A stretch of DNA of 64,000 nt from Argopecten irradians. Taxonomy: Eukaryota > Mollusca > Bivalvia > Pectinida > Pectinidae. Position numbers and translations under genes: made by a program. The stretch's first letter is position 1. The number at the start of each line of letters is the position of its first letter. Under the pieces are notes generated by a model. That model had not been told where the DNA came from. It searched no databases and saw nothing but the letters and a program-made list of their open reading frames with translations. The stretch spans positions 20,488,864 through 20,552,863 of the forward strand of contig NC_091140.1 of NCBI RefSeq assembly GCF_041381155.1, written 5' to 3'. Shown here one piece after another: positions 1 to 64,000 of this stretch.

Positions 1-3000
1 TATTAAGAAATGGCCAAGAAATACCGCCGCAGGAAGACTTCATATAATAAAAGTTTGTTCAAATGGGAGCTATATGCTTACCCTGGGGTCATAGGTCAGC
101 TGGCACAACTATCGCGAGATTTGAGTGGAGCAAAAGTTACTCATTTGACAAACGTTCATTGAAATTATATGACTTGTTAGAATTATTTTTAAAAGAAGTA
201 GATTATCAACGATTACTTTGATGTGGTGACACTCAATTTCTGCCTAAGAAATTTCAAATTGTTTATCACACTTTTCTTAGAAAGGTCAACAAAGTCTTCT
301 ATCGAAAATGAAAGACGTTCACCTTATTCCCAGACACAGGGGTTACCTTGACTAAAATCGTTAATTCAATAATTGTGCATAGCAATAGTCTAATAATCTC
401 TTGGGGCTGTAGCGTTCTGGAATGAAGCAGACAGGTCAATTGTTCAAATTAATTACCTTGGCCATCATACAAGGTCACAGGGGTCAAATTGGGTAAACAC
501 CTTCAAAATTATCGAAGGATTTTTAAATTTCAAGATGGTGTTAAGTCCTCGAATGTTGGTTAACAGAACGGAATTTAGAAGTTGGAAGAAAGATGGACAC
601 TTGTGTTTAGTTTACAGGTGGCAGTTGAGACCAACAACAGCCAAATACCTTTCTTTAATTCTAATGTCGTCTGGGGATTTATTAAAGCGTACATTTTTAT
701 ATAAAAAAGTACAGCAGCACTGACTTTCATTCTAAAATCATGACGAATTCAGCCATATTTAACCAATAGTGGTCGTTGACTCGTTTAAGAAATATTTGTT
801 GTTGCACAAACAACACCATTGAGAAAGCACTACCGTGTGACGGTCAACATCCGGTTTGTATGAATATGAATGTGATGACGTCATCGCTGTAGATAAACTG
901 TCTGTAAATTAGCTAAGCTGAATACAATGAAAATCCCACAACACACCTTCAATGTGGTCGGTGCACATTGTTCGAGTGACAAATATTTTAAAATATATAG
1001 CAAAGATATAAATTTAGATGTCTGCTTGCACTTCCGGCTCGTGACGGTATGTCGTCTTTAAGGTGTGGGTAGCAGACAGTTTACAACAACATGCCAATTC
1101 TCGATATTTCAGAAATACAATGCAATCATTTTCCTGGTCAGTTTTTTGTATACAGTGGTGACCTCTGGCGATCCTGAGTATACGGATTTTAAAACAGGTA
1201 AAATTGTATAACGTGATCGAAACAGTGGCTAGTAATATTTGTTATTTTGTATCGTGCCCTGCTTGCTATCCTCGATACTCCAGGGGTTACTATTACTGAC
1301 GTTAAATCCCTGGAATGTCGAGGATACCTGCTTGTATGTCCACGGGTGTCGTTTGTGTCTGTCCTTGTATCTTGCTTTTCTAATAGATTTTCTGGTATAC
1401 TGCATACTCTGATGCCTTGCTAATGTTACTCTGCTGAAATATATGGGAGCTATATTCCTGAATAAATATTTCGGGCCTATATGACTATACAAGTCATTAC
1501 AATTATCGAGGATTATATACCGTTCGATAAGACTCAATTATAACGATCTCTTTTGCTACATGGACAGGGGGAAAACTGACTGTACCTTTTCTTTATCTGA
1601 TCAATTCATAAACTGATTCCAATGGTGTGTGAAACCTTTGATTACCATTCATATACCAAAACTCATTCAAAAGAGAAGAAAATGACTAGGCCTTTGCATA
1701 ACAGATAAACCATGAATCAATTCTAAATCAATCCCGGTACACAAAGAACAAACCCAGCAACAGCAGCCAAGAACATATATCCTTACTATAAAATGACATT
1801 ATCAGATGGTGCCAGTTTAAAAATGTTTTAATTTGCCTTTTCTTTGTTGTCAGAAGTACATCATGGTTTTTCTTATCGACAATTGCAGTACTGGTGTCAT
1901 TGCCATGTTTCGAGAAGATATCTCACACGTTTAATTGAAATTTTGGCGATGCAATGTCTGGAAATATGTGATGATCGCAGTAGAATTTTGCGTACTTAGC
2001 AAATAATTTGAAGCTAGACTATTATTTCCTTAAGCACTGATATGAAACCCAAGAAATTTGCCTTTGTATAGAAATGGACAAAACCTTGTACGTAACGAAA
2101 ACTGCTGTTTCGTGACATGGAACTTAATTACTTGACTTTAATGCGACATATTTTTTCAATTAATTCAAATTAATCGAGAGGCATGATATCGTAAAGTAAA
2201 TAAACGTAGTTAGGAAACCAGGTGTATCTCGGGGGAGGGGGGATGGGGTTAAAATGCACTTTACGACGGAAATATGGTCGGATAGATAAACAACTTGAAC
2301 GTGGATTCTTTGCATATCCTTGATAAGCTTGCCAAATTTAATATTCCGTGCAACATACGACCGACTCCATATTGGACATGGATATATTAACACTATAATC
2401 AGACAATGCGTCCAAAATGAAAACGTCTTTTACTGTAAACCTACAGTGATAATAAATGTGGCTGTGGCCTGACTCTTGGAGACAGACAGGTGGACTTTTA
2501 AAGGCCTGAAACGAATAATTACTAATTAGGGTATTCCTAACCACGTAAACGAGCTAGATAGAGCGACATTGAGGCGAGGCACCAAAAAAAGAACTGTCTT
2601 CGTTATATTAACAATCAATTAGTACATTTATTCTATCGCTTTCGGCATTCCGTAATCTGGTAAGAATCGTAAAGACAAACACAATAAAACGCTGCAAAAA
2701 ATATGTAATTTGGCTCACATGGGCGTCATTAAATTGAATGTCCAACTCTCAACAAAAACGGAAACAAAACACATTCAAGATGCTGTTCTATTTATTATTA
2801 GATTAGCGACATTATGTGTTAAGTTTGTAAAAGAATATAATCATACATATAGACAAATTTACAGGGATAAGTCCTCCCGTTAAAATTTTACGCCTCATTT
2901 CAACACAAGATGGGTACACGTGTTATTTATACTAATTATTTAATGAATAAAACACTGTTGACACTGTACACATAGAAAATATCATCTTCTTAATAACTGT

Positions 3001-3351
3001 GTGAAACACGCCATTAATCAATTACATACATTATAAGTCGATCATTTTGAAGAAATGTGTTTCGAACCTTGTCACATAGGCTCATGTCATGGGTAGACAA
3101 TATCATGTCAAGTGTTATTTCATAACGTAGATAAATCAATCTAATTAAAACCATGCTTTACATTCCCGCTCCTCTACTAAATATTTATACAAACTCATTC
3201 ATCAATTATCCGTTTTAATTGGTGTGTCGTAAAGACGCAGAAATCACACATTTTACTTTGGTCACTGTTTGATCGTTTTGAGAAGCTGCTGCCTTGAAGT
3301 TGTGTAAGACTAGCGTTACCGTGGTTACAAGTCTATAAAAGATAGCGACAT
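1..3351. other. Non-coding flank
   Basis: Downstream of the membrane-protein gene. Only short open frames occur. An imperfect hairpin around 1270-1330 (TCGATACTCCAGGGG against CCCTGGAATGTCGAGG) resembles a similar motif at 23408-23460, so it is probably a small dispersed repeat. Nothing else is recognised. Confidence 0.5.
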
Positions 3352-3633
3352 CTAGGATGCCTTTGTTTTCCGTTTCCGAGTACTGGAAACTCCATTGCTT
3401 GCAGCTCCTACGACCGGAAGTATGAATTTCCATAGTTTTATCATTATAAAGAATGGAACGGCGACCCAGAAGCCATTTGGAATAACGAAAAGGAAAATGT
3501 GTTCCATGACTGTGTTGTTCTTCCGGTACGTGTCGGAAACAACGTACATAAGGAAGTAGAGCACGGTCTTCCAAAACGTCATCACGGTCACCGTGAAGGC
3601 CAACGGAACAGTATGGCGGCTCTTCCGGTAATG
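3352..3633 (-). CDS. Membrane protein exon 4 (terminal)
   Basis: After a GATTTTGCAG acceptor the exon reads HYRKSRHTVPLAFTVTVMTF and continues through FVIPNGFWVAVPF to a basic tail and a TAG stop at 3354-3352. An ATTAAA poly(A) variant on the minus strand at 3214-3219 is one candidate 3' end; AATAAA at 2791-2796 is another. Confidence 0.9.
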   Translation of the reverse strand, partial: HYRKSRHTVPLAFTVTVMTFWKTVLYFLMYVVSDTYRKNNTVMEHIFLFVIPNGFWVAVPFFIMIKLWKFILPVVGAASNGVSSTRKRKTKAS

Positions 3634-6600
3634 CTGCAAAATCAATGAAAAGCTTTAATGAAATACACTAACGTTTATATTGGGTTGTCGGTATCTTTTT
3701 ATAATTTATAAATATCAACGAAGTTGTCAGCTACTGTTACAATAATTGGGATCAAAATTTACCATAAAATCAGAAAGCATAACTGTAATGTAGTAATAAT
3801 ATACTCAAATATAGGAAAACATGAAAGAAAAAATCGTAAATCTCAATAGGAAAACATGAAAGAAAAAATCGTAAATCTCAAACAAACAAAACAACAGCAA
3901 TATCTACATCAGTAAGACCGACTAACTGGTACTGTGGTATGACGAGATTGGAACTTGACAGACTATTGAATGTATATCACAATTGAGACATTGGACAACA
4001 TTTACGAGAACATAGACATTATCATTTGTTGTCAGTTTTGCTGATTTTTGCATCTCAAGACAAAACCGAATCGAAGGTTACTGATAAAAAGAAACGTTTT
4101 AAAGTGACGACCCAATTACTACAATAAAGTTCCTAAGTCAATACGAATTGATAAGTTATATCGGAGAACCACACGGCCCCCATATCTGTAGTACACCACC
4201 TCGCGCAGATTAGCACGCGAAATAGTTCCGTGGTTATAACAAGAGGTTAATAAACCACGTCTTAAATAGCCAATCAGAATTCAGGATTGTCGAGAGACGT
4301 CAGCCCATCTGACATGTCACTGTATTAATTGCCATTTGACATTGATGAAATCAGAAATAAATACAACATGATGCACTCAAGTCTATTGTTGGTTACCTTA
4401 TCAGCTGGATTTTATTGCTGCGATTTTCAGTTGTCATAACGCGGAGATTTTTATTTACGGATATTTAACATTTTTGTCACCTACAAGGCCATGGGGACAT
4501 TTCAATATCTACAAGTTCTATGTTGTTGTGGATGTTGTTAACTACTACAGTTTGAAATTAATATCCAATACAGAAACACAAAAGGCACATGGGCCTTAAC
4601 GGTCATCTGATTATTGACAAGATACAATAATAAGTAATCAAAGAAAAACGTCTTTGGATGAATACACAAGAATCATATAGACTGAAAATTATTTTGTTTC
4701 ATTTAAAAAAAACAATTAACGTATTGCACAATTGTATACTACGAACTATTCAGTAAAATGTGTTTTGATATATTCGATTACTGTGGCCTTCAAACAAGGT
4801 CAAGGTCATTCATGTTAACTAAGTCGGTAGCCATAATTCATTCTAGCATTATGCCGTCCCAATATCTAGTTTCTAAGCCTTTTTAGTTATTGACAAGAAA
4901 CCGTTAAAAGATTTTAGGATATTTGACCCCCTGTGTTCTTAATGATGGTCAAATTCATTCATTTGAACAAAATTGGTAGTACTTCATCCCAGCATGCTAA
5001 AGGCACAATAAGGTATCTAAGCATGAATGAAAAAGTTTACAGACGGCGTGCGGCGGACAACGGGCGACGACGGACACACCACAGTCCTGACCATTCGGGT
5101 CATATGACCTAAAAAAGGTAAGATTACGCTCTGTCACCATGCCTAAGGTATAAAGCCTCAGTTTGGCTGATGAATGCAAAGGTGGTATACTAGTCCACTA
5201 TATGCCTAATATATAGGCAAAAATAGAATACATGCAAATAAAAAGCTTATTAATATCTAGGAAGGGGTATACGTTTGTGAAACAGTGGCACCAGATAATT
5301 GATTTAGAGCGGATGGTTACCATACCACTGGTCATTTGTTGATCATCAGAGATGTTGAGAGATATGGGGTAGGGGCGATAACTCTCACATTCCGTCAGCA
5401 TAATATTTGATTTCTATACATACCATGATTATGGCTATGATATTGAGCACAACCTCTGCATAATTGAGTCTGAAATTAAGAAACGCACACAGTTAAATAA
5501 CGAAATTTCAATCGATGTTAGTATGGTATGTACGGTGGCTGGGAGCGGACATGAAATAAATAAAATTATTGCGTGGGAACGAAATACTTTTGCGTTCGAA
5601 CGAAATATTATTGCGTGGGAACGAAATATTATTGCGTGGGAACGAAATATTATTGCGTGGGAACGAAATATTATTGCGTTCGAACGAAATAATATTTCGT
5701 TCCCACGCAATAATATTTCGTTCCCACGCAATATTATTGCGTTCGAACGCAATATTATTGCGTGGGAACGAAATATTATTGCGTGGGAACGAAATATTAT
5801 TGCGTGGGAACGAAATGTTATTTCGTGGGAACGAAATAATTATTACGTTCAAACGAAATAATTATTACGTTCAAACGAAATAACTATCAAGCTCATTATC
5901 ATACATGGATGATATTACAGTAATCATGCCACCGTAGTAATATGATATGGCCTACAACGTATGAAACGGCACCTTATCTAAAAAAAATGTTTCCTTATTT
6001 TCAACGATTTAAAGTTTTGTTTATTGTATAATACTTTATATATTCAATGAAATATATATAATTGTATGTATAATTAGAGGTGTTCCTAAAGCCGTGCAAT
6101 ATAACATCTCTTCATATATAGATTGGTGTAAACAAATTATGTAATAATACTTTATATATTCAATGAAATATATATAATTGTATTTATCTTGTACGTACAA
6201 CATAGTATCTTGTACATGTATGAACAACTTAGTATATAAACTTGTACGTACAAGATACTAAGTCGTGCGTACATGATACTACGTTGTACGTCCAAATGTA
6301 CAAGAAAATAATTTGTACGTACAAGATACTGTAATAACATGTACGTACTTGTAAGATATGAAGTTATACGTACAATATAATAACTTGTACATACAATATA
6401 TTAGCTGTACGTACATGATACAACGATGTATGTACAAACGTACAAGATAATATTTTGTGCATACGTACGTACATGATACAACGATGTATGTACAAACGTA
6501 CAAGATAATATTTTGTGCATACGTACGTACATGATACAACATGTACAAACGTACAAGATACTGTACAATATACGTACATGATAATAAGTTGTACGGACAT

Positions 6601-9600
6601 GATAAATAAAATTATGTATTGGTCCTTATACGCTGGCGTAAATAAAAGCAGTCTATGTGCTTTTATATTACTGTATATATAACTTTAATACATCGGGTTA
6701 TTATGTTTCAATATTTCCATTTGAATGTGTGCAATTGTGTTACAAGGAAAGTTGTTTTGTATCAATACTTAGTCAACTAATTTTAAAAAGTAAAACAATG
6801 AATTTACATGACTTTCTCTACAATTTTAATGCAAATCATTGAAGGCAAATACTGAAATAGAACACAAATCCAAATAATACATGCAATAAACTTTAAATTA
6901 ATGGTTTCGAAGAAAAATATACTTTATAAAGTATACCTTATTAAGAAGGTTTACACAAAACCACTTTAAATGACCAATTACAAAGAATATTGATATGAAA
7001 TTGCAGACTGCCACATTTGAAATAGCCAAAGGTAAACCGTTGATATTTCGTTCCCACGCAATAATTATTTCGTTCCCACGAAATAATTATTTCGTTCGAA
7101 CGCAATAATATTTCGTTCCCACGCAATAATATTTCGTTCGAACGCAATAATATTTCGTTCCCACGCAATAATATTTCGTTCGAACGCATTAGTATTTCGT
7201 TCCCACGCAATAATATTTCGTTCCCACGCAATTATATTTCGTTCCCACGCAATAATATTTCGTTCCCACGCAATAATATTTCGTACCCACGCAATAATAT
7301 TTCGTTCCCACGCAATAATTTTATTTATTTCATGTCCGCTCCCAGCCAGCGTATCAAACAGAGTGCGTGTAAGTGTACAAATTAACGATTTATATCTGAA
7401 CCGTGGGTTAATTATGACAATCCATATTTACAAGTACTGAATCGGCAAAAACAAAATCAGTGGGTATTGAGACCAAAGACGTACAAATAAAAAATGTCAC
7501 GTATAATAACAAATGTGACGTAAAACAACACATAACGTACAAACAACAGATGCAACATACAAACAACAGTTTTGCCACACGAACAACATGATTTGGGGTA
7601 GCAAAACAGATTTGGCGTACAAACAACAACTTTGACGTACAAACAACATATATGGCGTGCAAACAACAGGTAAACGTACAAACAACAGATGCGACGTACA
7701 AACAACAGATGTGACGTAATACAACAATTGACGTACAAATAACAGATGACGTCCAATCAACAAAGGAGAAGGTACGTTAAGACTCGAATATGGCCCCAAA
7801 ATTGATTCTCCAGTAAAGAACAACATATTTTGCCATATAACAGTTGAATACATTTGCTAACACATTACATCCCGAAAATATCCCGCATGTGCCAATTATG
7901 CTCACTATGACGTCATCAACATGTAGTTTCCCGCCATTTTTCACAAAAATCCTTGAATCCTTAAAAATGATGAATTTCTAGCAAAATTTGGCGAGAAGAG
8001 GAAAATCATCAATTTGATGACGTCATAGGTGGAGCACATCGTGTACATGGTTATAAAAATTTATGTTTTGATGAATGGCAAGTATGAGAGTATTAATTGA
8101 TGTGAAATTGATGTGGATCAGAGTTGATATTTTTCGGCATGAAAAATTAAGGCCAAATACTGGTCCTATCATATCTACTCCTTTGGCGTACAAACAACAG
8201 ATGTGGCGTAAAAAACATCATGTAAATGTACAAACAACAGATCTGACGTACAAACAACGGATGTGACGTACAAACAACAGATGACGTACAAACAACAGAT
8301 GTGGAGTACAAAAAACAGGTAAACGTACAAACAACAGCTGTGACGTAATACAAGAGATAACGTACAAACAACAGATGTGACGTAATACAACAAATGACGC
8401 TCAATTAACAGATCTGACGTACAAACAACAGATCTGACGTAAAAACAACAGATGATGTACAAATAGCAAATGTGATGTACGCACAACAGATGTGACATAC
8501 AAACAACAGATGTGACGTAAAACAACAAATGACGTACGCACAACAGATGTTACGTAAAACAACAGATGTGAGAACAAACAAACAATAAACGTACAAACAA
8601 CAGGTATGACGTATAAACAACAGATATGACGTACAAACAACAGATGTGGCTTACAAACAACAGATGGCGTTCTTACAACAGATCTGACGTTCAAACAACA
8701 GATGTGACTTAAAACAATAGATTACATACAAACAACAGATGAAGTACAAACAACAGATGTGGCATAAACAACAGTTGTGATGTAAAACAACAGGTTAACG
8801 TACAAACAACAGATGTGGCGTAAAACAACAGATGACGTTCAAACAACATATGTGGCGCACAAACAACAATTGTGACGCACAAATAACTGCTGTTATTTTT
8901 TTCGTATGGATAGTTAAAAGATCTGGTGAAAAAGTAATGAAAAAACTTACAAACTCTGGGCGAATACAAAGTCATCCTTAAGGTCAGGGTATCGCTGATC
9001 GACAGTCACGTAGTATTTATCTAAAACAACCGAATTACTTCACATAGTACTTATCTGGAATAACAGAAATGACCTCAAAGTGAGTAATAATATATAAAAC
9101 ATCAAAAACGTCCTCAAAGTGAGTAATAATACATAAAACATCAGAAATGACCTCAAAGTGAGTAATAATATATAAAACATCAGAAATGACCTCAAAGTGA
9201 GTAATAATATATAAAACATCAGAAATGACCTCAAAGTGAGTAATAATACATAAAACATCAGAAATGACCTCAAAGTGAGTAATAATATATAAAACATCAG
9301 AAATGACCTCAAAGTGAGTAATAATATATAAAAATCAAGTATAATAATACAACAGAAATGACCTCAAAGTGAGTAATAATACATAAAACACAGAAATGAC
9401 CTCAAAGTGAGTAATAAAACATAAAACAACAGAAATGACCTCAAAGTGAGTAATAATACATAAAACATCAGAAATGACCTCAAAGTGAGTAATAATACAT
9501 AAAACAATCAGAAATGAAATGACCTCAAAGTGAGTAATAATACATAAAACATCAGAAATGACCTCAAAGTGAGTAATAATAATAAAACATCAGAAATGAC

Positions 9601-12600
9601 CTCAAAGTGAGTAATAATAATAAAACATCAGAAATGACCTCAAAGTGAGTAATAATAATAAAACATCAGAAATGACCTCAAAGTGAGTAATAATACATAA
9701 AACATCAGAAATGACCTCAAAGTGAGTAATAATACATAAAACATCAGAAATGACCTCAAAGTGAGTAATAATATATAAAACATCAGAAATGACCTCAAAG
9801 TGAGTAATAATACATAAAACATCAGAAATGACCTCAAAGTGAGTAATAATACATAAAACATCAGAAATGACCTCAAAGTGAGTAATAATATATAAAACAT
9901 CAGAAATGACCTCAAAGTGAGTAATAATATATAAAACATCAGAAATGACCTCAAATTGAGTTATAATATATAAAACATCAGAAATGACCTCAAAGTGAGT
10001 AATAATATATAAAACATCAGAAATGACCTCAAAGTGAGTAATAATATATAAAACATCAGAAATGACCTCAAAGTGAGTAATAATATATAAAACATCAGAA
10101 ATGACCTCAAAGTGAGTAATAATATATAAAACATCAGAAATGACCTCAAAGTGAGTAATAATACATAAAACATCAGAAATGACCTCAAAGTGAGTAATAA
10201 TACATAAAACATCAGAAATGACCTCAAAGTGAGTAATAATACATAAAACATCAGAAATGACCTCAAAGTGAGTAATAATACATAAAACATCAGAAATGAC
10301 CTCAAAGTGAGTAATAATACATAAAACATCAGAAATGACCTCAAAGTGAGTAATAATACATAAAACATCAGAAATGACCTCAAAGTGAGTAATAATACAT
10401 AAAACATCAGAAATGTCCTCAAAGTGAGTAATAATACATAAAACATCAGAAATGACCTCAAAGTGAGTAATAATACATAAAACATCAGAAATGACCTCAA
10501 AGTGAGTAATAATACATAAAACATCAGAAATGACCTCAAAGTGAGTAATAATACATAAAACATCAGAAATGACCTCAAAGTGAGTAATAATACATAAAAC
10601 ATCAGAAATGACCTCAAATTGAGTTATAATATATAAAACATCAGAAATGATCTCAGAGTGAGTAATAATACATAAAACATCAGAAATGACCTCAAAGTGA
10701 GTAATAATATATAAAACATCAGAAATGACCTCAAAGTGAGTAATAATATATAAAACAACAGAAATGACCTCAAAGTGAGTAATAATATATAAATACATCA
10801 GAAATATCATAAAAATACCTCAAAGTGAGTAATAATATAAAACATCAGAAATGACCTCATCAAATGATCAAATGAGTAAAATATATAAAACATCAGAAAT
10901 GACCTCAAAGTGAGTAATAATAATAAAACATCAGAAATGACCTCAAAGTGAGTAATAATACATAAAACATCAGAAATGACCTCAAAGTGAGTAATAATAT
11001 ATAAAACATCAGAAATGACCTCAAAGTGAGTAATAATACATAAAACACAGAAATGACCTCAAAGTGAGTAATAATATATAAAACATCAGAAATGACCTCA
11101 AAGTGAGTAATAATACATAAAACATCAGAAATGACCTCAAAGTGAGTAATAATACATAAAACATCAGAAATGACCTCAAAGTGAGTAATAATATATAAAA
11201 CAACAGAAATGACCTCAAAGTGAGTAATAATATATAAAACAACAGAAATGACCTCAAAGTGAGTAATAATATATAAAACAACAGAAATGACCTCAAAGTG
11301 AGTAATAATACATAAAACAACAGAAATGACCTCAAAGTGAGTAATAATACATAAAACAACAGAAATGACCTCAAAGTGAGTAATAATATATAAAACATCA
11401 GAAATGACCTCAAAGTGAGTAATAATATATAAAACAACAGAAATGACCTCAAAGTGAGTAATAATACATAAAACATCAGAAATGACCTCAAAGTGAGTAA
11501 TAATACATAAAAACATCAGAAATGACCTCAAAGTGAGTAATAATACATAAAACATCAGAAATGACCTCAAAGTGAGTAATAATATATAAAACATCAGAAA
11601 TGACCTCAAAGTGAGTAATAATATGTTTTTATACAACAGAAATGACCTCAAAGTGAGTAATAATACATAAAACATCAGAAATGACCTCAAAGTGAGTAAT
11701 AATACATAAAACATCAGAAATGACCTCAAAGTGAGTAATAATACATAAAACATCAGAAATGACCTCAAAGTGAGTAATAATACATAAAACATCAGAAATG
11801 ACCTCAAAGTGAGTAATAATACATAAAACATCAGAAATGACCTCAAAGTGAGTAATAATACATAAAACATCAGAAATGACCTCAAAGTGAGTAATAATAC
11901 ATAAAACAAACAGAAATGACCTCAAAGTGAGTAATAATACATAAAACATCAGAAATGACCTCAAAGTGAGTAATAATATATAAAACATCAGAAATGACCT
12001 CAAAGTGAGTATAATATATAAAACATCAGAAATGACCTCAAAGTGAGTAATAATATATAAAACATCAGAAATGACCTCAAAGTGAGTAATAATACATAAA
12101 TCATCAGAAATGACCTCAAAGTGAGTAATAATACATAAAACATCAGAAATGACCTCAAAGTGAGTAATAATATATAAAACATCAGAAATGACCTCAAAGT
12201 GAGTAATAATATATAAAACATCAGAAATGACCTCAAAGTGAGTAATAATACATAAAACATCAGAAATGACCTCAAAGTGAGTAATAATACATAAAACAAC
12301 AGAAATGACCTCAAAGTGAGTAATAATACATAAAACATCAGAAATGACCTCAAAGTGAGTAATAATACATAAAACATCAGAAATGACCTCAAAGTGAGTA
12401 ATAATACATAAAACATCAGAAATGACCTCAAAGTGAGTAATAATACATAAAACATCAGAAATGACCTCAAAGTGAGTAATAATATATAAAACAACAGAAA
12501 TGACCTCAAAGTGAGTAATAATATATAAAACAACAGAAATGACCTCAAAGTGAGTCATAATATGTTTTTATACAACAGAAATGACCTCAAAGTGAGTCAT

Positions 12601-14646
12601 AATATATAAAACAACAGAAATGACCTCAAAGTGAGTCATAATATATAAAACAACAGAAATGACCTCAAAGTGAGTAATAATATATAAAACATCAGAAATT
12701 ACATCAAAGTGAATAATAATACATAAAACATCAGAAATTAGAAAACACTTCATGTAATACTTTTGTACAACAACATCGATACTACTTATTTGTCTTTCTG
12801 TGCTTAATATAATTATACAGAAGTCTTGTCAGTTATATGTAGACACGGTACTTTTAACTCGAGTCTATTTTCGGTAATAAATAGAGCGTATCGGATTTAA
12901 TTATGGCCTAGTCTTCAATATAATGCATTTACCTGACCTAACCAGGGTTTGTAGAACAAAACAAGACAATGCATTTACCTGACCTAACCAGGGTTTGTAG
13001 AACAAAACAAGACAGAGAGATCAGCCAAACTTACTCATTTATTATTTATAACAATCATTAAACACTCCGCGTAAGTAAACTGTCCAGCAGTCTGCCCAGT
13101 CCAAAGTAAACTGTCCAGTAGCTATATATATATATATATATATATATAGTCTGGCCCAGTCCAAAGTATACTGTCCAATAGCTATATATATATATAAATA
13201 TAGTCTGGCCCAGTCCAAAGTAAACTGTCCAGTATCTATATATAGATAAATATAGTCTGGCCCAGTCCAAAGTAAACTGTCCAGTAGCTATATATATATA
13301 TATAAATATAGTCTGGGCCAGTCCCTTTCATGGTTATGTAATTAATCCCAATGAAAGGATATGTTGTGTGTGCAGTAGACTGTAGCTTTACAGAAGTGTG
13401 GTTACATTGTATTATAATGGAGACGTAAACGTGGCCTGTATGTATATGTACATGTATGTATGTACATATATATATAAATTTTAGGGAAAGGTTATTAGGT
13501 AGTTGTAATGCTTTCGAGTAAATAATTGTAAAAGATTTATCACACCGAAACCTTTCTTAGCGTGTGACAATGCAGATATAATTACACCAGAAATGAGCAA
13601 GTCATGCGAAACATCGAAGTGCGAAACGAATGGTTAGCATACCGGTAAAAATATTATCTTGATATCTTGTCAAATTGACCGATTTTGAGGCACATATGAA
13701 CCCGTACTGATCGATACAGTGGACAGTTCTAAATGCTAAAGAATATACAAAAAAGGATATTTTCTCCTTGTTGTAAAGTAGATTTACGTAATCATTGTCA
13801 CACAATCAATGAAAGGACGATGTCTATACTGTTAGCTTCATCAGGCAAGATAAAGGAATGAGGTATATAAAGAGAAACATACCTGTACAATCTATATATG
13901 ATTCTGATATAAGATGTACACAAAAATATACATTTGCATTCAAAATGTACCTATATGAGACAGTTGTGGTCTTTTTCATAGATCTAATTTTATATCCATT
14001 TATATAAGAAATATATCCTGGTACAACACTCGTAAAACCTGATTGCATTTTACAGTGATCGCAGTTTATGTCAATTTAACATTTACAGTCGCGTCATAAA
14101 ATCTCTTTTCGGGTTAGTCAGTAATAGTACGAGCTTGGTGCGGGGTGCATGATACCGGTTTTGAGGTTTATGTAATGCCGGAAGGTCATGCAGATCTGTA
14201 TCGATTTGACACGCGTCCTTAGATTGTATACATCACTGGAGGAGCAAGTGCGTAGCATGATTAGAAAGAGACTTTGAACCGGGTAGACAAATCGACGTTC
14301 ATTTGTTTTGTAACACACACCCTACTAAGTTAAATGTATATTTTAGATAGAATGGCTCAATCGCGATTTTCATATATATTTTACCTATAATCATTAATAT
14401 CATTTTATCAAATGCAAAAACTGACCATGAGATTGACATACATGTACTTTTACCATTATATCATCTATATACATGTATACACATATACACGGATATATAC
14501 TTACATAAATACCAAATATAGGCCAGTTTACCCCCCGGGAGAGAATGAGGTCGGAACACAATGAAGCTGGCATCCCAGGTACATATAACAGCAGTAGCGT
14601 AAAACCACAGTAGTACCCAGCCCGGCATCTGGAGCAGGCCCTCCAT
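3352..14646 (-). CDS. Conserved four-pass membrane protein, 179 aa, four coding exons
   Basis: Coding exons at 14505-14646, 8951-9020, 5424-5469 and 3352-3633 join in phase to 540 nt. Predicted membrane segments lie near residues 10-31, 72-86, 95-118 and 131-153. Motifs seen are CTWDASFIVFRPHSLPGGK near the N-terminus, VDQRYPDL and FVFAQSLLNYAE in the middle, and FWKTVLYFLM and FVIPNGFWVAVPF near the end. From memory this matches a family of uncharacterised membrane proteins shared by fungi and invertebrates, with a layout like EXPERA/emopamil-binding proteins; I cannot confirm the family name. The C-terminus KTKAS fits a KxKxx ER-retrieval signal, so an ER location is inferred. Two introns hold large tandem arrays and a foldback element. 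Exon structure is well supported; function is unknown. Confidence 0.85.
3811..3880. repeat. 35-bp direct duplication
   Basis: Two identical 35-bp units sit head to tail, each containing GGAAAACATGAAAGAAAA, within intron 3 of the membrane-protein gene. Confidence 0.9.
4580..5118. mobile_element. Dispersed non-autonomous element (bivalve-type)
   Basis: One end carries CACATGGGCCTTAACGGTCA and the other a GC-rich GGCGTGCGGCGGACAACGGG block closing with GGGTCATATGACC. I associate this pair of ends with a common bivalve element family. There is no coding capacity. Boundaries are approximate. Confidence 0.45.
5424..5469 (-). CDS. Membrane protein exon 3
   Basis: A 46-nt exon, acceptor TTAATTTCAG, donor GTATGT, encoding LNYAEVVLNIIAIIM, a membrane segment. 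It starts with the last base of a split Leu codon and ends in phase 0. A foldback element begins 66 bases away on the intron side. Confidence 0.85.
6029..6182. repeat. 40-bp direct repeats flanking a dispersed-repeat fragment
   Basis: A 40-bp AT-rich sequence beginning ATAATACTTTATATATTCAA occurs at 6029 and again at 6142. Between the copies lies a reverse-oriented piece of the family present at 25.1 and 26.1 kb, recognised by GTGCAATATAACATC and AGATTGGTGTAAACAAATT. This looks like a nested insertion with a long duplication. Confidence 0.6.
6186..6606. repeat. Palindromic GTAC-rich minisatellite
   Basis: An irregular tandem array of units around TTGTACGTACAAGATA, with one about 64-bp sub-unit (around 6425-6535) repeated exactly. 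It lies in the centre of the foldback element. Confidence 0.75.
7476..8895. repeat. 22-bp tandem repeats in two blocks
   Basis: Imperfect units of about 20-22 bp built on GACGTACAAACAACAGATGT fill 7476-7755 and 8180-8895. They are separated by 400 bases of unrelated AT-rich sequence. The second block ends about 55 bases short of exon 2 of the membrane-protein gene. The minus-strand open frames here arise from the periodicity. Confidence 0.85.
8951..9020 (-). CDS. Membrane protein exon 2
   Basis: A 70-nt exon between a TTGTTTTAG acceptor and a GTAAGT donor. It encodes KYYVTVDQRYPDLKDDFVF and AQS, with split codons at both ends that match exons 1 and 3. A partial copy of its acceptor and first bases lies at 9038-9060, and the 39-bp array starts directly beyond that. 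Confidence 0.85.
9063..12740. repeat. 39-bp minisatellite, about 94 copies
   Basis: Units contain GAAATGACCTCAAAGTGAGT followed by AATAATAYATAAAACATC. Most copies are near-identical; a few have indels (around 9340, 9500, 10800-10890, 11625, 12560). Because 39 is a multiple of 3 and units lack stops in two minus-strand frames, long repetitive open frames of up to 402 codons appear. I do not consider them genes. The array lies in intron 1 of the membrane-protein gene and reaches to within about 40 bases of exon 2. Confidence 0.95.
12922..13013. repeat. 46-bp direct duplication
   Basis: Two identical 46-bp units containing TTACCTGACCTAACCAGGGT sit in tandem beside the 39-bp array. Confidence 0.9.
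13078..13325. repeat. Tandem repeat of about 60 bp, four copies, with TA microsatellites
   Basis: Each unit holds TGGCCCAGTCCAAAGTAAAC and CTGTCCAGTAGC followed by a variable (TA)n run. Confidence 0.85.
14505..14646 (-). CDS. Membrane protein exon 1
   Basis: The exon reads MEGLLQMPGWVLLWFYATAV, then ICTWDASFIVFRPHSLPGGK and LAYIWYL, ending in phase 1 at GTAAGT. ATG at 14646 is preferred because it precedes the hydrophobic segment closely. An acceptor-like GTCAACAG at about 14685 allows a longer first exon or a 5' UTR exon. Confidence 0.85.
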
Positions 14647-15307
14647 TACTGATGGTGAACACTCCAAGCTGACTCGATCTGTTGACACAACTTGTCTATC
14701 CGATATGGAAAGTTACCTCCACGTAAAGTTAGTAGTAAACCCTCAGTGCCTAGCTATAACACAACGTGTATACTATTTAAACAAAAGAACATATATACGT
14801 TTGTAAGGTGTGTGTGTATATAGGTTCACGTCCCAGTTAAAAGGTCAATTTAGTACACAGATTTAACTATCAAGTCCAGTGAGGTTACGTTAAGCCTATT
14901 GGGTGGCCCCCTGACCACTAGGCAAACGTCACGTGACTAACTGACCGAATACCACTACAACACAGCAATGCAAGCTAACTTTAAGCGTTGTCAACAAGAA
15001 AAGGCACATGTAAGTCCTTATAAATAACGAACAGTTACAAACCACGTTGTATTTAACACCGTATGGTTCAATAACCTTTGATAAGAATTCTCTAGGTGGA
15101 GCCCCTTGATATATGTCTATATCAGGACAGCCAATTCACGATAACTGCTATATATCGGCGATGTGATAAAAGGAGACTGTCATAATTATGTAAGATTCGT
15201 TTTATACTTGACAAAAATTGAAAGCGAACGTCTTCGCACACACTGTGAAATCCATTGGCGCGGAACTACATTGCCTATTGACACTGTACGTAGTGATGTT
15301 CTCTTTT

Positions 15308-15655
15308 TAAAGGATATTCATTATTTGAACAATAACTGGTGTTTAATCGTGTATATATGTCTAATTAACACAAAAAATAATATTAGATAATTTATTTTGC
15401 CATTGGTGCATGCGCAATCATTACTCCATTCAATATAGGATAAAGTGCCACGGATTTTTTTCGGGATGCAATTAAATATTTTTTATATTTTTAACTTGAA
15501 GTAAAATTAGAAGCTCAAACTTTTCAATGGTGGTAATAGTGTAAATTAAGTAACTTTTGTAACTGAAGAAAAAAACTTAATGTAACTGAAGAAAAAAACT
15601 TAATCGTCTGATAGTGAAAAAATACCATATGTCAGTGGTGGAGCAACTTTAAAGA
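15308..15655. mobile_element. Degraded copy of the TTAA-flanked MITE
   Basis: This matches, in reverse orientation, the element at 27722-28083. Shared stretches include GGTGCATGCGCAATCA, AGCTCAAACTTTTCAATGGT and GTGGTGGAGCAACTTTAA. One terminus is lost. Confidence 0.75.
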
Positions 15656-16639
15656 AGGTTCGACGATAAAATATATATTATTCATAGTATAAATAGACGG
15701 ATCGGTGTCATAAAGTATGGAAAGTCAACAGGGTCAAAATTCTTAGTTCTTATTTTTCTTACTTGTAAATGATAAAGAGTGCTTGTTATTACATTTTTCG
15801 CAGTGAACTATAAGGTGTTATGGTCACTGGAGTATATTTGCGAAACCTATATACTTGTGGCATGTAATTTTCGTGACTTCTAAGCGTTGATTTTGGTTTA
15901 GAGTAAGTAATTTCCGTTAATTGTGAGTGAGCTGACAAGTCGTTGAACTCCAGTAATCACCATTGGCTGAGATACGTAAGTTACTTACTGGCCTAACCGC
16001 CAAACTGACTCGGACATATTATTGGTTGTGAGAGTTATAACAATGGAATTTAAGGTAGTTGTGATACTTTCTTTGTCGCGGTATAAAATCCATGGACGTT
16101 GAATAGTTGTCCAAATAGTAACGTATTTATTAGATCTCTTTTGTATGAGTCGGAAGGTGATTTCCGGAGTGTCCGAAAACCGACCCGTAGAGACCGAGCT
16201 CTAGATCCTAACTGATTACAAAATATGAGACGTGTAATTATATATACAGTTGACACAATGGATGACATAATACGATGAATTTAAACTGCAATACTTTAAT
16301 TAAGCTTTTTGACACTTGGTCTGAAGTATAGGGACCCAGTAATGGTAGTGAGATTGAGAAAGTACAACTGGAATTTTGTAAAAAGATTTTTTGTAATCCA
16401 CATGTAATATCATGATATATTTTGAATTAGGTAGATTTCTATTAGTGTATACACACTATTATAATGTGAATAAGTACTGGCTTAAACTTTTGAATAGTAG
16501 TAATTGTCTTCTTAGATCAGCTTACCAGGAGCTCATGTTGTTGCCAAGACGTAATAGTGTTTTTAATCGGGTAACTTTTGTGTAAAGATAAGGTTTTTTT
16601 TCACTCGGTCTGGTAATGAATGGTTAAATCAATTTTTTA

Positions 16640-17040
16640 GATATTTTTTGTAGATTACATTTATTATGCAAAGAATTTTTGACAATGCACTCCAAAGTAT
16701 GTATTCTTTGCTAAAGAACTCCCCGAAATGTCACCTGTACAGACATTTAGTTGATGGATTATCATTACAATTTTATCTGAGAAAATATATTTCTAAGGGT
16801 AATAGAATTGCCCTTACTAGGTTGAGATTACCAGCTCACTCGCTATATATTGAATCAGGAAGATATAGAAATATTGTTAGAAATGAGCGTTTTTGCGTAT
16901 CTGTAATTCTGGTGATGTTGAAGATGAATACCAGTTTTTATTTATATGTCCAACTGTCCGTGGTATTTGTTCAAAACGAAAGAAACTATATTATTGTAAA
17001 AAGCCATCTGTTTTTAAAATGATATAGTGAGATAATTACA
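16640..17040 (+). pseudogene. C-terminal fragment of a non-LTR retrotransposon polyprotein
   Basis: The translation includes CHLYRHLVDGLSLQFYLRK, RIALTRLRLPAHSL and ESGRYRNIVRNERFC. After an apparent frame change, GDVEDEYQFLFICP follows. This order (LTR.R...HSL, RNIVRNERLC, DIEDE.HF...CP) is typical of the region after reverse transcriptase in non-LTR elements. The frameshift and lack of upstream domains mark it as dead. Confidence 0.7.
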
Positions 17041-18865
17041 TGTAGCTCATCTATTGTCCGAGTCGTAAGTGGCATAAGTAAGACCAGTTTGGATAATTAA
17101 CTTCAATGGGTAGGTGATTTATAAAAGCACAATTAATAAATTACAATTAATCAGATCTCATATATAGAGTATTTAACTAAAACAGACGTGAATAGATACA
17201 TGTACAAAATGTAGTTTTAAACTATAATATCATGTCACAAGACGAAAATATAGTTACGAAAGTTTGTGGAAATCAAATTAAATAATTACTGAATTAAAAC
17301 ATTAACCAATGTTCACAAAATACATAATGTAGCCCTTATATCATGTCATTCTTTATGATAGTGTGATTTTTGTTGGCAGTAAAAGTGCTTCTTATTACAT
17401 TTTTCTCAGTGAAATATAAGGTTTTATGGTGAAAATATAAGTGATATTTTCATTCGCTTTTGACCAATCGGAATGCAGTATTGACAGTGAAAATATCATT
17501 TTGATTGTTACGTCATTAGTTTGTGCACAAAAATGACGTTATATTTTTGTGTAGAAATATGACGTTATGCTCACAAAAATACGACGTAATAATCGCAAGG
17601 GTAAGTAACTCTGTAAAATACGATGGCGGAATAACCTTTGGCGCTACTAGTTGTGATGGCCTTCTATAAAAGAAAGCGATGAAACAAATGTAATGAATAG
17701 AATATTCCACTCGTGAAAAATATCAAAGTTTCCACCTCACTCGATGAAATATAACTGCAGGTGTATTCATCAAGAAACCAGGATTAAAACATAGTTGTGA
17801 TGTCATCTATTGTTGTTTCTGTACTTTAACTCCAGGATTTTGGGACCATTACCTGTAACTGTCCTATATGTTACCTTTAACTGTCTTATATGTGACTCTA
17901 ATATAAGACAGTCACTTATAAGACAGTACAAGGTAACTTATGGGAGAGTTACACAATGAGGGTGAGTATATGTCTCCGGGCTTAATTCCATAATTATGTT
18001 AACACACAACACCCAACCTCCCGGAATATTCCATAATTTTTAAATCCAAATTACGAATAAAATCCAACACCATGAATATGAAGAGAATTTTATCCACTTT
18101 TGATGCAGAATTAAACAAATCCACAGAATTTCTGTGTATATCCCATATCAAGTTTTCCTCCTTATTATGAATTAACCATTTGTTTTTGTACACCACTTTT
18201 GATTTTAAATTTCCAAATCATCTACACTGTAGTTTTACACTTCTTTTCATTTTGTTTCAACAATATTTCAAAATCACCTAAATCCCATTGGCGTGTTGAA
18301 TGAAATTGCACATGGTATAAATAAATCCAAGATTGTCCCTAGAGAGGTCGAAATTTTAAATCCTCTGAATGCAATGTAAGTTCTGAGGGCACCGACTGTT
18401 TTGAACTAGCCTGGAAAATCACTATTATATGCGACCATTTTAGCAAGACGCTTTCAAACAAACGCCTAGTCTAGTTTCATATGTCATTTCTTGACCACAT
18501 CAGACATTGGACAGAAATGTCCTTTAAGCAATAAAAGTCAGTTAAGTCACCTTATTATATCACTTAAATTAATATAAGAAAGTAATATCCTTCCATCACT
18601 GTCGGTGGACATGGTTAAAGTGAATTTACAGATAGTTGTCCAACCCAAAAGCATGCTTCATGCATTCCGTTCATGGATGCTATTCATCACATATAACACA
18701 GGCAAAGGTATATGTTGCCATTGTCTATATTGGATTTGTCATGGTTGAAAGTTGGTAGAATTACCTGAGCTCATAGATAAAGGCAAAAAACTGGCTTATA
18801 TTAGAAATAAAAGTGTATTTTATTATCACAAAGGCTTGCTATGTTTTAAGTTAGAGATAAACCTC

Positions 18866-18922
18866 AAACTGTACAATATGTTGGAGAAAGAACAGTTCTT
18901 TCTCCAACATATTGTACAGTTT
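18866..18922. repeat. Perfect 28-bp palindrome
   Basis: Arms 18866-18893 and 18895-18922 are exact complements with a single central base. Weaker complementarity continues outward to about 18841 and 18950. It would form a stable hairpin in RNA or extruded DNA. Confidence 0.95.
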
Positions 18923-19097
18923 TTGGCTTATCTCCATAACATATCCTCTATTAATTGGCTGTAAGACAGATCCTTACTGTTTGAAAGAATCACCTCGATT
19001 GGTTGTACCAAATGTTGTTTATCGACGATAACATTGACTGTAGGTAATTATATCTTACTGTTACGATAACCATGATTGGTCAATCCGGTTGGACGTA

Positions 19098-19250
19098 TAC
19101 TACAGTATACAGTTGTTGACTGGGGTTGAGATGATTTGTTGGACCCGAAGACAAACTGTTACAAGAGGCCGAAGGCCAAGGGCAACAGTTTGTGTGAGGG
19201 TCCAACAAATCTGTTGCCCGAAAACCCAGTCGATAACTGTTTTGTTATAC
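19098..19250. mobile_element. Foldback repeat with GAGGCCGAAGGCC centre
   Basis: Inverted segments TTGTTGGACCC and GGGTCCAACAA, and ACAAACTGTTAC and CAACAGTTTGT, surround GAGGCCGAAGGCCAAGGG. The centre resembles those of the foldbacks at 25.76 kb and 26.86 kb. Confidence 0.65.
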
Positions 19251-19758
19251 CCATTGACTCAAAACAATACACTGACGCCATGAATTGTATGCGTGACGTC
19301 ACTCCGGTCCAACAGCACATTTTAACAGTCGATTTTAACAATTCTTAGGACCGCTCGACGGAACAGTTCATTTATTCACATTTTTGTCAATAGAGATTAT
19401 ACAGAAACGATTACATAGGGTTATAACAAATAGAAACTATTGTATAGGGGTCATTACAATAATAATTGGTTGCCGCAATATATTTTTTGATTAGTGGTGA
19501 CTTTAGGTCAAGTGTGCAAGTGAGTAATTAAGCTGCACGAATGATAAAAAAACATTACAAAAAGATAACAAAATTCCCTTTTTTTGTCAAGAACTTTTAT
19601 TTTTAATTCACGAAATCTTTCATGTGTTTGAAATTTTTGTGCCATTTAGAAATAAAATTCAAACATTCACAAACTTCTCGATTTTTGTTTCAGTTTAGTA
19701 ACTAATTCTCAATGCTAAATACAATAGGAGTGTTGCGAAAACAAGTTCAGAGCACTAT

Positions 19759-21497
19759 TCAATGCTTTCTAGTTTTTGAGCCTTTTCGTTTCCTTGTGGT
19801 TTGTTGCGTATCCAAAACCGTCGCTTCCATTGTTGGTACTCTCACCAAGAGATGTATCGGCTCTTCAGAAGGTTTGCCATTTCTTTCAAACACTTTATTT
19901 GTCCCAGTTTCTAACTTTCCTGTCTCCAAAACTTCCGGAAATTCCGCTACGTCATCGCATCGACTGTTGTTTCTGACGCTTTCGTCTAAAGGAGAATGGT
20001 ATCCTTGATATTTCTGCTGTTTGCTGTTTTTGGCCCAGCCGTTTACTTCTGGTAGTTGCAATGGCGGAAGTTTCCCGCCGTTTAACATGCTTGCACGCCC
20101 TTTTTGCATGTCCTCCTTTTGATTCTGTACTTTCCGTTTTCGTTTAAGTACAATATGACCGGGTATGGGCGGAAGCTTCTTGTAATCTGCTCGGCAAACG
20201 TCGGACAGACGCATTTTCCTATCGGATGACAGCTGCTGTGGCATTAATGGCGGCAAAGAAACCCTTGGCGGATGTTTTGATTTCTCTTGGTGTTCCTGTT
20301 GGGACGAGCGCGAGTTGTCTGAGAGGGGTTGTAATGGAGGAAAACGGACATTCTGGTTCTCATATCGCGTATACGGACCAGCACTAGAATTCACGTTATT
20401 CGATTTTTCTGAAGTAAGGTATTCCACTTTGCTGTCATATTTTGTATTGTTCTTTTCCTTAGCGCCATTTCTGTCTCTATAAGGCTCGAGTCTATTTTGT
20501 CCATTTTTTGAAAATGTGTACTTGACATTGTCTATCGAGAATATGATCTGACTATTTGACCCGAATCTCTCACACAATGAACATTTTGACAAAGCGGATG
20601 TATTTGCTCCCTTCTTTACCGTAATTAGTGCGTTTTTGGGCTGGTGATTTTCGTCTGACCTTGATGAGGAAACGGATGACCTTTGAGAAGAGCTTGCTAT
20701 GGGGGACGTTTTCTCCATGATGGTAGGGAGGACCTCTACGATACCACATCTGCCATGACAGTACGGCATGGAGTGTATCTTATCAAGGTCCTCGTCATCG
20801 TCATCCTGCAGTGCGCGTCTCTGCTTCGCACTGTCACCTCCCATGCTGCTTTTCGAAACATGCGGAGACGTCATCCCTTGAGAGACTTCCGGTGATTCTT
20901 GTAACACACGCCTTCCATCACCTTGGTGCGCTAATTCCTCTTGGATTCCTTGCCAAGCAAGATCATCACGTGGTGAATTCATGACGGAATGGTTCGGGGT
21001 GTTGTAGTGTTTTGTTTCTGCTCCCCATGGTTTCAAATATCGTATCATGTTGGCTGCAGCGTTTGTATTCGTTGATTCCTTTCTAAGAAGCATCGAAGCC
21101 TCTTGAAAGATATCGCCAACACTGACCCCAGTCCCGCTCGGAACCGCTCGGTCACCACACAACAGAAACTCAGAGAAACATTTCCGAACGGGCTGGTTGT
21201 TAATTTCAGGCACCATGAGAGGTCGGAATTCATCTCTCTTTGTCCAAGATAAATTATTTAACGTATTCAGTGCTGTTTTGCTGTTATCTTGGTTTTGCTC
21301 ACAGTTTGTGTACGATCGCGTGGATATACTGTCCCTTCCAGAATCATTGACGTTATATGTGTCTAGTTCTTTCTTATTTCGCCATTCGCGTACCGCTTGT
21401 TGAATTCGCTCCAAGCCCTGTTTGGCATCCAAGATGGCTACGTGGTGCTCTATTTCCGGTAAGTTTACCACCGACCTGTTTCGGGTGAGGACTTGAT
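19759..21497 (-). CDS. Large terminal exon of the unrecognised protein
   Basis: A 1739-nt exon with no internal stop, much longer than chance in DNA this AT-rich. It starts in phase 1 (two bases complete a codon) after a near-ideal polypyrimidine acceptor. In its first codons there is no ATG, so an upstream exon is required. Confidence 0.85.
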
Positions 21498-22706
21498 CTA
21501 TAGACAGACCAAAAAATTGTGAGATATTACTATGTATTCATGCGTAAATTGGTAAAAATCAATGTAAACAAGGCAAATGCCTATTGCTCTCAACTATCTA
21601 TCTTAAATAGATATGGAAGCTATAATACATGCATACCTCGAAAAGCAAAATTAAATATTTTTCATGCAATCAAGTTTTTATACGATTCTGCTTAGGCGTT
21701 GTAAATTTCAGTTTATCTCATCTTAGAAATAGATTTGTGTAGTTCGAATATAAACCGCGAGACAAGAAAGTCAAGAATGGAAATTCTATTTTAACCTAAT
21801 GACAATCAAATAATTATAACGTTTTCACGAGAAATAAGTTTTCTCATTTATGCACCAAAGTGGATTCAACATTTTTTGTCGCATTTTCTCCTTCCTGTTA
21901 GTTTTGGTGCCGTGAACAGGAAGGTCTTTTATAAGGTAGCCCGTCTAAGCTTACAGAACAAGGACAGTAATACTTTTACATGAATATCTCAATGTCTCTG
22001 TAGTAGAATTTTGCTGCATTCGTTTTGAATATGAGAGTCAACGAAGTAAACATATGAATTTGTAAGATTTATTTTTTAACGACAACCGAGGATATTCCCT
22101 ATATACGTAGTTACATAACTAGTAAACCCCAGATTATACTTTTCAAAATTAGATTAAGACTTTTATAATGAATAAGGTTTTGAGCACTGACCGTTAACGT
22201 ATATCGAATAACCACAGAAAAATATATCTTGAAATTTTAGTTTTAGATTTCGGATATCTTATGATTCAGAAACAAACTAACGATTAAATATCAACTATAA
22301 AAAAATGCATATAGATTAGCCTATAATTGTTATCATTCAATCATATTGAAACTATACATTTAATGGGCACAATGTAAAATATAAATATGTAATAGGAGCG
22401 GAGAAATGCACGGCCAAGTGCGGGGTTCAGACTCGGGGTCCTTTTTCTTATTGACCAACCCAGAATTGTTACAAATATATCTACATTGATTTTGAAAGAA
22501 AGAAGATAGACAAACAAATAATACAATATAAACATATGTTTCTTAGAATCGCTATATAGACATTCAGTTGTTATTGACAGAATTGCGAAATCCATTTCAG
22601 TTTACGGTGTACACAAAATATATGCATTGCTATTCCGGAATTCGAAGTGACCGGTCTACAGAGGTATCATAACGTAAGGTTATATTAAAGTGTACTTACA
22701 CTTCAT
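19759..22706 (-). CDS. Unrecognised disordered basic protein, about 581 aa
   Basis: A large terminal exon (19759-21497) stays open for 578 codons after a TTTTTTGGTCTGTCTATAG acceptor. A short exon at 22700-22706 supplies ATG AAG T before GTAAGT, giving the start MKYQVLTRNRSVVNLPEIEH; this join is inferred from phase and splice sites. I do not recognise the family. An N-terminal helical stretch (AILDAKQGLERIQQAVREW) is followed by long polar, Ser/Asn/Lys-rich sequence. A Cys pair (KCSLCERF) occurs mid-protein. Four short proline motifs (FPPLQPL, LPPLMP, LPPIPG, LPPLQLP) lie in the C-terminal half, and the end is very basic (RKRKGSKTRKH), suggesting a nuclear or cytoskeletal scaffold role. Codon use and length make it a real gene. 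A possible poly(A) signal is at 19596-19601. Confidence 0.8.
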
Positions 22707-22752
22707 CGCTGTCCTTGGTCACTGATCAAACACCAGTTCCAATAAAGCTCAC
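22700..22752 (-). CDS. Probable start exon of the unrecognised protein
   Basis: Bounded by TTGTTGACAG and GTAAGT. The coding part is only ATG AAG T (22706-22700), preceded in the same frame by a TGA. The phase 1 end matches the large exon. The rest would be 5' UTR. RNA evidence is needed to confirm it. Confidence 0.5.
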
Positions 22753-22904
22753 CTGTCAACAATAGACACACCAAAAGACCTCACGTTTGAGTAAAACTAA
22801 GAGATGAAGTACATGAATGTTCCTGGCTCTTTTACACCTAACCTCGCACGTATCAAATAACATCGTTATTGCAATAATAGAATACATGAAAATTCCATGA
22901 TTAC

Positions 22905-23050
22905 CTCGACCAAGGCCGCCAAACATAGCTCCACCAAGGAAATCTTCCCGGTACTGCCATCCTTGTCAGCCTCCCGTCCGTTTCTAAGCGACGATGACGA
23001 CAATGCCATGACGTCATGATGTTTATGACGCCTTGTCCGTCGCGTCTTTA
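22905..23050 (-). other. Possible 5' UTR exon with upstream ORF and CRE site
   Basis: A GC-richer patch ends in GAG before GTAATC (donor at 22904). It contains a short ORF starting MALSSSSLRNGREADKDGS, but joining it to the exon at 22752 gives a stop after eight codons. It therefore fits an upstream ORF in a leader exon better than coding sequence. The 5' boundary is a guess. It could also belong to a separate, unfound gene. Confidence 0.35.
23009..23016. promoter_or_regulatory. Full CRE palindrome TGACGTCA
   Basis: A perfect CREB/ATF consensus lies at the head of the possible leader exon, overlapping the ATG of its small ORF. It may be a promoter element, though such octamers also occur by chance. 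Confidence 0.35.
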
Positions 23051-24800
23051 TCAACACCGCCAAAGTTATTCGTAGGCGAGGAAAGTAAAAATGAAAACTG
23101 TTAAAATTATTCATACAATTTTGACGAAGGCCATGAACTTGAATTCTATTTTGAATTACCAATTAACAAAATGGTACTTTCAAGGACACATATGGATCAA
23201 GCACCCTCTTTATTCATATTTAGTAGGAGTTTTGCAATCGTCGAAAAAATAATGAATCTCAAGCCAGGAGATGGCAACGCCCAACATCAAAGCCACATAA
23301 TCGACCACAATAAACCAATATCCGATTATCTTTTAATGTATTACAAACGACTAGATTACCTACCCATCCTTTGTCATAGACAGAGCCTTCAGTTTTGTTA
23401 TGAGATAATCCTGGGGTGGACATTACCACAGTGATTATAACCCCAGGAAAGTCGAGGATGTGTCGCACTTATAAGAAGTGCAGCGTATACAATGTGATCG
23501 CCTTATATTTTAAAAACATTAAGTTCAAAGGCCCAGTGATCATAAAAGTCAGAAGGTCCAGTAGTCCTAAGGTCATATAGTCCACACTAGTTTGAAGGCC
23601 CGATGAATTTATGTGCTTAGAGTACTCGAAATGCAATCTTTGAAAAAAGAAGCATACGTATAAGTTTATTACATATACATAAGGCAAAATAACTCTAAAA
23701 TAATAGCCGGAGCCGGAGTCTAAGATCGATATCCCGTCTTTTTTTTTCGTATAAAAGTGGAAAAAAATTAGGGTAGGGGTAAAAAATTATTTATTTTTTT
23801 TTTTTTTAAATATATAAAAATCATATTCTACATGGTACTATATACGAGCGTATAGTACCATGTAGAATATGATTTTTATCGTTTTTTGATCTAAACCACT
23901 AAAACGTCTAAAAATGGTCTTTCTGACATTCTGGTGGCTCCATGATTAAATAAATGTACGTTTCGCCAGTCAACCGGCTGATAGGAGTGGAATTATACAC
24001 AGACCTAGGACATACTATTAAGGATTTAAGCAATCACTTTAAATATTTTACCATTATTGCAAATATCACTATATATCTTTACAGGCTTTTTTTGGCTTCC
24101 CAATGATGTTGGACTGATGAGAAACTGGCGAGGAATTATATTCCCAGATGGACAATAAAAACACTGAAGCCGATTTTAATGGAGGGTAAAAGAAGACGTG
24201 GGAGTATGTAATTTGGATCAGGAAACGGCGTAATTAAATGCGAAGTATTAACGTTATTTTTTTTATTAAAATGATATCAAACTAATGTTGACACGAAACA
24301 TCAAATCGTATTCAGGAACGGCGGCGAAATTTTCACCAATCAATCATTAATAACAATCGAAAGTAGTATGATACGAAAATGCACTTGGCCAATAAGACAG
24401 ATACCATCACTTTAATATGCAACATCTCGTAGAACCGACAATCTTCGAAAATAATACCCAAACGAACAATGCCTTAGTAGCGTGAAATTCTGAAGAAAGG
24501 ACGTAGATTATATGCTGAAGTCCAGTGCAAACACGATGTACGAAACGTTCGCAAATAAATCATACACGATCCAGAAATAGCATGGAGCAAACTTGGCCAA
24601 CCAAACTAACCTTAGATAATTTTAAATCTAAATTCTTTATACAAACACATAAACACTCTCGAGGTTTCATCGAATAGGTCTATGAATAAAGACAAATACA
24701 CACCCATGGGGAATTTTATAGGACGGTCATACAAGGCAGAGGTGGTGGAATATGAATACATTCTAATTAGCAAGTTATATGTGGAGAAGTTCTGTTAGAC
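23050..24800. other. Intergenic region
   Basis: AT-rich DNA with short open frames only. A perfect hairpin at 23814-23879 and a copy of the CCTGG/TCGAGGAT hairpin motif near 23408-23460 are the only structures seen. Confidence 0.5.
23814..23879. repeat. Perfect 29-bp inverted repeat, 8-base loop
   Basis: The arms at 23814-23842 and 23851-23879 are exact complements (core CATATTCTACATGGTACTAT). The preceding T-rich run could make this a transcript-destabilising or recombinogenic site. Confidence 0.95.
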
Positions 24801-24808
24801 ACGAATTT

Positions 24809-25866
24809 TCAACCAACGGCTGTATATAGCGTATGGTCCGCTAAATCTGCCTAGGAAGTTCTCCCCTTTCTTATACAGTGTCTTGACACATTTTTCAACA
24901 AACGGCTGTATATAGCATAGACCGCTAAATCTGCCTATATTATTAGGCTTTTTTGTGTCCAATATATAGTATAGTTTCAAGACAAAAAAGAGGGGAAAAC
25001 TGACAATAATTATTATATTAGCAGGTTTGGCAGACTATATATAACATGTAGTATTATGATTATTATATATAACATGTATATATATTTGTTACATAATTTG
25101 TTTACACCAATCTATATATGAAGAAATATATTATTTTCAACTATTACACCGACCGTTCAATAAAACCTTGTTATATTGCATGGTTCGAAGTTATATTGCA
25201 CGCTTCCATGGAAACGTTATATTGCACGGTTCGAGATGTTATATTGCACGGCTTTAAGAACACCTCGCTGTTGCTGTTGTTGTCTAGTTTTGTAGAAAAC
25301 TTCCGAGGATTTGCGAGTAACAATGAGTTACGTTATTATGACGTCACAAAGGTTCACGCTCAATTTCGCGCTGGATTTATAGAACTCGAATCAAGCACGT
25401 CATGTAGACGTTTACTGTACCGAGTAAAGGACGGACACGATGAATGTATTAGATCAAAAGGCTGCAAGCAGGTCTAATAATGTGAAAACAGACAATAAGA
25501 CATCCAAAACGGGGTTACAACGTGACGTACGTGGGCTATAAGTCAATCTTCAATAAAATACTTTAAGGTTTTTTTCCGTACGGTACGGTACCGGCGTTGA
25601 TGATTTTGTTAAGTGATTGTCGTATTCGTTTTATAAAAATAATATTCAACTGAAAAACTGGTGATTATGTAATAAAACAAATATTCCATGGTTACTGTGC
25701 TCTAGTTCATAATATTTACCCCTCGGTGATGGTAGGCTAATCAACAAATGTTATATTGCACGAGGCCAAAGGCCGAGTGCAATATAACATTTGTTGATTA
25801 CCATCACCTCGGGTTAAATATTATGAACTAGAGCACAGTAACCCATGAAATGTTTGTATAATATAC
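24809..25866. mobile_element. Dispersed repeat unit, copy A
   Basis: Shares its order of parts with 25946-26960. The parts are CTGTATATAGC...CCGCTAAATCTGCC, CACCAATCTATATATGA, four spaced TTATATTGCAYG motifs, a 300-base segment with GTTACGTTATTATGACGTCA, and a terminal long palindrome. The internal open frame (25118-25477) is partly conserved between copies, but I see no known domain. Confidence 0.8.
25668..25862. repeat. Long palindrome, arms over 80 bp
   Basis: Near-perfect complementarity runs from about 25668 to 25862 around the centre GAGGCCAAAGGCCGAG (25762-25777). The arms include GTGCTCTAGTTCATAATATT and AACAAATGTTATATTGCAC. It forms the end of repeat copy A. Confidence 0.95.
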
Positions 25867-25945
25867 AATTGGATGAAAATTCGTGCCATGTCCTTGTGGC
25901 TATATATACGTACTGAGAATTAGGTTTGCTAGTAATGCATTATTT

Positions 25946-26960
25946 TTTCAAACAACGGGTCTGTATATAACATAGTCCGCTAAATCTGCCTATATTTTTT
26001 TTTTTCATTTCGTTGTCGCTAAATATGCATTGCATTGTATAGTCTATTTTAGACGGACTGTATATGGCATACATTATCATGATACACACATATTTATTAC
26101 ATAATTTGTTTATACCAATCTATATATGAGGAAATATAATATTTTCAACTATTATCTCGACCGTTCAATATAACCTTGTTATATTGCACAGTTCGATGTT
26201 ATATTGCACGCTTCCATGGAAACGTTATATTGCACGGTTCGAGATGTTATATTGCACGGCTTTAGGAACACCTCGCTGTTGTCGTCTAGTTTTGTAGAAA
26301 ACCTCCGAGGAATCGCGCGTAACAGTGAGTTACGTTATTATGACGTCACAAAGGTTCACGTTCAATTTCGCGCTAGCTTTATAGTTCTCGAAACAAGCAC
26401 GTCATGTCGACGTTTATCGAGTAGAGGACGGACACAGCGAATATATTAGATCAAAAGGCTGTATGCAGGTCTAATATTGTTAAAGAAGACAATAAGACAT
26501 CCAAACCGGAGTTACAACGTGACGTACGAGGTCTATACGTCAATCTTCAATAGGATTTGAAGCTTTTCCGTACGGTACGGTGCTGATGATTTTGTTAAGT
26601 GATTGTCGTATTCGTTTTATAACAATATTCAACTAAAAAACTGGTGATTATGTAATAAAACAAATATCTCATGGGTTACTGTGCTCTAGTCTTCGGCCTA
26701 ATTATAATATCTATAATTGATGTAAGTTTAAACTATTACTTTTGCCACCATTGGAGAGAATTTATATAGGCTTTTATAGGCTTTGCCTGTTATTTAATCC
26801 ATTTGACTTGTAACATCTTTGTCAATAAAATTTGTTGAAATGAAATGAAATAGTCTTCGGCCTCGTGCAATATAACATTTGTTGATTACCACCACCTCTG
26901 GTTAAATATTAAGAACTAGAGCACAGTAGGCCATTAAATATTTGTATAATATACCACGTC
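25946..26960. mobile_element. Dispersed repeat unit, copy B (palindrome interrupted)
   Basis: A diverged direct copy of 24809-25866. Its terminal palindrome has lost part of one arm and is split by the 151-bp insertion at 26700-26850. Confidence 0.8.
26700..26850 (+). mobile_element. 5'-truncated non-LTR or SINE insertion with 13-bp target duplication
   Basis: The insert is flanked by identical TAGTCTTCGGCCT (26687-26699 and 26851-26863). It ends in TTTGTTGAAATGAAATGAAA after CAATAAAATT, the kind of short tandem tail seen on non-LTR retroelements. Length and target duplication fit target-primed reverse transcription. Confidence 0.85.
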
Positions 26961-27721
26961 CTTGTGGCTATATGGACTGAAAATTGGATTTGCTAGCAAT
27001 GTATTGTTTCTTCAGTATTACCCAAGATCCTATTTTTGTTCTATTCGCTACTATATTAAGAAGGCCGTGCCTTTGTAGGTGTAGGCTGTGGTCACAGGAA
27101 GATTTCCGTCAAACCTACAGTACTAGAGTAGGCGATTGATAATTCCAGTTATGCCCTGGAAAAAAGACATTGCTATCTTTTTACTAGGTACGAAAAAAGG
27201 TCTTACTTTGTCACATCGAGTGCCTTCATTGTCGTTTGAAATGATTAATAACACCAGGCAGTGTGTAACTTGTAACATATTTTCTCTCATACCTATACGT
27301 GTAATACTGTCTGGTTTAGGGCAATGTCGCCTGATATGAGGCGGTGTGCATGGAATAAAGCTTCAAGACGTCACAGCGTCAACAAAATTATTTTCTATGT
27401 ACAATTTTAGCAATTTCTTTCAGAAACTAGAGTGAATTTACTTTAAATGATACAAACACTGGGATTTGCGTTGAAAATGTCACCAATTTTCATGTATGGA
27501 GAATTGACTTGCAGTCGCGTTTTCCCCCGAATTTATTTCAAAATGGCGGAAAATCATAGTAGTAATATTACAATAAAATTTTGAGGCAAGCCTCCGGTTT
27601 TACAACATTTTGTGACCCTTAGGTAGAATATCCCTATCCTTCATATTCACATATGAATAAGAGGGCATGATGGCGACTCGCAGTACCGTACGAAAATCCT
27701 ATTATATCTAATTAAGGTCAT

Positions 27722-28083
27722 TTAAAGTTGCTCCACCGCCGACAAATGGTATTTTTTCACTATCAAAAACAGGAGTAGACGATTTAGTATTTTTCTTCAG
27801 TTACAAAAGTTACTTACTTTACACCATTACCACCATTGAAAAGTTTGAGCTTCTAATTTTACTTCAAGTTAAAAACATGAAAAATAATTAATTGCATCCC
27901 GAAAAAAATCCGTGTCACTATATCCTATATGGAATGAAGTACTGATTGCGCATGCACCAAAGGCGAAATAAATGATTTTATATTATTTTTTTTTAATTAG
28001 ACATATATATACACGATTAAACACCAATTATTGTTCAAATGATGAATATAATTTATGCTCTGTCGGCGGTGGAGCATGTTTAA
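27722..28083. mobile_element. TTAA-flanked MITE
   Basis: Terminal inverted repeats AGTTGCTCCACCGCCGACA and TGTCGGCGGTGGAGCATGT lie between TTAA tetranucleotides at 27722-27725 and 28080-28083. TTAA targets are typical of piggyBac-type elements. There is no coding sequence. A degraded inverted copy is at 15308-15655. Confidence 0.75.
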
Positions 28084-29455
28084 GGTAAGGACAGCCTCAC
28101 ATATATACAATGTGTTGTGTGTGTGAAAGCCTGACTATTTCAGAAGGCTGTGGTATATCCATGCTGCCTGACATCCCATCCGGTCATTGAACTACATGTA
28201 CACCAACTGGCTATCCATTCCCTCTATGAGGAAGCCAGAGGTGAACGCTGAACTTATGACCCAAAGTAAGTGTCAAACACAGTTTCAGTTGGTCAGCTTC
28301 AGTGAAGCAGCATGTCACTCACACATACATGTCAATTTAATCTGTTACTTTTTGTCATTAAAATATAAATAATTACACAATTTGTTGATGTTCTTTTATG
28401 TTTTAATACATTTTCAAATATAACAAATGCGTTATTACATGATTACACATAAAGTAAAGATACTCTTAGCAAAAAAACAAGATACATTTGACTTTGTTGT
28501 AAAACAATTTTTAGTGAAACAAAGCAATAAGTATATCCTTTACAACAACATACTGGGACAATGGATATTGTCAGGGAGGCTGTGAAAAGGAAAAGTTATT
28601 CCTCAAAGACAAAGATGGCCGTCCTGTTCAACTTGCAACAAATTTTCATGTTCAGGGGAGATAATCTCTACTATCAAAACTAGCCAGTGCAAGGATGGCT
28701 TTGTTGTATTTTGAAAATTTAACCACCATGCACTAAAACAGACATTTAGCACTATATAGTGAGCACAGGGAGACCATTTTCTTAAAATAATCTTTACGAG
28801 ATTGCAAATTTACTTTCAAATCATAATTCTTACACTGCTGTTACAATGTCTATACTGTGTGTGGTTGTAACATTGAGTCAGAAACACAGTCACTGCACTC
28901 TACACAGCAATACAGCTTTTAAGAGGGATTCTAAATATCATTTTACCACAAATGTATGTGTATTTATTCACGACCAACAGTTAAACAAATTTTGCAGATA
29001 CATGCATTAAGACAAACCACAGTAAAGCTACAACAAAACAATACTTAAATAAGTCAGCTGTTTCAAATGCACCAATTCTATATAATATCTAACATATTAC
29101 ATTAAACTATTACCTCAGCATCGGTGCTGAAGTGGGGGATTGGGTGGGACTCCCTGAACTTTTGGTATGGAAGCTAAAACAGCTTTCATTGAGGATGGGG
29201 AGTTCATAAAAAGTTTATTTCCTAAGAACTCTTTCCTTGCCGACAACAATCCTTGAGATACAAATTTTCTGTGGCAATAGTGATGAACATCAAGGCTCCA
29301 TACATACTCATGTGCTTCAATATACACCAGCTACACAGGAATGTGTTTTGTTAACATCCACTACAGTGTATATTGCCATTCATCCTGACTTGTTGAAGCT
29401 AATAAGTTACCTAAATCTCATCATGTAAGGTCAAAGGTCAGATGATTGTGGGAGC
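28084..29455. other. PGK 3' flank and probable 3' UTR
   Basis: AT-rich; the part nearest 29455 is probably PGK 3' UTR. A plus-strand stretch at 28142-28243 reads as an open peptide between an acceptor-like TATTTCAG and a later AAAGTAAGT (28263-28271). It contains an in-frame TGA before the donor and adjoins a fragment (AAGGACAGCCTCACAT) shared with 32405-32425, so it is probably repeat-derived. Confidence 0.4.
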
Positions 29456-29496
29456 CTAGGCATCAGAGAGAGCTTTCACACCTGGTAGTACTTTAC
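29456..29496 (-). CDS. PGK: PGK exon 12 (terminal) and stop
   Basis: After an AATTTTCAG acceptor the exon completes the split Gly codon and reads [12 protein letters not shown], then TAG at 29458-29456. This is the standard PGK C-terminus. A possible poly(A) signal (AATAAA on the minus strand) is at 28963-28968, which would give a 3' UTR of about 500 nt. Confidence 0.95.
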
Positions 29497-32400
29497 CTGA
29501 AAATTAAACAAAACAATTTTAGATCATTCATTGTATCGTAAACTAAACTAACAAGTCTCCTCTGTGACAACTTATACCTTAAAATTGCTGGAAATGTGAA
29601 GACATTTCAGACAGAACAAAGAAATACAGCTAAATGAATATTTTGACACTATCAACAATTCAAGCTAGTGTACTCCCCGAAGACTCTCAGGACCTTAACA
29701 TTCCTTCAAACAACTGGTTCTGTCATCCTGTAATGACATGACCTTGACTTATCTTCCAATAACTCCAGACTGGCTCTGACCCCTGTACTGACATGACCTT
29801 GACTTATCTTCCAATAACTCCAGCCTGGCTTCACCCCCTGTACTGACATGACCTTGACTTATCTTCCAATAACTCCAGACTGGCTCCGCTCCCTGTACTG
29901 ACATGACCTTGACTTACCTTCCAATAACTCCAGACTGGCTCCGCCCCCTGTACTGACATGACCTTGACTTACCTTCCAATAACTCCAGACTGGCTTCGCC
30001 CCCTGTACTGACATGACCTTGACTTACCTTCCAATAACTCCAGACTGGCTCCGCCCCCTGTACTGACATGACCTTGACTTACCTTCCAATAACTCCAGAC
30101 TGGCTCCGCCCCCTGAACTGACATGACTTACCTTCCAATAACTCCAGACTGGTCCCGTCCCCTGTAGTGACATGACATTTTACCTTCTAATAACATCAGA
30201 CTGGCTTCACCCCCTGTACTGACATGACTTACCTTCCAATAACTCCAGACTCGCTCCGCCCCTTGAACTGACATGACCTTGACTTATCTTCCAATAACTC
30301 ATGACCTTGACTTACCTTCCAATAACTCCAGACTGGTCCCGCACCCTGTACTGACATGACGTTTTACCTTCCAATAACTCCAGACTGGCTTCACCCCCTG
30401 TACTGAAATGGATTACCTTTCAATAACTCCAGACTAGCTCCGCCCCCTGTACTGACATGACCTTGACTTACCTTCCAATAACTCCAGACTAGCTCCGCCC
30501 CCTGTACTGACATGACCTTGACTTACCTTCCAATAACTCCAGACTGGCTCCGCCCCCTGTACTGACATGACCTTGACTTACCTTCCAATAACTCCAGACT
30601 GGCCCCGCCCCCTGTACTGACATGCCCTTTACTTACCTTCCAATAACTCCAGACTAGCTCCGCCTCCTGAACTGACATGACTTACCTTCCAATAACTCCA
30701 GACTAGCTCCGCCCCTTGTACTGACATGACCTTGACTTACCTTCATATAACTCCAAACTAGCGTCGCTCCCTGTACTGACATGACGTTTTACCTTCCAAT
30801 AACTCCAGACTGGCTCAGCCCCCTGTACTGACATGACCTTGACTTTCTTTCCAATAATTCCAGACTAGCTCCGCCCCCTGTACTGACATGCCCTTGACTT
30901 TCTTTCCAATAATTCCAGACTGGCTTCGCCCTCTGTACTGACATGACGTTTTATCTTCCAATAATCCAGACTGGCTCCACCCCCTGTACTGACATGCCCT
31001 TGACTTTCTTTCTAATAACTCCAGACTAGCTCCGCCCCCTGAACTGACATGCCCTTTACTTACCTAGCAATAACTCCAGACTAGCTCTGCCCCCTGAACT
31101 GACATGACCTTGACTTTCTTTCTAATAACTCCAGACTAGCTCTGCCCCCTGAACTGACATGACCTTGACTTACCTTTCAATAACTCCAGACTAACTCCGC
31201 CCCCTGAACTGACATGACCTTGACTTACCTTTCAATAACTCCAGACTAACTCCGCCCCCTGAACTGACATGACCTTGACTTACCTTTCAATAACTCCAGA
31301 CTAACTCCGCCCCCTGAACTGACATGACCTTGACTTACCTTTCAATAACTCCAGACTAACTCCGCCCCCTGAACTGATATGACCTTGACTTACCTTCCAA
31401 TAACTCCAGACTGGCTCCGCCCCCTGTACTGACATGGCTGACTTTATTCTCCGTGTTATATTTAGCTGCACATGTGGCTGTATCACCTCCACCTGTAATA
31501 GATGTTCAGATATGTATAAAGTTTTAATCTCATTGTAGATAAGATGCAATAACTAAATTCAATTCTTTAATATTTTTATAAAATGGACTAATAAAAGAGA
31601 TTTTGTATTTCTACAAAACTTGCTATGGAAGTATAACATGAATGAAATGAACATATAAAATCAACAACAAACAAGTGATCCCAGAGGGATCTTTGCGCCC
31701 ACCAAAGAATGATCTACATATATGTACGTCTTACAATGGAAAGAGATATCTTTACTTTGCTTTTCAAACTTTTACTACATATTACTACATATGAAATTTG
31801 AAAACTATCCTTTCAGTACTTTCTGATATATAACAGTAACAAACTTAAATTAGATTTGATCGCGATCAAAACACGGGATTTCCACCTATGTAATGATATA
31901 AGTAATGTTAGCGAACAGACGATTGCTTGAACGAACGGACGATCTCACTCAATATTAATCAGAAAGCGTTTCTTACGAAAGTAGTCTGGTCCAACTGAAA
32001 AACAGATTTAGGGGAATCCCCCTTTGGGCAGAAGATTTCATAGAGAGGTGAATATATCGGAGCCTGCTGATTGGATATATTCAGGGTACATTAGTTAATG
32101 GTTAATGTGTGGGTCGGGCAATAGATGTAGATGTAAAATTTGTAAAGAATTTTGATAACTTCATTTAACCTGAATAGAAGCAAACGTTAACACGGTCCTC
32201 TATGGGAATTTATTTGGTTCTGTGATCTCAAAACGGCCTGGTATTTTCCCAAAATAGCACCGGTTGTGTTTGAACATCCTGTGTCACAGGTGACAGCTCT
32301 GCCACACACATAAAAGGTTTTTAAACCTGTCAGTTATTGGGTTTGTGCATTACTTTTGTTGTTTGTTTGTTCAAATGTACGTCCTATTAACAGCTAGGGT

Positions 32401-35400
32401 CATGTAAGGACGGCCTCCCATGTATGCGGTGTAGCTACACATGTACGTGTACTTACGCAAACATGTGTACATTGTTCATATATACGTGTACATGTAGAAC
32501 TTAAAACATCCCGAAAAGTATTCAAAACTTAATGAAAAAAGACCTTCGAAACGGCCCGTGTGTATACAAGATTGAGCCCAGGACAGAATTTTAACGCGGC
32601 CGCTGATTGGCTGGCTGATTATGAATTTCAAAATTAAAAATGTTTTCTGTTTTCAGTTTGAATCACATGACCTTGAAATTAGTCATATTTTGTGTCTGTG
32701 ATCATGCTCTTTAACATCCAATTCAAAACACTTCTCTTTGAAATTCATCAATTACGGTAAAATTTACGTTAAAAAGTGAACGAAATGCCATATTCAGAGA
32801 GCTATATTTCCGCCATTTTCAAATTCGTTACTTTGAAATTAAAACTCTGTACAGAGAATGTGCCAACGTCTATATTTACAAACAATCAACACCTTACAAT
32901 AAATGATAAAGGCGCTACGAGCTCAGAAATTACGTAAAAAAATAAGGAAATGAAACAAATTACCATATTTGGAGAGCTATATATCCGCCATTTTTCTATA
33001 TCACCCCTTGAAATTCATAGTTTTGTAAACAAAAGTTCTTAGAACACAGATACGAAAAATGAAGACTGTACATAAAGATTTAAAGGCGCTGAAACGTCTC
33101 GTGCAGGGACAAATATAAACTAAAATTTCGATTTTTGATGTCCTATATCTCCGCCATTTTGAATCATATGACCTTGAAATTGGTCATTTTATGTTCCTGA
33201 GAGCATGATCTGTCATATGCTTCATTCAAGACTTTTCTGTGACGAATTTCGTTTTTGACCTTTGCTGAACCCCATAGCTACTCTTGACCTTGACATAATC
33301 TCTGATAACATGGCATGAGAAAAGCATGCGAAATGTCAGGATCTGTCTGCATAACTAAACGTGGAAGATGTACAGCGTACAGTTATGAAGTTATGAGTGT
33401 TTAAAGTTCGTTAAAAAAAGTAGTTTTTTACGTCTGTGACCTTGACCTTGAACGTTATCGTAAAGCACTCATGTACGTACATAACGTGTCCAAATTTCAG
33501 TGCTCTACGCCTCTTATTTATAAAGAAGAAGTAGTTTAAAGATTTAAAGCTTTTTGAACCCTGTGACCTTGAATGAATGTCAAGGTCAATAAAACAGCAT
33601 AAGTTCTGTAGACATTCGTCCATGCTATGTCTATACAAAACTTCAAGCATGTATGTTTAGTATTAAAGGCGCTGAAACCTTGTACATTTTTGGCGGGAAA
33701 ACGCCAAAATAGCCTTTTTTCAAAGGCCTATATCTCCGCCATTTTGGATCTCATGACCTTAAAACTTGTCATTATATATTTCTGAGGGCATGCCCTTTCA
33801 TATCCAATTTTCAAAACTTTTCTGTGGTGAATTTCGTTTTGACCTTTGTTTGACCCCGTAGCGAACTCTTGACCTTGACATAATCTCTGATAACATGGCA
33901 TGGGAATAGCACGTGCAATGTCAAGATCTGTCTGGATAACAAAGCGTGAACGATGTACAGCGTACGGTAATGAAGTTATGAGCGTTTAAACTTCGTTCCG
34001 AAAAATTTGTTTTTTACGTCTGTGACCTTGACCTTGAACCTTATCGTACAAACTCGAACGTACGTTTCAAGCACTCATGTACATACATAACGCATCCAAA
34101 GTTGAGCATTGTACCTTATTCCATTCCTGAGATATCCTGCTAACAAGATTTGTGGAAATAAGAAAAAAAAAAAGAAAATCAATAAGAAGAAAAAAAACAG
34201 AACAATAACAATAGGGATTTCCATCCGTAAATGGAAATCCCTAATTAACAAAATTCAAGATGGCTACCTGGCAGCCATCTTGTTGACCGATTGGTCCCAA
34301 TATGCAATATGAATAACTAGGGCCAAAGGGGAACCTATATATCTACATATGAAAATTGAGAAAGATCCCTTATACATAATTAGGTTTCTTCTGAGAAATA
34401 GCGGTAACAAGAAATGTTAACGGACAGAAGGACGGTCCACAGACCACGGAAGAAAAGCGATTTGAATAGCTCACTATCTGAAAATGGTGGGCTAAAAAGT
34501 AGAGATACATTTATATTAAATCTGCCTGTGTATAAAACTTTTTCAAACCTTATCTATGAATTCTGATTGATACACAAATAATTTTGTCGATCCAAGTGGT
34601 TGTAATTAATTTCTTCATGAGTGGTATATAACGGTGCTGCCATTGCCATAAAAAAACCCAAAACAACCCAACCTTAGCCATGTTTTCCTTGACTAATGTC
34701 AAATCCAAGACAAAAAACTTCCTATATAGATATATGTATGTAACCTACCAATGATAGTGGTGGCTCCACCTTCTGTAGTTAAGCCAAGACAAAAAACTTC
34801 CTATATAGATATATGTATGTAACCTACCAATGATAGTGGTGGCTCCATCTTCTGTAGTTAAGCCAAGAAAACAAACTTCCTATATAGATATATATATATG
34901 TAACCTACCAATGATAGTGGTGGCTCCACCTTCTGTAGTTAAGCCAAGACAAAAAACTTCCTATATAGATATATATATATGTAACCTACCAATGATAGTG
35001 GTGGCTCCACCTTCTGTAGTTAAGCCAAGACAACAAACTTACTATATAGATATATGTATATAACCTACCAATGATAGTCTTGGCTCCACCTTCTATAGTT
35101 AAGCCAAGACAACAAACTTCCTATACAGATATATGTATGTAACCTACCAATGATAGTGGTGGCTCCACCTTCTGTAGTTAAGCCAAGACAACAAACTTCC
35201 TATATAGATATATGTATGTAACCTACCAATGATAGTGGTGGCTCCACCTTCTGTAGTTAAGCCAAGACAACAAACTTCCTATACAGATATATGTATGTAA
35301 CCTACCAATGATAGTGGTGGCTCCACCTTCTGTAGTTAAGCCAAGACAACAAACTTCCTATACAGATATATGTATGTAACCTACCAATGATAGTCTTAGC

Positions 35401-38400
35401 TCCACCTTCTATAGTCAAGCCAAGACAACAAACTTCCTATATAGTTATATGTATGTAACCTACCAATGATAGTGGTGGCTCCACCTTCTGTAATTAAGCC
35501 AAGACAAAAATCTTCCTATATAGATATATGTATGTAACCTACCAATGATAGTCTTGGCTCCACCTTCTGTAGTTAAGCCAAGACAAAAAACTTCCTATAT
35601 AGATATATGTATGTAACCTACCAATGATAGTGGTGGCTCCACCTTCTGTAGTTAAGCCAAGACAACAAACTTCCTATATAGATATATGTATGTAACCTAC
35701 CAATGATAGTGGTGGCTCCACCTTCTGTAGTTAAGCCAAGACAACAAACTTCCTATACAGATATATGTATGTAACCTACCAATGATAGTCTTGGCTCCAC
35801 CTTCTGTAGTTAAGCCAAGACAACAAACTTCCTATATAGATATATGTATGTAACCTACCAATGATAGTGGTGGCTCCACCTTCTGTAGTTAAGCCAAGAC
35901 AACAAACTTACTATAGATATATGTATGTAACCTACCAATGATAGTGGTGGCTCCACCTTCTGTAGTTAAGCCAAGACAAAAAACTTCCTATATAGATATA
36001 TGTATGTAACCTACCAATGATAGTGGTGGCTCCACCTTCTGTAGTTAAGCCAAGACAAAAAACTTCCTATATAGATATATGTATGTAACCTACCAATGAT
36101 AGTGGTGGCTCCACCTTCTGTAGTTAAGCCAAGACAACAAACTTCTATATACAGATATATGTATGTAACCTACCAATGATAGTGGTGGCTCCACCTTCTG
36201 TAGTTAAGCCAAGACAAAAAACTTCCTATATAGATATATGTATGTAACCTACCAATGATAGTGGTGGCTCCACCTTCTGTAGTTAAGCCAAGACAAAAAA
36301 CTTCCTATATAGATATATGTATGTAACCTACCAATGATAGTCTTGGCTCCACCTTCTGTAGTTAAGCCAAGACAACAAACTTACTATAAATATATGTATG
36401 TAACCTACCAATGATAGTGGTGGCTCCACCTTCTGTAATTAAGCCAAGACAACAAACTTTCTATACAGATATATGTATGTAACCTACCAATGATAGTGGT
36501 GGCTCCACCTTCTGTAGTTAAGCCAAGACAACAAACTTCCTATATAGATATATGTATGTAACCTACCAATGATAGTGGTGGCTCCACCTTCTGTAGTTAA
36601 GCCAAGACAAAAAACTTCCTATATAGATATATGTATGTAACCTACCAATGATAGTCATGGCTCCACCTTCTGTAGTTAAGCCAAGACAACAAACTTACTA
36701 TAGATATATGTATGTAACCTACCAATGATAGTGGTGGCTCCACCTTCTGTAGTTAAGCCAAGACAACAAACTTCCTATATAGATATATGTATGTAACCTA
36801 CCAATGATAGTGGTGGCTCCACCTTCTGTAGTTAAGCCAAGACAACAAACTTCCTATACAGATATATGTATGTAACCTACCAATGATAGTGGTGGCTCCA
36901 CCTTCTGTAGTTAAGCCAAGACAACAAACTTCCTATACAGATATATGTATGTAACCTACCAATGATAGTGGTGGCTCCACCTTCTGTAGTTAAGCCAAGA
37001 CAACAAACTTACTATAGATATATGTATGTAACCTACCAATGATAGTCATGGCTCCACCTTCTGTAGTTAAGTCAAGACAACAAACTTCCTATATAGATAT
37101 ATGTATGTAACCTACCAATGATAGTCATGGCTCCACCTTCTGTAGTTAAGCCAAGACAACAAACTTACTATAGATATATGTATGTAACCTACCAATGATA
37201 GTGGTGGCTCCACCTTCTGTAGTTAAGCCAAGACAACAAACTTCCTATACAGATATATGTATGTAACCTACCAATGATAGTGGTGGCTCCACCTTCTGTA
37301 GTTAAGCCAAGACAACAAACTTCCTATATAGATATATGTATGTAACCTACCAATGATAGTCATGGCTCCACCTTCTGTAGTTAAGTCAAGACAACAAACT
37401 TCCTATATAGATATATGTATGTAACCTACCAATTATAGTCATGGCTCCATCTTCTAAAGTTAAGCCAAGACAACAAACTTACTATAGATATATGTATGTA
37501 ACCTAACAATGATAGTGGTGGCTCCACCTTCTGTAGTTAAGCCAAGACAACAAACTTCCTATATAGATATATGTATGTAACCTACCAATGATAGTGGTGG
37601 CTCCACCTTCTGTAGTTAAGCCAAGACAACAAACTTCCTATACAGATATATGTATGTAACCTACCAATGATAGTGGTGGCTCCACCTTCTGTAGTTAAGC
37701 CAAGACAACAAACTTACTATATAGATATATGTATGTAACCTACCAATGATAGTGGTGGCTCCACCTTCTGTAGTTAAGCCAAGACAACAAACTTACTATA
37801 GATATATGTATGTAACCTACCAATGATAGTGGTGGCTCCACCTTCTGTAGTTAAGCCAAGACAACAAACTTACTATAGATATATGTATGTAACCTACCAA
37901 TGATAGTCTTGGCTCCACCTTCTGTAGTTAAGCCAAGACAACAAACTTCCTATACAGATATATGTATGTAACCTACCAATGATAGTGGTGGCTCCACCTT
38001 CTGTAGTTAAGCCAAGACAACAAACTTACTATAGATATATGTATGTAACCTACCAATGATAGTGGTGGCTCCACCTTCTGTAGTTAAGCCAAGACAACAA
38101 ACTTCCTTTATAGATATATGTATGTAACCTACCAATGATAGTGGTGGCTCCACCTTCTGTAATTAAGCCAAGACAAAAATCTTCCTATATAGATATATGT
38201 ATGTAACCTACCAATGATAGTCTTGGCTCCACCTTCTGTAGTTAAGCCAAGACAAAAAACTTCCTATATAGATATATGTATGTAACCTACCAATGATAGT
38301 GGTGGCTCCACCTTCTGTAGTTAAGCCAAGACAACAAACTTCCTATAGATATATGTATGTAACCTACCAATGATAGTCTTGGCTCCACCTTCTATAGTTA

Positions 38401-41400
38401 AGCCAAGACAAAAAACTTCCTATACAGATATATGTATATAACCTACCAATGATAGTGGTGGCTCCACCTTCTGTAGTTAAGCCAAGACAACAAACTTACT
38501 ATAGATATATGTATGTAACCTACCAATGATAGTCATGGCTCCACCTTCTGTAGTTAAGTCAAGACAACAAACTTCCTATATAGATATATGTATATAACCT
38601 ACCAATGATAGTGGTGGCTCCACCTTCTGTAGTTAAGCCAAGACAACAAACTTCCTATACAGATATATGTATGTAACCTACCAATGATAGTGGTGGCTCC
38701 ACCTTCTGTAGTTAAGCCAAGACAACAAACTTCCTATATAGATATATGTATGTAACCTACCAATGATAGTGGTGGCTCCACCTTCTGTAGTTAAGCCAAG
38801 ACAACAAACTTCCTATATAGATATATGTATGTAACCTACCAATGATAGTGGTGGCTCCACCTTCTGTAGTTAAGCCAAGACAACAAACTTACTATAGATA
38901 TATGTATGTAACCTACCAATGATAGTCTTGGCTCCACCTTCTGTAGTTAAGTCAAGACAACAAACTTCCTATACAGATATATGTATGTAACCTACCAATG
39001 ATAGTGGTGGCTCCACCTTCTGTAGTTAAGCCAAGACAACAAACTTCCTATATAGATATATGTATGTAACCTACCAATGATAGTGGTGGCTCCACCTTCT
39101 GTAGTTAAGCCAAGACAACAAACTTACTATAGATATATGTATGTAACCTACCAATGATAGTCTTGGCTCCACCTTCTGTAGTTAAGCCAAGACAACAAAC
39201 TTCCTATATAGATATATGTATGTAACCTACCAATGATAGTGGTGGCTCCACCTTCTGTAGTTAAGCCAAGACAACAAACTTCCTATACAGATATATGTAT
39301 GTAACCTACCAATGATAGTGGTGGCTCCACCTTCTGTAGTTAAGCCAAGACAACAAACTTCCTATATAGATATATGTATGTAACCTACCAATGATAGTGG
39401 TGGCTCCACCTTCTGTAGTTAAGCCAAGACAACAAACTTCTTATACAGATATATGTATATAACCTACCAATGATAGTGGTGGCTCCACCTTCTGTAGTTA
39501 AGCCAAGACAACAAACTTACTATAGATATATGTATGTAACCTACCAATGATAGTGGTGGCTCCACCTTCTGTAGTTAAGCCAAGACAACAAACTTCCTAT
39601 ATAGATATATGTATATAACCTACCAATGATAGTGGTGGCTCCACCTTCTGTAGTTAAGCCAAGACAACAAACTTACTATAGATATATGTATGTAACCTAC
39701 CAATGATAGTGGTGGCTCCACCTTCTGTAGTTAAGCCAAGACAAAAAACTTCCTATATAGATATATGTATGTAACCTACCAATGATAGTGGTGGCTCCAC
39801 CTTCTATAGTTAAGCCAAGACAACAAACTTCTTATACAGATATATGTATGTAACCTACCAATGATAGTGGTGGCTCCACCTTCTGTAGTTAAGCCAAGAC
39901 AACAAACTTCCTATATAGATATATGTATGTAACCTACCAATGATAGTGGTGGCTCCACCTTCTGTAGTTAAGCCAAGACAACAAACTTCCTATATAGATA
40001 TATGTATGTAACCTACCAATGATAGTGGTGGCTCCACCTTCTGTAGTTAAGCCAAGACAACAAACTTCCTATATAGATATATGTATGTAACCTACCAATG
40101 ATAGTGGTGGCTCCACCTTCTGTAGTTAAGCCAAGACAACAAACTTACTATAGATATATGTATGTAACCTACCAATGATAGTGGTGGCTCCACCTTCTGT
40201 AGTTAAGCCAAGACAACAAACTTACTATATAGATATATGTATGTAACCTACCAATGATAGTGGTGGCTCCACCTTCTGTAGTTAAGCCAAGACAACAAAC
40301 TTACTATAGATATATGTATGTAACCTACCAATGATAGTGGTGGCTCCACCTTCTGTAGTTAAGCCAAGACAACAAACTTCCTATATAGATATATGTATGT
40401 AACCTACCAATGATAGTGGTGGCTCCACCTTCTGTAGTTAAGCCAAGACAACAAACTTCCTATATAGATATATGTATGTAACCTACCAATGATAGTGGTG
40501 GCTCCACCTTCTGTAGTTAAGCCAAGACAACAAACTTCCTATATAGATATATGTATGTAACCTACCAATGATAGTGGTGGCTCCACCTTCTGTAGTTAAG
40601 CCAAGACAACAAACTTACTATAGATATATGTATGTAACCTACCAATGATAGTGGTGGCTCCACCTTCTGTAGTTAAGCCAAGACAACAAACTTCCTATAT
40701 AGATATATGTATGTAACCTACCAATGATAGTGGTGGCTCCACCTTCTGTAGTTAAGCCAAGACAACAAACTTCCTATATAGATATATGTATGTAACCTAC
40801 CAATGATAGTGGTGGCTCCACCTTCTGTAGTTAAGTCAAGATAACAAACTTCCTATATAGATATATGTATGTAACCTACCAATGATAGTGGTGGCTCCAA
40901 CTTCTGTAGTTAAGCCAAGACAAAAAACTTCCTATATAGATATATGTATGTAACCTACCAATGATAGTGGTGGCTCCACCTTCTGTAGTTAAGCCAAGAC
41001 AACAAACTTCCTATATAGATATATGTATGTAACCTACCAATGATAGTGGTGGCTCCACCTTCTGTAGTTAAGCCAAGACAACAAACTTCCTATATAGATA
41101 TATGTATGTAACCTACCAATGATAGTGGTGGCTCCACCTTCTGTAGTTAAGCCAAGACAACAAACTTCCTATATAGATATATGTATGTAACCTACCAATG
41201 ATAGTGGTGGCTCCACCTTCTGTAGTTAAGCCAAGACAACAAACTTCCTATACAGATATATGTATGTAACCTACCAATGATAGTGGTGGCTCCACCTTCT
41301 GTAGTTAAGCCAAGACAACAAACTTCCTATATAGATATATGTATGTAACCTACCAATGATAGTGGTGGCTCCACCTTCTGTAGTTAAGCCAAGACAACAA

Positions 41401-44400
41401 ACTTACTATATAGATATATATATATGTAACCTACCAATGATAGTGGTGGCTCCACCTTCTGTAGTTAAGCCAAGACAACAAACTTCCTATACAGATATAT
41501 GTATGTAACCTACCAATGATAGTGGTGGCTCCACCTTCTGTAGTTAAGCCAAGACAACAAACTTCCTATATAGATATATGTATGTAACCTACCAATGATA
41601 GTGGTGGCTCCACCTTCTGTAGTTAAGCCAAGACAAAAAACTTCCTATATAGATATATGTATGTAACCTACCAATGATAGTGGTGGCTCCACCTTCTGTA
41701 GTTAAGCCAAGACAACAAACTTCCTATACAGATATATGTATGTAACCTACCAATGATAGTGGTGGCTCCACCTTCTGTAGTTAAGCCAAGACAACAAACT
41801 TCCTATACAGATATATGTATGTAACCTACCAATGATAGTGGTGGCTCCACCTTCTGTAGTTAAGCCAAGACAACAAACTTCCTATATAGATATATGTATG
41901 TAACCTACCAATGATAGTGGTGGCTCCACCTTCTGTAGTTAAGCCAAGACAAAAAACTTCCTATATAGATATATATATATGTAACCTACCAATGATAGTG
42001 GTGGCTCCACCTTCTGTAGTTAAGCCAAGACAACAAACTTCCTATATAGATATATGTATGTAACCTACCAATGATAGTGGTGGCTCCACCTTCTGTAGTT
42101 AAGCCAAGACAAAAAACTTCCTATATAGATATATGTATGTAACCTACCAATGATAGTGGTGGCTCCACCTTCTGTAGTTAAGCCAAGACAACAAACTTCC
42201 TATATAGATATATGTATGTAACCTACCAATGATAGTGGTGGCTCCACCTTCTGTAGTTAAGCCAAGACAACAAACTTACTATAGATATATGTATGTAACC
42301 TACCAATGATAGTGGTGGCTCCACCTTCTGTAGTTAAGCCAAGACAACAAACTTCCTATATAGATATATGTATGTAACCTACCAATGATAGTGGTGGCTC
42401 CACCTTCTGTAGTTAAGCCAAGACAACAAACTTCCTATAAGATATATGTATGTAACCTACCAATGATAGTGGTGGCTCCACCTTCTGTAGTTAAGCCAAG
42501 ACAACAAACTTCCTATATAGATATATGTATGTAACCTACCAATGATAGTGGTGGCTCCACCTTCTGTAGTTAAGCCAAGACAACAAACTTCCTATATAGA
42601 TATATGTATGTAACCTACCAATGATAGTGGTGGCTCCACCTTCTGTAGTTAAGCCAAGACAACAAACTTCCTATATAGATATATGTATGTAACCTACCAA
42701 TGATAGTGGTGGCTCCACCTTCTGTAGTTAAGCCAAGACAACAAACTTCCTATATAGATATATGTATGTAACCTACCAATGATAGTGGTGGCTCCACCTT
42801 CTGTAGTTAAGCCAAGACAACAAACTTCCTATATAGATATATGTATGTAACCTACCAATGATAGTGGTGGCTCCACCTTCTGTAGTTAAGCCAAGACAAC
42901 AAACTTCCTATATAGATATATGTATGTAACCTACCAATGATAGTGGTGGCTCCACCTTCTGTAATTAAGCCAAGACAAAAATCTTCCTATATAGATATAT
43001 GTATGTAACCTACCAATGATAGTCTTGGCTCCAACTTCTGTAGTTAAGCCAAGACAAAAAACTTCCTATATAGATATATGTATGTAACCTACCAATGATA
43101 GTGGTGGCTCCACCTTCTGTAGTTAAGCCAAGACAACAAACTTCCTATATAGATATATGTATGTAACCTACCAATGATAGTGGTGGCTCCACCTTCTGTA
43201 GTTAAGCCAAGACAACAAACTTCCTATATAGATATATGTATGTAACCTACCAATGATAGTGGTGGCTCCACCTTCTGTAGTTAAGCCAAGACAACAAACT
43301 TCCTATATAGATATATGTATGTAACCTACCAATGATAGTGGTGGCTCCACCTTCTGTAGTTAAGCCAAGACAACAAACTTCCTATATAGATATATGTATG
43401 TAACCTACCAATGATAGTGGTGGCTCCACCTTCTGTAGTTAAGCCAAGACAACAAACTTCCTATATAGATATATGTATGTAACCTACCAATGATAGTGGT
43501 GGCTCCACCTTCTGTAGTTAAGCCAAGACAACAAACTTCCTATATAGATATATGTATGTAACCTACCAATGATAGTGGTGGCTCCACCTTCTGTAGTTAA
43601 GCCAAGACAACAAACTTCCTATATAGATATATGTATGTAACCTACCAATGATAGTGGTGGCTCCACCTTCTGTAGTTAAGCCAAGACAACAAACTTCCTA
43701 TACAGATATATGTATGTAACCTACCAATGATAGTGGTGGCTCCACCTTCTGTAGTTAAGCCAAGACAACAAACTTCCTATATAGATATATGTATGTAACC
43801 TACCAATGATAGTGGTGGCTCCACCTTCTGTAGTTAAGCCAAGACAACAAACTTCCTATATAGATATATGTATGTAACCTACCAATGATAGTGGTGGCTC
43901 CACCTTCTGTAGTTAAGCCAAGACAACAAACTTCCTATATAGATATATGTATGTAACCTACCAATGATAGTGGTGGCTCCACCTTCTGTAGTTAAGCCAA
44001 GACAACAAACTTCCTATAGATATATGTATGTAACCTACCAATGATAGTGGTGGCTCCACCTTCTGTAGTTAAGCCAAGACAACAAACTTCCTATATAGAT
44101 ATATGTATGTAACCTACCAATGATAGTGGTGGCTCCACCTTCTGTAGTTAAGCCAAGACAACAAACTTCCTATATAGAATATATGTATGTAACCTACCAA
44201 TGATAGTGGTGGCTCCACCTTCTGTAGTTAAGCCAAGACAACAAACTTCCTATATAGATATATGTATGTAACCTACCAATGATAGTGGTGGCTCCACCTT
44301 CTGTAGTTAAGCCAAGACAAACTCTAAGAAACTTACCATATAGTGGTGATTCTGTAGTATAAGCCAGACAACAAACCTATGTATGTAACTACCAATGATA

Positions 44401-47400
44401 GTGGTGGCTCCACCTTCTGTAGTTAAGCCAAGACAACAAACTTCCTATATAGATATATGTATGTAACCTACCAATGATAGTGGTGGCTCCACCTTCTGTA
44501 GTTAAGCCAAGACAACAAACTTCCTATATAGATATATGTATGTAACCTACCAATGATAGTGGTGGCTCCACCTTCTGTAGTTAAGCCAAGACAACAAACT
44601 TCCTATATAGATATATGTATGTAACCTACCAATGATAGTGGTGGCTCCACCTTCTGTAGTTAAGCCAAGACAACAAACTTCCTATATAGATATATGTATG
44701 TAACCTACCAATGATAGTGGTGGCTCCACCTTCTGTAGTTAAGCCAAGACAACAAACTTCCTATATAGATATATGTATGTAACCTACCAATGATAGTGGT
44801 GGCTCCACCTTCTGTAGTTAAGCCAAGACAAACAAACTTCCTATATAGATATATGTATGTAACCTACCAATGATAGTGGTGGCTCCACCTTCTGTAGTTA
44901 AGCCAAGACACAACAAACTTCCTATAAGATATATGTATGTAACCTACCAATGATAGTGGTGGCTCCACCTTCTGTAGTTAAGCCAAGACAACAAACTTCC
45001 TATATAGATATATGTATGTAACCTACCAATGATAGTGGTGGCTCCACCTTCTGTAGTTAAGCCAAGACAACAAACTTCCTATATAGATATATGTATGTAA
45101 CCTACCAATGATAGTGGTGGCTCCACCTTCTGTAGTTAAGCCAAGACAACAAACTTCCTATATAGATATATGTATGTAACCTACCAATGATAGTGGTGGC
45201 TCCACCTTCTGTAGTTAAGCCAAGACAACAAACTTCCTATATAGATATATGTATGTAACCTACCAATGATAGTGGTGGCTCCACCTTCTGTAGTTAAGCC
45301 AAGACAACAAACTTCCTATATAGATATATGTATGTAACCTACCAATGATAGTGGTGGCTCCACCTTCTGTAGTTAAGCCAAGACAACAAACTTCCTATAT
45401 AGATATATGTATGTAACCTACCAATGATAGTGGTGGCTCCACCTTCTGTAGTTAAGCCAAGACAACAAACTTCCTATATAGATATATGTATGTAACCTAC
45501 CAATGATAGTGGTGGCTCCACCTTCTGTAGTTAAGCCAAGACAACAAACTTCCTATATAGATATATGTATGTAAACCTACCAATGATAGTGGTGGCTCCA
45601 CCTTCTGTAGTTAAGCCAAGACAACAAACTTCCTATATAGATATATGTATGTAACCTACCAATGATAGTGGTGGCTCCACCTTCTGTAGTTAAGCCAAGA
45701 CAAACAAACTTCCTATATAGATATATGTATGTAACCTACCAATGATAGTGGTGGCTCCACCTTCTGTAGTTAAGCCAAGACAACAAACTTCCTATATAGA
45801 TATATGTATGTAACCTACCAATGATAGTGGTGGCTCCACCTTCTGTAGTTAAGCCAAGACAACAAACTTCCTATATAGATATATGTATGTAACCTACCAA
45901 TGATAGTGGTGGCTCCACCTTCTGATATAACCCTGGTAGGTTAGAGAAAGTATTCCTGTTGTGTAGGGTTATGGTGTTGTTTTGTGATATAACCCTGGTA
46001 GGTTAGAGAAAGTATTCCTGTAGGGTAATGGTGTAACCTACCAATGATAGTGGTGGCTCCACCTTCTGTAGTAGCCAAGAGTAGGGTTATGGTGTTGTTT
46101 TGTGATATAACCCTGGTAGGTTAGAGAAAGTATTCCTGTTGTGTAGGGTTATGGTGTTGTTTTGTGATATAACCCAGGTAGGTTAGAGATAGCTTTCCTG
46201 TTGTGTAGGGTTATGGTGTTATTTTGTGATATAACCCTGGTAGGTTAGAGAAAGTATTCCTGTTGTGTAGGTTATGGTGTTATTTTGTGATATAACCCTG
46301 GTAGGTTAGAGAAAGTATTCCTGTTGTGTAGGTTATGGTGTTATTTTGTGATATAACCCTGGTAGGTTAGAGATAGCTTTCCTGTTGTGTAGGGTTATGG
46401 TGTTATTTTGTGATATAACCCTGGTAGGTTAGAGAAAGTATTCCTGTTGTGTAGGGTTATGGTGTTATTTTGTGATATAACCCTGGTAGGTTAGAGAAAG
46501 TATTCCTGTTGTGTAGGTTATGGTGTTATTTTGTGATATAACCCTGGTAGGTTAGAGATAGTATTCCTGTTGTGTAGGTTATGGTGTTATTTTGTGATAT
46601 AACCCTGGTAGGTTAGAGAAAGTATTCCTGTTGTGTAGGTTATGGTGTTATTTTGTGATATAACCCTGGTAGGTTAGAGAAAGTATTCCTGTTGTGTAGG
46701 TTATGGTGTTATTTTGTGATATAACCCTGGTAGGTTAGAGATAGCTTTCCTGTTGTGTAGGGTTATGGTGTTATTTTGTGATATAACCCTGGTAGGTTAG
46801 AGAAAGTATTCCTGTTGTGTAGGTTATGGTGTTATTTTGTGATATAACCCTGGTAGGTTAGAGATAGCTTTCCTGTTGTGTAGGGTTATGGTGTTATTTT
46901 GTGATATAACCCTAGTAGGTTAGAGAAAGTATTCCTGTTGTGTAGGGTTATGGTGTTATTTTGTGATATAACCCTAGTAGGTTAGAGAAAGTATTCCTGT
47001 TGTGTAGGGTTATGGTGTTATTTTGTGATATAACCCTAGTAGGTTAGAGAAAGTATTCCTGTTGTGTAGGGTTATGGTGTTTTTTGTGATATAACCCTAG
47101 TAGGTTAGAGAAAGTATTCCTGTTGTGTAGGGTTATGGTGTTGTTTTGTGATATAACCCTGTAGGTTAGAGAAAGTATTCCTGTTGTGTAGGGTTATGGT
47201 GTTGTTTTGTGATATAACCCTGGTAGGTTAGAGAAAGTATTCCTGTTGTGTAGGGTTATGGTGTTGTTTTGTGATATAACCCTGGTAGGTTAGAGAAAGT
47301 ATTCCTGTTGTGTAGGGTTATGGTGTTGTTTTGTGATATAACCCTGGTAGGTTAGAGAAAGTATTCCTGTTGTGTAGGGTTATGGTGTTGTTTTGTGATA

Positions 47401-50400
47401 TAACCCTGGTAGGTTAGAGAAAGTATTCCTGTTGTGTAGGGTTATGGTGTTATTTTATGATATAACCCTGGTAGGTTAGAGAAAGTATTCCTGTTGTATA
47501 GGGTTATGGTGTTGTTTTGTGATATAACCCTGGTAGGTTAGAGATAGCTTTCCTGTTGTGTAGGGTTATGGTGTTATTTTGTGATATAACCCTGATAGGT
47601 TAGAGAAAGTATTCCTGTTGTGTAGGTTATGGTGTTATTTTGTGATATAACCCAGGTAGGTTAGAGAAAGTATTCCTATTGTGTAGGGTTATGGTGTTAT
47701 TTTATGATATAACCCAGGTAGGTTAGAGAAAGTATTCCTGTTGTGTAGGTTATGGTGTTATTTTGTGATATAACCCAGGTAGGTTAGAGAAAGTATTCTT
47801 GTTGTGTAGGGTTATGGTGTTATTTTGTGATATAACCCTAGTTGGTTAGAGAAAGTATTCCTGTTGCGTAGGGTTATGGTGTTGTTTTGTGATATAACCC
47901 TGGTAGGTTAGAGAAAGTATTCCTGTTGCGTAGGGTTATGGTGTTGTTTTGTGATATAACCCTAGTTGGTTAGAGAAAGTATTCCTGTTGTGTAGGGTTA
48001 TTGTGTTATTTTGTGATATAAACCTGGTAGGTTAGAGAAAGTATTCCTGTTGTGTAGGGTTATGGTGTTGTTTTGTGATATAACCCTGGTAGGTTAGAGA
48101 AAGTATTCCTGTTGTGAAGGGCTATGGTGTTATTTTGTGATATATTGATTAAACTTACCCATTCCAGACAATAGTTTTAGCTCTGCTGATAACTGTTTCA
48201 AATGCTTTAGAGGACTCCGGTCCAATATCCAAGCCCTGTAATAGTTAAAGGTATGTGTAATGGTAGTGTTCAGATGTAAATCAATAATTTGAAGCAGTTT
48301 AATCATAAATCATGAAAAACACAAAATGGAAGCATGTTAAACATATTGTGATTTAATTGACCAGAGGAAAATAAAATGTCGGCGACTTATTACCATGTGG
48401 CCATCAGGAATTCCAGATTCCACAGTAGCTGCTCCAACTGCTGCGTCTTCAGCAAACTTGTCCCCTGTAACAAAGTCGACAGGTAGATGGATCTGTACAC
48501 CCTTGTCCTTAGCTTTGTCCATTAGTTTCTGGATGATCTTAGATCCCTCCTCGTCATACAGGGAACCGCCAATCTATCAAATCAACAATGAAACTAAATA
48601 TATCAAATCAACAATGAAACTAAATATATCAAATCAACAATGAAACTAAATATATCAAATCAACAATGAAACTAAATATATCAAATCAACAATGAAACTA
48701 AATATATCAAATCAACAATGAAACTAAATATATCAAATCAACAATGAAACTAAATATATCAAATCAACAATGAAACTTAATATATCAAATCAACAATGAA
48801 ACTAAATATATCAAATCAACAATGAAACTAAATATATCAAATCAACAATGAAACTAAATATATCAAATCAACAATGAAACTAAATATATCAAAACAACAA
48901 TGAAACTAAATAAAACCAATATTTAATTTTTTTACAATTTCGATTCCTCATCAAACAGGGAACCACCAATCTATCAAATCAACAATAAAACTAAATAAAA
49001 CCAATATTAAATCTTTTTTGATCTTAAATTCCTCATCATACAGGGAACCGCCAATCTATCAAATCAACAATGAAACTTAATATATCAAATCAACAATGAA
49101 ACTAAATATATCAAATCAACAATAAAACTAAATAAAACCAATATTTAATCTTTTGAGATCTTAAATTCCTCGCCAATCTATCAAATCAACCATTTTAATA
49201 CATGTAAAAGTCCATGAGAAAATTGCATCACAACTACCTTTTCTTACATAATGCATTTATAAATAAGTTCAAATAAATTTACTTGTTTGTTGGGCAATGT
49301 AAGGTTTCAATGCCTATAACCTTACAATCAAAACATGTTAATCAAGTCTAAAATGTTCTGATTCACAACCTCTGAGCTCATATGGTATTTTAAAGTCATT
49401 CAAATCAATTTTTAAAAGAAATATTGTTTTATGACAGTAGGACTAAATGATGTACATAGTACTGGGACAATTGACAAACAGACAATAATCACAACTGATA
49501 GAATCTTGGTAATTTAAAAACATTAAAAACATCATGATTATGAAGCTGTGATTGCAAAATTTATTAATTGGGTTAAAATCAATTTTTCATTGTAGTATAT
49601 CACTTTGTCATCTAAAATCATTTTACATATATCTTGTAATATGGATGTCCCTTTCCCTTTATCAAGGATTTTACAATCTATCAGTTGTATTCAGACTTTC
49701 GACTCTCACCTGCATGTTTTTGAGGACCTTAAGGAAGGTGAAGGCCATACCACCTCCGATAATCATTTCGTTGACCTTGTCCAACATGTTCTCTATCAGT
49801 TGGATCTTATCCGCCACCTTGGCTCTGTAACCAGACAACAATCATGTACAAACGTTTTCATTTCTATTTGACCTAAAAACACCATATCAAGACAAACGTT
49901 CACCTCCAAAACAAATATTTATTTATAAAATATGACTTCATATCTTTTTTACTGCATCATTAATTATCGCACCTCGGACAGAAATGTCCCCAAATGATTG
50001 GCGGAGAGCCGTCACGTGGTGACCCCCTAACACTTTATAGGGGGTCAGTAAATTTTATTATGGTGCAATATGGCGGCTGTCGCCCTCGCTTCAAAATTTA
50101 AACACATTCTCTTCAACTAAATATACCACTTCATTACCGTAAAACTATATATTACTTGTTAATTTTTGTGTAAAAATAATTTTAATCGTTTTAATACTTC
50201 AAATTAAATGAAATGCATTTTTTTAAATACGAGTTGCTTCCCCTACTCCAGTTTGAAAGTTGATGACGAGGCGAAAGTCAAACGTAGCAATTCAAGCATT
50301 TTCTAGACTGTGATTATAAACAAATGGAGGTGTTCGGACCCACAGATCAATCCTCACTCTACAACCAATTTTTCGGCATAACTTTTCAGTGATTATCTCA

Positions 50401-53400
50401 GCAAGAATGCACAGATGATCAAGGAGATTGTGCTTAAAATGTTAGATGGATGTTTGTGTCATTCTTGTTTGTGATGCTTTCAATATACAGACGGTCTGGT
50501 GTAGTATTAAGGTAGGCCTAATGTGTACATAGGAATGTCGAACTATTGATTTATGAATTATTCAGTATTATTCTGCAGGTTCCTTATACAGTGTATTTGA
50601 AAATTCTTGAAATTAATAAATGAATAAATAAATGTATAGCCTACTGAAGTAGGCCAATTATTTTAAAAGTGTCGATTGTTTGTTATCATTCGCCAGTATG
50701 ATTTAAGTTTGATTTCATATTCTTGACCAAACAAATACTATGAAATAGGAAAAAAAGAATTAATGAAACAATTAAATGGTCCTCGATGCGATAAATTCGT
50801 TATATAGTCAGTTACTGACCCCCTATAAAGGCATAGAGGGTCAGTAAGAAGTATAGGAGGCTCGGGCTACGCCCTCGCCCCCTATAAATCTAACTGACCC
50901 TCTATGCCTTTATAGGGGGTCAGTAACTGACTATATAACTAATAATATGATTCAATTTATTTAGCCTGTACAGTAGGTACAAGTAAGTTACTACTAGATA
51001 CAATATACACACCAACAAAAGTGCAAAGAACAAACAACGAAAACAAATTGCACAGAACAGGAATACAACTGTATGTGTCTAATGCCCTCTATAAGAGGGA
51101 CCACAGAATCAAACCAAAAATAGATTTCTGGAAATCCCCTTTTGGGCAGAAGATTTCATAGAGAGGTAAATGTTTCAGAGCCTGCTGGTTAGGTATTCAG
51201 GGTGCATCAGTTTCAAATGTTTAATGTGTAGGTTAGGCAATACATGTAGATGTTAAATGTGTAAAGAAATTTTGAAATTTGTTTTAAGTCTGTTTCTAAC
51301 AGGCGAGATAATCACGATTGCAATTTTATGAAAATTTTTATCAATTTTTAGTGCGGAAATCAAACCAAGATGGAAATCCCCACTTCAGTCTAGCAAGTAG
51401 GTACTTCTTTAACAATCTTTATTCACAGTTGTAGTGATAAATAGCCGGATTTAAAAACTTCATTTAATCTGGACATTGGCTAATGTTGTCGTATATGGGA
51501 AATCATTTGGTTCTGCGGTCTCTTTAATACTTCAGTGCTTACCCGCCAAGAATGGCCAGGAAAGGTTCTACAGGGTTAACTAATGCCTTGGAGAAGTAAG
51601 TCAGTTCTTTCTTCAGCAGGTATCCTGAAGCCTTCTGTGAAAGCTGACAGCCCACCATTGAACTGAAAAAATTAAACAATATAAACAGAATCACCATATG
51701 TACTACAATACAGTACTAATGTACTTGAGAATGGAACGATATGTGTCATACATATACAACCAACTTTCTTTCATGTCTACTAAATTTTACGATCACTATT
51801 TCAAAACAAGTCCATAAAAATTAATGTTCTTAAAAAATATATATGTGTATAATGCATATAGACAAGATTATTGATCCATAAGACTGTCAGGTTTTGCTTT
51901 GTATTATTTTTGTTGATAGTGGAAGTCGATGCACTGTACAGTACTAATTTTTTGATACAGTATTATTTTTGTGATACGATACAATACTACTTTTACGGCA
52001 TACTAGTGTTGTGATACAGTTAGTTTTACCTGTAGTCTGATAGTTTAAAAAAAACTTCAAATCAGCCAAGTATTAACAGATAATATTAGTATACCTGTGT
52101 GCTCTATGAGCAGTGCCGAAAGCATCGTTTACATAAACATCTCCAAGTTTTGACAAAGATGCCCGGAATTTATCTACCTCTGCCGTTTCTGCTTTTACCT
52201 ACAACAAAATGCAATTATAGTTAGTGACTTTACAGATAAGAATTGTCGGATTAAAAACTTCTTTCATATTTTAAAAAAGAAAAATTTTGACATTAGAAAG
52301 CATGAAAAATCAAAATTGAAAATGATTAAATTCATATTTACTCAAGTTATCATGTTCACAACATTTACAGCGCCGTTACAACAAGTGTTCCTATTTACAT
52401 TCATTCACTCGATAGACACGTTGGCTGGTAGCTGATCTAGTAGGCTGGTAACTGATGCAGTAGATTAGATTTTAGGTGGCATGTAACGAAGGCACTGATT
52501 GGGTGAAGCATCGGCAGCCCGACTGATTGCCCCCTGACCGACAAGATCGCCGACAACATTGAGAAGTAGGCGGAGCCAGCGGGTCTTTGATGTTCATACC
52601 CGACTCTGTTGTACAATGTGTTTGATCATGTTGTGTACTATTTAATTTTTTACAATGTATATATTCAATCACTGTATTAAAAATTCGTTATTGTTTTGTT
52701 TCACTTATCAAGCGAATGTTTTGAGGATGTTTTGTTCATAAATTATTGGCCATTTCTCTGGACTTTGGGGAGTATTCATACTGTAGCGTAACGTTATGTA
52801 TCTAATCTAGCAACGTTCCAATGGATCAAACTTTTCATCGTGTTTGTTAATGTGTTGGGTTTAGATCTATAGTAACCTTGTAGCTTGTCAGTTTTGCTGT
52901 AATAATATTACCAACCACTTATTGAAAATCCTAAATATATGACAGTTTAGGACTCGTCTTATAAATCCCACGTGTGTTTTGACTTTTTGCACACGGCCTG
53001 CAGCCAGGACATGTTATGGCGGTTCCCTACGTAATGAGCATCGCTAGATCTATAAGGAGTTTCATATGCAATTTTACAAGAAATATGAAGATTTGTTAAA
53101 ATATCTAAAATAAAGAAATACTAGTCAAGTGAATGTTGATGCAATTTGAAGAATATTTGTTTTGTTTTTAAGTAGATACACACGCATTGTTGATGATACA
53201 TTGTAGATAGATCGGTTAAGCTAACTAGCCATTCAGTTTCATTAAGCTGGATGAGAAGCCCGAGAGTAGCATCCAGTACCAATTTACCTGTGGATTTGGC
53301 GACAGTACTCGAGTCTATAAATAACACGGCTACAGTACACTCATTCAATACACCGATACAAGTCAGCGGTAGAGCGGTAGGGGTTTATATACACGCGTCG

Positions 53401-56400
53401 TTCTCAGTTGGGGTAGCACGGCTGTAAATATCTTATCAGAATATATTCCAATCAAACACGGTTTTGATACATACCTGGATGTTAGTAGGGGATGTTGTTC
53501 TAGTTGTAGACGTCGAGTTTGGATGCATTGCCTAAATACTTATAATTTAATTTGATTCATATTTGCGCGACCCTCACAGGTAATGTTCTCGGAGGTTGGT
53601 GCATGCGCGGCGGTAGTTTGATTTTAGCCGAGAAATTTGTCAACACTAGATTCAAATGCATCTCTCTGATTAAATACTGGTGACAAAGTTTTAAAAAATC
53701 TACGCCTACAGCTGGAATAGCATCCCTACTGACATCCAGGTATGTGTCAAAGACGTGTTTTATCGGAATATATTTTGACAAGACATGATGGTTGGTCGTA
53801 CATTGTACCCGATTTGGTTTCCTGCACCTTGCGGTAAAGTTATAATTTGTCAGAAGCAGGTGATTTCTTTTTCGACTGACTTTTCCGCTACAACAGTAGC
53901 TCTTTCCATACGTACTTCACTGATTAGCGCTGATTCAGAGTCTATACATGAGGTAATTAAAATGTATTTGTGTAATCTTTTTACATTATGAAGCTTACGA
54001 TGCCGATCATTTTATGTATATGGTACAGCCCACGTTTCTGATCTTAGTAATCGACGACAGATATTTCCGACTGTTTAGCTCCGCCCCTACATTGAAGCGA
54101 CAGCCAATGAGAGCTGTGCTTACACAGTTTATTGAATGTCGTTGGCAAACTGACTAGATACCATGCAACCTGACTAGCTACCAATCAACGGAACCACCTA
54201 CTAGACTGGCCGTCACACGTACGCTTGTTGTAACGGCGCTGTAATAATTATAATTGTAAAGGGCAATAATTCCATAAGTTACAATTGATTCAAGCTGATT
54301 TTTTTAACTCATGCGAGATCTTTCCAATGCTAGTCTATATACAAAGTTTCATTAAGCTCGGTTTATATTTACTCAAGTTATCGCTAGTGTTGTATTGATG
54401 ATCGGCAATAATCGATTAACTGGCTAGATGACCCTCAACCGATCCGATGATCGATTGAAAATGTCATAATCGATCATCGGGAAAAAAATTAAACTGATTG
54501 GGAATCAAATATTTTTCTATTAAAAACCTAAAATACACTGAAAACTCCCTAACATTCCTCCATGTCAATAATTTTCACCAAATACAGTCAAAAACAGGCA
54601 TGAAATTTTTGTTTTCAACATTCTATCCACTGCTCATAACAGAGAGGGCAAAACAAGCTTTTAATATATAGATTATAGGCAATTTGAATAGAAAATTGAA
54701 CCGATCATTTTGTGCGATTATCGGATCGGATGAGTCTTCCGATTCCAACCGATGATCGATTATCATTTTTAGCCGATTATACAACACTAGTTATCGCATG
54801 GTCAGGTGACCTAAAAATGTGTCATTCAACCAAACTCCTTATAAATCTCTGATAAATGCACACCTTGGCCCCTTCAGAGTTTACACCCTTGCCTTCTTCT
54901 TCTATATGGAATCGTAGATTCTCTAAGAGAATGACTGATCCGGGGGCAGGGTCAGCACAGGCCTTTTCTACCTCTTCACCGATACAGTCTGATAGGAACA
55001 GAACCTCCCTGTCAATTTAAGGGAGACAACTCATTAACTCACAAATTTATTAGTGAGCCTTTTTTTGTCAGGCATTGACCCCCTGATATGTATTGGTATA
55101 CTATTCCTATCATTGTCAAATATTCAGGTGTGACAGAGTTATCTCCCTTGAAGGAAGGTATCGATTCTGACATCATTATTTGAGTGCCAAATTAAAATTG
55201 CTTTCTTTAAGGTACATAACTCTTGCATACATGGCGTCACAATCAATACATACCTTAAAGGGGAGATAACTCTCTGATATATAAAGATTAAGAATAACAT
55301 GGAGAAAGGCGCTGATAATTAAAATAAGTTGTGCTTATGATGAATCCCATATTTTCAATAATAGATACGTTTAAATCAATAACTTGGAACAGAACTACAG
55401 ACAAATCAAATTACAAAAATTAGGGCTCATTGCAATTTTTCTTAATCCTGTTCTGTGTGGTAACTGGTACGTCCACAACGGTTTTAAATGCTTACATGTA
55501 CATTAACATTTTTTCTTTTCATTTCTTTTCAATTTCACAGTATATATTGCATTGAAAGATGACACAGTACATAAAATGACAGAAAGTACTAACTACACTA
55601 TATATCCCAGGGCCATTTCATGGAGGGGACATCCAACATATTTATATCAGTAAGAAATAATGTCATCAAACTGATCACCATCATACACACTGTTTTATTA
55701 TTATCAGTTTCTTTATAGCTATTTACTTACTTGCCGAGAAGTGTTTTCAGTTCCGCAGCAACTGGAGACATTGAGTATTTGTCTTGTCGACGTCCATCGG
55801 GGCGACCAAGATGGCTCATAAGTACCACACTCTTAGCTCCATTGTCCAGGGCATGTTTGATTGTAGGAATGGCTGCCACAATCCTAATCAACAAATAGGC
55901 ATGTCATGTACATGTATATTAATCTACTTGTATATACTGTTATAATTTATTACCAATTTATTAATAGTTTATGAACATTCTGTCTAGCTAGCTTATACAT
56001 AATTTTCATTTTTTTTTATTGATAATTCATACCTCATAATTGCACTACAAAATAAAAAGTTAAAAACCATACGCAATTTCAAAATAAAGCTGCTTTCATG
56101 ACAATAATTTATAACATGTTTTACCTGATATTGCATGTCATTGTGAACATTTTAATGTAATGTTCCTTTTTAATTTATCTATGATTTGTAGTTCACTGCA
56201 TTTGTTAATGAATAAAAAATTAACAATACATGACTGAAGGGATACATTGTACATTCAATAAAATGAATACCTACCTTTGTGTGTTTGTTATTTTCCCATC
56301 TTTCAATGGAACATTAAAATCAACTCTGAAATAAATTCAAACAAATCTCTTTATCTATTTTATATTAATTGCAAATTTACAACATAGCTTTTACATTTAA

Positions 56401-59400
56401 CGTACATGTAACTTTAAAAAGTGTGAATGTAAGAACTCAATGTTGAAATAATTGACAATACACTGAATCAATGCATAATACATATTACAGTGGAGCTCTT
56501 TTTCAAAATGCAATTGACCATAATGTTTTGAATATTGTGACAATACCGTAAACACAATTTTGATAAATCCTAAACCTGGCAAAGACTCTCTGATTTGGTT
56601 TTCACATTGAAATTATTGAATTTGTATTCTTAGTTAGGAAAAGGCATTTCTGGTGCATCTTAATAAAGAGCTGCAGCACAAATACTTAATACTTCCTATT
56701 AACTGAAATGCTCTTACTTGAATGATATTTTTGTTGGACTGGAATTTCCCATTTTTGATAATAACAAGAGATCCCAATGGGATCTTGGCACCCACCAAAG
56801 AATGATCTACATCTAACAATGGAAAGAGAGATCTTTTCTATGCTTTTCAAACTTTTTCAAACATACTACGCATAAAGTATGAGAAATAGCGGTAACAAAC
56901 TTCAATTATCAAAATCCAAGATGGCTGTCTGTTGGCCATCTTGTTCACCGATCAGTCTTAAAATGCAATATGCACAACTACGGTCCTTGGGAAACCTACA
57001 TATGAAATTTGAGAAAGATCCCTTTAGTATTTTCTGAGAAATAGATGTAACAATTTTGAACTACCAAAATGCAATTCATATATTTAGGGTCCTATGGGAA
57101 CCTATATGAAATTTGAGAAAGATCCCTTCCGTACTTTCTGAGAAATAGCGGTAACAAACTTTAATTACCAAAATCCAAGATGGCGACCAGTTGGCCATGT
57201 TGTTAACCGATTGGTCCTGAAATGCAATATGCACAACTAGGTCCCTAGGGGACCATGAAATTTGAGAAAAATCCCTTCAGTACTTTCTGAGAAATAGTGG
57301 TAACAAACTTTAACTAACAAAATCCAAGATGGCTGCCTGGCGGCCATCTAATTGACCGATCGGTCGAAAAAAGCAATATGCACAACTAGGTCCCTAGGTG
57401 AACATATACATATGAAATTTGAGAAAGATCCCTTTAGTACTTTTTGAGATATAGCGATAACAAACTTTAACTAACAAAATCCAAGATGGCTGCCCGGCGG
57501 CCATCTTGTTGATCAATCTATCCCAAAATGCAATATGCACATTTAGGGTCCTAGGGTGAACCTACATATGAAATTAATTTGAGAAAGATCCTTTCCGTCT
57601 TTCTGAGAAATAGTGGTATAACAAACTTTAATTACCAAAATCCAAGATGGCGGCCAGTTGGCCATCTTGTTAACCGATTGGTCCCGAAATGCAATATGTA
57701 CAAATAGGTCCTTAGGGGACCATGAAATTTGAGAAAAATCCCTTCAGTACTTTCTGAGAAATAGTGGTAACAAACTTTAACTACCAAAATCAAAGATGGC
57801 TGCGCATGCCTGGCCGCCATCTTGTTGATCAATCTATCCCAAAATGCAATATGCACATTTAGGGTCCTAGGGTAAACATACATATGAAATTTGAGAAAGA
57901 TCCTTTCTGTCTTTCTGAGAAATAGTGGTGTAACAAACTTTGAATTACCAAAATCCAAGATGGGGATTAGTTGCCATCTTGTTGACCGATTGGTCGAAAA
58001 AAGCAATATGCACAACTAGGTCCCTGGGGGAACACATACATATGAAATTTGAGAAAGATCCCTTCCGCACTTTCTTAGAAATAGCAGTAACAAACTTTAA
58101 TTACCAAAATCCAAGATGGCGGCCAGTTGGCCATCTTGTTAACCGATTGGTCCCGAAATGCAATATGTACAACTAGGTCCTTAGGGGACCATGAAATTTG
58201 AGAAAAATCCCTTCAGTACTTTCTGAGAAATAGTGGTAACAAACTTTAACTACCAAAATCAAAGATGGCTGCGCATGCCTGGCCACCATCTTGTTGATCA
58301 ATCTATCCCAAAATGCAAGATGCACATTTAGGGTCCTAGGGTGAACCTGCATATGAAATTTGAGAAAGATCCTTTCTGTCTTTCTGAGAAATAGCGGTAT
58401 AACAAACTTTAATTACCAAAATCCAAGATGGCAACCAGTTGGCCTTCTTGTTGACCGATCGGTCGAAAAAAGCAATATGCACAACTAGGTCCCTCGGGGA
58501 ACATATACTATGAAATTTGAGAAAGATCCCTTTAGTACTTTCTGAAATATAGCGGTAACAAACTTTAACTAACAAAATCCAAGATGGCTGCCTGGCGACC
58601 ATCTTGTTGACCGATCGGTCCCAAAATGCAATATGTACAACTAGGGCCCTGGGGGAACCTATCAAATTTGAAAAAGATCCCTTTAGCACTTTCTGAGAAA
58701 TAGTGGTAACAAGAATTGTTTACGGACGGACTGACGGATGGAAGGACCACGGACGAAAAGCAATATTTGAATAGCCCACAATCTAAAAAGAGTAGGATGA
58801 GTTGTTAAAATGATACATTGATATGTATAACGTTACAGCATTTTTGTGAATCGAGAAGTGATACACTAATGAAAACCAATTGTATGCACTATATATACTG
58901 ATCCAACCCTTATAGAGTCCATAATATCCACAAACTAATGATTAATGAAACTACCAGCTACACTTTTATTTGTTTTTTTGTTACATGTAGAGTGACTGGG
59001 TATTGTACAATAAAAAATTATATACATTGTACTAGGGGGCACGGGATATGTAGATAGCTTCTGCTATTCATAGCCGCTATGAAAATTAGAAAAATACATG
59101 TACATTCAATGATTTTCAATCCCTATGTAACAGTATCAGCTCCATCACTAAATAAGCTTATGGCAATTTTGAAATCTGACAGATGGGGTGATCCCGATCT
59201 ATGGGTAACAGAGAGTGATGAGAACAATGATCCATAGACTATTCTATTTGTTTAAAGGATATAAGACAATGTCACCCCCTGTTTGGAGCCTCATATGTCA
59301 TGTACACGATATACGTGACATTCAAGCCGTCCTTGATAGAAGTCAAGGTCAGGCGGGCGAATGCATTCTAAAGATGTTTTTATAGTGCAGATTACAGATG

Positions 59401-59503
59401 TAATATATGCATTGATACATCCAAATGACGGATATACAAACCTAATTAAAACTCTCTTGTTTTTCAAATCCAATGCGTCGATTGCCAATTTGTTGAGGGC
59501 CAT
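29456..59503 (-). CDS. PGK: Phosphoglycerate kinase, 12-exon gene (exon 10 only partly present)
   Basis: Glycolytic kinase that transfers phosphate from 1,3-bisphosphoglycerate to ADP in the cytosol. Eleven complete coding exons with GT-AG borders and matching phases were found at 59442-59503, 56275-56325, 55731-55883, 54864-55008, 52095-52198, 51543-51662, 49710-49824, 48394-48573, 48159-48235, 31394-31492 and 29456-29496. Family landmarks in order are [14 protein letters not shown] (His62, Arg65), [18 protein letters not shown], the Lys-rich [55 protein letters not shown] and KVLPGV, followed by a TAG stop. Exons 1-9 give 336 residues; with a normal exon 10 the total would be about 415, the usual PGK length. 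Exon 10 is represented only by its 3' end, inside a 79-bp tandem array. The introns are full of minisatellites and transposon remnants. Identity is near certain. Whether this copy is intact depends on the missing exon 10 segment. Confidence 0.96.
29716..31434 (-). repeat. 55-bp minisatellite made from the PGK exon 11 tail and donor, about 31 copies
   Basis: On the minus strand each unit reads the last 40 or so bases of exon 11 (peptide [13 protein letters not shown]), the GTAAGT donor and about 15 intron bases (CAAGGTCATG). The intact exon 11 at 31394-31492 is the 5'-most member. Units differ by point changes ([16 protein letters not shown]) and by loss of a 14-base donor segment in some copies (around 30120, 30225, 30675). 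Together they form the first half of the intron before exon 12. Confidence 0.95.
31394..31492 (-). CDS. PGK: PGK exon 11
   Basis: A 99-nt exon with a TATTACAG acceptor and GTAAGT donor. It encodes [19 protein letters not shown] followed by [13 protein letters not shown], the nucleotide-binding C-domain core. A Gly codon is split at each end. The 3' 40 bases of this exon plus its donor are the founding unit of the 55-bp array that follows. Confidence 0.95.
31662..34505. mobile_element. Composite repeat region with CCCACCA / TGGTGGG ends
   Basis: The left end (GATCCCAGAGGGATCTTTGC, GCCCACCAAAGAATGATC) and the right end (GACCACGGAAGAAAAGCG, AATGGTGGGCTAAAAA) match the ends of the array at 56760-58800. 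The middle was replaced or invaded by other repeats. These are a 350-base segment (31985-32330) with a second copy at 51120-51540, and diverged units with TATATCTCCGCCATTTT (32600-34130). Two of the latter (33108-33660 and 33664-34110) are clear tandem duplicates rich in TGACCTTGAC. No gene was seen. Confidence 0.65.
34706..45921 (-). repeat. 79-bp minisatellite carrying the PGK exon 10 tail and donor, about 140 copies
   Basis: On the minus strand each unit contains CTTGGCTTAACTACAG, then 24 bases coding GGATTIIG, then a GTAGGTTACATACATATA donor region. Variants encode GAKTIIG (CTTGGCTCC on the plus strand) and GAMTIIG (CATGGCTCC). Some units are 76 bp. Copies nearer 34.8-39 kb are diverse; those from about 43 to 46 kb are almost uniform. 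A scrambled patch interrupts the array at 44318-44395. It fills most of the PGK intron before exon 11. Confidence 0.97.
34749..34772 (-). CDS. PGK: PGK exon 10, 3' end (copy nearest exon 11)
   Basis: This is the last copy, in transcript order, of the exon 10 tail that is repeated through the 79-bp array. The 24 bases read GGATTIIG in frame and are followed by a GTAGGT donor. The split Gly codon (ATT G, then GT GGA in exon 11) joins exactly to exon 11. Upstream the frame stays open as LTTE, matching PGK, but CAG directly before the 24 bases could also act as an acceptor. The 5' part of the real exon is missing, and which array copy is the true exon cannot be decided here. Confidence 0.7.
45922..48145 (-). 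repeat. 62-bp minisatellite after the PGK exon 9 donor, about 35 copies
   Basis: Units on the plus strand contain GATATAACCCTGGTAGGTTA, GAGAAAGTATTCCTGTTGTG and TAGGGTTATGGTGTTATTTT. On the minus strand each has a pyrimidine tract ending TTTCTCTAACCTACCAG, a plausible splice acceptor. The array starts about 14 bases beyond the exon 9 donor. A stray piece of the 79-bp repeat is embedded at 46031-46081. Confidence 0.93.
48159..48235 (-). CDS. PGK: PGK exon 9
   Basis: A 77-nt exon encoding [20 protein letters not shown] then TIVWN and the first two bases of a Gly codon. The donor is a strong GTAAGT. The 62-bp minisatellite begins within about 15 bases of this donor. The next residues of PGK should be PVGVFE, but no exon encoding them is in the window. 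Confidence 0.96.
48394..48573 (-). CDS. PGK: PGK exon 8
   Basis: A 180-nt, phase 0 exon of exactly 60 codons, acceptor TTTGATAG, donor GTAATA. It begins [14 protein letters not shown] and includes [13 protein letters not shown] and ESGIPDGHM. Immediately 5' of the acceptor lies a 26-bp tandem repeat. Three decayed copies of this exon's head lie beyond it at 48943-49190. Confidence 0.97.
48574..48920. repeat. 26-bp tandem repeat at the PGK exon 8 acceptor
   Basis: About 13 units of TCAACAATGAAACTAAATAT with TATCAA links. The first unit includes the acceptor sequence of exon 8 (CTATCAAATC on the plus strand). Confidence 0.93.
48943..49190 (-). pseudogene. Three partial copies of the PGK exon 8 head
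   Basis: Each has the acceptor GATTTGATAG followed by codons for [10 protein letters not shown] (48943-48975), [12 protein letters not shown] (49020-49055) and a shortened IG..EEFKI (49158-49184), then diverges. They retain bits of the 26-bp repeat, so they were copied together with it. They would act as decoy acceptors 5' of exon 8. Confidence 0.9.
49710..49824 (-). CDS. PGK: PGK exon 7
   Basis: A 115-nt exon, acceptor GGTTACAG, donor GTGAGA. It encodes [14 protein letters not shown] and [15 protein letters not shown], with the conserved Lys of the nucleotide domain and the glycine loop. It ends on a codon boundary. Confidence 0.96.
50022..50110. mobile_element. Partial foldback related to 50799-50939
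   Basis: GACCCCCTAACACTTTATAG forms a short palindrome with GGGGGTCAG. It is followed by GGCTGTCGCCCTCGCTTC, resembling the centre of the larger palindrome 800 bases away. Confidence 0.55.
50799..50939. mobile_element. Foldback repeat, perfect 47-bp arms
   Basis: Arms 50799-50845 and 50893-50939 are exact complements (CAGTTACTGACCCCCTATAA). The 47-base centre is GC-rich (GGCTCGGGCTACGCCCTCGC). It lies in the PGK intron between exons 6 and 7. Confidence 0.95.
51120..51540. mobile_element. Dispersed repeat, second copy of 31985-32330
   Basis: Shared stretches include GGGCAGAAGATTTCATAGAG, AGAGGT, CCTGCTG and ATGTAGATGT, in the same order and orientation as at 31985-32330. It abuts PGK exon 6. 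Confidence 0.8.
51543..51662 (-). CDS. PGK: PGK exon 6
   Basis: A 120-nt exon between TTTTTCAG and GTAAGC. It encodes [16 protein letters not shown] through [10 protein letters not shown], leading into the interdomain region. A Ser codon is split with exon 5 and a Gly codon with exon 7. Confidence 0.95.
52095..52198 (-). CDS. PGK: PGK exon 5
   Basis: A 104-nt exon with a TTGTTGTAG acceptor and GTATAC donor. It contains [13 protein letters not shown], a hallmark of the family with the conserved His-Arg pair. The intron between this exon and exon 4 holds two DNA transposons (52368-54241 and 54385-54789). Confidence 0.96.
52368..54241. mobile_element. TIR transposon remnant with TA target
   Basis: Perfect 18-bp inverted termini CAGCGCCGTTACAACAAG are flanked on both sides by TA, as expected for Tc1/mariner-type insertion. 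The 1.87-kb interior has no recognisable transposase. It holds a nested inverted repeat (53430-53520 against 53690-53790, with ACATACCTGGATGT) and short open frames. It lies in the PGK intron between exons 4 and 5. Confidence 0.85.
54385..54789. mobile_element. hAT-type MITE, 405 bp
   Basis: Termini TAGTGTTGTAT and ATACAACACTA are inverted repeats, flanked by an 8-bp duplication GTTATCGC (54377-54384 and 54790-54797). The sub-terminal regions are rich in CGATGATCGATT motifs. The 8-bp target site fits hAT elements. There is no coding capacity. Confidence 0.92.
54864..55008 (-). CDS. PGK: PGK exon 4
   Basis: A 145-nt exon, acceptor TTGACAG, donor GTGTGC (a weaker GT donor). It encodes the [10 protein letters not shown] helix and [11 protein letters not shown], including the conserved Arg of the triose-phosphate site, and ends GVNSEGAK. 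Confidence 0.95.
55731..55883 (-). CDS. PGK: PGK exon 3
   Basis: A 153-nt exon with a TTGATTAG acceptor and GTAAGT donor. It encodes the N-domain segment containing [12 protein letters not shown]. His62 and Arg65 of the basic substrate patch fall at the same positions as in vertebrate PGK. Confidence 0.96.
56275..56325 (-). CDS. PGK: PGK exon 2
   Basis: A 51-nt exon between a TTATTTCAG acceptor and a GTAGGT donor. It encodes [16 protein letters not shown], the N-domain loop with the 3-phosphoglycerate-contacting Asp and Asn. Arg codons are split at both ends, in phase with exons 1 and 3. Confidence 0.95.
56760..58800. repeat. Tandem repeat of about 155 bp, about 11 units, with distinct ends
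   Basis: Units contain CCAAGATGGCGGCCAGTTGG, TTGACCGATTGGTC, AATGCAATATGCACAACTAG and TTTGAGAAAGATCCCTT. The block opens with GATCCCAATGGGATCTTGGC and closes with GACCACGGACGAAAAGCAAT. It behaves as one mobile family with internal tandem units; a related copy is at 31662-34505. It lies in PGK intron 1. Confidence 0.85.
59442..59503 (-). CDS. PGK: PGK exon 1 (start codon)
   Basis: The exon starts at ATG (59503-59501) and encodes [18 protein letters not shown] plus two more residues, the typical PGK N-terminus. It ends AG before a GTTTGT donor, so an Arg codon is split with exon 2. The ATG is the first in this frame that fits the family start. The preceding 190 bases are AT-rich 5' flank leading to the 29-bp array. 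Confidence 0.95.
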
Positions 59504-59697
59504 TATTATCACGGATTCTGGTCGTGAGAATGAAACTTCTTTGCCAAAAAATAAACACAACCGGCAAAGTATAGCTTTTTGACCGTCAATTAAAAACTTC
59601 TGCAAAGAGCGATAACTCTGTAGGAAGAAAACCTAGGCGGCAATTTTAAATATCGCAGATATATAAAACATGAACAGAGGATACGTTTGATATGTGT

Positions 59698-61110
59698 ATA
59701 GAGCCACACCTTATATAACCTGTATATAGAGGACACACCTTATCTAACCTGTATATAGAGGACACACCTTATTAACCTGTATATAGAGGACACACCTTAT
59801 ATAACCTGTATATAGAGGACCACCTTATATAACCTGTTATATAACCTTGTATATAGAGGACACACCTTATATAACCTGTGTATAGAGGACACACCTTATA
59901 TAACCTGTGTATAGAGGACACACCTTATATAACCTGTATATAGAGGACACACTTATATAACCTGTATATAGAGGACACACCTTATATAACCTGTATATAG
60001 AGGACACACCTTATTACCTGTATATAGAGGACACACCTTATTAACTGTGTATAGAGGACACACCTTATATAACCTTGTATATAGAGGACACACCTTATAT
60101 AACCTGTATATAGAGGACACACCTTATATAACCTGTATATAGAGGACACACCTTATATAACCTGTATATAGAGGACACACCTTATATAACCTGTATATAG
60201 AGGACACACCTTATATAACCTGTATATAGAGGACACACCTTATATAACCTGTATATAGAGGACACACCTTATATAACCTGTATATAGAGGACACACCTTA
60301 TATAACCTGTTTATAGAGGACACACCTTATATAACCTGTATATAGAGGACACACCTTATATAACCTGTATAAGAGACACACCTTATATAACCGTTATATA
60401 GAGGACACACCTTATATAACCTGTTTATAGAGGACACACCTTATATAACCTGTATATAGAGGACACACCTTATATAACCTGTATATAGAGGACACACCAC
60501 CTTATATATAACCTGTTATAGAGGACACACCTTATATAACCTGTATATAGAGGACACACCTTATATAACCTGTTTATAGAGGACACACTTATATAACCTG
60601 TATATAGAGGACACACCTTATATATACCTGTATTATAGAGGACACACCTTATATAACCTGTATATAGAGGACACACCTTATATAACCTGTTATAGAGGAC
60701 ACACCTTATATAACCTGTATATAGAGGACACACCTTATATAACCTGTATATAGAGGACACACCTTATATAACCTGTATATAGAGGACACACCTTATATAA
60801 CCTGTATATAGAGGACACACCTTATATAACCTGTATATAGAGGACACACCTTATATAACCTGTATATAGAGGACACACCTTATATAACCTGTGTATAGAG
60901 GACACACCTTATATAACCTGTATATAGAGGACACACCTTATATAACCTGTATATAGAGGACACACCTTATATAACCTGTTTATAGAGGACACACCTTATA
61001 TAACCTGTTTATAGAGGACACACCTTATATAACCTGTATATAGAGGACACACCTTATATAACCTGTATATAGAGGACACACCTTATATAACCTGTATATA
61101 GATGTTTTCA
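59698..61110. repeat. 29-bp minisatellite upstream of PGK, about 48 copies
   Basis: Plus-strand units read GGACACACCTTATATAACCT then GTATATAGA. On the minus strand, the direction of PGK, each unit holds TATATAAGGTGTG, a TATA-box-like motif. The array ends about 195 bases upstream of the PGK start codon. Small indels are common between 59800 and 60700. Confidence 0.95.
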
Positions 61111-64000
61111 GGTTCTTTTTAAACTTTCACCGCCAAACAGTCCTTGCTCGATCTTTACGACTGCTTCCAAAATAAATCAAAAGATTGCATTACGTGGATT
61201 AGGGACAAGGCGAGGATCGATATCGTTTTCAGACAAGGAATTTCTGCTGTGCATTTTATATACGGGAACAGGATACAACTTTGAGGTTAAATGACATATA
61301 TCGTTTACCAATAGTTTACTCTCGTTCCTAGGAAACCAGGCGTTCAAATGTTTATCATGACACCTATTGGACGTTTGGTATAATGTACACACTAGATTTA
61401 AAATTTCTCGGATCTCGATAGAACAATGCTAGTTTGGGCTTGATTTTATATTCGCTAATGTCCTTTCAATTGCTAGTGTCATTTAATGACGGTCTCCGAT
61501 GTCTGAGACCTAGCGCGCACATGTGATGCGGGTGATTATCACATACCTGTTGAAACTGGTCATAGCAATACAAGCAAATTTCAGACGATGAAATACAATG
61601 TTTTGTATTGCACATGTACAATACGAAATGTTGTATTCACCTACTAGCCGGAACTACTTTTTAGGGCAATTCCCTTGTATTGCATGAATATATTCGTCCG
61701 CACAATAAACTCATGCTTTCTGATTCGTTAGAAAAACACAACTGCGTGGTCTTGCATATTTATCTGCAATTTTTTCTTATTGTGCCTCATTTTAAAAGAA
61801 GAATTTTGTTTCCAATGTATAGTGTAATCTCAATTAAATATATTACTAAAGACAACGAACTAAAGTTATCTGCTGTCAGTTCCGGATAGAGGTTAATATG
61901 GCTGGTCTCAACATCGCATTACAGTGAGGTTGTGCTATACTAGTATTATTTCCGTTTGAGATGAATAAACATGATAAGACTAACGCCTTTACTTTTCTCA
62001 AGTGTTGGCAACTGATAGCAGATCTAACGCTAGATGTCCTCGCACCCTATACCCCTTTGCATATTAAGGATATATATTATACACAATGTGTCCTGAAAAG
62101 CCTACAGCCGACATTCCTTCTACTTTATTGGGTTGCTGTATTCTTGACAATTCACATGCACGCAGCATTATGCAGCGACATATAGCAGGCAATTCTGATT
62201 TAAGGACGTATTACCGAATGGATTGTTATTTTTCTCACTAACAGAAATTTTCGTATCTTCAGTTCCAGATCTTTTCTGTTTTTATGATATTGCATGCAGT
62301 TTCATATATTACCTACAAAATAAAATTATTCTTAAAATATACGATATAACATGCACCGACAATCAGGAAATCTTACCAAATTATAATCCAATACTGGCCA
62401 TTTGCTGTTGTGGTTTAGAACTTTCAATTCATCTCGTGGGTAGAAATAATCGTTAGCCAATGCAGTGTGAAAATAAATGTTTTCTCTTATTTAGGTTCGT
62501 GTATTTCATAAAACCACGCAAACTAACCGTGAAAAGTTGTTAAAACAACGAACACTTCTAAACAACGAAGAAGTCATGTTATACTGTATATAGAACCATA
62601 GAGTTTTATAAAGGTTGCAGGTGTTCCGGAAAGAAATTTCTATATAGGCCTAAAGGACAGTCGTCACATGCTACAAAACCAGATCCAACATCAAATGACA
62701 AAGCGGTGGATCCTTAGAAAACATTCGTAAAGCTTCAAAGTACAGATTCAAAATGTACATGAATCAAATGATCATAGCAATTAAGTTATTCCAACAAAGA
62801 ATTCAAAAGCATGGCATTTCAATAGTAAAATGTGTTTGATTCAAATAATAGTTTTAACATTTCAATGTAAAAGTCTAAATTTGCAGCTATGTCATATTCG
62901 TAGTGTAAACGCGTTGTTTCAGCGCTGAGATTTCATTTGACATGTGATGAACTAGGTCCTATGCTCGGATCAATACAAATCCTTATAGAAATGGGACTTT
63001 CTATAAACCTTGCTGGCAGAAACACATGATCGATCACTGTTTCCTGCTCATAAATATAATTTAGCTACGTAATACAATTTGTGTTCAAAGGCGACAACAA
63101 TCAAGGATAAACTGTACTGAAATAGCTTTATAACGCGGTCACCCGCATCAACGAGGGGACAAAATAGGAGTGTATTGTGTATTTACAAGGTCATATCCTC
63201 TCCGACTTCCTCTATCATCTGGGGTTATACCATAATGTCGCTTGGTGAATTTCTGTGTCATTTGGTTCTTCAATCTAAGATGGCTCTAGACTACTGTAAA
63301 CTATTTTATTTTCGCGCGAAATTCAAATGTTACGTGGATTATTGTGTAGAAGTTTATATGAACGCTAGATTGTCCTTAACAACTCTTGATTGCGAATTTT
63401 TCGTATTCTTGATTATGTTGAAAATGACAGAGACGCAAAACATTGTACATGTATTCGTGAAAATGATATGACTTATGGTATTATTAATTTGTAACTTGTC
63501 TAATATGTTATAATTGCATATACGTGCCGTTTTCTATGCTTTTAGGGAAGCCCTCCTTAAATTAAATTAAAATTTCAAAAACTTATAAATATGAACTATC
63601 CCTACTGAATCATGCAAATATGGAAAGGAATCAACAGACAAAAACAGCAAAATAACACACTGAGGAGGTTATAAGCTTACATCGATTAGTCACGGGAATA
63701 TTCACTATCTCTGATGCATTTTTATTATTATTTTCCCTGAACGTCTGTTTTTGTTTCGCTTAACTTCCTATCATTAGTAAATGTCACTATGATCTTTCTT
63801 CTATATGCCTTGTGGTTAGAGTTAGAAAGACTGCGATATATACGTGTTGTGTCCCTTTGCGATAGTAAGCCTCTCACCTAGTGCTACCTCGTTGAAGCAT
63901 ACTGCCAAAGACCCGGAGCAGTAACACCCCTGTCAATGATATACATTCATGTATACTGAAAACTATTGAGCTAATCGTTCACTTGTGTATATAATGTGAT
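61111..64000. other. Upstream flank, no gene recognised
   Basis: Only short open frames on both strands (61177-61392 minus, 61961-62185 plus, 63175-63471 plus) with no domain I recognise and no convincing splice partners. Confidence 0.4.

Follow-up and report, generated by a model that had tools for sequence, protein, structure and literature searches.

Why does a PGK gene carry, inside its own intron, more than 11 kb of repeats that look like the end of one of its exons with the 5' splice site attached, and what would so many donors do to the message? We analysed a window of 64,000 nt from Argopecten irradians in which the gene lies on the minus strand (59503-29456). A preliminary description had counted about 140 copies of a 79-bp unit here, and that array was borne out, with 143 units in total and 142 of them full (Table 1). 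It matches the definition of a minisatellite (head-to-tail units of 10-100 bp), with 96% matches in the segment 34705-44320 and 99% in 44378-45924. The consensus unit, in minus-strand orientation, contains AAGGTGGAGCCACCACTATCATTG followed at once by GTAGGT. Each unit had been said to keep both the codons for GGATTIIG and the GTAGGT donor; most do, but not every one, as GGATTII is kept in 122 of the 142 full units, GTAGGT in 139 and both in 120. The first T has become K or M in 17 units (2 of these 17 also carry V or D in place of the first G), another 2 units have only the V or D change, and 1 has indels.

The exon tail in the unit ends in phase 1 and, joined to exon 11, reads IIG-GGDTAT, so its phase suits that exon as first proposed. 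When the 10 residues coded by the tail are added to exons 11-12, the Pfam PGK score rises from 45.1 to 54.7 bits and the start of the profile match moves from 345 to 338. Of 20000 random units drawn from a first-order Markov model, 46 score as well on the eight-residue match alone, so identification as the exon 10 tail depends on match, phase, strand and place jointly. With these together, and a gain of 9.6 bits where the profile match is extended, chance is unlikely and we reject it as the source of GGATTIIG. The claim that a PGK exon end and its 5' splice site have been amplified within the same gene, in the phase matching exon 11, is therefore supported. All 142 full units have two extra bases (CTTGGCTTAACTACAG) compared with a single stray copy of the tail at 46078 (CTTGGCTACTACAG), so the in-frame part of the unit is only about 10-11 codons.

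In the 11 PGK exons other than exon 10 the reading frame is open and the borders are GT-AG. Exons 1-9 joined match Pfam PF00162 over profile positions 1-311 (E 1.1e-119, 400.3 bits), and a second match covers positions 335-379 (56.1 bits). Positions 312-334 are uncovered anywhere in the window, and the coding sequence is thus incomplete. Exon 10 had been taken as present; we located only its tail, and the remainder, about 61 nt, gave no convincing trace in the window with 4 probes (best E 1.4 among the best 40 matches) or in a six-frame motif scan. Of the candidate parent exon of the 79-bp array only the tail was thus found; the exon 11 parent of the 55-bp array is present intact. There is no N anywhere in the window. 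Since these 61 nt are missing, the gene as assembled would be unable to make normal PGK; the missing segment, with GVFE, holds a Glu that contacts ATP. Most likely, the body of exon 10 was lost in assembly or recently deleted at the exon-side edge of the array.

Table 1. Positions in the window of the PGK exons and of the repeats within the gene
Feature	Position	Strand	Remarks
PGK exons 1-7 and the introns between	49710..59503	-	Pfam PF00162 over joined exons 1-9
PGK exon 1	59503-59442	-	
PGK exon 2	56325-56275	-	
PGK exon 3	55883-55731	-	
PGK exon 4	55008-54864	-	
PGK exon 5	52198-52095	-	
PGK exon 6	51662-51543	-	
PGK exon 7	49824-49710	-	
Three longer degenerate copies of exon 8 acceptor and exon 8 start	48945..49193	-	in intron 7
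26-bp minisatellite from acceptor side of exon 8	48571..48912	-	TTGATAG x1 (at exon), TTGATAT x12
PGK exon 8	48394..48573	-	
PGK exon 9	48159..48235	-	ends phase 2, AATGG/gtaagt
62-bp minisatellite of intron 9 sequence	45923..48144	-	starts 14 nt past exon 9 donor
Stray exon 10 tail copy without the two extra bases	46032..46081	-	inside 62-bp array; 13 residues + G, then GTAGGTTACA
79-bp minisatellite, 142 full units	34705..45921	-	~31-34 in-frame nt of exon 10 tail, with donor GTAGGT and part of intron 10
PGK exon 11	31394..31492	-	starts phase 1, ..acag/GTGGAGGTGAT
55-bp minisatellite	29727..31436	-	final 43 nt of exon 11 with donor GTAAGT and 6 more intron nt
PGK exon 12	29456..29496	-	carries stop codon

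The 55-bp unit is likewise an exon end with its donor, in a phase that fits the next exon. We counted 31 units, the first being the genuine end of exon 11, and the donor GT is present in 23 of them and absent in 8. Together with the arrays found beside exons 8 and 9, this makes the 79-bp array part of a pattern within the gene, one that the preliminary description did not mention. Three of the five arrays lie 14 nt or less from a located exon border; random placement in the same introns put at least three arrays near borders in 0.04% of 200000 trials, although the arrays were picked and the test framed after the data had been seen.

We favour, with a probability of roughly 0.7, an origin of the 79-bp array as an intronic minisatellite that arose at the exon-intron border and has been carried as a passenger. 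The substrate would be a short direct repeat, TCTTGG, found once in exon 10 and again roughly one unit away in intron 10, with the 5' splice site in between, and slippage or unequal exchange between the two copies could have duplicated the exon 10 tail and donor. The stray tail copy begins at TCTTGG, and the array at its far end stops just past GTCTTGG, after which single-copy intron resumes with ATTTGAC. The array would then have expanded, chiefly at its exon-side edge. Averaged over successive blocks of 20 units, starting at the exon side, the differences per unit are 0.80, 0.50, 0.70, 1.25, 2.15, 2.45 and 2.00, with 1.00 in the last single unit (Spearman -0.54, n=141, after omission of the partial unit and of one that is rearranged). 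A like event may have occurred at the end of exon 11, between the repeats CATGTCAgTACAGG in the exon and CATGTCAtTACAGG in the intron (CATGTCA-TACAGG), and another at exon 8, but on the acceptor side. The edge repeats of the 55-bp array agree at 13 of 15 bases. The extra donors would be passengers, the normal message needing the first donor while the copies drift, and the body of exon 10, expected at the growing edge, may have been lost by the assembler between two arrays or recently deleted. It runs against the passenger model that the true exon 10 is absent as a founder reference and that all 142 units have the two bases missing from the stray copy.

Human minisatellites show polarity. Classical intronic minisatellites (VNTRs) resemble the PGK arrays in having tandem units of tens of bp and one edge more uniform, but the PGK unit is made from an exon end and its donor, and several arrays of the one gene lie at exon borders. 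In the notothenioid antifreeze glycoprotein gene, which came from trypsinogen, a 9-nt element expanded into the repeated coding region of a new gene, whereas the 55- and 79-bp units have stayed intronic within their parent gene and include a 5' splice site. A further related case is intron gain by tandem duplication (the AGGT model), in which duplication across an exon-intron boundary doubles the splice signals (PMC4974935). The PGK units also cross such a boundary and double the signals; in that model a single duplication gives a new intron, while PGK has tens to more than 100 copies. Judged by the titles and abstract openings listed, the open-licence literature searched gave no report of a minisatellite made of an exon end and its own donor, and exact-pattern scans of viral contigs and of genome contigs returned 0 matches each. 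The locus shows, more than once within one gene, that a short segment spanning an exon border, along with its splice site, can amplify to kilobases of intron. Were such amplification common, introns could grow by this route, decoy splice sites could arise in mass, and exons at array edges could vanish or be dropped by assemblers and gene finders.

The absence of exon 10 could also mean that the window holds a mis-assembly, an allele or a pseudogene copy in which the exon is really lost, the arrays being the debris of a dying copy. The lack of any N, the want of a convincing trace of the missing segment and the uncovered Pfam positions agree with this, as do the two chimeric joins at 45921 and 46081 that link the 62-bp array to the exon tail. 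We nevertheless consider it unlikely, if well worth keeping in view, given the other 11 exons with their open frames and GT-AG borders; these, with the 400.3 bits of exons 1-9, imply that any decay is recent.

The many donors had been expected to give the same exon end, which they would not. Donors past the first retain 79-nt units and then shift the frame or meet a stop (with 1, 2 or 3 consensus units kept in the mRNA, the first stop is at codon 30, 28 and 28), so the normal message comes from the first donor only. Scored with a matrix built from the gene's own 10 donors, the donor TTGGTAGGT reaches 6.7, as do 2.9% of the 658 GTs between 59400 and 48200, and genuine donors, each left out in turn, score 2.0-11.2. 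With its many identical donors, the array offers a natural experiment on how the spliceosome selects the first of them.

It had further been suggested that selection may tolerate or even use the copies. Tolerance stands, and use is unsupported, the distinct substitutions among 79-bp units being of similar density in the tail (11 in 32 sites) and in the remainder (14 in 41 sites); the donor has 1 in 6, too short to judge constraint in this way. Synonymous to non-synonymous changes are 3/7 in the coding part of the 79-bp array (26/64 possible) and 10/27 in the 55-bp array (31/95 possible), neutral ratios in both, so the copies give no support for strong purifying selection on their coding part. 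Per-copy divergence points the other way. In the 79-bp array it is 1.5% for the tail, 0.7% for both the donor and the 11 nt preceding the tail, and 2.95% for the intron part (0.54% for the tail versus 0.99% for the intron without the six positions above 10%), while the exonic part of the 55-bp array, at 7.9%, is below its donor (14.1%) and intron part (15.1%). Lower divergence in the exonic part of both arrays, like the 139 intact donors, runs against the passenger model, and may leave room for some weak constraint.

A stronger proposal would build on that divergence, on those donors with scores in the genuine range and on the second donor array at exon 11: the array would be a decoy or buffer under selection, its roughly 140 putative U1-binding donors strengthening the definition of exon 10, slowing the polymerase or tuning PGK output. 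We find this improbable, as the neutral ratios of both arrays and the loss of GT from 8 of 31 units at exon 11 argue against it, and the high identity of units would be expected if the array had grown recently at its exon side.

It is more doubtful still that exon borders are birthplaces of minisatellites in this lineage, and that growth at an array edge can delete an exon and replace it with a chimeric one derived from the array. If so, a housekeeping protein could include a segment encoded by minisatellite DNA. The particular exon, of 71 or 35 nt, would take its candidate acceptor from the 62-bp unit (CCTACCAG) and its end from the exon tail, and through either join exons 9 and 11 are in frame and stop-free until the normal stop codon. 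We give it very little credence, however: the chance of both joins agreeing in frame is about 1 in 9, the protein would be without the GVFE segment, and the acceptor score of -0.4 (from a matrix of 10 sites) is reached by 37% of 1965 AGs counted across the gene region with its arrays. An interchangeable 24-nt micro-exon, supplied by every 79-bp unit through an acceptor-like CTTAACTACAG and GTAGGT, is hardly credible, for although the unit's AG scores 5.7, exceeding 3 of the 10 genuine acceptors (each left out of its own scoring), and we counted 133 copies of ACAGAAGGTGGAGCC, it needs an upstream exon ending in phase 1, none was found, and joining from exon 9 gives a frameshift and a stop. Splicing exon 9 directly to exon 11 also gives a frameshift and a stop, and we reject both routes.

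As an array of acceptors the 62-bp minisatellite makes a weak candidate, the acceptor score not being supportive; its possible acceptor, an AG downstream of CTAACC, is found at 31 of 35 sites.

The phosphoglycerate kinase (PGK) gene has an open frame across the 11 exons that we located out of the 12 expected, with GT and AG present at every located internal exon border. Exons 1-9 score 400.3 bits against positions 1-311 of Pfam PF00162, the exon 10 tail together with exons 11-12 scores 56.1 bits against positions 335-379, and the top PDB matches are chains labelled phosphoglycerate kinase or PGK 1.

Tandem Repeats Finder covers the 79-bp array in overlapping rows at 34705-45924, and unit-by-unit alignment resolves 143 units, 142 of them full. 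The preliminary description had every copy retaining the GGATTIIG codons and a GTAGGT donor; GGATTII and GTAGGT are found together in 120 of the 142 full units, and the remainder do not have both. Taken separately, GGATTII is kept in 122, the first T is changed to K or M in another 17, and the donor is kept in 139. After the unit peptide come a single G belonging to the next codon and then the donor, so the tail ends in phase 1, which is, as proposed, the phase called for by the exon 11 start (acag followed by GTGGAGGTGAT). When 10 tail residues are placed ahead of exons 11-12, the PGK score climbs from 45.1 to 54.7 bits and the match reaches back to position 338. The eight-residue match was equalled by 46 of 20,000 random units, so the tail is identified by match, phase, strand and place in combination. 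The sequence TTGGTAGGT occurs 141 times on the minus strand between 34700 and 46095, and nowhere else in the window.

Positions of the PGK gene and of the arrays at its exon borders
Feature	Position	Strand	Content or basis
Phosphoglycerate kinase gene	ATG 59503 to stop 29456	minus	exon mapping
55-bp array	29727-31436		last 43 nt of exon 11, donor GTAAGT, six more intron bases
79-bp array	34705-45921		exon 10 tail, donor GTAGGT, intron 10 sequence
62-bp array	45923-48144		intron 9 sequence
Stray copy	46032-46081		single exon 10 tail inside the 62-bp array
26-bp array	48571-48912		adjoins exon 8, repeats its acceptor side

The 55-bp array starts within the real exon 11 end, and three far units, at 30569, 30070 and 29960, equal that end over 55 nt, while the units closest to it differ. 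In the 26-bp array, TTGATAG is found once, at exon 8, and TTGATAT 12 times; upstream, three degenerate copies of the start of exon 8, longer than these units, keep GATAG. The 62-bp array, in which intron 9 sequence is repeated, starts 14 nt past the exon 9 donor. For three of the five larger arrays in the gene, a located exon border is no more than 14 nt away. The absence of exon 10 leaves the 79-bp array 2234 nt from the nearest one; for the intron 1 array the distance is 653 nt. For these five arrays, which we chose, at least three fell near borders in 0.04% of 200,000 random placements in the same introns, in a test framed after the data had been seen. The intron 1 array (157-bp unit, 56982-58712) looks by eye to be derived from a dispersed repeat, and similar sequence is also found near 34220-34440.

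By alignment to PDB chain 1vjc_A, exon 9 runs through residue 336 and two bases into 337, and the exon 10 tail sets in near residue 358, so exon 10 is expected to be about 101 nt long; its last 40 nt are present in the stray copy. Its first ~61 nt gave no convincing match in the window by tblastn with human PGK1, nor did four probes for the missing segment (best E 1.4 among the best 40 matches) or a six-frame motif scan; the window contains no N bases. A direct join of exon 9 to exon 11 is a frameshift, and the PGK gene as assembled cannot make ordinary PGK. Because the other exons are intact, we consider a recent deletion or assembly loss more likely than an old pseudogene. Exon 10 should belong at the present meeting point of the 62-bp and 79-bp arrays, where two chimeric joins of 62-bp array to exon 10 tail fall, at 45921 and 46081.

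At its far end the 79-bp array reads ...TTTTTTGTCTTGG and then ATTTGACATTAG, the stray exon-side copy reads ...CCCTAC and then TCTTGGCTACTACAG, and a TCTTGG repeat is present at both edges. For the 55-bp array, the exonic CATGTCAGTACAGGG and the far-end CATGTCATTACAGGA are alike at 13 of 15 bases. As sequence, these edge repeats fit an origin in which slippage or unequal exchange would have occurred between short direct repeats flanking the splice site. Two bases absent from the stray copy are present in all 142 full 79-bp units. Since the stray copy aligns gap-free to known PGK, these bases are probably an insertion, and the array was probably founded by a copy rather than by the working exon end.

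Scored with a matrix built on the donors of this gene, the 79-bp unit donor reaches 6.7 (real donors, 2.0-11.2) and could compete. All donors had been expected to give the same exon end, which turns out not to be so: a later donor keeps extra units in the message, and with one, two or three consensus units the first stop falls at codon 30, 28 and 28, so the donors are not equivalent. One to three 55-bp units kept in the message give a first stop at codon 20 each time. A chimeric exon using CCTACCAG of the 62-bp unit as acceptor would keep the reading frame at both joins, with predicted lengths of 71 and 35 nt, but the acceptor score is poor and the resulting protein would be without a conserved segment. 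A 24-nt micro-exon, bounded in the 79-bp unit by the donor and an acceptor-like AG, is possible given the AG score of 5.7, but its phase is incompatible with exon 9.

In the first exon-side block of 20 units, 18 equal the 79-bp consensus, against 3 in the last full block of 20, and identity to consensus declines with distance from the exon side (Spearman -0.54; 141 units, leaving out one rearranged and one partial unit). Distinct substitutions number 11 in 32 tail sites and 14 in 41 other sites, a similar density, and 1 in 6 donor sites. Synonymous and non-synonymous changes number 3 and 7 (26 and 64 possible) in the 79-bp array, and 10 and 27 (31 and 95 possible) in the 55-bp array, where donor GT is absent from 8 of 31 units. 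Per-copy divergence in tail, donor and intron part is 1.5%, 0.7% and 2.95% in the 79-bp array (0.54%, 0.70% and 0.99% without six positions above 10%), and 7.9%, 14.1% and 15.1% in the corresponding parts of the 55-bp array. Shared variants inflate these per-copy figures, so we read the copies as near-neutral passengers; some weak constraint may act on them. Taken jointly, the results point to a minisatellite born at an exon-intron border and carried as a passenger, a reading to which we give a probability of about 0.7, the lower per-copy divergence in tail and donor having reduced it slightly.

The nearest known parallels are the notothenioid antifreeze glycoprotein gene, with its origin in a 9-nt element spanning an intron-exon junction, and intron gain through tandem duplication spanning an exon boundary (PMC4974935); judging by listed titles and abstract openings, no literature report of a donor-bearing exon-tail minisatellite was found.

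Outside the gene, a 29-bp array (59693-61102, 48 copies) begins 190 nt 5' of the PGK ATG. A 592-aa open frame on the minus strand (19762-21537), with no Pfam match at E 0.1, may represent an exon of an adjacent gene. A 39-bp array (9064-12738, 93 copies, 13 codons per unit) keeps a minus-strand frame open over as much as 405 aa, and its plus strand carries donor-like GTGAGT 89 times. Two 21-bp arrays (5565-5882 and 7043-7319), separated by about 1.2 kb, are built from one unit in opposite orientations.
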